Shown here piece after piece: positions 1 through 64,000 of a stretch of 64,000 bases of DNA. The notes below the pieces were generated by a model. The model did not search any database. It was not told the origin of the DNA and was given only the letters and a program-made list of their open reading frames with translations. This DNA is from Strigops habroptila (lineage: Eukaryota; Chordata; Aves; Psittaciformes; Psittacidae), in NCBI RefSeq assembly GCF_004027225.2, contig NC_046360.1:2530001-2594000 (forward strand), read 5' to 3'. How positions within the stretch are numbered: position 1 is the stretch's first letter; the number at the start of each line of letters is the position of its first letter. Position numbers and translations under genes: made by a program.

Positions 1-1253
1 GGACGTGTTCTGCTCCTGACCCCCTGAACTGCCCTCAGGGAGGGGAGGGGAGTGAAGTTACTTCGGTGAAACCATTAAGTCATTTGGTACCTTTAAGTAT
101 TGGCTCCTCCTGCTTTTTGTGTAGAGGGTGGGCATCCAGGCAGACTGGTTTGTTTTCAGCCCTCCCCACTAGTAAGACGAGGAGCAGCTCAATGCTGGTG
201 GCAGCGAGAGCATCATCGTCTACACCAAGATGTATGGAATAGAGTAGAAAAGTGGCTGTGCCTGCAGAAGCTCCGAGAGTGGGCACCTGGCTGCTGGGCA
301 CTGCTCGGGGCTCTGAAAAGCGGGTTCCTCCTAGAGAATTACACATCAATTTTGGAGTAATAACCTCTTCATTATTACTCTTTCCTTTTTATAACAAAAC
401 CAAAACCTTTCAGCTTGTTGAGAACTTTTGCAGCACTAATCCTCACGTCAGGGGACAGTCACTCATCTGTGTGTTTTGTGTGACCTACCAGTAAGACTCG
501 TTAGCATCACTGTGAGGATGTCATGGCTGTAATGCCTTAAGATGACAGAAATTGTGGGCAGAAGTCGTAGCTCTTATTAGCTCAGCTGAAACGGTTGGGA
601 AAACGGGGCATGTACACACAGAAGGGGGTTGTTCCTGCTTTAGCAGATTGCTTTTTAACTCTTCTTCCATGAAGTGAAACAAACCCCACATGGTTTTGTG
701 CTGAGGCACAGAACTGTTCCGTTAAAGGCCCAGAAACCCCAAGTACGTGTGTCAGGAACTAACGATGACACTGAAATTAGTGAGGACCAGCTGATATTTC
801 CAGCACCATCAATGCTTTGCATGACAACTCGTACAATGAGCTTTGCATGTGTGTTTTGTTGCTTGTTAATAACTTTCAAGAAGTAACAAAACTCTGAAGT
901 CAGGTTGTGTGGAACATTGTGCAACGTGTTTGTTTATCCTGTATCTCCCCAGTCCGTTAACTTGCTTCTTTAAATTCAAATGGCTACGATGATATGCAGA
1001 TTCTGGCATGTACTACCTAGGTAAAGTTTTTTGCTTTGTTTCCACAGTTGTAACAGCTGAATTTTATATCTAAAATCTTAGTCAAGTACAGAATTGAAAT
1101 TTGCTTGTTAAGAACCACTTCTCGGTGGTTTATTTCTACCAGTGCTTTAACTTAGTGGTTTGTTTTTACTCGGAATTAAATTAAACTTCTTTAAGGCAAC
1201 CACAATAACCCATTCTTTAGGTGATTTCTGGTTTGTATTTGGTTTTCTTGTAG
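1..1253 (+). other. CLIP1: CLIP1 intron (partial)
   Basis: This is unique-looking AT-rich sequence ending in a TG/T-rich tract and a TAG acceptor before the first exon in the window. No coding signature was found here; the open frames are short and lack splice signals that agree with them. Confidence 0.7.
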
Positions 1254-4200
1254 AGAATCAACGTTACAGAAAGAAATTGATGAAGAGCGAGCATCTTTAC
1301 AAAAATCCATCAATGTTACTAGTGCCTTGATCACACAAAAAGATGAGGAACTGGAAAAACTCAGAAACGAGGTAAATGACAACAGTGGGATGTTGCTTCA
1401 TTTCAGACTGAGTTATGGCTAGGAGCATACAGCTTTGTGTGCTGGCTACTGAAGAGTTGGCTGATGGTCTTTATTGATGTAGCATAATTAAACCTTAGAG
1501 TTAAATCTTCAGATCTCTGGGCCTGGTTAGGTGACCTCCAGCATGTACTTCTGGTGGTCATTTAGCCCTTGCTGCTAAGGGTGTTGTCCTGGTGCCCTGA
1601 GTTCGTTCTGGAATGTCGAGGCATTCTTCACTAACTCTCACAGATCACAGTGCTCCGCGGAGAAAACGCCTCTGCCAAAACCCTGCAGTCAGTGGTGAAG
1701 TCGCTGGAGTCTGACAAACTCAAACTAGAGGAAAAGGTGAAGAACTTGGAGCAAAAGCTCAAGGAGAACAACGAGCAGCCTTTAACCGTAATGGGCTCCT
1801 CAGGTAAGAGCAGCCTCTCCACTGACTCTGTGCCTTCAGCTTTAGTCTTGTAGATTGTCGCAGCTGCTAACAGATGGTGAAAGGAGGCTTGATGAACCTC
1901 CTGAGAAATGGGGCTTCTGTTGTAGAACACACCTAAGATTTGGATGAAGGAAACCTGAAAAAATGAAAGCTGCCACCATGGCCTGTTGAACCCCACCGAC
2001 ACTGGGGTGAGGGTGATCTGAATTGAGATAAATCATGTGCAGAAGCCATAAAACTTTATCCTGTTCGTGGTGTGGCTTCTGTGCAAGAGCCTCTCTCAGA
2101 CTGATTTTGGATTTCCCTGCTGGAGCAGCAAAGCACCATGTAGGCACCGTAACAAAACCACCTCCCCGAGCACAGGATGAGACTCCCACACTTCATACAC
2201 TCATCCTTGCATTATGTTGAGCTGCTTGAGCTCCATCTCATCTCAGCAGCAGAGGAGCATTCCTCTGTGGGTTTGTGAACCTCAGCTGTCACCTACACAC
2301 ACATTTCATGTATTTTAATAAGTAATGTGCAGTATTTAATATGCGGCAGCCAAAACAATTCCCCCCAAAAGTCACCCTGACCTTACACTGAGTGATGAGA
2401 GTAAGAGCAGAGACTTTTACGTGACTTCAGTTCTGACTCAGCCATTGTATGTGTCATGTTATATCTTGGGTTTTTTTTTCCTTTAAAGGTGACATTGCTG
2501 CTAATCTACTTCAAGATGAAATCGCAAAGGAGAAGCAGGTATTTGATGGGAAATACCAGCACGAGAAAACAGCTGCCTGTCTGCAGGGACAGGAGATGCT
2601 TTTCAAAAGACAGTTCCTGTCAGATTTTGTAAATTGGGATGATATTGGGCACATTTATCTTGTAACCACCTGCTTCTGCAGGGAGATATTAATGACAGGG
2701 AATATTAAGAAGCAAGGGATGAGGGGTACTGGAGAAGTAGCTCTCGTGGCTGGAGGAGGCGAGCAGGAAAGCAGGGAGGCAGGTTCTGATGTGCAGCCCG
2801 TTGGTGTGGTGCAGCCCAGCAGAGCACACTCAGGAGCTGCTCCCTGGATTCTTTCCAAGGGTTCCTTGGGTGTGAATGAGGAATAAGGTGTGGGCCACCT
2901 GAACCTGCAGTGCTGGGAAATGGGCCGGCTGAGCTCCTGTGCTACTTCTGAGCTCCTGCAGTTGGAAATGCTGGTCTTTGCTGCTGCTTAACTGCAGAGT
3001 TAACTCAGAATGAGAGTTGGTATGTGCAGTGGAGCAGGGAAGCTGCTAAGTTCACATGTGCTGGGTAACAGGAGCAACGTGTGTCAGAGTATGATAATGA
3101 ACTTGTGAAGCCTGTGACAACGAGTGCCTAGGAAACGAGGTTGGAATAGAAGCACCTTCTGCTCGTGACTGAAGTCCTTGTTAGATCCTTAGTCCTTGTT
3201 AGATCACTGGTGTCCTTCCTAGTGCGTGCAGAGATCAGAAGTCTGTAATTAACATCCACTAACCACCAGTCTTTTTCTGGTTTTCTGCCTCCTTGAATTC
3301 CCCTGCTGATGGCAACCCTTCCTCCCAACCAGCACGAGGTTTGTGCCACTTCTTGGCTTCCTTTCTCGTATTCACTGTGTTGATTTTGTATTGCTTGATT
3401 ACGTTCAGAGATCTCTGTGGGAGATGCTGATGGGTGCGCTGTGCTGTCCTGCTGCCCCTTGGGATGGCTCCAAGAGTATCCAGCAGAGCTACAGGCTCGG
3501 GGGCGCAGGGACACGGTTCTGATCGGAATTACACGTGGGATTTGTGTTCAAAATGTAGCATTAGAAAAGGAAGTCGAGCGGTGAGTGGTGGCTTGAGACC
3601 CACCAAAGTCTGTCAGAGGGGTTGGCAGGGAGGAAGAGCCTGGCTCCCTGGGCAGCGATCGTGCTGGGGGTTTCAGAGGTCCTTTGGGATGTTCCCATGG
3701 CTTGTCCTGTCTGCGGGAGCGCTGTGTAATACAGTGGTCCAGTGGCAGGAGTCAGCGCAGGGCTGTGCAGGTCAGTCTGAGGGTTATTCCTTTGTTGCTC
3801 ACTTTCTCTGAAGCTCAGTCCTTAATCTGCTGATTGTCCTTCTTGACTGTTGTAGATCGACTTCCTGAATTCAGTGATAGTGGATCTGCAGAGGAGAAAT
3901 GAAGAATTAAACTTGAAAATACAAAGAATGTGTGAAGCAGCCCTCAACGGCAACGAAGAGGAGATAAATAACTACGACAGGTATAAATCCCAAAGGAAAC
4001 CTTGGCTTGTGTTGGGAACTGTTGGTAGCAGTCAGCTGCACAGTGCACTGGCCTGGTGGTGGCTGCTGGGAAGGAAAAACATAGCATTCCCTTGAATTTA
4101 GCAACTGAATCCAGCCTTATTTCAGGTCCAAAATGATTCTATGATTATCAGTCACAAGCACTGATGTATTGTAACAGGTTTGTTGTCAGCCTGGGTTAAG

Positions 4201-4811
4201 TCTGGCCCCTTCCAAGTTGAAGAGAACCATCTTTGCTCTCAAGCTGCACTGAGAGGGGGGAGATGCAGTCTGGGGAAGCTGAACTATCACTTCAGATCTG
4301 TTCTCTCAAAGGAAAAAAGAAACAAACTGTTTTTTAAATAACATCTGTATTTGTGCAAATATTTACACAAATGGAGGAGTCTGTTTGGTAAATATTACAG
4401 TGGATTATGGGGGTAGTTGAGGTGTCTGAAGATCTCCAGAAGGGATTTTGTGATTTATGTTTTTGTTGACCACCGTCATGTTTCCTTGGTCTCAGTAATC
4501 ACAAAGCAGCTTATTGGGCAGGGGAGGGACACAGGCCTTTCCCCTTTATGAGCCCCCTGCTTGACTTGTGCTGGTGCTGCCCTTGCAGCGAGGAGGAAAG
4601 CCTGTCCAAGAAGAAACCTCGCCTCTTCTGCGACATCTGTGGCTGCTTCGACCTTCACGACACCGAGGACTGCCCGACGCAGGCGCAGATGCTGGAGGAG
4701 CCGCCGCACTCGGCCTACCACGGCAGCAGGAGGGAGGAGCGGCCCTACTGCGACACCTGCGAGATGTTCGGGCACTGGACGGCCGATTGCAACGACGACG
4801 AGACCTTCTGA
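1254..4811 (+). CDS. CLIP1: CLIP1 (CLIP-170), last five coding exons
   Basis: CLIP-170 is a microtubule plus-end tracking protein that recruits dynactin and other +TIPs. The window holds its C-terminal 225 or so residues. Exons are 1254-1371, 1644-1803, 2489-2538, 3856-3980 and 4589-4811, all with AG/GT borders and matching phases. The first exons encode the end of the long coiled coil (charged heptads such as [10 protein letters not shown] and LRGENASAK). The fourth carries [15 protein letters not shown]. The last encodes two CCHC zinc knuckles (CDIC...H...C and [14 protein letters not shown]) and ends in DDETF, the acidic-aromatic tail that CAP-Gly domains recognise. The residues and exon plan match vertebrate CLIP1 closely. 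The 5' part lies outside the window. The last exon is much more GC-rich than the others. Confidence 0.96.
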
Positions 4812-5034
4812 CGCAGCAGTGGCGGCGGGACGGCCGGACTGTGCCCTCGGCAGCCACTGCCCACCACCAGCATTGCCCTCTGCTGAAGGGCAGGAAAGGG
4901 ACAACGTTTCTTGACCCTCTGGCTCCCCTTCCCTTTGGCCCATCCGCTCCGGAATCAGTAAATGGATAACCGTTTTGCTCCTCCACTACTAAATGCCCCA
5001 CATCTCCCTTTAACAAAACTTTAAGTGGAATATA

Positions 5035-5040
5035 AATAAA
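5035..5040 (+). promoter_or_regulatory. CLIP1: CLIP1 polyadenylation signal
   Basis: A canonical AATAAA lies about 225 bases after the CLIP1 stop codon in AT-rich sequence. Use of further downstream sites (for example ATTAAA near 5173) cannot be excluded. Confidence 0.6.
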
Positions 5041-6166
5041 TGATTTAACAAATGACTTTATGCTGTTTCTTCCCAGGTTCTGGGTTTGTCCCCACTCTTA
5101 ACCAGAAATGCCCTCGTGCTGTTGCATCTATTGATGGGAAAACGTGTATAGGAATGAAGCACTATAGTTATATTAAAGCTTATTTAAATACCTTAAAAAT
5201 TATGCTGTTAATTTTCATATTTGCACTAAACCATTTTAAGGCTGAATTTGTACATTTAGATTTCTAAGCTTTTTTTTTTTTTTTTTTATTTGGACACTGG
5301 ACTGGGTTTGACAAATGTTTCCTCTTTATTTCCCTTTACTCCTGTGGTTGTGATTTCGCTCAGTGAACGTGAGCTCCGGGTCGTGGTTTGGTGAGTGTGA
5401 ATCGTGGAGCAGGTAAGAACCGGAGCTGCCGCCATGGGGCTGCAGCTCTGCCCCCCTCAGGTGTGGGATACCCCTTTGTTGGCATTCTCTCGGCTTCTCT
5501 ATAGCGTGTGCGTGGTGTGTGTGTATATATGCATATATATATTAAAAGTTATATTTTGGAAAAAAAAGAGCAGATGTGTTTTCTTTCCTACCTTTCGGTG
5601 CTGTTAAGAAGGGGATGGGCTCCATGTGGGGATAGAGGTGCCTGGGAATAAACAGAGAAGTGTTAACAGCACTGTGGGATGGTTTTACTGTGGCAGGAGC
5701 GTTCCTGGGAATGGCTGAGTGTTACCGGCACCAACACACAGCCAGAAGATGGGGAATTAGAGGTTAAGCAGCTCTTTACTGCGATGATAAATGATGTTGG
5801 TTTTCCCTTTGAAGGAAATACTCCTGGAAAAAGCCAATCCTGGAATCGCAGAGAGGCGGCAGGACGAGCTGGAGCCGGTGCTGTAGTGCACGGCAGCTTT
5901 CTGCTACATACATGTATTTATAGTAGCATATACAGTTTTAAATGGCTGCCCCATCCCTGGCAGTGTTCAAGGCCAGGTTGGACACAGGGGCTTGGAGCAA
6001 CCTGCTCCAGTGGAAGGTGTCCCTGCCCGTGGCTGGGCGCTGGGCTCCCTCCCAGCCCGCTCCCCGGCCCCGTGGATGTCGGCAGGACACGCCGCCTCCA
6101 GCGCCGCGCCGCGACCACCAGGGGGGGCTGTCTCTCTCTCTCTTCTCGTTGCCCCGCCCTTCCCCT
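5041..6166. other. CLIP1-VPS33A intergenic region
   Basis: No gene is supported here. The stretch contains a T-run at about 5271-5287, a short TG/TA microsatellite at about 5508-5541, a CR1 fragment at 5943-6031 and then the GC-rich VPS33A promoter. A long open frame running from 5679 through the CR1 piece into VPS33A exon 1 and intron 1 is a composition artefact. Confidence 0.6.
5943..6031 (+). mobile_element. CR1 LINE 3'-region fragment
   Basis: The sequence matches the end of the avian CR1 reverse-transcriptase region (CCATCCCTGGCAGTGTTCAA, then GGAAGGTGTCCCTGCC). It is nearly the same over about 90 bases as the copy at 11020-11195. This copy is cut off on both sides and lacks the terminal ATTCTATG-type tail. 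It sits about 200 bases upstream of the VPS33A start. Confidence 0.85.
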
Positions 6167-6205
6167 CACGTGGCCTAAATCATGTGTCCGCCGCCGTCAC
6201 GTGAG
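6167..6205 (+). promoter_or_regulatory. VPS33A: Paired CACGTG (CLEAR-like) sites, VPS33A promoter
   Basis: Two CACGTG E-boxes occur at 6167-6172 and 6198-6203. The second sits in GTCACGTGAG, one base from the CLEAR palindrome GTCACGTGAC bound by TFEB/TFE3. They lie 23-60 bases upstream of the VPS33A ATG in a CpG-rich stretch. TFEB-family control of lysosomal genes is established; its use here is inferred. Confidence 0.65.
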
Positions 6206-6227
6206 CGGGGACGGGGACGGTTCCGCG

Positions 6228-9200
6228 ATGGCGGCGCACCTGAGCTCGGGGCGCGTGAACCTGACGGCGCTGCGCGAGGCGGGGCGGCGCGAGCTGCGCG
6301 AGTTCCTCGACAAATGCGCGGGGAGCAAGGTGCGGGGGGGGAGGGGCCGCTCTGACCCCCCCTGTGCCCTTCCCCCCCCGTCTGACACCCCCCTTGTACC
6401 CCCCCCCCCCCCCCCCCCCCCCCAGGCCATCGTGTGGGACGAGTCCCTGACGGGGCCCTTCGGGCTGATCGCGCAGTACTCGCTGCTCAAGGTAAAGGCG
6501 ATGGGGGTCCCCGCGCCGCGCGGGTGCTGTGGCCGCGCTGTGCTGATGCGCTTCCCCCTGCCTTGCCCAGGAGCATGAGGTGGAGAAGATGTTCACGCTC
6601 AAGCCCGGCCGCCTGCCCCAGGCCGATGTCAAGAACATCATCTTCTTCGTGAGGCCCAAGCTGGAGCTGATGGACATCATCACGGACAACGTGCTCAGGT
6701 ACAGCGGGGCGGGGCGTGCTGCTGCTCTGGGGCGCTGGCTGGGGCTCCCCCCAAAGGAGGGGACGGGCTGGAGCCACCAAACCTGGTTTGTCACGTCTGG
6801 GCTGGGAGGAAGCTGCAGCTTGATCTGTCCCAGGGTCCAGGCTGGAGTGTGAGATGCCTCGGGAGGGTGTCACTTTGGCTGGTGATGGGGAGGGTCGTTC
6901 CTTGTCGGGAAGACATAAGCTCCTTCTGATTAGCTGCAATAAGTCATGCTTTGATTGACCATTCTTTGAGCACTGCAGCAAAGCCTTGCCCTGTGGCTGT
7001 GGATGTGTGTGGTAAACAATACGCTGGGAGTGGAAGTCAGTAATGACAACTAAATGCAGCATTCCCGTTTTCGTTGGCATTCCGTGCCCCCAGCCCGTGG
7101 TCTGTGCTGTGACTCCCCAGGGAGGACAGAGGCCGCTCTCCCCAGAGGGACTTCCACATCCTGTTCGTGCCGCGCCGCAGCCTGCTGTGCGAGCAGTGGC
7201 TGAAGGAGCAGGGGGTGCTGGGGTCCTTCATCCACCGCGAGCAGTACAGCCTGGACCTCATACCCTTCGATGGAGACCTGCTCTCCATGGAGGCTGAGAG
7301 CGCCTTCAAGGTGAGCACTCACCTCGTGTCTGGGGAGAAACGTGTTGTGGTTTTGTGCTGGTCCAGAGGCTCTCCAGGGGTTTGTCGGTGACTGTGCAGC
7401 AGGGAGAGGCCTTACAGAGCAAACGTGATCCCAAGTGCTGCTCTGAGCCGTGGCTGCTCTCGGTGTTTCCTGACACCAAGCTGCACCCCAGCTCCTCCAG
7501 CTGTAGCTGCTGGTGCTGTTCCCACAAATCGAGCACTCCTGAGGCTTAAAATACTTTGTTGTTGCAAACAGCCAGCACTATTTGTGTCACTACGCAGCCG
7601 AAGAGCCACATACAGTAATTAATACAGAGTGTTAATACAGAGTAGTTAATACAGTAGTTAATACGGAGTTGCTGTGCTCCAAACTGCACCAAGAACTAGC
7701 AACTGTCATGTACCAGCGGCAGTGTCCTGTTCCCTCAGAATGCTGTGTCTGGGGACAGAAAGGTTTGAGACTTTCTTTGGTCTTCTCTGCCTTATTAAGT
7801 GTAGCCCAGAGGACACGCTGAGGCTTGCTGCTGCTTGTTGACAGCTGTGGAGAGGTGCTGTGTGCTCAGATCGGCCTGGATTAGTGGGAGGGACTCTCTG
7901 TAGTTGCTTTCTGTCTCTCTTACTCCTCTCTAACTGGGAGTAGTGTGTGAGTTCAGAAGCTCTACAGTGTCTGATCAAACGATCTGATGTAGTGACAGCA
8001 CAGATAAGGTCCATATTTGCCAATAGCCACAGTCTTTTTCCAGCCTGTGTCTCCTCTGAACTGTTCACAAGGAACACATTCTGCTGGGGGAGCTGCTGTG
8101 TCGGATCGACACCTTCCATGGGGAATCCTTGTTGTTGTTTAGGAATGTTACCTGGAGAGCGACCAGACGAGTCTGTACCACGCGGCCAAGGGGCTGATGA
8201 CGCTGCAGGCTCTGTACGGAACCATCCCACAGATCTTCGGGAAGGGCGAGTGTGCTCGGGTGAGGCAAATGCTGCTGCTGGGAAAACACATCTTGTCCTG
8301 CGGGACTGCCTGGGGCAGTGTGTCGTTAGATGCACCCCTCAGGTTTCTGAATCCACCCACGGACCCCTCTTGTCATACCGGAATTTCAGGATCATGGCCT
8401 TGGGTCTTTGTCATCTCTGGCCAAAAGAACAGTCTCTGCTGTTCCATAAGTCTTCCTGTCAGGAGAATTGAGCTGATTTCATGTGCTTTTTGCTCATAGG
8501 TACACTGCCTTTGTGTTCTCAGCAGTTGTTCTTTCTGTGGCGTTTTAACACTTGGTTGTTGGTATCAGAAGGGCTGAATGAAGTGGGAAGTATTGTAACC
8601 TGCTGCTCATGCCTTGGCTTTCTCATCTCTCCCTGTCACTCACTCACTCTTTCTTCTTCTCTCTGATCAACCTGTGGTTTATCTGGTACCTTTTATAATG
8701 AGGTATTGGCTCGAGATGAACCCAGTGCTTTGGCCACAGTCGCTCTCACTCAGCTGCAGGGAGCAGCAGAGGAGGACTTTGTTTCCTCTCTCTGGTCCTG
8801 CCCCTGCTACATCACTGCTGCATCAAATCCGTCTCTGGTGGCCTGCACCATAACCAGACCGATGTGATTTCTTTTCAGCACGTGGCTAACATGATGATCA
8901 GGATGAAGCGCGAGTTCCCTGGGAGCCAGAACTCGATATTTCCCGTCTTTGACACCCTCTTGTTGCTGGACCGCAATGTTGACCTGCTGACGCCGCTGGC
9001 CACGCAGCTCACCTACGAGGGGCTGATAGATGAAATCTATGGGATCCAGAACAGTGAGTACTGTGGGTGAGGGGTCTCTGCTGTGCTGGAGCGGGCTGAG
9101 GTGTCTCAGGTGGGTTCCTGCTTCACTAAATGACTCTGATGTGGGAGCAGCTCACTGGAACTTAGTGCAGGGATGGTTCGGTCCCAAGCTAGAGCCCGTC

Positions 9201-12200
9201 ATCGAGATCATCTCTGGCTCTCTGCAAAGGAAGGGAAGTTGAGAGCAGTGCTTGGCTCCTGAATGGGCATGTTGTGGATGTGGGCTGGGTGCAGACGCAG
9301 TGATGTGCAACACATGGTGTGGGAGCACAAATGTTAGTGTGTGCTTTGCCCTCCAGTGTCACCTGAGAGGACAGGCAGAGTTTGTGAAGGGCTATTCAGA
9401 GCGGTCTCTGGCTCTTGAAGAGGTAGAAAGAATAACTCCAGAGAGGCACTTATGGGGTTTATTCCGTCCTGCTGTACTGGCCGGAAGGCTGCCTCCAGGC
9501 CTTGTTGAAAGCTTGGTGGTTAGCACCTGAGTTCTGGTCACGTCTGTATGAGTCTCTGGGTCCCTGGGGGAGTACAGGGAGTCTCTCCTTAGTTAACACA
9601 TATGCACTGAGCTGTCTGGGCATTTATATTAGCTTTGCTGCTCAGAACTGTTTCCTGCTCAGGGGACACATTTCCACGGCCTGTTTATCTCTACTTCTGG
9701 TGGCGAAGTTCCACTCTTTGTAAGGGTTATTTCTCTGCACTTGGTAGCTTATGTGAAACTCCCTCCCGAGAAGTTTGCCCCGAAGAAGCAGGGTGAGGGT
9801 GGGAAAGATCTCCCCACAGAACCCAAGAAGCTCCAGCTGAACTCTGCTGAAGAGCTCTATGCTGAAATCCGGGACAAGAACTTCAATGCTGTCGGGTCAG
9901 TGCTGAGCAAGAAAGCCAAGATCATCTCTGCAGCCTTTGAGGTGAGGCCTGTATCCAGCCGTGCATCCCTTGGGCATTCTTGTTGTCAGAGAAGTCACAG
10001 TCTGCATTCAGCAGGGCTGTGATTGGCAGCTCGAGCTGTTGCCACGGAGTAATCCCTCAGCCAGATTAAAACCAGGTAGTCTGTTTTAGCATACTGGTCA
10101 ATTCCACTTTGTGGCTGTTGTTTCCTGTTAACTGAAAGGTCCTTTTCCCTTCGTATTCACTGAAGATGCAGAGAAAAGGCTTTAAGGAATAGAACTCCAG
10201 AATGTGCATTCATAGAGCATTATGGCTAGTGTAAAAAACAACAGGAACGTGAAAAAGACACTGTCTGACAGGAGGTTTGACCTATAAACTCACACTCACG
10301 TGTCACCTTAGATAAAGCTGGAGGGTGCTGTGGGCTGTGTTTGTGGTTTTGTTTAAAAACATCCTGTTCATGATTCATAAAGAAACTGAGATCCCATGTT
10401 CCTGCTTTCAGACTTCACGGTGAGTCTCAAGAGAACATGTTACACTGTTTGTATTTATTTCCTTGGGGTTTTTCTTTGCCTCTTCACTTCTGCCACATTT
10501 AAGACGAGGTAGCGGTACCTTAACTGAAATAGCGTGTGTTCAGCCTCACCTCCTATTATTGCAATATTAGAGGTGAAGGTGCTAAAGATGGATTATTCTT
10601 ACGGGTTGTTAAAAAAAAAGGAAACTTTACAAACTGTCAGAGGTAATAGGTGATAATGAAGCAGTGACACATTGGCAGCAGAGGACTCCTTCGTTGCAGG
10701 CTGCGTCATTATCACCCTCCTGCCTGCACTTGCCCATTTAAATCCTTCACATCAGTCAAATGATTATTTTTATTCCAAGTTGCAGCAAGAGGCACAAATG
10801 AAACACAGATCTCTGGACTGCTCTGAGAGCTGAAGTCTGCACTGTGCTTCATCAGATCCTTGCTCAAAACCTGGGACATGGTTACAGCCAGGTACAGTGA
10901 ATGGCAGGCTCCTGCTCACGAGGGACACAGACCCCACCAACCCAGTTCCTCAGCACCTTTCACTCCTGCTCCGGGGGGAAATCTCTGAGTGCCTTTGCCT
11001 ACAGCTCTGTGGTTACTGGCACTGGCACAGGGTGCCCAGAGAAGCTGTGGCTGCCCCATCCCTGGCAGTGTTCAAGGCCAGGTTGGACACAGGGGCTTGG
11101 AGCAACCTGCTCTAGTGGAAGGTGTCCCTGCCCGTGGCAGGGGGTTGGAACTGGATGAGCTTTAAGGTCCCTTCCAACACAAACCATTCTATGATAAAAA
11201 GTGACTGACAACACTGGCAAAATGGGCAAAAACCAGCCTAATGATCCTGTATTACGTCCTCCCTCTTCTAATGATCGAAGTGCTCTTACAGGTAACAGTG
11301 TGACTGTAGTGTAAGCATTTAAAGTGTTTCGTCTAAAAGGTTGTGTGTATCTAACGCTATCTGCTGTTGCAGTGAGTACAGTGAAAAACCTTTCCATGAC
11401 ACAATGATCTCGTTGGTGTTACTGCTCTGAACAAGCCCTAACCTAAGCGATGCCTTTCTTTAGGAACGCCACCACGCAAAGACCGTTGGAGAGATTAAAC
11501 AGTTTGTCTCACAGCTGCCACACATGCAGGCGGCAAGAAGCTCTCTAGCAAACCACACCTCCATTGCAGAACTCATCAAAGACATCACCAGTGAGTAGTC
11601 CTTCCTCATCAGTGAGTATAACAGTTGTTCTGACTCATTTAACCACAGCAAGAGGCAAGACAACTTGATGGACATTATTCAGCCTGGCAGAAATTTGCTT
11701 TGCTCCATCCAGTGCATCTCTGCTGAAATGTTAATGTAGGAAATAAGCTGTTGGTTGCTGTTCTATTGACTTTCATTCTTTTCCCAAAGCATCTGAAGAT
11801 TTCTTTGATAATTTAACGGTGGAACAAGAGTTCATGTCTGGAATAGACACAGACAAGGTAAGTAGATAATGACCATTAGTGACTCTTATGTCTTAAAAAT
11901 AAGAAACCCAAACCCAGTGTATTTCTCTGGAGTTTTTTCCATTTGTGGTTATTTTTTTGTGACAGGAAACATCTGCTCTAGGTGATGTCTGTCTCCTTCC
12001 AGTGTCAAGGCTGGGAGCTCTCATATGCATCTCCTTGCACATTTGCAATTTGAGGCATCAGGGCAAGATTGAAGACTGTTAATCGGGATGTTTTCTGTGC
12101 ATCAGATACAGTTTAGCTATTGACTGTGGAATTGTTGTGCTCTAGAAAGACACAAGGTGGAACCAAAGCTGGATCACGGATTTACTGGTCTTGAGCTGCC

Positions 12201-14014
12201 TGAAGAGCATCTGCCCCCTCTTTCTCGCTGTTTCAGAGATACTAGGCAAAACCAGAGCTTTCATTCCAGGTGTTCTAGGCACTTCAGTAGGTCTTTAAAT
12301 AACAGCTGATGTATTTTTATTTATTTATTTTTAATAGGTTAACAATTACATTGAAGACTGCATAGCTCAAAAACATCCATTAATCAAGATCTTGCGCCTC
12401 GTTTGCTTGCAATCTGTGTGCAATAGTGGACTGAAGCAGAAGGTTCTGGACCATTACAAAAGAGAGATTCTCCAGGTTGGGCTGAACTTTTGGATCCACA
12501 CATTTCTGAGACAATCCCACCAAATCCTCAGCTCTGCAGCACTTCCCTTCTAGACAGACCCATCAACACATGGCCAGCGTGTGCAGAGGGAGCACTGAGG
12601 CTTCTGGGTGGGCTGACAGCAATGGCTCAGGAGGTGCTGATACGTGGTTTACAACATGTAGATACAGAGGGGTTTATATCATTGCACTTCTTACTATTAT
12701 AATTGAAACACCCCAGATTAACCAAAAAGCTTTTTAAAATGAACATCTTTGTCTTTATATACTTTAAACGCTCTGGTCATGGATTATTGATGTGGTATTA
12801 ACAGTGACTTCTTCACATTGCAGACTTACGGCTATGAACATATATTGACCTTAAACAACTTGGAGAAGGCTGGACTCCTGAAACCTCAGACAGGCGGCAG
12901 GAATAACTACCCAACGATCAGGAAAACCCTGCGCTTATGGATGGATGATGTTAACGAACAGGTAAACGGGCACCTTCACAGTGACCATTGCATCTAATGA
13001 TACAGAACTGTGTGCAGCAGGAAAACCTTCATCTTTGTTTCATTATTACTACTTTATGGTGCTGTTCTGCAGCATGGAGCAGCTCTCACCCCTGCTCACG
13101 CTCTGCTCTCTCCTGCAGAACCCCAATGACATTTCCTACGTGTACAGTGGCTACGCGCCGCTGAGCGTCCGCCTGGCCCAGCTACTGGCTCGCCCAGGGT
13201 GGAGGAGCATAGAGGAGGTTCTGAAGATGCTGCCGGGTCCCCATTTTGAGGAGAGGCAGCAGCTACCCACTGGCCTTCAGAAAAAGCGTAAGTTTTGCTT
13301 TGGTTCCCCATTTTTTAAAGGGAGATGCATGTCTGTGTGGCTGGAATGAAACAAACTGAAATCAGGGCTGGCAGAGTCCAGGCACCTATCTCATCTCCCT
13401 GTCCCACTGTAGTGTTAGGTCTCCCAAGCCTATTTTGGACAGATAGCTTTCTGGCCTCTTTAAAACATGCAGTCACAAACTCAGCCTGCTGTGCACAGCA
13501 CCATGTGCACTGAAGATAGAACAGAGCTGTACATTTATTTAACTTCTCATGAGAGTACTCAAGTAAGCCCTAACCTTACACTGTGAGTTTAACAACTAAC
13601 GTTACTTTGCACTCTCTAGTCCTAAGCCTGGGCGGGCAGGAGCATATCCTCTAAAGAGACCCCAAAGCTGGGAGGAGAGTCTGCATTTCTGGGCCTAGTG
13701 TTTTGCCCAATAGGTTTCTCCTCTAATTCAGCCACTATCTTTATTTTAGTTTTAGGTTATTTTGAATTTGACTGACAGTTGATGTAGAACTACAACCTGT
13801 AAGTGTCTCTGAATTCACAGGTCAACACGGTGAGAACCGAGTCACGCTGGTGTTCTTCCTGGGAGGAGTAACGTACGCAGAAATTGCTGCACTGAGATTT
13901 CTGTCCCAGATGGAAGATGGAGGCACAGAGTATGTCATTGCCACTACAAAACTGATCAATGGGACAAGCTGGATCAAATCCTTGATGGAAAAACTAGAAC
14001 CTGCCCCATTCTAA
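6228..14014 (+). CDS. VPS33A: VPS33A, HOPS/CORVET SM-family subunit
   Basis: VPS33A is the Sec1/Munc18-like subunit of the HOPS and CORVET tethers; it templates SNARE assembly for endosome-lysosome fusion. Thirteen coding exons: 6228-6329, 6426-6491, 6571-6698, 7121-7310, 8143-8259, 8879-9053, 9748-9941, 11464-11590, 11790-11857, 12338-12475, 12824-12961, 13119-13287, 13821-14014. All phases join, giving 601 residues (human 596). The start is ATGGCGGC after GC-rich leader. Recognisable blocks are [76 protein letters not shown] and [19 protein letters not shown]. The C-terminus reads MEKLEPAPF, four residues (LEPA) longer than the human MEKPF end. Introns 1-3 are short and GC-rich; later ones hold nothing I recognise except a CR1 copy in intron 7 and a TTTA-type microsatellite near 12320. 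Confidence 0.97.
6330..6425 (+). repeat. VPS33A intron 1 with G-run and (C)25 tract
   Basis: This 96-base intron starts with a G-rich stretch (GTGCGGGGG...) and ends with 25 consecutive C residues at 6399-6423, directly abutting the AG acceptor. Shorter C-runs lie between. Confidence 0.9.
11020..11195 (+). mobile_element. CR1 LINE 3' end (VPS33A intron 7)
   Basis: A CR1 3' terminus in the same direction as VPS33A. It contains GTGCCCAGAGAAGCTGTGGC, the CCATCCCTGGCAGTGTTCAA block, GGGTTGGAACTGGATGAGC and CCCTTCCAACAC, and stops at CCATTCTATGATA, the typical CR1 tail repeat. It is 5'-truncated; the left edge is uncertain and may extend toward 10880. Confidence 0.88.
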
Positions 14015-14213
14015 GGTCTGTGGTGAGAGACAGTGAAGGTGAGAGGCCCCACGAACACAGGCACATCAGCTTCTGGTCTTTTGGCATGGCTTGAACATCG
14101 GGGAGACAAGACAGTGCAAGAAGGTCTCCTGAGACCAGCTCATGATGGAGTTTACCCTCATCCCTCTCTGCACTTGTGTACCTACTGTTTGTGGAACTTC
14201 CTAGTAGACAAAG

Positions 14214-14232
14214 TAGCTCCTTTAGAGCTACT
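14214..14232 (+). repeat. Small hairpin in VPS33A 3' UTR
   Basis: GTAGCTC and GAGCTAC form a 7-bp inverted repeat around CTTTA, about 40 bases before the polyadenylation signal. It could be a minor 3' UTR stem or chance. Confidence 0.4.
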
Positions 14233-14266
14233 TTAGCTCCTTAGAGCTGAAAGACACTAACAATGA

Positions 14267-14272
14267 AATAAA
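14267..14272 (+). promoter_or_regulatory. VPS33A: VPS33A polyadenylation signal
   Basis: A canonical AATAAA lies 253 bases downstream of the VPS33A stop codon, giving a compact 3' UTR. Confidence 0.7.
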
Positions 14273-17200
14273 CAGTGGGAGAAAGAGAGATCCCTGCTCG
14301 TGGTCTGGATTGGCAAACAAGTGATGGGGTAGCAGGGGTTGGGCCTGGTCCTTCCATTTGGCAAATTGCTGGGGTTTTTTTTCCCTTTACTTTCAGTGGA
14401 AATGTGATTACTTCTTTTTACCCTCCTAAGGTGCTGAGGAGGCAGGATGTTTTCTGTTCCTGCTTTCATACCAATATTCCCAGCTGACTGCACAATGGAA
14501 AGAGAACTCCTATAGAGGGGAAGCAGTAACTTTTTTACTGCATACATTTAGAAACTTCCTGGCTCTCAGGCATCGAGAATAATGCAGCTGCAGGACATGC
14601 TTGGCCTGTGGCAGCTCTTACAGGCTGGCTGTTATGGTTAGGTGCCTGTAGGCCACACTGAAGTCCACTGTCCTGAATGCTTTGGCCAAGACATTCACTG
14701 GGTTTCCTGCAGCAACAGCTAAACCTGGAACTATCCACATGCACGTCAACAGCACTGACTATGAAAACAAGCAACTGCACCCAAATTATGAGATGCTTGA
14801 GTCTTCTACTGCAGTCGCCCTCTGAAGGTTTGTTTGTCCTGGGTACACCCACCTGACTCAGGAAAGCTACTCCAGGGTATGAATTACATCAGTATGTCAA
14901 GAGCTTATGTCTGAAGACACACAAACACTCCTTGCATGGGACTCAGGCCAAAAATAGCTATGTCAGTGACCCAGTAAACAGCGGGTTTCAGACAGACACT
15001 TTTTTCTCTCCCCCTGTTCAGTTTATAAACTGTGGTACTTGCTGCTGCAACTGGTGTAGAGCTCAACATTATAAAATGGAATTTTCCATGGTCTTGGTGG
15101 CAGGGCCCTTGGTGGTGCTGAGCCAACGGGTGCCAAGAGGCAGCTTCAGCTCTCGGAGACTTGGCCTTGCTGATGGCCAGGGGCTGGGAAGGCAGAGCAG
15201 GGTCCTTGCTTACCGTGTGCAGCTGCCACTGCCAGAGCCTGCTGCTGTGCCTCAGCCCTCTCTCCCCACGGTCACCATCACTCTACTCACATGCTTCTAC
15301 AGCAACCACTGGGGACTGATTCATGCTACGTTTTACTCTTAAATAGTTAAAAACAACTGAAAAAAAACCCATCCCACACCTGAAATCACTCTCAGCAAAC
15401 ACAGCTGCTCTCAGTTATCCTGCATAATGCACATTACATCCCAAAACCCCCTGCATTTTGCCAAGGTGTTAAACTTACGACTGTGGGTTTCAGTCTTGTT
15501 TTGTAAGACTGAGTTCTGCCAAATCAGCCCAGTCACAGAGCCCCCCTGTCTGTCTAACTCCACTTGGCTCATTATAACAAAATAAAAAGTGTGTTTGATC
15601 TTTTTGAAGTGTTTCTCTCTCTTTTCACTGCAATAAAACCTAAATAAAATAACCCAAACCTCTGCACTGTGGTCGCTGTGTCCTTCTCCCCCTGCCCCAG
15701 GATAATTAACTTCAATTGAAACTGTTTCTCTAACAGCTCAAGGCTTTTTCTTCTAAGTTTACACACTAATTCCATTCTGTTCTGCCACTGACCATACTAC
15801 ATCAGAAATATTTAAGGGATTTCTTGACTTCTAAAGGAAGATACATTTTTAATCATTTGAGACGTCTTTTTAATTCAGGTGGTCAAGTTGCACACTTGTC
15901 TTGCAAAAACAAAACATGCTGCAACTTTGACAACAATGTAAGGCTCAAGTGTGGGCTGCCTTGTTCTGAGTTCTTGCTGTTGTTCCACTGTGAAGTAGCT
16001 AATTTCATAGTATTTGAAAAGAAAACTACGTTTGGATCAAAACTTAGACATTACTGTGCAAAGAAGAAATAATGTGAGTCAGTGCAGTCCTGACAGAGTG
16101 TCCTTGGCTGGGCCCTGAGGGTCTGTGTACTCTCACAATTTCCAGATTTTTCTTTTTTTAAATCTTAAAAATTGAGCTAATCACAAGGAAATAACAGCAC
16201 TGCTCAGGCTGGTTTGTGAACTGAGGTCACGACGTGTAAAAGCTACACCACAAGCAAATAAAGGAACCCATTCAAGAGCTTGCTTACCTTTTCACGTGGC
16301 CCAGCAAATGCGTGTGTTTGTTAGTACCACCAAAGGCAAAAGCTTTTACAAGTAGTGTAAAAGCTACACCACAAGCAAATAAAAGAACCCATTCAAGAGC
16401 TTGCTTACCTTTTCACGTGGCCCAACAAATGTGTGTGTTTGTTAGTACCACCAAAGGCAAAACTTACTCTGAAGACAGTTCACTCCCAACACTTGGTAAA
16501 CTCTAATTTATCAACAGCACTGCTGCAGAGTTTTTGCAGTGTAGCCCTGCACCACCACACTGAGCTGGAGCCATGCGGACACTCACCCTGAACAAAGTCT
16601 CTTCCTGGAACTATTCAGCAACAACAACACAAACTAAAAGCCATCCTGACGTTGATCAATTCTCTGGAGGAGCAATTACTTCTTAACAGGCTTCCTGAGC
16701 AGCTTGATTATGTTCTGCTTCTGGCTAAGGCCTTGCTGACCACGCGGGTAATAATTTGATAACAAGAGAGCCCAATTAAATTAAGGGGCCATTTTCTACA
16801 TCATAATATCTTTGTGAGTAAGAGATTTGATTTGCAGTACATACTCTTCCCTCTCCCTGCTGTCTGCATTTGTCTGGTTTACAAGCAAAAACCATAAAGA
16901 AACCATTACCCAACCTCCACCCCAGGAGACTTTCACTTTTCATAGAATAGTATCAGAAAACAGTTTTGCTAGAAATAAATACATAGCTTTTCTCCCTCCT
17001 CCCCCCTGCTGCAAGAGTGCTCACTCTCTAAAAGGTAGGGGTGACTGTTTGGGTGTGCAGGGTTAAGATAGAGCAGTGAACTAACGACAGCGCAGTGAGG
17101 AGGTGGCTTCAGTGCTTGCTCTTGTTTGATAAAAGAGGCTGACTCAGTCCACACAGGTACAGCAAATAAAGTGCTGCTGACCTGAGATGGTTCCCCATGT

Positions 17201-18873
17201 GAGCATCTTTCTCCCCGAGTGACCCACAGGAGCGCTGGGCTCTCCAAGAATGAAGCAAGAGGCACAACAGCATTCCACATAACTACAGAATGATGTGTAA
17301 CTGCAGGATAACATATAAAATGACACAACACTTTGCTAGAGGAAAACAAAGCACACATTTAAGCAAATGCAGTTTTGACCCGGTAACATTAAGCCATGGT
17401 GCTTAACCTCACCAAATACTGTTCACAAAAGCACTCTGGGGAAGGGGAGCTATTTGGCATGCTCTGTTTCGCTGTGCTATGTCATATCATAACTGGTCCT
17501 GGCCACACCTAGTGCATTAGTCCTCGTGCGGGCTGCAAACACAACCTCATTACTCCTGGCTGCCGGATGAGCAGAGCAGAAGGCGATCAAACTACAGCGC
17601 AAACCCGTTAGAAGGCAGAAATTCAAGGGACAGCTGCAGAACAAAACTAGAACAGGAACTTTACGAAGTAGAGCCCATCATCTACCTGGGTAAGCAGCTT
17701 ATTTCTTTATCCACCTCTTTTTAGACAAGCAGAAATCATGTAAAGCCTATAGACAGAAAACCTGAACGCTTTGAACAACAGGAAACCATGCCTGGTTTTA
17801 AAATGCAATAGCTCCTATACAATAATGTATACCTGTGCATGAGCTTAGACTGAAATGACTGAACTCTTTAATAAGATCAAAAAGTGAACTCTTCATCACA
17901 AAAGCTCTTCAAAAATAGAGAATTCTAAGTATCAGGGTGGGAATTCAGTTTACTTTCCTGGCTTTAGACTGTTTAGAAGAGAAATAATCCTTTCAGGTTA
18001 GCTTTATCTCAAGTCTGGTTTTAAATCCCTTTTATGTGCTTGACCAAGAGTGTGGCTATATTTGACCAGGCACAGTTATGATCAAAATTGAAAAGAATAT
18101 GTAAATTGGAATGATGGTAGAATTTTTTGCATGGGTCTTCACAGCTTTAGGTCTTAAGGAGCCAATAACTTTTGTGAAAGAGTTCAGATTTTATATGAAA
18201 CTAACAAATGAACAATCACTTCTAAAATGATGTGCAACTATGACTTTAAAATACAGCTAGAAGACAAATTCTAAAGCATCTTATCCCGTGTTTTCCATTT
18301 AAGGGTTATTTTTAACGTGAGATATAAATATTTGCCTGTGCGAACTTGTATTTAAGCCCCAGTTTTCGTCATTCTTAAACAAAAGGCTCAGTTTGTGCCA
18401 GTATCTCCATTAGATGCAATTATATCATTAAATATTAATGGTGGCTTCCTTGGAGGAATTGACCACTTTGATCAGAACACATTGTTGGTAATGCACCACC
18501 AGCGACCGCTCTGAACATGAAGCTTCCCAGATGCACAGCTGCTGACACAGGGGGGAAGACCCCAGGAGCCAGCTGGACCCTGCCGGGGCCTCAGCCCCAT
18601 ACCAACACCGCCTGTGTGTGGCTGTATTTTAATTTGCTTAGTTACCAGTCCTGATTTGGAGACTTTGATCAGATCTCAAACTCCTTTTCAACGCTGCAGC
18701 TCAGCAGCCCTCTACAGGGCTCTGAACAAGCACACACAAGTACAACCTGACACTGACAACCTTCTAAGAAGGATGGGTGGCTGAATGCAGCCATTACTCC
18801 CCACAGCAGAGCCAACCCATCGGCTCTGGAGTCTCCTTGCTCCGAAACACTCACCCTGTCTCTTTGCTTACAG
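14273..18873. other. VPS33A-DIABLO intergenic region, left part
   Basis: Mostly unique sequence with no supported coding exon apart from the small gene to the right. Its one clear structure is the tandem duplication at 16234-16461. A possible 5' exon for the small gene ends at the donor-like TACCTGGGTAAGC near 17690, but nothing else supports it. Confidence 0.5.
16234..16461. repeat. 121-bp direct tandem duplication
   Basis: Two copies of a 107-base block start at 16234 and 16355 (period 121) and differ at about three positions (for example AAATAAAGG against AAATAAAAG, CAAATGCG against CAAATGTG). Copy 1 begins with TGTAAAAGCT (16235-16244) and ends with its exact reverse complement AGCTTTTACA (16341-16350); copy 2 keeps the left end only. 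Each copy includes a CACGTG. It looks recent. It is either a local slip duplication or a short inverted-repeat-bounded element; no family is recognised. Confidence 0.85.
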
Positions 18874-18932
18874 ACCAGGAGGAGCACCCGAGTCAACCCG
18901 AGACCCTACCTGCGGCAGTGCTGGGGAGAGCC

Positions 18933-19067
18933 ATGCCGGACTCCTTCACCATCCACTTCCTGAAGGTGCTGAGGGAGCTGCTGGCCTTCGTGCTCTTCAG
19001 CTACACCGTGCTGGTCGGGGCGCTGCTGCTCGCCGGGTGGACGACGTACTTCTTGGTGCTTAAATGA
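18933..19067 (+). CDS. Unrecognised 44-residue one-pass membrane protein
   Basis: I do not recognise this gene. An intact 45-codon frame starts at an ATG in good context (GAGCC before ATG) and encodes a short amphipathic lead (MPDSFTIHFLKVLREL), then one hydrophobic span at about residues 17-35 (LAFVLFSYTVLVGALLLAGW), and ends TTYFLVLK. Nearly all codons end in G or C although the surroundings are AT-rich, which strongly suggests selection on protein. A good acceptor (CTTTGCTTACAG) lies at 18873, so the exon probably runs 18874 to about 19225. AATAAA follows 137 bases after the stop. The open frame continues upstream to 18777 across that acceptor, so the upstream in-frame ATG is less likely. 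It sits between VPS33A and DIABLO on the same strand. It resembles small organelle or ER micropeptides in size only; location and role are unknown. Confidence 0.7.
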   Translation: MPDSFTIHFLKVLRELLAFVLFSYTVLVGALLLAGWTTYFLVLK

Positions 19068-19203
19068 GAGCTCTCCAGAGGCAAGAGGCTCCACTGTGCA
19101 GCTCATCCTGCACGTCTGCTCATCACATGGGATGCTCCCTTCATCCTGCAAGTGTTTTGTTCTGTTACTGCCTAATCACAGTCTTATTTTCTTATGTAAA
19201 AAG

Positions 19204-19209
19204 AATAAA
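19204..19209 (+). promoter_or_regulatory. Polyadenylation signal of the small membrane-protein gene
   Basis: A canonical AATAAA lies 137 bases after the stop of the 44-residue frame. It supports a separate short transcript that ends before the DIABLO promoter. Confidence 0.6.
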
Positions 19210-20287
19210 GGCTTCAAAAGCATCTACATGCATGCACTTTACTGATCTTTGTGGCTCTTGCAGCTTCTTTGTGGCTCCTAAACATTTGTCCCTGTTCCCC
19301 AAAATGTTTAAAAGCCTCCCAGCAGTTTTATCCCGAGATTCCCACTCCGTGCTCTGCCTCAAGAGCACAGCAGCCTGCCAAGCACAGCGGAGGGACAGGA
19401 GGGATGCAACACAATTCAAACATGACCAACATCTCGTAGGAACAAGTCCTGCCTTGTCCAACTCTGCCTCATTAAGGGTGTGAAGGCTGAGATACAGAAA
19501 TTACTTGTAATTATTTTTAGATGTCCTGGAAAAAGACATCTCAAATCAGCAGAAAGTTACACTCTTCCTACAGTTTTATGAGGTACATTTCCTGGAGGGG
19601 GGTACCAACACCATGTTATCTACAGGCTTGTTATTTGGTGCTCTCAAGTGTTACGCTTTTCAACAAATGCTTAAAACACAGAATTAGCTGAAAGATGTGC
19701 CTGTGATGCAGCACTGCCTGAAAGTGAACTGCACTGAGCCAACTGTAACAGGGAACAATGGGAATCTCTGCTATAAATAGAGTAGGCTTAATCGATCAAG
19801 GCTTTCATGTGGAACTATACAGGAAACCTTTGCTGGAGGAGCTGAGGATTATCACCAAGAAGCTCCGGATTACCACTAGTGTAGAATGAACCGAAAGCAA
19901 AGCAGCATTATATACACTTATAACACTAACTGAAGCAGGGGGTGTGTGGAGCAGAACCTGTGTAAGCCGGTCCGTGCGACGGCAGCCATCACTGCTGACC
20001 TGACACAGCTGCGGCTGCCCCCCGCTGAGCCGGGCCGGCCCCTCAGGTATCCCTGAGCACCGCAACACGCAGGAGCTGGGCCCCCAGCACCACCGGTGCT
20101 CCCAGGGCCTGTCCCCGGGCCGGTGCCGCTCCCTGCGGGGCGGAGCAAGCGGAGCCTCGACCGGTCGCTCGGTGCCGCCGCCTCAGGCTCCGCCCTCCCT
20201 CAGGGCTCCGCGCGCGCCTCACGCCGGTGCAAACCAGCCCCACCCGCCGCTACGCGCTGACGTCGCTTCCTACGCGCCGTCCAGTGC
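19210..20287. other. Spacer and DIABLO CpG-rich promoter
   Basis: The left half (to about 19950) is unremarkable. From about 19980 the sequence becomes CpG-rich and continues so past DIABLO exon 1 to about 20550, consistent with a CpG-island promoter. TGACGTC (20258-20264) is a CRE-like site about 28 bases before the start codon, followed by the ETS-like CTTCC. Confidence 0.6.
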
Positions 20288-20299
20288 CAAGATGGCGGC
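20288..20299 (+). promoter_or_regulatory. DIABLO: TISU / YY1 element over the DIABLO start codon
   Basis: CAAGATGGCGGC is an exact match to the TISU consensus SAASATGGCGGC and contains the DIABLO ATG. TISU elements direct transcription through YY1 and scanning-free initiation from very short leaders, and are common in mitochondrial-protein genes. This also fixes the choice of start codon. Confidence 0.8.
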
Positions 20300-23200
20300 G
20301 GGCAGCCGGTGGCTCCGGAGCTGCTGCTCCCTGCTCAGGTACCGGCTCTGCGGGGCGCGGCCGCGGGGGGGCCCAGGCGGGTGTTCGATGGGCTCCGCTG
20401 AGCGCCCGTTGTGGCCCGCCTGGAGCGGGCGGCCTGTGCCGCAGCGGCGAGCCTCACCCGTGTCCAGCCGCCGCAGCACGGCCGGAGGAGCACAGGCTGT
20501 GGCACCCACACCGCTATCGCCGCTGAGGGGCTGCAGGTTAAAGCCCACAGCGTAAAAGACGGCACCAGAACAACACCAGAACAACACCAGAATCTTCGCG
20601 GCTGAGTGCTGCTCTTCAGCGATAGGCCCTGAGCCCACAGACACATGCACAAGGGAGGATGTCAGTGAAACTGGCCACAGGAGGCCCTGCTGGGATGCAG
20701 CTATTGCCAGCCATACTCCTCCTCTGCATGTACCTTATACCACTTCTAAGCATGCTTTTTAACTTGTTTTCTACTATTACAGAATATTAGCAGTGTGTTG
20801 GTACCAGAGAAGATACATTTGCACTCTCAAAGGATTAATAATGTGCTAGTTACTGTGCTTGTCTCTTTTTTTGCACTTATAATTAAGTAATATAACAGAA
20901 TTTAAACCAAATTTACCCATTCACTATTACACAGCTGCGTTACAGAAGCTCAGTAGAGAGCAAGGCACCCAGAACAACTTCTAGGTGTTCCCTTCCTCTC
21001 CAATACCCATTTCCCACTGCACACGGGTTACTTCTTGTGCTTACCTTTGTTTCTTGCATTTCCAGACGAAGCCTCCCTGTTGTGGCCAGTGTCAGGAGGC
21101 GCTGCCTCTCGGGAGTGAGCGGCCGATGGCACCAAGTGGTGGGAGTGGGGCTGGGAGTGTCCTTGTGCGCTGTCCCCATTGCGGAGGTAACGTACCAGCA
21201 GAGAGATGTGTACAGAACCTGCTCATCACAAACAGTTTAATACTCAAAAGCACTCACTTAGCGTTTTATAAAGTGATACTTGCCCTCGGAATGGTGTTCC
21301 TGCTTGCGGATCACAGGTGTTTAAGATGTGGTTGTTAAGGAAGAGAAATGAGGAAGTAACACCTTGTTAAAACAGTTGCCTTGTTTTACAGTGGAAGAAC
21401 TGTAGCGAGAATTAGGCTGTCCAGCCTCGTAACTTACAGTAATGCTTTTCCTTATCACTATTTATTGCATCCATATGAAAGTGAGGGTAAAGATCAGGCA
21501 GATATCTTTGTCTTTCAGCAGCAGAATGTGATTTCTCTCAGCAACGATGCCCTGATTAAAAGAGCAGTTTCCTTGGTCACAGACAGCACTTCTACGCTTC
21601 TCTCTCAAACAACATACGCGCTGATTGAAGCACTGACAGAGTATACAAAGGTAAGCTGAGAGATCATGTACAGTGCTAGCAAGTCATGTACAGCACTGGA
21701 AACAGTGAACTATTTGCTCTAACTACATCTGTTAAACCATAATTGGAATGGGCTTTGGCTTTTTTATTATTATTAATAACAGGTGTGGGGGTTTAAAGAT
21801 GTCAGGTCTCCAGGAAACAGTGGGGTAGGGCTCCCTGTGCAGCTATACCACACACAGAAGTTACTTTTAGCTTTGTTAAGACGGTTGCTTTGAGCTTGAT
21901 CTTTAGCCAGAATGTCCCATGGCTCGGAACTGGAGCTAAAGAAACTCGTAACAGGTATTGGACACCGGCATACTGAGTAAGGAGGATGCACCACCCTCTG
22001 TGCTTAGGTATTTTATTTACCTTCTGTGCCCATTTTTAAGACCATGAACTTGAGTTTCATCAGAAGAATCGAGTGAGCCATATTTAAGTCTGAAACAAGA
22101 TAGAGTTTTAATTTTATAAGTGCTAATTTGAGTAAAATACTTGCATTCCAGTTTACCTCCTTATTAGTATGGCAAGCACATAAAGAGATGTGCACAGCAG
22201 TGCTGTAGGCAGAGAGCAAATGCTGTCAGTGCCCCCAAAACTGCAGTGAACTTGAGAACAAAGCACCTTTGGAACCATTCAGCAACTGTACTAACACCAG
22301 TTAACACAGAGACAACATCAGAGATGCACAGATCATCATGTAACTGAAATGATTCCTTTGCAGGCAGTTTATACACTGGTGTCTCTCTACAAGCAATATG
22401 CAAACCTTCTTGGGAAGATGAATTCAGAAGAGGTGGATGCAGTCTGGCAGGTGGTGATAGGAGCCAGAGTGGACGTAAGCAATTGTCTCCCTTCAGTCAG
22501 CAATCTGCCTCTTAAAACTCTGCTCAGAAACTCTCCTCTCGCTGGCTCACCTTTTCACAAAGGCGCTGTTTGGAAGAGCACTCACATACTGCTACATCTG
22601 GTTAAGTAATACTTTGTTTTACTGCTAGGTGAGAACAAAACAGGAGGAATACCTAAGGCTGGAATCCAGCTGGATGACAGCGTTACGTCTTTCAGAGATG
22701 GCAGCAGAAGCTGCGTATCAATCAGGTAATACTGAGGATGTCTTTCCCCTCCCATTTGGGCAGCATTTATTGCGTGAGAACGGAGTCGAGAGACCCAAAA
22801 TATCCATTCAGTTCACACAGCAGTTGGTACCTAATGCCTGGTTTTTAGAGATGCTGAGAACTTCTGTTATTTTACTGGCTACAGATCTAGCAGAAATGTT
22901 TTGAGAACTGGGCCTGGAAACTTCACATATGGTTTAGATCAAGACCAAACGTGCCAGAAAAAGGTTTCGGGGCAGCATTTAGTCATTTCTAAATGCAGTG
23001 TTCAAACATAGCCACAGAAATCAGGCTACCTAGGGGGTCCAGCAGGTCTTTCCAGCTGGACTCACTTTTACTAAAGAGTGGGAATATTTGCCTTTCACTC
23101 AGGAAAGAGACTCATTTTGGTCTTTCTCTCTGGATACACACTTTCACAAAAAGTTGAGGACTTGATAGCTCCAAGATTGAATTATGGGTTGACTTACGGT

Positions 23201-23888
23201 AAATCAGCAAAGTTATGGGAGTGGAGAAGGGGAGAAAAGCAATGAACATACAGGGACACCCTGACTCTGCAAGGGCCTAAAAAACACACAGAGTCTGTCA
23301 GGAGGAGAAGGGATTCTGAGTTCAGCAGTGCCACAGATATTCTCACTGCTGGTAGGTGCCAAGAGAAGGACTGCAAGTTCCCAGCACATGATGGCTGGGC
23401 TTAGTTCTACAACTCACTACCACAAGCTGATCCCTCTGATCAGACACTGGCTGTAACCCACTTGGGGGGGAAGAGTTCAAGGGGGCAAAAAATAACCTCA
23501 AAGCAGGCAAACTGCTGTCTGAGGTAAATGAACAGCAGATGCATTTAGCATTAATAGAGCCCAAGAGCCATCAAAACACTTAGCAAAGCAGATGATAATT
23601 ATAGACAGTGGGTACCTTAATTGAAGGTTTGCTGAGTGCTCCTCTAACCCCTGTATTTAAATCATTACCTCAGGTGCAGACCAAGCCTCGGTGTCCGCCC
23701 GCAGCCACATTCAGCTGGTGAAATCACAGGTACAAGAAGTGCGACAGCTGTCCCAGAAAGCAGAGACCAAATTAGCTGAGGCTCAAACAGAAGAGCTCAT
23801 CAAAGCTCAAGGAGAGGATTCTTCATTGCCAGAGGGTATTTTAGGAAGCTCAGAGGCGGGTGAGGACCCTTACCTGCGGGAGGACTGA
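20292..23888 (+). CDS. DIABLO: DIABLO / Smac
   Basis: DIABLO is a mitochondrial intermembrane-space protein that is released in apoptosis and relieves IAP inhibition of caspases. Six coding exons: 20292-20338, 21066-21186, 21519-21650, 22364-22474, 22629-22725, 23674-23888; phases agree and give 240 residues (human 239). Residues 1-50 are an Arg-rich mitochondrial leader followed by a hydrophobic stop segment ([11 protein letters not shown]). Processing before residue 51 would expose AVPIAE, the IAP-binding motif. The rest forms the helical dimer: [52 protein letters not shown] and [14 protein letters not shown]. The end, DPYLRED, is close to the human AYLRED. The start codon lies in a TISU element. 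Introns hold no recognised element. Confidence 0.97.
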
Positions 23889-24306
23889 AGAGAACTCAGA
23901 TGTCACCTTGGAACATGTGAAAGTCAATCACAGATTGAAGGGTCCCAAATTTTTCACTGTGGGATACTGGGAAACAGCTGAAATAAGCCTGTGATTCCAT
24001 TTTTCAAACAGGATTGCTTTACAAATCAGGTCAGTTCCAAGTATCTGAAAGGCCTTGATCTTGTTGGTAACTTACCATGTTTGTAATGCTCATGGGTTCA
24101 ATTGTTTAAATGTTTAACTATGCAAATGTGAAAATGGCTATCAAGGATAGCTGGTTGTTAATAGTCTCTCTGCTGGGAGGGTTCTACCACTCGTGTTTGT
24201 GACAGCTCTCTTAACTTAGAGGCTAACTAGGTATCAGCCAAAGATGTATTTAAAAGTCACTATTTTTAACTTGTGAAGTGAATGATGTCTGTTAGGAAGT
24301 ACCTTT

Positions 24307-24363
24307 ATTAAACTGCGCAAAAGCATCTTCTTGTGCGTGTGCCTGTTTGGATAAGAGATTAAA
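24307..24363 (+). promoter_or_regulatory. DIABLO: DIABLO polyadenylation signals (two ATTAAA)
   Basis: ATTAAA occurs at 24307-24312 and 24358-24363, about 420-475 bases after the stop, with a GT-rich stretch (TGTGCGTGTGCCTG) between them that would serve the first as a downstream element. Confidence 0.55.
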
Positions 24364-26505
24364 CACTGTTTTCTGTTGGAACTGTAACAGAGCTGAGTGA
24401 CAGCTGCACTAAATTACACTAATTGCAATCAGGGGAAACAGTTGCTGCAGAGCTGTGGAGTTCCCCAGGTTGCTCTTAGTGAAGTTCTGCAGCTCAGTGC
24501 AACTGCTTCCACCCAGGAGTCACTGCTTGGAACGCAGCTGCCTTCCCCAGGAAGCAAAAGGAGAGCTGATTTTCAAGACCCAGTGGTTATAAATGAATTC
24601 ATTGTGGCAACTGCTGTGCACTTCTTCACAGAGCAGTGAGCAAAAGCCAGTTTTATGTGTTTGAATGCTTTCCAGCACAGGTTTCAGGAAAATAATGTTA
24701 ATTCTTTCTTTTTACAAGCCTAATGTTTCAGTGCAGGTGAAACCACAGGTGCCTTTCACTGTGCTCATTCCTAACCTGACAGCTGAATGTGAAATTTGCA
24801 ATATTAACTGTATAGATAATGGAAACTTAGAGCTGACATGGCTTTGTGGGATAGCATCCACTAGGACTTTATCGCTGCTGATTTGATTCAGTTAATCCCC
24901 ATTCACCAAGTTTTGTAAGAAAACACACGTTAATCAGGTTTTTCACCAGGAATTAGCATCTGGTGCACTACACCTGTGTTGAGGTTGCTGTTACTAAACT
25001 GGGATTTTTCCAGCTTTAGCATAAGCCTTTCTATACGTGTCTCATTTTGCTTGCCCTTTGAACAAACGCAATCTCAGTTGCACAACGCTGTACGTTTACA
25101 GATTAAGTAGCAAAGGAATTAAAAAAACACCTTTCCTTGTTCCTGCTCCTCACTGGATGCTCCTGTATCCAAGGAGGATGGCACAGTCCAGATTGCAAGC
25201 TCACAGGAAGGTGCAGGTGTCTGCTGTGCTGGTAGTCAGGAGGTCCCAACACAGCTTTGGGCTGGGGCATTAAGAAAAAACCCACTCTCAGGAGAGGATT
25301 ATTTGCAGCAGGGGCACCACCACACCCTCAAGAGCCAAAGACAGCTCCAGCTCAGCCTCTAACCACAACTGCAGTCGAAGAATGGCTGCCAAGCCACTGA
25401 CCCAAATGCATGTACAAGTTGTGTTCCTTTCAGGATGCCACAGTAACTACGCGGATGCTTGCATGGCACAGTACAGATGAGCGCTGCTACAGGAGCCTGC
25501 AAAGCAACTCTCTCCCTTTCAGAGCCTGCTCCCAGCCCCTTGTTGCCCCACTTGTTAGCCTGTATGCCCTGCTCTTACTTCCCAAGACACAGGCTGTACC
25601 CACACACATCAAACCTTCAGACGTGACAGGAATCAGTTCAGTCAAGTCAAAAAGGGCCTGAGAAGCATGACTGGCTCCCTATCGCCTCCAAACTGGAGTG
25701 GAAAGAGTCCCACGCTTTATTAGGAAGCGAGAGTTGCCTGTTGGGGGCTAGCCCATACAGCAAAGCCCACAACAGACATGACATCATGCTCTACGTTATG
25801 TTACTGAGTTTGCATTTGGAATCGATGAGTGGATCAGAAAGATGCTGCTGCAGCAGTTTGCAGGGTACCATGGTACCCGCTCTGCCCAGCCTCTTCTCTG
25901 GAACAAGCAACAGTGCCCAGAAACGCAGGTTTGCTGCTGATACTCAGCCTTGTTTACAAAGCCAGCATCATCTGAAACTACATGTAGCCAATTCCTCAGG
26001 TACAGCTAATACAGCTATTAATCCCTGTTAGGGCTGCAGTGAGCAGACACAGCAGCAGCTTGTGCCAGACCACAGAGAGGATGGACACACAGAGGCTCAC
26101 CCCTCGGAAAAGCATTTTCAGGCAAACACTCACATCTGGCACAGAAACAAACTCCTGCCATGGGAGGCTGGGTCGTGCCATAGGGCTAAGCCAGAACTAT
26201 ACCCAGTGCTTTAGGAAGCCAAAGCAGCAAGAACGGCCAGGAGTCCCTCAATCCCAAGGTCACACAGCATCACATGGCCCTGCCGGAAGGCAGCACAGGC
26301 AGCCTGCCCCAAGAGCACACCCTCAGTCTCTCTGTAGCACAAGCAAGGACCTGGAAGTGCTTCCCAGGCACCTCCGAAAGCTCCAGCTCACATCTGGTGG
26401 GCAGTGAACGTGGGGCAGCAGGCACCAGAGACAGCAATGACAACAGCACAACACAAATTGCTCTGATTTGGGTAATCACACACTTCCTCTCTACCTGCTA
26501 CCTTT

Positions 26506-26610
26506 ATCACAGAATCACATACTGATTTGGGCTGGAAGGGACCTCAAAGGTCATCCAGTCCCTGCCACAGACACCTTCCACTATACCAGGATGCTCAAAG
26601 TCCAGGCTGC
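26506..26610 (-). mobile_element. CR1 LINE 3' end fragment
   Basis: On the + strand this reads TCACAGAATCAC...GGGCTGGAAGGGACCTCAAA, then GGTCATCCAGTCCCTGCC, the reverse complement of a CR1 3' terminus. It is a short 5'-truncated copy lying in or just beyond the B3GNT4 3' UTR. Confidence 0.85.
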
Positions 26611-26907
26611 TTCCTGCTCACACACAGCACAGCAACTTCAGATCTAGCAGCTACACATCCTGAAGCCAATAAACTTCACAGAAGTATCACCAAATCTTAG
26701 TTTCATATTTGATCTTTCCTCAAATCAGCAATTCCAGCACACTCACAGATCAATCATTCCTGTTTCAATGCATCTTATCTGGACAGGGCAGCTGCTCACA
26801 GGAAAGCAAGTGGCAAGTATCCATTTCCACAGAACCTTATCATCTTTAGTAGCAATGACTCCTTAATGCAAATACCCAGCATGTGAAAACACTTTTCAAA
26901 ACTCTAT

Positions 26908-26913
26908 TTTATT
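26908..26913 (-). promoter_or_regulatory. B3GNT4: Possible B3GNT4 polyadenylation signal
   Basis: TTTATT on the + strand (AATAAA on the minus strand) lies about 750 bases beyond the B3GNT4 stop codon. Other sites may be used. Confidence 0.35.
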
Positions 26914-27662
26914 TATACCCAACATTACAACAAACACCACAAATACACCTCCCACACCACATGAAAAGCTACAGCCACTCTACCTACCACTGTGATTATT
27001 CAAGACATATTACTCCTCTCGAGCTCAATCAGATCAGAAAAGTGTTTGTGCAAATGCTTCCAGTGCAAGTAAAAATTAACTTCTGTAAAATCCAAAGGGC
27101 TTGAGTGGGAGCCCCGTCAGTGCCTTGGATCACCCTGCTGTGTAACACGCTTCTAAGGCTTTTTCTTCCCCACTCCATTCCCTTTCTCCTGTTCCACAGG
27201 TCCTGTGGGATTGCTGGCCTGGGACAGCAGCAGACCCAGCAGCACACACCAACCTTTCTTCCACTCCTTCAAGTCATTTCAAGTGCTGTGTCACTCATTA
27301 GTCACTATGAGCTTCCCTACAGGAAGCTGATCTGTGGCCAGCCACCGGTGTTGGGGAACCTCCATAGCAGGTGGCCCCTCACTCACGTCCCTGTGGCAGC
27401 TGTGACTTTCCCCAGCTCCAGCATGGCTGGGAGGAACCAAGCCGAGCCCCTGATCCATGTCCCACCAAACTACCAGCCCCATCCCCACCATGTGACAACT
27501 CAACTGCTGCTGTAACCCACTGACAGAAGACAACTTCCTGCAAACAAACCCCATGGCTCCAGTCTGTTAGTCAAGGACACGTCTCTACCACAACCTGATT
27601 TTTAGTTTAAAAGTACCCTGTATCTGTCACCAGTCACAATCCTGCTGTGCTCGTCAGTAGCT

Positions 27663-28772
27663 TCATTTCCAACCCCTTCCATAGTTGTGTGTTATGGACA
27701 CTGCACACCTGATGCTGTTGTCTTTTACCAGCGTCCACATGATCCACATCTCAGTTGGGTTTAGTCTGTGCACAACCATCAGTCCTTTGTATAAGCATGG
27801 ATCAAAAGGATTGAAAGGTCTCTGGATCCCAAAAGTCTTAAAGCCAGCGTGGTTCTTTGGGGTCACTGCCATCTTCGCCAGGCACATTCCCACAAAGACA
27901 TCATCTATTGGGAAGAGCTCCATGCCCTCTGCGGTGCTCTGGAGGCGGTGCACTGTCTCTCTAGACATGACATAGCCCCCTCCACCCGCATAGAGAGGAT
28001 AAAAGGTGGCTGTGTACATGGACTCTGGAATAAAGTATTTGACCTTGCTGTTCCTGATGGGCCGGGCATTGGCAATTACATCCCCAACAAAGAGATCCTG
28101 TTCAGGGTCCAGCTCATGGAGGAACTCAACAATGTTGTAAGTGTTAACGAAGACATCATCGTCGCCCTTCAGCACAAACCTGGCGTGCAGGCAGTCCTCC
28201 ACGAACCAGCGAAGGAAATGCAGCTCCTTAAGGGTCAAGTTGTAGAAGTTGTCAACAAAATCCCACTGCAAGATGTCATCAAACTCCTGGCTCTCATAAG
28301 CCAGCAGCTGGTGCAGGGGCTGTACCTGGCTTTTGGCCTCCGAGCGCCCTAGAAGGAATACCAGCCTGACACGCTTGCCACCGATGGAGACATCCTTCCC
28401 CCACGTGTTCCTGATTGCAACCCGCCGGTCCACATTGATCGGGGAAGACTTGATGGCCAGCAAGAGGAACACCTCTTTGCTACACCTGGAAGGCTTCCGC
28501 AGGACCGAGAAGTTCCGACAGTGCTTGTATGTTAAGAACACACGGTGAAACTCCGGGAGGGTGAGAGAAGAATTGGCAAGGGCCAGGTTTGGCAAACACT
28601 CACTAGGTTCAGCATTGTCCAGAACCACAGACTGGGCTTTGGGAGTTGGTACATCCACTTTCTCGTCCGCTGATGATGCCGACAGCTTTGCCTCTTTCTT
28701 CAAGTAAAGAAAACACGCCAGCAGTGTGATTGAGAAGGTGTAAAGCACGAGGGTCTTCATCCTGGGGTACAT
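27663..28772 (-). CDS. B3GNT4: B3GNT4, beta-1,3-N-acetylglucosaminyltransferase
   Basis: A Golgi type II glycosyltransferase (family GT31) that adds beta-1,3-GlcNAc in poly-N-acetyllactosamine synthesis. The coding sequence is one exon of 369 residues (human 378). A membrane anchor spans about residues 8-24. GT31 motifs follow: [12 protein letters not shown] (114-125), [22 protein letters not shown] with the metal-binding DDD at 204-206, [16 protein letters not shown] (261-270), and [29 protein letters not shown] and LVVHRL near the end resemble B3GNT4 more than other family members, and the syntenic place agrees. The ATG at 28772 follows a CCGCGCAG acceptor, so the coding exon starts at 28789. 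A CpG-rich 5' noncoding exon probably ends at the donor CCTG/GTGAGT (29043). In-frame codons above 28772 start with GTG only. Confidence 0.95.
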
Positions 28773-28799
28773 GGTGCAGAACGCAGCCCCTGCGCGGCA

Positions 28800-29140
28800 C
28801 ACACAGACAAGCCGGTATCAATGAACCCGCACACTCGCACTTTCCGCTTGCGCCCGCCGCTCGCAGGGACGCGCTCCGGGCTGGTTTCGGGTCCCTCCAA
28901 GCGCTGCCGGGGAACACGGGGGCGCTGCGGCCGCTCTGGAGCACCGGCACCGGGACCCGCCCGGCCGCGCACACCGGCCTCGGAGCCCAGCGCTGCCGGT
29001 GCAGCCCCCGCCCCGCTCTGCGGAGCCGCCGCCGAGACTCACCAGGAGCCGCTGCCGCGCTCGCGCCGCCCGGGAGCCCCGCTCCGCCCCGCGCCGGCCC
29101 GGCCCGGCCCGCCCCGGGGCGGGGTGGGGCGTGCACCGAG
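28800..29140 (-). promoter_or_regulatory. B3GNT4: B3GNT4 CpG-rich promoter and 5' noncoding exon
   Basis: This stretch is very GC-rich and dense in CpG. It contains Sp1-type GGGGCGGGG boxes at about 29112-29125 and a donor on the minus strand at 29043/29042. It is consistent with a CpG-island promoter and an untranslated first exon. Confidence 0.6.
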
Positions 29141-29150
29141 CACCGGGCAC

Positions 29151-29609
29151 TGCACACCGCGAACTGCACACCCCGCACTCATTGCACACCCTGCACTCAT
29201 TGCACACCCCGCACTGCACACCCTGCACTAATTGCACACCCCGCACTCATTGCACACCCCGCACTGCACACCCTGCACTCATTGCACACCCCGCACTCAA
29301 TGCACACCGCGCACTACACACCCCGCATTCATTGCACACCTCGCACTGCACACCCCGCACTCATTGCACACCCCGCACTAAACAACTACCCACTGCACAC
29401 CCCACACTGCAGAGCCTGCAGTGATCAACCACCCACCGCACAGTCCACACTGAACCACCACCCAGTGCACACCCACCCATTGCACACCCTGCACTGAATA
29501 ATCACCCATTGCACAGCCTGCACGGAACAACCCTGTGTTCCACACGCACCCATTGCACACCCCACACTACACCCCTCGCATTGCACACCCCACCCCGCAC
29601 ACCACACGC
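29151..29609. repeat. Minisatellite of TGCACACCCCGCAC-type units
   Basis: Tandem units of mainly 14 bases (TGCACACCCCGCAC) and 18 bases (the same with CATT or AATT added) run unbroken to about 29390, then decay into scattered related units to about 29609. All three frames stay open for long distances because of the repetition, producing spurious His/Thr/Cys-rich open frames. The array lies directly upstream of the B3GNT4 promoter. Confidence 0.9.
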
Positions 29610-32010
29610 CCGCCCCTGCGTGCTGCAGCTCCTGCAGAAGCTCAACAGCAGCCCCAGACAACCACAGACAACCACAACCCCGTGGGCATCTCCTGGCTCT
29701 GGCGATTCAGCTAAACCAGGCTCCATGTGCCGTCCCCACAGGGTTTATTTCCCACTCACTCTTCCACTGCTGACAGGTCACTGAGTGCTCCCCACCGCCG
29801 TGGCCATGCTCTCCTGGCTCTGGGTACCGGCTGCTGGGGGCCACCGAAGCAGCTGCATCTGGAACTGAACCGTCAGTGGCACCGGCTGCAGCCCTTGACC
29901 CTCCACCAGTACACTGGAGCCTTTCTTTTTGATTTTTCCTGTGGAAAGATGTAAATATGTCACTGACAGTAAATCATCCTCAGAGCAGCAGTGCGCAGCG
30001 GGGAATGCCCCTGCCTGGACTTCTGGGCCTTGGGGGGAAATCTATTTGAATATGGCTTTGAGTAAGAAGCCCAAAAAGCATCTTTAAGCAGGCAATTGAT
30101 GGGGTGCAATCTTGCTTTTTGCTGTTAAATTCCACTGTAATTCCTAGGAAATAAGATGCAGAAATAAATCATTTCAAGGATCCTGGAAAATCAAACATGG
30201 GATAAAATGAGACCCACGTGAGATTACTTCCGAAGACATGCTTCAATGTCCGGGCATATTGTTCGCTTGAGACAAAGCTTGCTGCCTTTCCTCTTTGAGC
30301 TGCCTGGAAGGGATCCCAATTCCTCTGAGAGGACTTATTATTTGTGTGCATTTACTGCCCGAGGGATGCAAATCAGCCCCAGCTCCCGGCTGCGAGTGCT
30401 GGTCCTTATGCAGCCTGGCTGGATGCGCGGCCGCAGCGGTGCGAGGGCTGGGACCCGGCCCCAGTGCCCCGCAGCGTGGCCATGGCCACAGCTCCAAGGT
30501 GGTCTGTGGTAGCCAGGTGATGAGCAAGTGCCAAACGGTGCAGTGTGTGACTCATGGAGCAGCCATGGGCTCCCACAGCCACAATCAGGGTGGCTTTGTG
30601 AGTGACAGCAGAGCGCACACCATGGGATACTGCTGGCACTGGGTGTCACAAGCCGGGGGAGGCAGCTGGTTTGTAGGCACTGTCTGTTTGAAATAGCACT
30701 CGGTGGCCGTGCTCCAGCCAGTCTCCCCCTGCACAGGCATAAGGGGACACCAAATTAAGTGCGAGCCTCTTATCACTCTGGGTTTCCTGTGTCAGCGGCA
30801 GCTTTCCATGCACCCAACACCCCCCCGCCAGCCTCACAATCCCCTGCAGAAAGGGTTTGTTCTTGGTCAGGCTGAAAGAAAGACCTGAAGACCTCCTGCA
30901 TGCACACAGACCACAGGCACTGGGGGTGGAAAGGAAGTAGAAAACATCACTGCTCAATTTCAGCCGTTTGACAGCAGCTCCCTGTCATTATACTGCAAAT
31001 ACACATTTTCTTATGGGGAACAATGATTCAGAGAGTATTACCTTCTTTTCAGGTAGCTGGGGAGGCCATTGGGCTTCTTTGAGTGCAGGCACAGACTAGA
31101 ACTCTGAGTCCTTTGGCTCTCAGATGCTCCCCAAAGATGGGTAACAAGTCACAGAAAAGCAGCCTGGGTTGGCTTTGGGGAAGGGGTTAATTACACCCTT
31201 AAATTAGTGATTAAATCTGATGCCAGAGCAGGGGGACACAGGAGGCCTTACTAGCTCCATGCTCTCCTTGACCCATGAGCAGCTTTTCACCATTGCCCTC
31301 CCCCACTTCCTCCTGCTCTTGCATTAGCCCTCTGATGTGCTGGCACTGCTATTTTTGTAGTCAAAACAAGATTGCTGGAAAAATAACCTGCAAGAGGCAG
31401 TGTTTTAGGTTTGTCCCCGCAGATTAAGCAACACTGCTGGCTGAGCAGACACTGAGCACTGAGGAGACAGGGACAACCCTCAGGGGTCGGGATGGTCTTT
31501 TCATGGGTGACAGCAGACTGGGGTCTGCTCCCAGCTCCACCATGGGGCACCTGGGGCTTCTCTGTGCATCTCATCTCTAAACCAGAAAGAACAATAATCC
31601 CCTTTGCAAAGTGTTGTGAGATGTGAGTTGGAAATGGATGAGGACCTTATTATGCATCCCAGACAGCACTCACCCCAGCTGCCCGTGCCAGCCCTCACCA
31701 CCAGCCACATTTGGCAGCCAACACAGTGGGCACCACATCTCTCACCCAAGAGAGATTTGCTTTGCCCTTCTCTCTTGGCACTCGGAGCCTGTAGGTGTGT
31801 GTCACTCCAGGACTGCCAGCAGCCCACCCTTGGTGCTTGTTCACACTTTGACGCAACGTGTCCGGATGTGTGTCAAACCTTGCAGCCCCACAGTCAATAA
31901 ATGTGTTCACAGGCTGGAGGTCAGGATGTGAGTAAGCGCCCTGCTTGCAGAGCTGGCAGGGTGCTGAGACCAGCCTCTGGGCTGGGCACTGCTGCTGTTT
32001 GCTCTCACAC
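29610..32010. other. B3GNT4-LRRC43 intergenic region
   Basis: No exon with consistent splice signals or protein resemblance was found. The right end should contain the LRRC43 3' UTR, although I saw no clear AATAAA on the minus strand close to the stop. Confidence 0.45.
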
Positions 32011-35000
32011 TCACCACCCTCTGCCCAGCCAGCTCCATTCTCTGTCACCTTTGGCAGATGTTGAAGCTTTCCGTTTGGCCTGACTTTTACTCTCTGCTTT
32101 TGGGTTTTTGCTCTTGTCTTTGCTTTTCTTCTTGTCCTGTGGAGAGAGCTGTTTCCATAGTTAGGCTGTGATGAAACTCACTGCCCGCATTCAGTCCTGT
32201 GACTGCCATCACCATCTGGGTTCGGTCACGGGGATTTAAAGGGCAGAGGAAAGAAGCGAGGGGAAGCACATGCACAGCGGAGGGGATGTTCAGAGAAGAG
32301 AATCCAAGAAATAGAAAGTGTGAGTTGGGGTGTGTTGCCATGCTGAGAGAGCATCAGAGGAAGCACGAGGGGTTGCTTTCATATTCTCAAGTGGAAAAAT
32401 AAACTCATCTATTTTCCTAGGCCCAGAAAAAGTAGCAGTACTTATTGCTAATATCAACAGTAAGTAAGGATACCAGCAGTGATGGATGATGCTCAGGCAG
32501 GGCTATTTCAGCCCCATTTTATGGAGAGGAGAACTGAGGGATGCATGGGAGGGATGTCCAGGCCAGGATATGCTGAACCCCAGCCTGCAGCACTGCCCAT
32601 CCCTGGCAGCTCTGCCTCACGTGCCCCGGGACACACTCCTTACCTTCTCCTCCACACTTGGTGGCTGAGGTGGTTGTTCAGTGATCAGGATCCCAAAGTC
32701 ACACAGAGTTGTCACCAGGTCCTCAGTGGCCAGCAGAGCCTCCAGGGTCACCTTCCTGGTGCCCAGGGTCCTCCGAATGGGAGGGTCACTGCGGAGTTCA
32801 CATGACTTTTCCTTCTTCTTTTTCTGCTTGTCCTTGCGTGCAGGACCCTGCAGGGCACCAGTGCAGGGATAAGCCTCAGTGGAGGGCTGGGGTCCCTTTA
32901 TCAGACAGCAAACCCCAATCCAGCCCCTTGCCCACCACTGCATCCAGAGCAAGATGTGTGTAGAACTGCTGCTGCCTTCCTCCCATAGCAAGGGGGTACT
33001 TTGGTGAGAGGTCTGGGATGGAGGAGAGATTCTCTGACACACCAAAGTGATCCAGGAGAAGGGTCCTTGTTCCCCCACCATCACTTTGCAACTTGGGTGT
33101 TATTCGGGCATCGTGCTCTCCCAGCACCTACCTTGGCACCGTCCATCTGCTGCCCTCGTCCTGCTTTCTTATTTGTGTCTGTGTTTTCTTCTGGATCAGC
33201 TTCAACAGGCCATGAGAGCACCTGCCCGGAGAGAGGAGCTGGTGCTGCAGGGACTGGGACACCCGAGGACCCTGGTCCAGGGTCACTGCCATCCCGGGCT
33301 GCATCCCAGAGGGAACACAACACCACTGCTGGGCCTCCCACCAGCTCCTTCCCCTTTCATCCACCTTTGCTACACGCTCACCTTCTCCTCCACAACAGAG
33401 ACAATCGTTCCAGCCGCCAGGTAGGACTTCAGCCTCATTAAGTCCTTAACAATATGCTCCTTCCTGTAGCTGTAGTCGATGGTATCTTCCCAGGGCTTTC
33501 CAGGGGTGACAAACACCTTTGCTGTGCAGGACACAAAAAACCTTTGAGAAAGCTATCCTTCCTGAGGACAGAAGGACCCCCAGGACACAACCTGTGCCAA
33601 TTCATTATCCAACAGCCCCAGTAACAGCCCAGCTGCAGCCAACACTACAAGGGACAACCTGATGCCACCATATGCCAGGAAGAGCCATAAACCTGCCCTG
33701 AGCAGTGGGGCAGGAGATCTAGAATTCCTCCTTACCAGAGCTGGCCTTGGGCTCCTCTGTGGCTGCAGGGTCCTGCTGGCTCTTTGTTTCTCCCGTGTCC
33801 TGAGCAGAGCTGTCCGCGTCCAAGGTGGCCACCTCAGGACTCTGATGGATTTTTGTCACCTGGAACAGAGGTGGATCTCTTAGCAGGGCATGTCTGGTTT
33901 GCATCAGGACCAGGGAGCAGAGCTCTGCATGTGGGAGGTGAAGTGCCCCTTTGCTGTAACCTGCCACTACCTGTTGCTGTCGGGAGCTCTATTAAGCACA
34001 AACCTCAGTGCTGCTGCCGTTGTCAAGCTCCTCTCCCTCCACAAACTCATATGTCACACAGTAGCTGTAGGTGATCACTGGAAAGCCGGAGTCATCCGCC
34101 AGCTGCTGAAGAGTGCTGGGATCAGGGACTCCTTTCATGTCCCCAACACTCACAACCACTCGTGCTTCACTCCTCATTAGCTCTAAAAGGAAGACAATCT
34201 TGCTATGAAGCTGCAGCGTGCTCCTTCCAGAGGGAGGGCAGTACAGAGCAAGTGTAAATCGGTGATTTACACTGAAATCACCGGTGGAAATCAGGCGAGG
34301 AAGTGTCCCACCACCTGGCATCCCTCCCTGCCACCTTGTGCTAACGCTGTGACAAGCCACTGCCACGTGGGGTCACTCCAAAGCCACACAAACATCTCTT
34401 GCCTTGGTTGCTTTGCCTCCCTGGTTAACACTGTAAGACTCCAAAGAGCACATCCAGTGCATAAAGTCATTGAGCAGTGGCCATCAAGAGGGGTTTCCTA
34501 CCGCCGGGGTGTCCCCAGCCCCCTGCTCTTGTCCCACCTGGGGATGTGCCATGCTGCAGAGGTGGCAACGCTTTGTGTGGGCAGTGCAGTACCCATGTGA
34601 GCATCTTCCCTAGGGGAGATGTTCCTCTTTCAGCAGCTGGAGAGGAAAACACAGTCTGAAACCAGACAGTGTCTAGAAAGCAAAGATGGGGGCAGAGTGT
34701 GACACCAAACCAGTGCTAGGACTAGACTGTTCTTGCAACCTTTGAACCTGACTAAGGCTAAAACTACTTCGAGTGTAATCACACTGCTGCAGGGTTCTCT
34801 GCCTGTCTCCCCACTTGTACTAGTGGGGTAAAAAGGCACAGAGAAAGATCTCCATTTGAGAAGAGGCAAGAGGGAAGTCAGTACTGGGTCCAGAGTTTGC
34901 CCTGAGGACTCGTAGCTCAACCATGGTGAAACCACCTCCTGAATCATGGAGGCAGCAGAGAGAAGTTAAAGGGTCAAGACTCACCTGGCTGCCTTGCCAA

Positions 35001-36922
35001 ACCAAGGAACTGATGCCTCTCATCAAACCCTATGTGGATGTCATCGAGGACGGAGAGCTTGGGCAGGCTGTCCACAAGGAAGCCTCTGTAAGTGGGAATG
35101 AGAGCCAGCGGGTTCCCTTTGAGCACCAGGATGCGGAGCTTCTCCAGACTGGACAGTTGGGAGACCAGCCCCAGCAGATCCGTTAAGTTGTTAAAGCTCA
35201 GGTCAAGAGAGACAAGATTTGGCCTAAGGAGAGAACCCAGAGAAGAAGGTTAGGCAAAAGCATCCATAAAGCTGCTATCCTGGGTCAAAAAAGAAACAAA
35301 ATCTGCGTTTCTCCAGCACAAACTGGGCCAAACTGGGGAATCCACTGGTACAATCTCAAGAGGCCAATACCAAATTCCTGCCCCACAACTCAAACCCATG
35401 TTTCTCTAGCATCCATGAACCACTCAACTGCATCATTTGGTGATGCAGCCTAAGCTTTAGATCCTTCCCAGGGCAGACTCCCAACAGGGACTTTGGGAAG
35501 GGCATGGAAAAAGGAAGCTACCCAGGGACATGGGAACTGTGGTGGGCAGGGTGTCAAGATAGTTCCCCAGGTGATCTCCCTGTTCCACACCTTGGCCACA
35601 GACCAAGACAACTTCTGAGCATGAAACACAGGCAGAGACAAATCGCTCTGCACAGGCAGCAGACACAGAGCAAAGGAACAACCCTGCTGAAGGGCTGTAA
35701 TGTCCTAACATGGGCCACCTCGATGGCTTCAGGTCATCTGTTCACATCTGCCCTTCTCCCTTTCAGGAGCCCACCTACATCCTGTGGCATTACCAGAAGG
35801 CTGCAGTGAGGAACTTGTCCTGTGAAGGTCCGCACAGCCTGTTGTATCCCAGCCCCAAGTGCTGAAGCTCTGGAGGAGGCTGAGCACACAGGTCCTGCAG
35901 ATCAGCCACAGCATTGCAGCAGAGCTCCAGGACCTGCCCGGGACAGGGAGAACAACAAACACCCTTTGCAATGAGTTGTTCCCGACATTCCCCCAAGCTC
36001 TTTGGTTTGCACTGTGTTCCCAGATGGGACCTCCTTCCCCATCCTGCCATTGAAAGGGATTGCTCACTTACCTTCAGTGTCCGGGGCAGGTTGGCTGAGG
36101 TTATCCTACTGATGTGGTTGGCGCTGAGGATGAGCTCCTCCAGCTGCTCTAACTGCAACAGACCCTCATCAACCTCCTCCACCTGCAAAGAGTTGGGTTT
36201 GGCCAATGTGTCCCTGAGCCACCTCCTGGCCAAGGTGACAGAGACATGTAGTGTTGATCTACATGACACATGTGTAACATGGATTAGTGCAACACGCTGG
36301 GGATGGGGCAGTAGCTCTACTCCAGCAGCAATAGTGGCACCTGGGAAGTCCCAGGGATGGGGAAGGTGTCCTTTCCTCAGGACGTTTTCCCTCCCAACAG
36401 GGAGACGTGGTTTCCTGGCCTGGAGATGAGCAGCTTTACGGGTACCAGCAGATGCACTTACTCCCTTGTCAACGATCCGCAGGGACTTGAGAACCCTGAA
36501 GACGTTGGAACCACGGATGAGCTTGGGTTCCAGCACAGCCATTTCCCGCAGGTGCTGGTCCTGGGGGCTGCAGCCTGGTGGCAGGGCCCAGGGGCTGTGT
36601 TGGTCCTTCAGCAGCTCTATCAGTGCCTCAGGGCTCTCCTCACTCGGTGGCATATCCTCCTCCTGCCCGGCCGGGTCTGCCCACAGCCTCGGCTGGCCCC
36701 CACGGCGGCTCCTGCGTGTAGCAAAGCGGGACTTGTTCTGCAGAGAGGGAGAGAGCAGAGGTAGTGACAGCCCTGCAGGCCACAGACCCCCAACCACATC
36801 CCATGGCTGTGCCCCCCAGCCCCTACCCAGCTGCCCAGGCCACAGGGGAAGTCCTGCAGAGCCAGCTGCCCCAGCTGCTCCTGAAGAGCAGCAGAGACAC
36901 TGCAGGGACCGGGTGCTGCCAT
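32011..36922 (-). CDS. LRRC43: LRRC43, leucine-rich repeat protein
   Basis: LRRC43 is a leucine-rich-repeat protein expressed mainly in ciliated cells; its molecular role is unsettled. Eleven coding exons on the minus strand: 36922-36827, 36737-36462, 36182-36072, 35933-35794, 35223-34985, 34182-34004, 33859-33736, 33521-33382, 33221-33132, 32847-32644, 32136-32011. Phases agree and give about 574 residues (human 656). The N-terminus [10 protein letters not shown]...FPCGLGSW joins NKSRF, as in mammalian LRRC43. LRR cores are [52 protein letters not shown] and [21 protein letters not shown], followed by a cap ([12 protein letters not shown]). The C-terminal third is acidic then Lys-rich ([21 protein letters not shown]) and poorly conserved. 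The last exon may be longer or spliced differently, since the reading runs to the first TGA. Confidence 0.9.
32500..32545 (+). mobile_element. Possible MIR-type SINE fragment
   Basis: CCCCATTTTATGGAGAGGAG followed by AACTGAGG resembles the MIR core (CCCCATTTTACAGATGAGGA, AACTGAGG). The match is short and the flanks are not convincing. Confidence 0.3.
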
Positions 36923-36971
36923 TCAGCCCCAGCCCAGCACGGAATTCCCTGGCTCAGTGACAAGAGTCCCT

Positions 36972-36984
36972 GTCGCTAGGAGAT
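36972..36984 (+). promoter_or_regulatory. LRRC43: X-box-like RFX site, LRRC43 promoter
   Basis: GTCGCTAGGAGAT matches 9 of 13 positions of the RFX X-box form GTTGCTAGGCAAC. It lies about 50 bases upstream of the LRRC43 ATG. RFX factors drive ciliary genes, which fits the gene, but the right half-site is imperfect. Confidence 0.4.
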
Positions 36985-39164
36985 GGCAGGGACGCGGGTG
37001 CCCTGGGGACAGGGGACCAAGCTCTGCAAGCAGAGTGAGCCTGGAACAGCACTGAGCTCCCCAGGCTGCGAATAAATCCCCGGTTCCCTGGATATCTCCC
37101 TGGGTGCTGTGGGGTTCTCCCCACCAGGGAGAGTGGGCAGCCTTATGGAGCAATTGCAGAGGGCAGCATCAGTCCTGTCCCCTGGCCAAGGACCTGTGAC
37201 ATGGCATTTGCCATCTCTCTTAACTACATCCTGAGCATCACTCAAGTTTTGGGGAGGAAGCAGGTTCTGTTAGCTGTAGAAGTGCTGCTGTTCACTCACA
37301 TGGAGGGCACCACCACTACGGCAGCACAAGGCCATCAGAAAACAAAGTTCACAGCTAAAAATACCAGCTCCTACACTTGGAAAAAGTAGGTGAGCTCCAG
37401 GAGCAAAAGCCACAGCTCTGTCTCAGGTCAGACTCAGGTCTCTGCTCTCTGAGGTTTATTTGGTTTTTCCAGTGATAGGTGTTGAGGCAATGGCTACAAA
37501 TTCCGGTTTAGGGAGCCTGCAGAGCAGCCTGTGTCAGCAAAACTTCACCAGATGAACTGCAGATGCTCTGTGGCATCTGGTGGTTACGTGGTGGAAAGCT
37601 GAACTTCCACTCAGGTTGGGTTTTACAGGACAGATGCCGATCTGCTCCCATATCAGCTCAGCACCTTATCACAGCTGTGTACTGATAGGAAATAATGTGC
37701 AGAGCATGCACATGCCAAGAGGCAGCAGCATGCCATGAGGTGGAATAGCCAGGCAAACAGCCATCCTTGACTCAGTAGAAGAAGAAGTCAAATCTTCTAC
37801 TGATCTTTGACGAAGCATCACTAGTGGTTGAATTGTGTTTCGGGGAAAAGCCGAGCTGTAAGAACACTGCTTCTCTTACTTGTACCACTGTTACAAATAA
37901 CTGGGCCCCATTGCCATTGGTGCTGCACAGAGATGTCCCCTGCTCTTGGAAGAAGACTGGCTGTGATTCCTTCTCTGTCCCCCCTGGCTGTACCCATCTG
38001 GGGCAGCTAGAAGGGGACTGGCAGTGCCCAGTGGTCTCTTGATGTGAAAGCTCATGCACCTTCCACACACCTTGCAATGCACTGTGTGGCACTAACCAGC
38101 TGCATCTCTCTGCTCTTTTGGTGCTTCCAAAGAAGCAGCCCTCCAAGATCACCCTTCTACCTGAAAGCAGCCATCTGTACCCATCATTGTCTTCATAGAG
38201 ATGTTCCTACACACCCTGCGCAAAGAAACATCTCTCTCTCTCTTATTCATCTTTGAATCTATGACTATTTTCAGGCATCTTTTCAACAGATTTCAGAAGG
38301 TATCTTCAGATATCTTTTATCACGGAATTGCAAAGTACAAGTGTGTATGTATGAAATTTTCACAAAGATATATTCATATGTGTTTCCTGCCCTCCTTTGT
38401 GTCCTGAACTATCAGTATTTCTGCACGTCCTCTTCTGATCACAGCCCCATACTTGTAAATCCTAGGAACAACTTTCCCCTGTTTTAGTGTGTATGAGAAT
38501 TTCCTGCATTTAGTTGCTGGAAAAGGAAAATCACCTCAGGGGAGTTAGAGAGATGGGCAACAGAGATGGGAAGGTGGGATTCTGGACATCCTCTGCTAGG
38601 TTACGTGAGGAAGCCTTACAGACATCCAGCAAAAGGATTTCCATGTCGACCTGGAGGCCTGACCTGCCTTGCACACTAGCCCCTCATGGCTTTTTCACTC
38701 CCTACATTAGCCCACACTTACGTTGACTCTGCAGAAGAAGGTTTCTGACTTTGGGCACCAAGAACGTGCTTGTGTGCTCCAACCACGTTCTTAAAAACAA
38801 CATTTGGTTTATATTCTAAATCCTACATTTTGGAGAGCCCAAAGGTTTAGATGGGATGGCTGAGCCAAGCATCCTGAAGTCCTAGTCAGATAGAAGACAC
38901 AGGACACCATCCGTGTCAGTTTGAAACTGCATCTAGATCACAATCAGTGAAGACTCATTTGAACCAACTTTTGACGTAATCTGCCAAAAAAACCCCAAAC
39001 TATCACCAGCAGAAAAAACACCAATGGGGGAGCCACTGACGCAAACCTCCAGGGTACTTAAACACAGCTTGGCTGGCCACATCTACAGCACTCCAGGCAA
39101 CGAGCAGCTCGAACACCAACGTCCAGCCAGCTTTCGGCCAAGTCAGCTGCTCTCCAAGCCTGCC
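36985..39164. other. LRRC43 / IL31-like divergent intergenic region
   Basis: These two genes diverge, so this stretch should hold both promoters. No coding exon or recognised repeat was found. A TATA box before the cytokine-like gene is not obvious; TACTTAAACAC near 39055 is a weak candidate. Confidence 0.45.
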
Positions 39165-40838
39165 ATGAAATGCCGAGCAGGTGGGTACCACTTAACCTTG
39201 CTACTTGTTGTAAGGTTGCACTGGTTGGTGTTCATCATCAGCTCAGCCACTTCATGTCGATACGCTTTAGACATTTAGCACGCTGCACAAAGGCAGGAAG
39301 CTTTGCAAAAATGATGTAGAGGTTTGAGACTCATCACCGTGTTCTTTCTTTTTTGTCTTCTTTCCCCTCTTCATTTGAATGCAGAGATCAACAGGTTTGC
39401 AATCTTCCTCTTCTGTTCACTGGTTCCTTTGGGCTCCTTGGCACCAACAGCTACTTCGGAAGGAAGCAAAATTACTACAGGACAGATACAGGAGCACTAT
39501 ACTACCCCAATAAAGCCCTTAGCTTCGGTGATAGAAAGGCAAGCAACTGCCTTGTTTAAGAACTACGTAAGTGTACTATTTTGCATTTGCTGTGTCTGTG
39601 TCTGTGGAAAAATCTCTTAAATTATTATAAAACACTAGAAAGATCATCAGAAAATAAGTATTTGGGTTAGAACCTAAAATAGTCTCTTCTCTGTATTCCA
39701 CACAAGAAGGCAGGCATTTACATTGCAGTATTTTAGGGCAGAGTTGGAGCAATGTCTAGGATGGCTGGGGAAAGTTTGGGCAACTTTGCCTCAGCTAACT
39801 GCTAGGTCTGATCTTCCAGACTAAGAGCATTGTTCCTTCTTGGCTTCCTGAGTCATGCTGGGCTTGAAGCAGGCATCTCTTTTGAGGTGATCGCTGGAAA
39901 CATGGAGAGAATCACTTTACTCTTCAGTCTGATCCTACTACTAGAGCAGTCAGGAGCACTTCTGCCGAAAATCCTCCTTGGAGATGGTACAACGTGCACT
40001 GAACCCAAGTATCAATGCTTCAGACACATTTCAATTCCTGGGAACACGTTGATACAAATCAACATAAACATTTCCCCCCCATTTCATTCTTGAAATCAAA
40101 ACCACCTCTGCTGAAACAGATGAAAATATACTCAGGCCCAAGCAAATCTTTGCGTGAGTAGATTTTGCCCATATGGCAAAGGAAAAAAAAACAAAGCCAA
40201 GCAGTATATTAAGAAAGAAAGTTCTGCACAATCATAGCCACAGATAGTGTGCAATACCTACTCGATAAAAGGAGCGTAGGTGTTAATACAGCCATTAAAC
40301 AACAACAAAGAAACCCAAGCATGCACGAACTGAAAGATAGGTGTGATGTGCCCAGGCATTCAAACACAAAGCAATTACCAGGAAAGATGCAAACCAAAAG
40401 ATTAACAATGTCTCTCCTTTTCCTCCTCTACAGAACACATGTAGCTCTGTAATGCCCCAAACTGCAAGCTGGTTCGCTGCTGCCTCCCAAGCCAAAGACA
40501 TGGTGAAGAAGATACCCAAGTGCCCAGCTTTTGATGCAGGTTGCTGCTTTTTCCATGTTTTTTACAACATTTTGCAAGACCTGAGAAGTGACATAGAATC
40601 AATCTGTGGTAAGAACTCAACTCAGTTCGTTGATGCAAACATCAGTCAGCTGAATGTGATACTGAGTGAACGAGCTGCCCTTTACACCTGCAAGAACAAG
40701 GACCTTCCACACGTGGATCGTAGCCAGGTCCAGAGGATGAAAACAGCAGACAAGAAGATGTACATCTGGTGGGTTTTAGAGAGATACAAACAATTTATGC
40801 AGAACATGACCAAAATGTACTCCTCAGCAGAAATGTAA
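39165..40838 (+). CDS. IL31: IL-31-like secreted helical cytokine (putative avian IL31)
   Basis: Three exons, 39165-39180, 39385-39566 and 40434-40838, with good AG/GT borders and matching phases, encode 200 residues. A tiny first coding exon carries MKCRA plus one base; the ATG context is GCC ATG A. Residues 10-25 form a signal-peptide core (FAIFLFCSLVPLGSLA) with likely cleavage near 25. Predicted helices: about 47-66, 79-93 or on to 123, 130-150 and 164-195; the last (MYIWWVLERYKQFMQNM) looks like helix D of IL-6/LIF-type cytokines. Cysteines lie at 69, 96, 103, 104, 124 and 152, and N-glycosylation sites at 67, 127, 135 and 190. The gene lies between LRRC43 and MLXIP and runs opposite to both, as IL31 does in human. 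The 3' UTR is AU-rich. Primary-sequence similarity to mammalian IL-31 is slight, so the name rests mainly on synteny, gene plan and fold-like features; another IL-6-family cytokine is possible. Confidence 0.68.
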
Positions 40839-41442
40839 TATGCTAGGATGAAAAAATAAGATACTAGTCTTGGCTAAATGTGACCCATCAGTAGTGTTGC
40901 GATCAGTTTGATGCCAGGAACAACAACGATCATGTACTTGCTATTCTACATATTTTAACTATATTATCTAGTTTAATTTAATATTTAAAGGAAAAGCGTC
41001 TCAAGTGATTGATTGTATTTATTATAAAATTATTTATACTGTTTTATTTGCAACAGCATAGAAAAACTATGGACTAATGTAAGTCAGGGTGATTTAATTA
41101 ACCAATACAACATGAGCAAACAGAAAAGCATGTCTGCAGTCATTTTGATGTTACTTATGTTTTTACCTTGCAATTTTATCTCAAAAGATGTCAGTAGACT
41201 AACTTTGTACTTCTCTTTACTAGTGAATTGCATTTACGAATTCATATAATACACTTATTTTTATAAATTTATTTTAAGAATTATATAGTTTATATCTATT
41301 TATTCAGATTTTAAACTTTTATATTTTAATACTGAAAGGGATAAACAATATATGTGCTACTTCGTAGGTGAATGGGTTTAATAATTTTCTGTCATTATAT
41401 TTGGATAGAACCTGGAATTTAATTAAAATGAGATTAAATAAA
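40839..41442 (+). promoter_or_regulatory. IL31: AU-rich 3' UTR and poly(A) signal of the IL31-like gene
   Basis: At least seven ATTTA pentamers occur after the stop (for example in TATTTATTATAAAATTATTT near 41017, and near 41260 and 41297). AATAAA follows at 41437-41442. Such AU-rich elements mark short-lived cytokine mRNAs. Confidence 0.7.
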
Positions 41443-44400
41443 ACTATTCTTGTTGGATTCTCTTTTTACCATGTAATTCTTTTTTACAATATTTTTTTTC
41501 CCTATAAACCTGGTGTTTTATTAAACAGCAAACTGAAGTAGCTGTTTCTGGTCCTAATGCTACAGATACTAGAAACAGCACGTATCCTCCTTTCCCATCC
41601 ATTTTTATTCATAGACATGAAGTTTTGTTTCTTAAGTTTCTAACTGGTTTCTTGTTTGGATACACCATTGTTTTCTCATCAGCCCCTACTTCTGAACGGT
41701 GAATTATTGTTGGGTTAGCTCAGACACAACCACTGAAACGCGGCTGAGCTAAATACTGCTCCCGAGCTGGTAACAGAGCAGATACTCAAATGGTTGAGAA
41801 GCAATAGGATTTATCATATACTTGTCTTTTCCTTTATTTCATATCAAGTCCTGATTATCCCAAATAATGGGAAGGTTAATAATAATACAATTATTATAGT
41901 CTAAAATACCTCACAAAGTTCAAGCCAGTCTAAGCATTAGAATCAGTTCCAAAGTTATCATTACCTATATATAAAAAAATTCCAAAAATTAACATTATTT
42001 AGCTATAGATAAAAAAATAATTTGACTCGAAACACCTACTTAAACACAAGTAAAGGATTACTCCTCTTTCTGCTGCCATCAGTGTGCTCATTGGTGGTGG
42101 TCCATACTAGGACACAGCCTTGTGCAGGGTATTTGTGCTCTGAATATCCAGGGAACTGCAGCTGGATTGAGCCCCTGTGTACCAGTGCTCCTCTGCAAGG
42201 CTGTGAAAAGCCCAAGGGGAGCTGGAGAGAGGGATTTTGGTACCAGCTCATCCTCTCCGTCCTCCTTTCAAAACCTCTCCATGCAAAATACATCAGTGCT
42301 CAACTCACCCTCCTGCTGCACTGGTTCTTCAAGGTGGTGCCTTTAGTGCTCAGGAGCTGTAGCTCTTCCTCCCATTGCTGGAGGACTGGTCCTGCTCTGC
42401 CCAGACTTCTCCAGGAAAAGTGATTTAATGCCATCAGCCCAGTCACTACCAGACCCCAAAATGCACCAATCGGGGGGGGTCCTAGTAAAGTATTCCAGTT
42501 TCTCAAATGGAACAGAAGGACCAAACTCCTTGCCAGAGCCAGGGGAAGAATTCCTCTCAAATGGAACCAATTTCAGATGCCATCATGTCACATAGTGACA
42601 ACAGGCAGAAGGATGCGGACAGATCTGAGACTGTTACCCTGGTTTCTGGTGTTAACACAAGTAGCACAGCTCTCTTGATAGTGCCACATATTGAATTCAG
42701 AGAACGTTTTCATTAACCACCTCTGTGACCTGTTTGAGCTTTGCACAGACATGGTGAGTCCAAAGGTGGGTAGTTGCTCATGATGTCTTCTGTATTGTAA
42801 AGGTACCTGCCAGTCCTGAGAGTCTCAGCACTAACCCCCATGAGCAGCAGATACAATGGTGGCTGGGGCACTCCCTCAGATTAGTCTTCTTAATTCCAGG
42901 TCTATCAAATTTTCCAGGGTCCAAAAAGTGCAATTTCAACCTCATCTCCTTAATTTTGAATAGAGGAAGAAGAGTGACTGGAAAAAGATCACTGACTGGG
43001 GATGCGCTTATCCCCAAGGCAGAAGCAGCATCTGCTGACCTTATCAGCTAGGGTCAGCAAACCACCACAAACAGGAAGACATTTACAACCTGAGGGGTTA
43101 GATGTCACCATTTCCAATGGCTGACACAAACCGCTTACGCCTTGCTGAGCCAGAGGATTATACAGGGCCAGTCCCTGCGGCTTCCTCTCTTTTCTTTCAC
43201 TTTGTGAATATGTAAATAGCCAAATGAAAGTGTTTTCCTTGGAAAGGACAACAGGTTTCCTCAGAAGCTTAAACAAGATGTTAAAGTGAGTCAGATGGTC
43301 CGTCCCAGTTCATGTCATGGGAAGAGCAACCTGAAAAGGAAGAGTTGTTCTTCCCCACGAGGGTACTGCCAGCCCTACAGAGTCAGCTCACCTCCAGAGC
43401 CTGAGCTCACCCACATGGGAGCTTGAAGCAGGGAGACACAAGCTTATGCAAAACTTGGCATAGCTGCTGTTCTCCTCACATGTGCTTGAAAGATAATGGT
43501 GCTTTGCCACAGGCGTTTTGGATGCAGCGAGGCAGATGGGCTGGCTGATACCAGAACATCAAACTTCAAAGGGCTGAGGTCAGGAAGTGATGACCAGCAC
43601 CTCACTGAGGAGTTGGAATGAGAGTCTAAGTGCATGCCTGAGCAAGCGAGACAGAAACAGCAACTGCAGACAGTCTGATGCACAAAGTGACACAACTGCA
43701 CCACTACAGCACTTCTGACACCTGCATTATGCTCATTACTGCAAGTTAATATAGCAAACAGCCGCTGGTGCTGTCAGATATCAGTTTATTTAGGTTCTGT
43801 AAGCAGCCTATGGATGTGTGGCTGCTCAGACACTGTCTTTCTATCTATCCTGATACAGTTGGTTCCCCTGGGCAGACATACAGGCTTCTTCTTGAAAAGC
43901 TCTTCCCACTTCTCTGAGAAGATGGGGCAGCTTCAGAAAAGGGAGGGACATTAAACAGGTTAGAGTCACGTGCTGGATAACTGAGCTTGGACTGCACAGT
44001 AAAGAAGATGCAAGGGCCAACTAGTAGCCCTAACGCAGAGGTGGTTGTGTGGTTTCCTTTGAGAAGTTCCTTATTTAACCTGATTGAAAATGAAGCTGTT
44101 GGCATTCATAGCTTCAGAGGAATGAAGAGCTGAGATGGAGTAGTCACAGTCTTACATGGGCTTTGTAAGACATGTCAAAAGGGCAGGCAACCGCAGGACT
44201 TAGGGATGTGATGAATCTAATCTTTTGTGGGTTTGTTTCCATTTTGTGATGGAAAGGCGTTGGGGTTTGTGATACACATACCTTGTTCCAAGACAGGAAC
44301 ACATTAAACATCTCTCTGGATGACAACAGGGACTCTTCAGTGTTTGCACACAGGGAACTTCCCCAACACCCAACTATTCATTGTCTACCCACCTCCTGTT

Positions 44401-46216
44401 GATGAGCATGCTCAGGAGAAAGCCCTCAGGGATGAAAATAGGCATAAAAGAGCTCCTGAGGGTAAATACAGGTTAAAATAATTAAAATCTAGTGAGCTTT
44501 GCTTTCTATTCTTTTACATATAGAAAGCCCTGAGCTATGTGCCCATTGAAGGGCCAAGTCCCTTACAACAGTGATTCTATTTGGCATGATTTCCATAGAG
44601 CAAGTGTAGATCCACTTTTAGCAGTGGACTTCACTGCTTCAATCAGTTAAACTTCAATCAGTTTAAGGATTAGCAGAATCAGCCACAAAAATGAGCCATT
44701 TTGATAACTGTCTTTTGGCACATACCAGCCTCACTGAAATCACCACAAAATCAGTAGTAAAGAAACACTGCTCTCCACAGCTTCCTCCCAGAGAGGCTTG
44801 ACGGCATCACTGCAGTAACACTAGCGTTTGTAATGCTTGGCTGAGAGCAAAGTCAGGCTGAGATGTTGGTTTACTGCTGTTTAAGTAGCACTGTTAGTCA
44901 CTGCCTTCCCCTACCAAAATGCTTTATGTGAGATGAAGCTAGAGATATGTAAAAAATTAACAAGAGTTAAAACACTGCTCTGCCTTCTCCTGGAACCACA
45001 GGCCTGACTCATCAAAAATTCTTGTACACTGAAACCACCAATGGCAAGGATGAGATTAATCAGCATCAACTCTTGTGCAGTGATTTTAAAATAAAATCCC
45101 TCTTTTTACTCATCTATTACCTTTCACTTCAGCTACAGCCTCGGTCACCCAATGCTGCTTCCACTGGGCAAGAAAATCCAATACACCAATGAGGTGGCAA
45201 CTGAAGCGTCCTACCAGGGAAAACCAAGAATCAGTCAATAACAGCAAAGATGAAATGTTATTTGTTTCAGTTTTTAAATGGATTTAAGCAGCTCAATGCC
45301 TAACACTGACATTAGTTCCACGGAAGTACCGTATTACCCATCTCAGTGCTGCTCTGTGAAGTCCACTGGCCAGGCAGTATATCAGCCAAGAGCCCCAGAT
45401 CCAAGCCTGCAAGAAAGTAAGACCATCAGGGCTCAAGGCATTGGTGCAGCCCCTAAAGGCTTAACAGTTTTATACCAAGGCTTTGAATTACTAACCTGTT
45501 AGAAATAGGTGCAGAAAGAAACTGATGTAAGTCTGCTTAGTTTTGTCAAAAGGGCTTGCTCTCAATGTTATGCTTTAAATAATTAACAGCAAGGGTCTGA
45601 TGACTTCAGGAACATATCAGAACATCAGGACATTTGGAAAGCTATGCAAAATGTGAAAGAGCAGCTCACTGGTTATTCTTCACAGGGTGAGGAAACATAC
45701 ACTCTGCAGACACCTGGACTTCTGGAGATGGTACTTTAACCCAACTGTCCATTCCCAGTCTCTAAGCTGCTTCAGTGAGGGAAAGCAGAGTTGACTATAG
45801 AGGGTAATTTTCAGTTTTTGCTAATCTGACTAACATTTACTCTGGTGAGACAGGAACAACCCAGCACAGAGCACGTACAGCCTGGTGGCCAATGCATGAG
45901 AAAAAGGAATCACTTGTAAGCTCATCAGAGCGAGTTGATTCTGTCAGTCAAGAAGGGCCCAAGGGGAACCCAAGTCTCTTAAAAGGAGTCCAAGCTTCAG
46001 AAGCTCAGCAGATGATATAAGCCTTGCAATGGGAAAGCCAAGCACAGACCAAAGGGACAACTTCAGCATTGCTATTTGGGAAATGAGTCCTTGTCACCTT
46101 TCAGAGTTGCAAAGAGCAGGTGCTGCTTCCTGGTCCAGGAACAATTCCACCTACCATTTCGCCACATCCAGGTAGAAAATAAAGGCATTAAAACCAGGTT
46201 CTTCCAAAAAATAACC
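41443..46216. other. IL31-like / MLXIP convergent intergenic region
   Basis: I see no supported exon, RNA gene or repeat family here. All open frames are short and have noncoding composition. Confidence 0.45.
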
Positions 46217-49200
46217 TTTATTGTTTTGGTTGTAAATATAAAAAAATGCATTGCACAATTTGACAGACCTACTGAAAAGTGCTACATATCAACAGCACAA
46301 CAGAAGTTGTGTCATGCAACAGAACAGGAAACCTAGGCAAAGCAAGAGTACAACCTGAAGTCCTCATAACCTCCAAGCTCTTTTTTTTTCCCTTTTTTGT
46401 TTTTTTAAACAAGAATGAACTCCATTCACTTAAAACACATTTAAATACACGGTTAGAAGAAGAAAAAGAGCAATTTATTCATTGTATTGTTAATTTAAAG
46501 GCTTGCTCCTAACATTGATCTCTCTTGATTCAAAACCTTACTCATGATGGAAAAGTTCAGATATAGAAGCAGTTCAGATATAAAAGCAGTTCAGTCATTC
46601 TATTATCTAAGTTGTGTTTCTTTGTAACTGAATCAAGTTTTACGGTCCAAGCTACAATTCAGTACTACCACTTCTGTTCTAACACAGAAATCCGACCAAG
46701 AATGAAACAAAAGAAAACCTGAAGCCTTAACTGATGTTGTGGGAACAATACTGGAGCCCTATAAAACTAAAAACCCCCAAACATGTGATCTTCTCTGAAA
46801 CTCAAGTGTATAAATTGAGGAGTAACAGGAAAACTCCTGTTGCCTCACCTAATATAAAAACCTCCTAAAAGTCATCAGCAGTTGCCCATAGTCCTCTAAG
46901 ACTGGTATGACTGAATCCCTAAACCATGTATCACCATTGGGGGTGATTTTCCATGCAATAAATGTGGAAAGGAACCCAAAAAGAGAGAGAGAAAAAGGTC
47001 AAAATAGTTAACAACCCATTCTATTTTCTATCGTCTAGTTGGCAACATCAAGGCAAGAATTATTCACTTCAGAAATACATAAAGTGAAATAGCTTTCAAA
47101 TATTTTGTGCTGCAAAAGCATGATCTTACAGAAGGTTTCTGCAGTGAGCTTCCCTCTCCTGCTCTCAAACTGCTCTTCAGGAGTTTCGCACTTTAAAAGC
47201 AAACAAAACCTCTACAACATGTGCACACACACACTCTCAAGGGAATGTAAAAAACCCTGAAGATACAAAGTAAAGGGATGCCATTTTTCAAGGCAATTTT
47301 TCTTGTGAAGCCATTCCAGATTTAGAAATTTAAGCATTTGCATATATACTGGGTTTCTGTCAAACTTCTGCTATGACAATATGCACACGTGTGCAGATGT
47401 GCTTGTGTATGCGGGAGGACGGTGAAGTCAGCAGGAAAGATGCCGTTTCTTCCACACATACACACAACTTTCCACAACCTCAGTGGCAGAGGGTCACAGT
47501 AATGCCATGCAGATAAACCCTCTTAAATCCCAGGGAAAGCCCCACTTTGTCAGTTCACTGGATTTTCCACATAACATTGTAATAGGGGGACAAATGTATG
47601 ACTTAAGATAAATCGAATACATACATGATGCCAAGATCTAAGGCACAGATGGAAACATTCTAGCAAGCCTCCCTTCAAGGAAGGCTTCCCAAAGGGTCTA
47701 GAAAAGTATGGAAGGACATGTCAAATGGTATTAATCAAGAATCCTTTGGTTTTGTGCAGAGATCAGACTGTCAAGGTGAAGCATGTGCTTAGTTCTTTGT
47801 TCCTACTACTCATTAATTCCTTCAATTCTAGTTTGCTCCTAGACTTTCAGCACTTACTCCTCCTGTTAACAGGGAGCCATCATACAAACCTAACTACATC
47901 AGATAATGCAAAAGTTCTCCAGAACTTGCGTTTGTGGTGTGGGCCACCTACTGACTGACAGAATTCAAGGTCAGAAGGAACCACTAGACAACCTCATCTT
48001 GACTTTATGTGTATCACAGGCCATCATTACTTTATCTAGCGACTCCTTTATTGAGTGAAATGTGTTGGATTTGACTGAATATGATTTGTATTCAATTGCA
48101 TGTGAATTCTTTAGTGTAGCACCAATTCACTGAAGACAGATGTGCATCATCTGTAATTCTGTATAGACTATAGGCACTGTGTGTTTTGCTTGCTTAAGTG
48201 TACTTTGGTGACACTGAGGAAATCAGACTGCTTAAATCAGGGGACAAAGCGTTACCAAACTTCTTTTTTAAAGAAATATAGTATTTAGACTCCTCAATGG
48301 GTAAGACAGACAAAGGAGTTCAAATATAAACCAAAGTGGAAACTGTGCAGAAATTAATACATACGTGGTCAATCGCTTTTCATACCAATCCTCAGTAGTT
48401 TTACTGTGCAGATGTGAGACATAAACCAGATTTTTTTCCTCCTCCTGCGTCTCCAAATGAAGTGAAATCACACCCCTCACAAGGCTGACTGATAAAAGAA
48501 GAGAATTCTGATTTGCAATAATAGGGTGATAAAAAAATATTCAATTGCTGCTTCAAAGAGCAGACACATCATTTCTGGTAACTGCACTACGTGGAAAGTA
48601 TCTTTTCACTTTTCCTTCCCTCCCTCCTACACTCTTGTCTAAGTAAGCAATCTTTGATTTAATGTTTTTCTCTTTATTAAGATTTGCAATGATAATCAAT
48701 AGTGCCATGAGCTTGTTTCTCCACCCGTTATTAAAATAAGCATTCTACCTCCAATTGTAACCAGCTCATAGTGCAACGAGCATGATGGTTTTTCCATCTA
48801 TATCCAGCTAAAAACTGAATGAACAAAATTTTTAGCAGTTCAGTCACACTAGCCCTACCCTTTCAACTTCCAATCCATTCAGTGAGATTGGAGATGTTGG
48901 GATTTAAGCTTAGTAGTCATCAGACGTCCCTGGGCTTTGAAGTGTGCTTGTAATGCACTTTGCTTGTTGAGACAAAACTCTTGATGTCATTGGTATCAGG
49001 AATGGTAAAAATCAAGCACAATCACTGCCTGACAAGCAGGAGATCACACTGCAGGGGAGGCGTTAGAGGATCTGTTCATCTGAAAAGTACAGCAAAAACA
49101 CAAGTGAGTCTGTTCCTGGACAATTTGCCTACTGATTTCCTTCTAAAAAACCGGATACGTACTTTTAGCATGCAAATCCACAGGCAGCTATCTCTGCATC

Positions 49201-51404
49201 TCAATGAGACAGGCCAGTAAAGAACAAACTCCCCAGCTAATCACAGTGTTAAATGACTTCCTCAGAACCAAGTTCACAATCAATGATAAAAATGGGAGGA
49301 ATTTAAAGAGCTGATTTAAAAAAGAATCTACACTTAGTCAACGCTTTTTATCCAGATGCATCCCAAAGAGTATTGCTTGATTACAACACTGTGTATGAAA
49401 GACTTCGATATGGATGTCCCAGAAAATCTACTCACTATTTAATTACTATGACAACCCTTTACACACTATTTCCACAAACCATTCCTTACTGAGGCCTGGA
49501 CTTTTGTTGCTTCTGTCACAATGACACAGGTTTTCACATGTGCCACAAGCTTCAAATATGTGAGATCTACTGTTAAAAACAAACAAAGCAAGCATCTTTC
49601 ATTTGTCTGCAGAGCTACAGAAAGACATACTGATATTCAGATCATGCTGGTTTCGTCTTCCCTCTCAGCTCCTTTTCCCCCCAGCAGTGCCCAAGTCCTC
49701 AACTCACAGTACCTCTTGCTCGAGGAGAAGGGTTAACCTTTCATGCTTTCCTCTTGCTACAGTCCTGCTCACACACAAGCGAACTCTGCAATGAAAGCCA
49801 TTAGCTGCAAAATCTCAGGACAAGGAAGAAAAACACTCCAAGTGCTTCATCCTACTCCCCAGGCCTATTGCTTCTGTTTAAACTTTGGCCCAACCAGAGC
49901 TGAGAAAAACTACATCCCCCAAAGGAGAACCTACTGACCCCATTTCAGCACTGTGCAATGCCCCAGTGTTTTAGCTGCTCTTCATTTTAGCACTGTGCCA
50001 GCTGCTAATCATGTCCAGGCAGCCTGCTCTTGAAACTGGGAGAAAACCACTCACAGGAGGTACAAAGGAAACCTTACCCACAGTTTGCATAGCTCTTAAG
50101 AATCAGCATCAAGTAATGAGTGGAATTACAAGGGTCATGGGATCACTCCAGAGTGTGAACAATCAGCTGGAATGAATATCCCAGTGCTGCCTCAGGATGG
50201 ACAGAGACTGTTATAACGAGACCAAGTTTACCTGCAGCAGAGCACAGTGCTTGCTGAGACTGTCACAGAAAAATGTTAAGCACTATTTTGGGTTTTAAAC
50301 ATATTTTTATATGTTTTGTAATTCATGTTGAACATAACCTTCCCATACAGACCAAATATAGCTAAGTCCTTCAGGTTTTTCAGATAGAAGGCAAAAAGAA
50401 CAAGCAAGAAAGAAGCAAAGAACTGCCTACAAGTCCATGTGGTTTGATACAGTTTCTGAGATAACAAAAAAGCCAATTTCTTAACATTACAAACTCAATT
50501 CTTGTCTCTGAAGCGTGACTACATTTGTCTATGGATGTGTTTTATATGTGCACATTTTATGAGGAAAGCAGCTGAACTCTGCAGAGTGCAAGAAAACAGT
50601 TCAGAGAGTAAATGGGTGCGAAATTCATACATTCTAGTTGCAGAACCTATGCAATTTAAAACTGCCTTCTTGCACTTCCTGCACAGCCTGCTACTGACTC
50701 ACCTGCAATGGCTATATCAGGAAAAAGAATAAAAATTGGCTACTTTATTTACTAGAAAATAAAGCATGTCTTGAAACCGATCATATGCAATGATACACTC
50801 ATGAAAATAAAAATACACAAAACACAGCCTGAGATTTTAATTCTAGTATTTTTGCCACGAGTTGACATCATTGACGGATTTTTCTTCTCCTTTGGTTTTT
50901 AAGATGATCCTGTTTAACAATTCTCACTATTCAAGTAAAACAGATGGAACTGAATACCAAAAAACAAAATAAAAAGCACATTTTGTTTGATGAAATTGGA
51001 AGTGTATTTCTCCTCCAGGAGAACATCCCTTGGTGTACAAGATTGACACTTCAGAGAACTCGGTACTCGAAGCTTTTTCATAGAAGTGTGTTTGTTGCAT
51101 ACAGATGCATGCTGCATTGATGGAGATATATTGCTGCTGCAGGACTCAAACCTGCTAAATTTACCTGAGCTTGGTGTTTTCTTACTTAACGGAGTACAGC
51201 ACAGGACTGAAGAGGAATCAAAACGTTATGACAGCGTTGCCTCAGAGTTCCACATATTCTGAAGGCAGAGCCACATGCCCTGAACAACGTCTCGGGTGAT
51301 GGAGAGAATTCTTTCTAAAGTGCATCAACTGAAAGGAGCCTCGCCAGGCTGCTGGACTGGCAGGTTCTCCACCCCTTGTATAAGCAACTCATTGTCTTTG
51401 GTTG
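46217..51404 (-). other. MLXIP: Probable long MLXIP 3' UTR
   Basis: The stretch between the MLXIP stop codon and a minus-strand AATAAA (TTTATT at 46217-46222) holds no other gene. Long 3' UTRs are known for vertebrate MLXIP, so this is plausibly transcribed 3' UTR, but nearer poly(A) sites may be used. It includes an old CR1 fragment. Confidence 0.45.
47958..48035 (-). mobile_element. Old CR1 LINE 3' fragment
   Basis: On the + strand AGAATTCAAGGTCAGAAGGA, then ACCACTAGACAACCTCATC and ATCACAGGCCAT, match the reverse complement of the older CR1 3' ends common in turtles and birds. It is more diverged than the other CR1 copies in the window. Confidence 0.7.
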
Positions 51405-54400
51405 TTAGGTTTCACCAGCTGTTTTGTTCATCTTGTTAACTGCCTCAGCAGCTTGCTCTGGCAGGCACGATGGGTCTGACAGAATTGAGGTGGTCGTACT
51501 TAGATGCCGGAGGGTGTTCAGCACCACTGTAAAAAAAAGTCAGAGAAGCATCAAGAAAAGCTGTTAGTCTGACTGCAAACAGATCCATGCAGGACAGTGT
51601 GCAGGTACTGCAAGGCTGTTAGACAGAACTATGGAAATACTTGTGCAAAACATGCACACCTCCACACACAGTGACAGCAATAAACAGATGTGCAAGAACT
51701 GTGCCCAGGGAATAAGGAATGGAGATGTAATACTTTAAACGACCCACCTATTTCTTCTACAAAAGAGGGCAGTACATGGGAATTACAACTGTAAATACTT
51801 GCTGAATTGCAAGGGAGAAAGGATCAAGCAATCATGCGCAGACAGATCGTCATTCCAAAACTGAACACGAATCTCCAAAGTCTTCCTTCAGAATGAGATA
51901 AATCACACTGCCAAACTTACTCCAACTACAGTGGAGTATTTGAAATTTAAATGCAGCTTGAGACTGTTTAAATTCTGGTATCTACATTTGTGGTTTGGTT
52001 ATTTTTCTGTTCAGCATTAAGCATGCAACTGAGCGTCTCTGCAGTCAAAAGAGGTTCTTATTTTCCACTGAGATAATAAAAAGGAACTGGAAGTCATATT
52101 CAACATCATATCATGTGATTTCTTTGTCACCATCTGGATTTCAAGAAATAGTGTTCTATATGGTCTTGCTTTCAATGATCTGGAATAACTGCTGGATAGA
52201 ACTTCACTTACTTGGCCTTAGAACAGGAAGAGAACAGTGCTGATCCAACCACGCCATTGCAGTTTGATTCAGATCCTTAAGGCTTGTTGAGGAAACCATC
52301 TCACTGAAGGACTCAAACAATGGCTTAATAATAATGCTGAACTGCAAACCATCAAATGTTAAGGGAGACAACAAAGGAGGAATTCGAAACATTCTATACG
52401 AAAGGCTACTACAGCCAGTCTGCAGAGAAAACAATGGACTTCTGAACAGACTGCAACTACTACAGGGATTGCAACATTTCAAAGAGTCTGTTTTACATCT
52501 TTAACATTAAGACAAAGGAAAAAAATGACCCTCAGTTCAATACGGACCAGAACAGTAGCAAGCTGAGGACTGCCAGGCTTTTATTTTGGCTCTCTGTTGT
52601 CACAGCTTGGAAGGATGGGCTGGAGTTGGCAATAACCTTCCTGGCAGAAAAGGAGCAGACAGAACTTTAAGTCTGTAGTGTATTAAAATGTATAGAACAG
52701 CACCACAAGCCTCAGCTGCCCCAGCTCCCAGGCTTTCCGATGAGCTGGAATATCTAAACTCAAAACAGCTTCTTCTAACATCACCACAATAATTCAGCAA
52801 GTAGATTCCAGCTTACAGGTACATTTATTTCAGAAGCTGGTTGGATGATAAAACTCATGTGAAGGCTCAGAATCTGTGGTTTTACCACGTTACTCTGGAT
52901 GTCAGCAGCATGTGAGAATGTGGCCCAAACCAATCTCAGCATTGTCATGCACCCCTATCTCACTGTAGCTGACAATCAAGATAGGTCTAATAACACTTAA
53001 GGGGATTTACATGCTCTTACACACTTTGACAGTGACTGGAAGACCAACATGGGTATTATTCTATTGATATTCTAATATTCAAGAGTATTCTATTCTTGGG
53101 TTATCTCTGGTTGCCCAAGAGAAACCAGATTACTCATTTCCCTCCTATACGCAACAGAAACTATGGCATTTTCATATTTGTAATGAAACTGCCCTTCTCT
53201 TACAGTCATTCCATGAGGAGGAGGATTTTTATTATTAACACTCACCCCTGGACCTTGTCAGCTTTTACTGCCATGCATTAAGGATTCAATCCAGCTATCA
53301 GAACAACTGCTGAGTCACAGTTACATCCTGACTTGTAAGGGGAAGCTTGGGAACGTTACTTTGCCTCTCAACCTCTTCTTTCACCAACTACAAAAGCCTT
53401 TGTCTTTCCCCAAACAGGACAAAACCCAGCTACCCAGAACTGCATCTTCATCTCTGAAAACCTCTGCCACTTTCTGTAAGTGTCTCACTTCCAAATTCTG
53501 GAGATATTTAACATTGTGGAGCAGCATAAAATAAACACACTCTCCCATCAGCAAACATGTGCAGGATTGTCTTTAGAACATCAATGAAACTGGTTATTTA
53601 AAAATCTCTATTTTCATAATTTACTTGGAATTGTTACAAGGTTAATAGTGCTGCAGAATCCAAAGGTTCCACAGTGGCACTAGCCTTAAGCTATCAAGAG
53701 TTTGCCTCAGAACTTGCTAACAATTCTTTCCTAAAACAACGCTAAAAGGAAGAGTCTCTTTTTAGGGCCAACATAAACCAGGAAACACCAAAAAAAGCAT
53801 TTTCATATATCAAAGTGTTAAAAATACTGCCCTTTGTGCATGCACATATATACTCATGTTATCCAGGGAGTTAGAGGGAAATAACCAGTACAGAACACAG
53901 ACATAGAAGACCTGAAGTGCAAATAGCTACATGAACAAATGAAGTTTAATGGGAAAAGGGAAGGTTAACACTAATGCTCATTGCTAATTACTAATAGCCC
54001 TGAACTGGTCCAAGCTAATCATGTTTGAGCCAAACTAGTTCAGTCTGTAGAGCACTGACTAATCTTTCATTCAGTTTGTATCTTTCTACCTCCTGTATTA
54101 TCATCTGCTTACAAGCACAGCTGCTGGCAGCACTGGAGAAGCAAAGAGAAATTAAGTTGATTCCCTGTTGTAATAAAAGACAAACAAAAAACTAAAAGAA
54201 AATTCAAAAGAAGAAGGGGAGGGAGAAGAGAACGTGCAAGTTTTTACAACTGTCATTGCAACAGCTTCAGCAATTGTTTGTAATAGTTTTTTCTCCAAAA
54301 TCTTTGTTATTCTCTATTCAGTTTTTCCAAGAGACAACAAGAACTACAGTTACAGCAGCAGTCCAACACTGCTTGCACTATAATAACCCACCAAGAAAAC

Positions 54401-57400
54401 CCTGCCTTTGTACTGCATTTTACTTTCAAGTTACCTCCCATACTTTAAGGTGAACAATTTCTGCCTCACGACAGCCAATAAGGCAGGGATTCATATCCAC
54501 ATACAGGTGTGAATGAAAACTAAGAACAGATGTCATTTAAACAACCTGGCTTGAAGCATGAAAATCCAGAGTTCTTGGCTCTATCAGCACCAAACCTCAA
54601 GTTCAGCAGGTTGATATAAAAGGATACAATCCAAAACTTCCAGTTCTGCAGGGTCCTGCTTCTCACATACTCATCAAACATCCTCCTCATGTGGTCAAAC
54701 CTTTGCCGTGTTACACGAACCCCGGTAGCAGGGAGCTGCTGCTGACAAGAACTGCAAGGAAAATGTTCTGAGGTCAGAATCCCCATCAGAAAGGACACTT
54801 CTCTTCCAGACTAAATTATAGCAAGAGAAAAGTGTGTATCCCCAGTATCCCTGAACCAAGGTGGCTTCCCAGTGCATGACCCCCTCCAGAATGTGATTGT
54901 TATAGCCAGGAATACATACTGTTTTCCCATCAATTTTGTCTATATTCACACAGCAAAGCGATTTCTCAAGCTGCTACACACTTCTCATTACAAGCAACAA
55001 AGCTGAAAACAAAGTATAACATAGGACAAAGTAGTTTTTGGCATCCAATTAGAAAAAGTCACATTAGGAGTCAAGGAAAAATTTACAGGGTTACTCCTGA
55101 GCAACGTTACAGAAGAAAAATGTTACAGAGACTCTTCAGAAACAGATCAATTTTAAATGAAACAAAACAGACATCATCATACTTTTAAAGAAAAATCACA
55201 GGCTTGTGATTTGCTGGGAAGTCTAACATAATGCCTAAGCCTAACACAGCTGTAGATGGAAGAAAAACCACCGGGGTTCTCAACATGCTTTGCAATAGCA
55301 CAGAACTACCATAAACCCACAGAGGAAACTGAGGCACCAGGAAGGTGAAGTGACTTATCACAGTTATGTTCAGCCAGTGGCAAGCTTCTTGATTCCAAGT
55401 CCTGTGTCTTATGTACTCAACCTTATTCTCCTATAAAGACTGACTGCATTTGGAAAGAGACCTGCAGCAAAGCCATCATGAAGAGTAAGTGTCTGATCAC
55501 CCAGTGAGCATAGCTTTACAAAAACATGTCACTGGCTTCTTCTCACAAGTGTTCTAACTGACCTGATGCATCTTTTCTGATGCTGCCACGGTTGGGCATC
55601 CCTGCTCACAGCTTGCTGAAAATCCACATGGTTTGCTACCAATGCCCATCCCACAGCAACTACGCTTCTTGTTTGGCAGTTGGTAGCAACTCTACTTCTG
55701 TTCAATACCCATCTGCCGTTTGGCATGACATCTGAGGCAAACATTCCCTGTTGTTAGCCAAAGCAACATTCAAGCTGCTCTGCTTCATTACAGAAAGCTC
55801 CCCAAATCTCACATGATGGCAGCGTTTAGCTCCTCGATTTCTTCCCGAAGGCGCCTGGTTTCCTCTTGCATCTGTGTTCTTTCCTGCTGTAGTTTAGCGA
55901 TATATTCTACTGTTTTCTGGAGCATGATTGCATGGCTGATCTAGACCAAACACAAACATAGAGCTCACTTTCTGGAACAAAGCTAGACAGATGAAGAGTT
56001 TGCCCCTAACCTGCTGTAACACCCAGAAAAGCACTTCAGCACCTTTTCTTAAGCTTCCTTCACTGTGTGCAAAAGGACAGAGGCAGAGCAAAATACTTCA
56101 GATAATACTAAACTCTTCATTTCTCTGACTCCTGCCTGCACACTAGTACAGAGAAATGTGGTTGCAGTGGTTGTTTTCTTCCACAAATTACAGTTTTGCT
56201 ACTTTGTTGGAAGAAATAAGTTAATAATTTGTTTCATTACCTATCCTCTTAAAAACATTTACAATTCTTACTGAAGTACCGAAGGACGTGCTACATCTGC
56301 TGATAGATTTCTTGACCTGTTAGAAGCTTTGTTTGAAGTTGACAATATAGATTATTTAGTTTGGGAAACCAGAAGTTACTAACAGAAGGCAACACAGCTT
56401 AGGTACCACCAAAGGAGACAGCAATAATGTCACAGATTCTTTTTAAAGTACCACTCAGTTTTGAGTAACAAATCAAAAATCTCAAGAAATAAAATAATCA
56501 GACATTTTACTAAAGCCGAGTTTTCAAAACCGATTAACTTTCCAATCAGGAAGTCAAGTTCTGACAACTTACAGCCTAAATATACAAAACTATAATAATT
56601 ATGTGAACAAATCAACACGCTGCTTTGATATTTTCCGTGTTGCAGGAGGTACTGGCATTTAAAGGACATTTGTTGTGCAGACAAGTCTGTGTTTCAATTA
56701 CTCTGATTTCAATTTAGTGACCTGCGTTAACCAGTATAGCCAGAAAATGTTTTTAATTTGGACAAAGTCATTTGACAATGAGAAGTCAGTTGGGTATTTT
56801 TTGCTCTCTAAATCTATGCACAGGTGATGGGGTCAAAAACCAGCCCTGAAAGTATTCGCAAGACTGTGGGCATAGAGACAAATACTTTAAGGCAGCTGGG
56901 GGGTACTAGATGTAAAGTGTCCTAGAGGGACTTTCAAAGCCATCTGAGCTGGCCAGGCTCCTGACTGCTCCTGGCAGGCAGAGATCTCACTGGTGTAGGA
57001 AGCTCAGAAATGTCACTGGACCTTTTTGTTCTTCCTTTGTCTCACTGACGTGCTTCCACAGTATTTGCAGGCACACAAGATTGCTCTGCTGTGCTCTCAG
57101 CTGTGGTTCGCATGGCATGAAGCCTAAGCTAACAAGTTGTGCTCATAGGTGGGTATTATATTACCTCAGGCCAAATGTCAAGGCATACTAAGCCAGGCCC
57201 AGCATCGTATCAGCAGCATCTACCTGGCTTCTGGCTGGCTCATGGTTCAGCAGAATAAGCTTACAGTACTGGCTGGACCATAGCTTTTTCAAGTGCAGCT
57301 GTGGGGACCAGAACCCATCCAGAACAGGCATAAAAAGCCAGCATGTCAGAAGAAAGGTGACCTAACAGTAAATGGAAAGTCATCTTATGCTGCAAACATG

Positions 57401-60400
57401 ACAAAACTCTTCATTATTGGGGTCCCAAGAGCAAGGATTGCAAAGATCAGTTTTTCTTCTTTCCCTGTTGGCTTTAAAGCTGCAGCATCTCATCAGACAA
57501 GACTTGTTCAACATCTGAAGCTGCATCAGAAGAACGATGTTTAAAAGATGAAGTGTTTTCACACACTCTTTTGACTGTAAACCATGGATTTATCACCCCT
57601 CTCTTTCCAAGTCCCTCAGTTCAAGTATCTTCACTGACTGACTGGCATTCCCAGTTGACAGTGAAGAGGTTAAATTTACTAATAAGTCTTTTCAGAATGG
57701 CTCTTTCTTATATTTCATATTAAACTTTAGTGCTGTCAAAAGTTACTTACCGACTTGGAGTTGGTTGAAACCAAGCTGTTGAGAGTACTGAAACCAATCT
57801 TGATATTAAACCTTCGTTTTTGTTCTGAAATGTGCTTCATTCTTAGATTCTGCATAAATAAAATCAGCTCAGTCTATGCTGTTCTCCTTGAACATTCTAC
57901 TGCTATGACTATTTCAGCTATTCAAATTCACAGTGTAATTTCTGTTGAATTGCGGCATTCATAGTCTTCCCAAAGCCATCTTTGCAAAAGTTATTTATTA
58001 AATAACTTAAATATTAACTTAAATATTAAAGTTATTATTAAAGTGTATTAAATTCCATTCCAAACCTCGTAGGTTTTCTTTCTAAAGCAAGAATTCCTAT
58101 CTGAGACTGCTAAATGATTTAACTTTCTGAAGTCAAACTCCAATTTGAGGCATGCAATTAGTTAGGATCTTGTTGAAATCTTTAAGCTTAAAACAGTCTG
58201 TATCACTTATTCCTAATACATACACACGATGTAACAGGCAGTCTGACAAAAATGAAAAAGAGAATCCACAACTCTGGCCTACCCTGAAGATAAAGGCTTT
58301 GTAAGGAATTAGTATTTTCATTTTGTAGCATTAAAAACTTACAAGTTGTTTCCATCAAAGGAGTGTGCACTTTGAGAACGCATTTTTGGCAGAGCCAGAC
58401 TTCCTGGCAGTAGCTCACCATCACCCCATTTTATACTGGGGGAAAACAATGTAAAAATGTAGTAAAGTGGCTAACCAAAACCACAGAAAATGCAGGTTCA
58501 AGAGCAGAATTGAGATTTCCAGTGCTTTGCCAAACTGAAAAAACAATGTTACCCAGCAATACAGAACTGTTTAGTCTCACCGACAATGCAGAGGAGCAAA
58601 AGAACATATATCTGGAGACTGGCAAGCACCCCTGTTTCTCTCTTGTCTCACCAAAGTCACTAACAGCACACATCCGAAGCAATTCCTGTCTAAGCAGGTC
58701 AGTTTACACGGCTACAAAGCCCATCTCGTTGCAGTGTCCTTACTTTCAACAACACTCCTCCATCTAGCGGCCACTTTCCCATCGTCTGCAAGTCGTAATA
58801 ATTTGCTCCTTTGCTAACTTGCTCTCTAGCAGTAAGAACAGGCTGCAACTACTGGTAATACTGATGTTAGGCTGATTATACAGGCTGAGATACTGATAAT
58901 TTATGCCAAGCAAATAACTGCAAACTTTTATCAGTAACTTGCAGTATGCTCAGCAAGGGGCAGTTCTGATTCTCCTCTGCAACAGAACTAGAGTTGAGTG
59001 CAATCACAGAGAGTGTTTGAACTTACCTTTCTGCCCTGGGAGTAAATCAAGCTGACAACAACTCATAGGGTACACAGAGAAGCCAAAAAGGGGTTGGCAC
59101 TTGCAAAATGGTTAAGTAACACTCCCTTTCACAAGAGAAGGAATGAGAGGGTTACAGCTGATTGTCCTGCATTGGTGGTTTTTTGTGGGAAAGCTTCTCC
59201 TACCATCACAGAAAGTGTTGTGACAAGCTCAGCTCGTGTGTGAGGTACAGCCAGCTTTCAGCTGCCATCTCTAGACCGCTGAGTTCTCACCCCAGTAATT
59301 CTCAAAGTGTTTTACAGCTGTAACTTGTGGAGTCTGTGGAGCTGCTTCTCTGTGGAGCAGCACAGCATCACAGGAGACGTAAGTAACTCAGCAGGTCAAG
59401 AACTCCCCCTCCAGCGATGGCCAAAGCTCTGCAGACTGAAGAGCCCCAACAGAACAATGGCAAAAAGCCATGGTTTAGAAAACTAAACCTGAAACTTTTG
59501 ACCAAGTAAACTGAGGCCTGTCATAACACTCCTGTGAGCCACAGCAGGAACTGCTGTCATGACCATAAGGACCTGCAGAGGTACGGTTAAGCCCGGCCCC
59601 TCTGGTGACACCTCCCTGAGGAGCAGAGTAGATCACTGAAGTCTGACATTTTAAATTGAACAGAACAGCACAAGTTAAATTGAACATTTTAAATGTTCAT
59701 TTTAATTTTTAAATTGAACAGAATTTTAAATTGAACAGAACGGATGCAGCACAAGCTATGCCTAAGGCACAAACACTTCACTGTTCCTGAAGCACAACCT
59801 ACTCTCTAGACCATACTCAGACTTCAGGGCAGAAAAGTAGTTACAAAGGCAAAGAAGAAAAGCACCTCAAAGGAGCAGACACGCACCTTAAACGCAGCTG
59901 TATTAGAGTCAGTGGCAGGTTTTCCTGAGCAGTTGTTCTGGGGAGACTGTGGACTGGGGCTCTGCTCAGAGGTGCAAGGGGAGGCTTGGCCTGAATTCTG
60001 ACAGTCTCGGCCTTCAGAAGGGAAGAAAGACAAGTCACATCAACAAACAACTTTCTGTAGCAAATGGAACTGTTGAGAAGTTTCTAGTCAGAACTGAACC
60101 GAAATACAGCTGGCAACAAAATTATACTCACTGATGCAGCAAGCACATGCTAGAAAATGTCAAGACTGCTGGGAAAGCTTAGTACTTCATGGCACAAGGA
60201 TAATACATCCCAATAGTTGGATGTAATACTCCCTTCACACACACATGTTTCAGCAAAGGTATGTGGAACACAAAGGCTGCAATTCCATCATCCTGCTAGA
60301 CTCCTCCATCTGAGGCTTTAATGGCCTGGGTCATGATGGTAACACTCACAAGCCCTTTACCAGCAAAACCAGCATACGTCTCAAATCAGCCCAGATATCG

Positions 60401-61603
60401 CTCTATCAACAGGCATGCAGGAGTCTTTGCACTTACCTACTGTTAACAAGGATTATGTCTCAGATCCTCCAAAGTTATAGTTATGATACAAGGCCCATTT
60501 ACACCCTGCCTGCTCTGTGGAAACACACTTACATGTGTAGGGGAGAGAGAACGCTTACGGCTTTCTAACTTACTAGGTGTAGGTGAGGGAACTTGTGAAC
60601 TGCTACTGTGGGAAGGGATTTGCTCTCCTTTCACCAACACATCCTGGGCTACACTAGGAGAGAAGAGATGTGAGACTGTGGACTGGGTTTGTTGACTACT
60701 TGGTGCTCGCTGTGCTGGACCAACCAGAATGTTACTACGGAACTCCGTCACCCCGGGAGCCTGGGAACAGCACAGAAATAGCACAGAGAAAGAGAAAGAA
60801 CAAGAGAGCAGGAAGGGGGAGGGTGTGGGCAGAGGGAGGGAAGGGATGAGAGAAAGGAAAAGGAGGGGGAGAGAGAAAGAGAGAGATTTGTTACCTTGCC
60901 CTTCACTAAAAATAGCAAATTAATACATGATTAACAATCTGATGACATGAAACAAGGGCTAATACATAAGGAATTGGCAGGCACTGCAGTCAGACTTCTG
61001 GCAGGAGACCAGTATCCTTTCATAACTTTAAGTAGTATTACAACACAGCAGCAACATAAAATACTAAAATTTATTTCCACCTTCCTTCATTCAACATATT
61101 AGGAAACCCACTCATATACTCCAGGCATGCTTTCCAGTGGGTAAATGGAAAGGTGAGCATCCTGGGTTCCTCTGGCTTCTGCACAGGTAAGAAAAGGCAC
61201 AAACCATCTCCATTCATACTACGGTGTATACATGCCTCTTTGTAATCTTACTGTTGTGTGAGACTGAAGACTACATAGTGCTTCCAGGCCCATAAAGTAG
61301 CTAAATTAAAAATAAGCAAACATAATACTGAATGCACAAACACATACGCACATAAATCTCACATATGCACATAAAAGGTGAGATTTAGTGAACTAGTTAC
61401 CCTCCTGAGCACATTATGGCTCTAACTACTTGCAAGTAACAGGCCTAGAGAATAAATACATATGTTTTTTCTTCTCCTTACTCTGACAATTCCAGCTGGT
61501 GCAATTGCAACATTAGACTGAGACGTGGCTGGCGTCCAAATCCCCTCTCTTTTTAAAGGTGCTGGAGTTACAATCACAGCTCTGGACTGTCCTTGAAAGG
61601 CAG
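51405..61603 (-). CDS. MLXIP: MLXIP (MondoA), C-terminal eight exons
   Basis: MondoA is a glucose-6-phosphate-responsive bHLH-leucine-zipper factor that pairs with MLX, cycles between mitochondrion surface and nucleus, and activates genes such as TXNIP. Minus-strand exons: 61603-61482, 60760-60529, 60011-59887, 57849-57751, 55940-55813, 54751-54628, 52341-52212, 51526-51405; phases agree. The order is: transactivation-region segments (AVIVTPAPLKREGIWTP; SPSPQSPQNNCSGKP), basic helix-loop-helix (MKHISEQKRRFNIKIGF, LNSLVSTNSKS), leucine zipper (HAIMLQKTVEYIAKLQQERT, EEIEELNAAI), then the WMC/DCD dimerisation and cytoplasmic-localisation domain (FDHMRRMFDEYV, NWKFWIFSIIIKPLFESF, WLDQHCSLPVLRP). 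The end is KMNKTAGET. One alanine expected in HISAEQKRR is absent. The 5' exons, including the glucose-sensing module, lie beyond the window. Confidence 0.95.
52342..54627 (-). other. MLXIP: MLXIP intron
   Basis: This 2.3-kb intron has no recognised repeat or exon. The short open frames in it lack agreeing splice sites. Confidence 0.6.
55305..55435 (+). mobile_element. MIR-type SINE copy in MLXIP intron
   Basis: ACAGAGGAAACTGAGGCACC, GGTGAAGTGACTTATCAC, CCAGTGGCAAGC and TTGATTCCAAGTCCTGTGTC follow the order and spacing of the MIR consensus core and 3' part. MIR is an ancient amniote SINE, so this copy is a very old insertion that is still readable. It lies antisense to MLXIP. Confidence 0.82.
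59648..59755. repeat. Short AT-rich local repeat
   Basis: Three to four imperfect copies of TTTTAAATTGAACAGAA, two of them followed by a GCAGCACAAG-like or CAGCACAAG word, plus a near-palindrome TGAACATTTTAAATGTTCA. It lies in an MLXIP intron and looks like slippage. Confidence 0.6.
60784..60896 (+). repeat. Purine tract with G-quadruplex-like runs
   Basis: About 110 bases are almost entirely A and G on the + strand, including GGGGGAGGGTGTGGG and GAGGGAGGG. On the transcribed (minus) side it is a long polypyrimidine tract about 25 bases before the 3' splice site of the MLXIP exon at 60760. Confidence 0.85.
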
Positions 61604-64000
61604 CTGAAGAACACAATTAAGTTATAATAGTTAATGAGACAAAAAAAAAACAAAAATCAAAAAAGCTGGAGATTATTTTGTATGAAATAACTTGTCATGG
61701 AACAGTGGAATGGATCAATGGGCACCTACTTGGTACTATTTCTGATAACCTCAATCCCATTAATTCAGTACAAAGGACTCTTTAAACACACCAGTTATTT
61801 CTGAGGCTTCTAATGTCCTTGTTTCGAGGTGAATTTACAGAGGCAGGTAGTAAATCAGGGAGGTACAAAATGTCTTCACTCTATCGGAGTTGGGTTTGAC
61901 AGGAAGAGGATCATCTTCACCTCTCACATCCATACTTCTTGGATCTCAGCCTTGCTGACCCAGAAAGGGCCAATGACAGAAACCTACTGAAGGATGCATA
62001 TTCAATACTTCATGCTTCCTTGTGTATATATATATTAAATTCTTTTCCTCTCACTGCTAGCTTCTTTCACTATCTGGTTTTACAGCTGCTTTACATGACA
62101 CACAAGCACAGGACAACCAAATGTGATTGGGAGTCAGCACCAAAATTCCAGCAAACAGGCTAAAGAACCAGGAGTTCTGCAGTGTTAGACAGCCAGAGAT
62201 AACTGTGAATAGCAGCTATTGTCTCCACAGAGAAAGTTACACGAGATTCTCAAAACCAGCCTGTACAGGAGCTTGCCCCCACAACAGGAATCAGGATCCT
62301 TGCTCTGAAGTTTTTTCACTACTACAGTATTTGAGTCTAACAGAAATCTGTTAAGGTCTCTATTTAACCAATGCAAATGTACAATTATTACCATGGCATT
62401 AATGCTGATGGTGGTCTTACCTCGACTTCAGAGAGAACATGACTAACCATCCTGTATTGTTACTGAGGGAAGAATCATGCAAAGACACAGTTTCTGTATG
62501 CTTTTTGAGAAAGCTAAACCAAACTTACTCCATTTCATTCATAGCCTGTATTGGTTTCAGCTCTTCTTTGTACTAATAAAGTCCCAATGGATGAAAAGTG
62601 TCACAACAGCTCAGTCAGTGCAAACCTACCCCTCTGCAGTTCAGCATCGGGATATCGAAGGGGACACACAGCAGAACAGGGAAACAGTCCAGGATATCTA
62701 ATGTCCACTCCCCTACTGTCCCTGTGACCAACAACTGTGTTTTGAATCAACTGTATAGCCTTTATTACAAGGGCCTGTGGACAGCACAAACCTTGTGTCA
62801 GCCCTTGCATGGGTACATCTGGCAGAGCACTGTCACTCGGGTACAGGGAGTTCATTCTTTGCCTGAGCATTCCCACATACAATGCTGGAATCACAACCCT
62901 TCCACTGTTCACTACTGTCCAGCTGCACTGTTGACATCTCTATTGAGCTCAAGAGGCTGCTCGTACCAGTGCATTAATGCTGCTGCACAAACTTGGTATT
63001 TCTAGCTTCCCCGTTGGGGTAACTGTAACAATCAGCACATATTTAGATGCCCCTTTACATTTTTCATGTTTCTATCCTACACATGCATCTCTTGTGGACT
63101 TTCCTCTCAAAACCACAATTCTCATCCTGAAGTGGTGAGAGCAGAGCTCTTTCCCATGTGAAGTTTTGCACCTGATGAGACAATCCATGCACATTTTTGG
63201 GTCCTTCTGTCACAGGGCAGTAAATGTTACACACCCCTTTCTAACAAGCCAGGTTATAATGCAATTTGCTTTATAGTCTTGAGATGGCTTGTTTGTCCTG
63301 AACAGAAATGACAGGTGTAAATGCCTCAATTACATGTACTGAAGTTTATTCTATTTCCAAAAATAAAGCTCCAGTCTTTAGATAAAACTTTGGATTTGAG
63401 CTTGGTGTCCCAGTAGTTTAGGAGCACTGTGATCCCTGAACATGTGCCACTACCAAGAATGAGTAACAGCAACAACCTTAAATCTAGATGAGAAACAAAG
63501 CCATTTGTTTCTCATCTAGATTTACAACATCTGTTTCGTTGGCCTAGATGCAACTGATGAAGCACTGGGAAAAGAACAACCCAGGAAGCACTAAGGCGGC
63601 CAAGAGCAAAGGCTTTCTTTAAATGAGAGTTGCCTACAATGCTTTCCCAGGTGAGAAACGCATGTCTTGACTGCTGAAGGCACATGGACTCTTGCTTTAT
63701 GATGTACTGAAGACAGAAACACTGCCATTAACACCCCAGTGCTATTAATCATGGACCAACCCAGCAAGATGCTAGAATTAGATCCTTGGGTCTGTTCTAC
63801 TCCTAAACAGTGGTTTTTTGGGGGGTGGGTGGGTTGTTTGGTTTGGATGTTTGGGGGTTTTTTTTGGTGAGTAACCACACTGCCAGGCCCTGGCAGCCAC
63901 AGCTACTCCTTAGTGAAGCCTGTTTAGCAATACTCCTCCAGGCAGGGTTTTTCTTGCATTATGGCTGCACATTTCAAGTGGCTGAAGTCACTTGGGCCCC
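61604..64000 (-). other. MLXIP: MLXIP intron (partial)
   Basis: No further MLXIP exon is visible on the minus strand out to the window end. It contains the foldback at 63479-63524 and a G/T-rich stretch at 63811-63869. Confidence 0.55.
63479..63524. repeat. Perfect 21-bp inverted repeat, 4-base loop
   Basis: Positions 63479-63499 and 63504-63524 are exact reverse complements (arm core CTAGATGAGAAAC), with GCCA as loop. The stem has no mismatch, unusual for intronic sequence. Confidence 0.95.

Follow-up and report, generated by a model that had tools for sequence, protein, structure and literature searches.

Genomic context

The window, by which we mean the whole 64-kb stretch of Strigops habroptila DNA that was analysed, contains genes that were recognised with Pfam profiles and tblastn. 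The order from the left is CLIP1, a Sec1-family gene, DIABLO, a B3GNT-type gene, LRRC43, the candidate gene discussed here and MLXIP. CLIP1 is represented by its last exon, encoding zinc knuckles (4470..4808, plus strand; CLIP1_ZNF, E 5.9e-17). The Sec1-family exons follow on the plus strand at 8720..13346 (Sec1, E 4.1e-12, with a second piece at 0.0082, below the cut-off) and belong to a gene that we take to be VPS33A; the DIABLO exons lie at 21360..22901, also on the plus strand (Smac_DIABLO, E 1.1e-22 and 6.2e-14). The B3GNT-type galactosyltransferase gene is one long frame on the minus strand (27666..28817; Galactosyl_T, E 1.4e-44), probably B3GNT4 by its locus.

The two genes flanking the candidate were located by tblastn with sequences of human LRRC43 and of the human MLXIP C-terminus. 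The LRRC43 exons (33995..36919, minus strand), head-to-head with the candidate, were recovered in five pieces of 38-61% identity (best E 2e-23), and LRR profiles match this region under their curated cut-offs. The 3'-end exons of MLXIP, for the HLH-zipper and the C-terminal region, were likewise found in five pieces (51432..57843, minus strand; 60-71% identity); the HLH profile there has E 0.0012, slightly under its curated cut-off.

In mammals IL31 is on the strand opposite to both of its neighbours. The same arrangement had been claimed for this locus in the preliminary description, and indeed exons of LRRC43 and MLXIP stand on the minus strand on either side of the plus-strand candidate; the B3GNT gene, too, is on the minus strand. 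A horse gene list, as excerpted, has MLXIP, IL31, LRRC43, B3GNT4, DIABLO and CLIP1 in one interval, VPS33A being absent from that excerpt (PMC6402180), and an excerpt of a human GWAS table names B3GNT4, DIABLO, IL31, LRRC43 and VPS33A near a CLIP1 variant (PMC5897035). With LRRC43 and MLXIP on its flanks and this mammalian gene order, the candidate occupies the position of IL31.

Several other features of the window deserve a record. A 44-codon frame with its stop (MPDSFTIHFLKVLRELLAFVLFSYTVLVGALLLAGWTTYFLVLK; 18933-19067, plus strand) follows what resembles a splice acceptor in the interval from the Sec1-family gene to DIABLO, and looks like a single-pass membrane microprotein. A 101-nt interspersed repeat occurs in two copies, 96% identical, near and inside the Sec1-family gene (5943-6043 and 11048-11148), and 108 nt are duplicated locally at 16234-16462 (97% identical, spacing 121). 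Units of 14 and 18 nt (CATTGCACACCCCGCACT and shorter) are repeated in tandem at 29148-29429, immediately upstream of the B3GNT-type gene in its own orientation. Around the candidate, within 37500-42500, the only repeats are short pairs of low identity. Two CR1-end patterns, tried as a mark of avian origin, found no match, and Rfam gave nothing at gathering scores.

A three-exon candidate gene

The candidate consists of three coding exons on the plus strand (39165-39180, 39385-39566 and 40434-40838), which splice into 603 nt, that is, 200 amino acids and a stop, with no internal stop. Exon 1 has just 16 nt, as originally described, and supplies MKCRA and the first base of codon 6, thus ending in phase 1; its ATG has a G at -3 and its donor, CAG|GTGGGT, has a matrix score of 5.7. 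Exon 2 (182 nt) carries the remainder of the putative signal peptide and predicted helix A and ends in phase 0 after codon 66, its borders TGCAG|AG and TAC|GTAAGT scoring 2.1 and 2.2. Exon 3 (405 nt including the stop, 134 residues) can be read as an AB-loop helix followed by helices B, C and D. Both introns are GT-AG, and the claim of three exons in matching phases is borne out by the open frame and canonical borders. Gene model, position and orientation are in this respect plain observations.

Could such a frame arise by chance, or be the decayed, untranslated remnant of an IL31 gene? In our opinion this is the least probable of the explanations, and only a slight chance should be given to it. 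Two points speak for it. By our simple matrix the second donor and the first acceptor score low, and the codon usage signal is weak: exon 3 scores above 97.4% of noncoding windows and below nine of the ten training pieces (known exons of the neighbouring genes), and one of its antisense frames scores nearly the same (-0.044 vs -0.039). The length of the exon-3 frame by itself would be weak evidence: of random 4-kb sequences, 1.6% contain a frame as long if they have the regional composition, and 14.6% if they have that of exon 3. Against chance or decay stand 200 codons that are intact over three exons in compatible phases. Both strands of the 64 kb were searched for models in which a short first coding exon is followed by a middle one and a long last one, and whose product has 190 or more amino acids and a hydrophobic N-terminus; the candidate was the only one of its kind. 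Among random 7-kb sequences from a second-order Markov model with the local trinucleotide make-up, 4 of 2000 gave at least one such model (35 of 2000 when the N-terminus was left free, and 0 of 100 in a smaller separate run); the statistic is post hoc because the thresholds were set at the candidate's own lowest splice scores. The candidate gene is very probably real.

The stretch after the stop codon agrees with the earlier mention of an AU-rich 3' UTR. The putative UTR (40839..41460, plus strand, its end inferred, with an AATAAA at 41437) holds nine ATTTA pentamers in 622 nt, and none of 621 other stretches of this length in the window, taken with overlap, reaches nine. When the bases of this AT-rich segment are shuffled, at least nine appear in 2.8% of cases; its single ARE nonamer is unremarkable (29% of shuffles).

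The predicted protein

The N-terminus has a charged start followed by a hydrophobic run, FAIFLFCSLVPLG, which resembles a signal peptide. Its best 10-residue mean of 2.82 on the Kyte-Doolittle scale is in line with the secretion signal proposed before, as judged by hydropathy only. The proposal of four N-glycosylation sites has to be reduced: there are three canonical N-X-S/T sequons, at residues 127, 135 and 190, and residue 67 merely begins N-T-C. In exon 2 an amphipathic stretch (moment 0.45-0.46 in 18-residue windows from residues 45 and 49) coincides with the place assigned to helix A.

Profile searches found no significant match. The Pfam IL31 profile, PF15209, gave no match to the full protein, exon 3 or the mature form at E up to 10 with the HMMER filters in force, and recovered human, mouse and dog IL-31 as positive controls at 4.2e-57, 6.9e-50 and 5.1e-54. 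Since this profile is presumably mammalian in make-up, the missing match weakens the IL31 claim by sequence, not by descent. The LIF/OSM profile PF01291 likewise found nothing at E up to 10, under the same filters, the positive controls covering PF15209 only. A sub-threshold Pfam match to DUF5600 (E 0.04-0.09) and three PDB matches by phmmer (E 0.21 or more) were taken as chance, and among viral contigs searched with exon 3 four pattern matches appeared, none of which was confirmed.

A single-sequence AlphaFold2 model of exon 3 alone reached a mean pLDDT of 66.8 and a pTM of 0.59, with helices at exon residues 10-24, 35-58, 60-76, 96-105 and 107-130. These predicted helices may be read as B to D, predicted helix A, in exon 2, being outside the model. 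All fold matches of the model were insignificant; cytokines were over-represented among them in a run made without a control. The profile and structure checks suggested in the preliminary description gave a predicted-helical exon 3 with cytokines in excess among its fold matches, but neither an IL31 or LIF/OSM profile match nor a significant fold match. One may argue that the gene encodes a secreted helical protein which is not a gp130-type cytokine at all, given that profile matches are absent and that helical models weakly match many folds, interferons among them. Cytokines are nevertheless over-represented, and the position and the 3' end fit a cytokine gene, hence we regard this reading as improbable.

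Comparison with known cytokines

Whole-protein comparisons are among the weak signals that favour the IL-6/gp130 group. In global alignment IL-6 stands highest against shuffles (z 4.3), followed by two LIFs (3.1 and 2.6), OSM (2.6), CLCF1 (2.3) and dog IL-31 (2.0); lower are CNTF (1.3), mouse IL-31 and G-CSF (0.8 each) and human IL-31 (0.5), with IL-11 and CTF1 below zero. In local alignment the top values are those of mouse IL-31 (z 2.5) and LIF (2.3), human and dog IL-31 being at about zero or less. IL-6, which also occurs among the fold matches, does not keep its lead locally (z 1.8, P 0.054), and the IL-6 gene has five exons and a different locus.

A further signal lies in the C-terminus, for which a helix-D-like character had been proposed. 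The best ungapped register of the last 30-residue helix falls on helix D in six of 11 family members (OSM, three IL-31s, CLCF1 and IL-6), where shuffles give a mean of 1.2 members (P 0.003 of 5000). When 30 segments along the protein were compared, those starting before residue 161 reached at most three members. The test used 11 of the 12 sequences, a second, near-duplicate LIF being dropped, with helix-D windows set from what is known of the family; LIF, whose best register is a tie, is not among the six. Segment-wise local alignments of the four predicted helices with all 12 cytokines had a mixed outcome: none was significant for segment A (best P 0.07) or B (best 0.22), and segment D aligned in the right register with OSM (P 0.034) and two of the IL-31s, dog (P 0.018) and human, the latter without significance (0.215). 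The top scores of LIF for segments C and D and of mouse IL-31 for D were discounted because they fall in non-corresponding parts of the proteins. Taken as a whole, we consider a helical cytokine fold and the family resemblance to be weakly supported.

It is LIF that shares the most telling local features, which raises the question of whether a LIF/OSM-type paralogue reached this site independently of mammalian IL31, by local duplication or translocation, and signals via LIFR/gp130 or OSMR/gp130. At the exon 2/3 junction the candidate has ATALFKNY|NT where LIF has ANALFILY|YT, an ungapped likeness with P 0.00095 in shuffles of the 20-residue stretch, chosen after looking; the human LIF exon border at this point is our assumption. 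At the end of helix C the pattern C-x6-H[VI]D, read as C-x6-HVD in the candidate, occurs in both LIFs and in none of the 10 other sequences, and in 95 of 200000 shuffles, the pattern having been picked post hoc. In hhalign comparisons, where matches span 16-24 columns, none of 60 shuffles did as well as the candidate against a LIF+OSM+CNTF-group profile (19.67, shuffle maximum 19.6, probability 1.8%) or against the CNTF group (16.85, maximum 15.8); the corresponding counts were 3/60 for LIF+OSM, 9/60 for IL6, 11/60 for IL11 and 17/60 for IL6+GCSF. The precursor of about 200 residues is closer to that of LIF (202) than to human IL-31 (164). The gene layout is shared as well: LIF, too, has three exons, of which the first has very little coding sequence, and its second intron, in phase 0, comes after helix A.

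Other observations argue against such an independent paralogue. LIF and OSM are at another locus than IL31, whereas the candidate is at the mammalian IL31 site and on the strand expected from mammals. In ungapped comparison its helix D scores much the same on IL-31 as on LIF (dog IL-31 20, LIF 18, the LIF register being tied with another place in LIF). FxxK at the start of helix D is the motif of LIFR-binding cytokines; the candidate lacks it, with A-D-K-K in the aligned position, and so does human IL-31 (H-E-C-K), dog IL-31 having F-E-C-K. The candidate further differs from LIF and OSM in having only one of the two cysteines of LIF's LCRLC in the aligned stretch. We consider the independent paralogue, the main alternative, unlikely, if less so than a helical protein outside the gp130 group.

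The likeness to mammalian IL-31 consists of the MLXIP-LRRC43 locus, the opposite strand, a small secreted and predicted-helical protein, and the helix-D register; the differences are the greater length, the missing profile match and a human pairwise resemblance that is not significant. It was rightly cautioned that the resemblance is too low to settle the identity: besides the silence of PF15209, a three-sequence IL31 profile did no better than shuffles in hhalign (36/60 as good). Sequence alone gives no IL31 membership, therefore the IL-31 name rests on position.

Presentation of the hypothesis

The candidate is probably a gp130-type cytokine. The simplest account of such a gene at the IL31 site and on the IL31 strand is an IL31 orthologue whose form has stayed closer to LIF/OSM than that of mammals. 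We accordingly favour, as likely on balance, a real gene, probably inducible, that encodes a secreted cytokine with four helices, of the long-chain, gp130/IL-6 type, most likely orthologous to mammalian IL31 by position. The first reading, a bird IL-31 or a close IL-6-family relative, is partly supported: the synteny is as it claimed, weak fold and sequence signals favour the IL-6/gp130 group, and the narrower name comes from position.

Secretion, receptors, orthology and function are what we infer from this. Cleavage of the signal peptide would be expected near residue 25, and the mature protein may carry N-glycans at as many as three sites and fold with helix A from exon 2 and helices B, C and D from exon 3. 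Its ARE-rich mRNA would be short-lived owing to the AU-rich 3' UTR. Birds probably have IL31RA. By analogy with IL-31, whose mammalian receptors are given in part of a review as IL31RA and OSMR (PMC13115606), the secreted ligand might link an IL31RA-like chain to one of the OSMR/LIFR type, which it would contact with the N-terminal end of helix D, and so activate JAK-STAT.

We offer more tentatively, as a possibility somewhat short of even, that birds have IL-31 and that it is a missing link, a 200-residue, LIF-like form in which the exon junction and the motif at the end of helix C are those of LIF. IL31 would then have arisen from a LIF/OSM-type gene earlier than the divergence of mammals and sauropsids, and the mammalian lineage would have shortened it.

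Implications of the hypothesis

No report of avian or chicken IL-31 by name was found in the literature searched; annotation databases may already contain a prediction of the gene, named or unnamed. A section of a 2016 review calls IL-31 unknown in fish to date (PMC4929537); in the available portion of PMC11910226 'chicken' is used for antibodies only, and PMC1963337 mentions neither IL-31 nor chicken.

If true, a bird IL31 would move the origin of the ligand back to the amniote ancestor and provide a candidate ligand for bird IL31RA. It would also be an example of a cytokine that keeps its genomic place even as its sequence diverges past the reach of profile searches. If bird IL-31 is indeed LIF-like, the IL-31 itch/type-2 axis would be at least as old as amniotes, and a bird IL31 could raise questions about skin, feathers and type-2 immunity in poultry.
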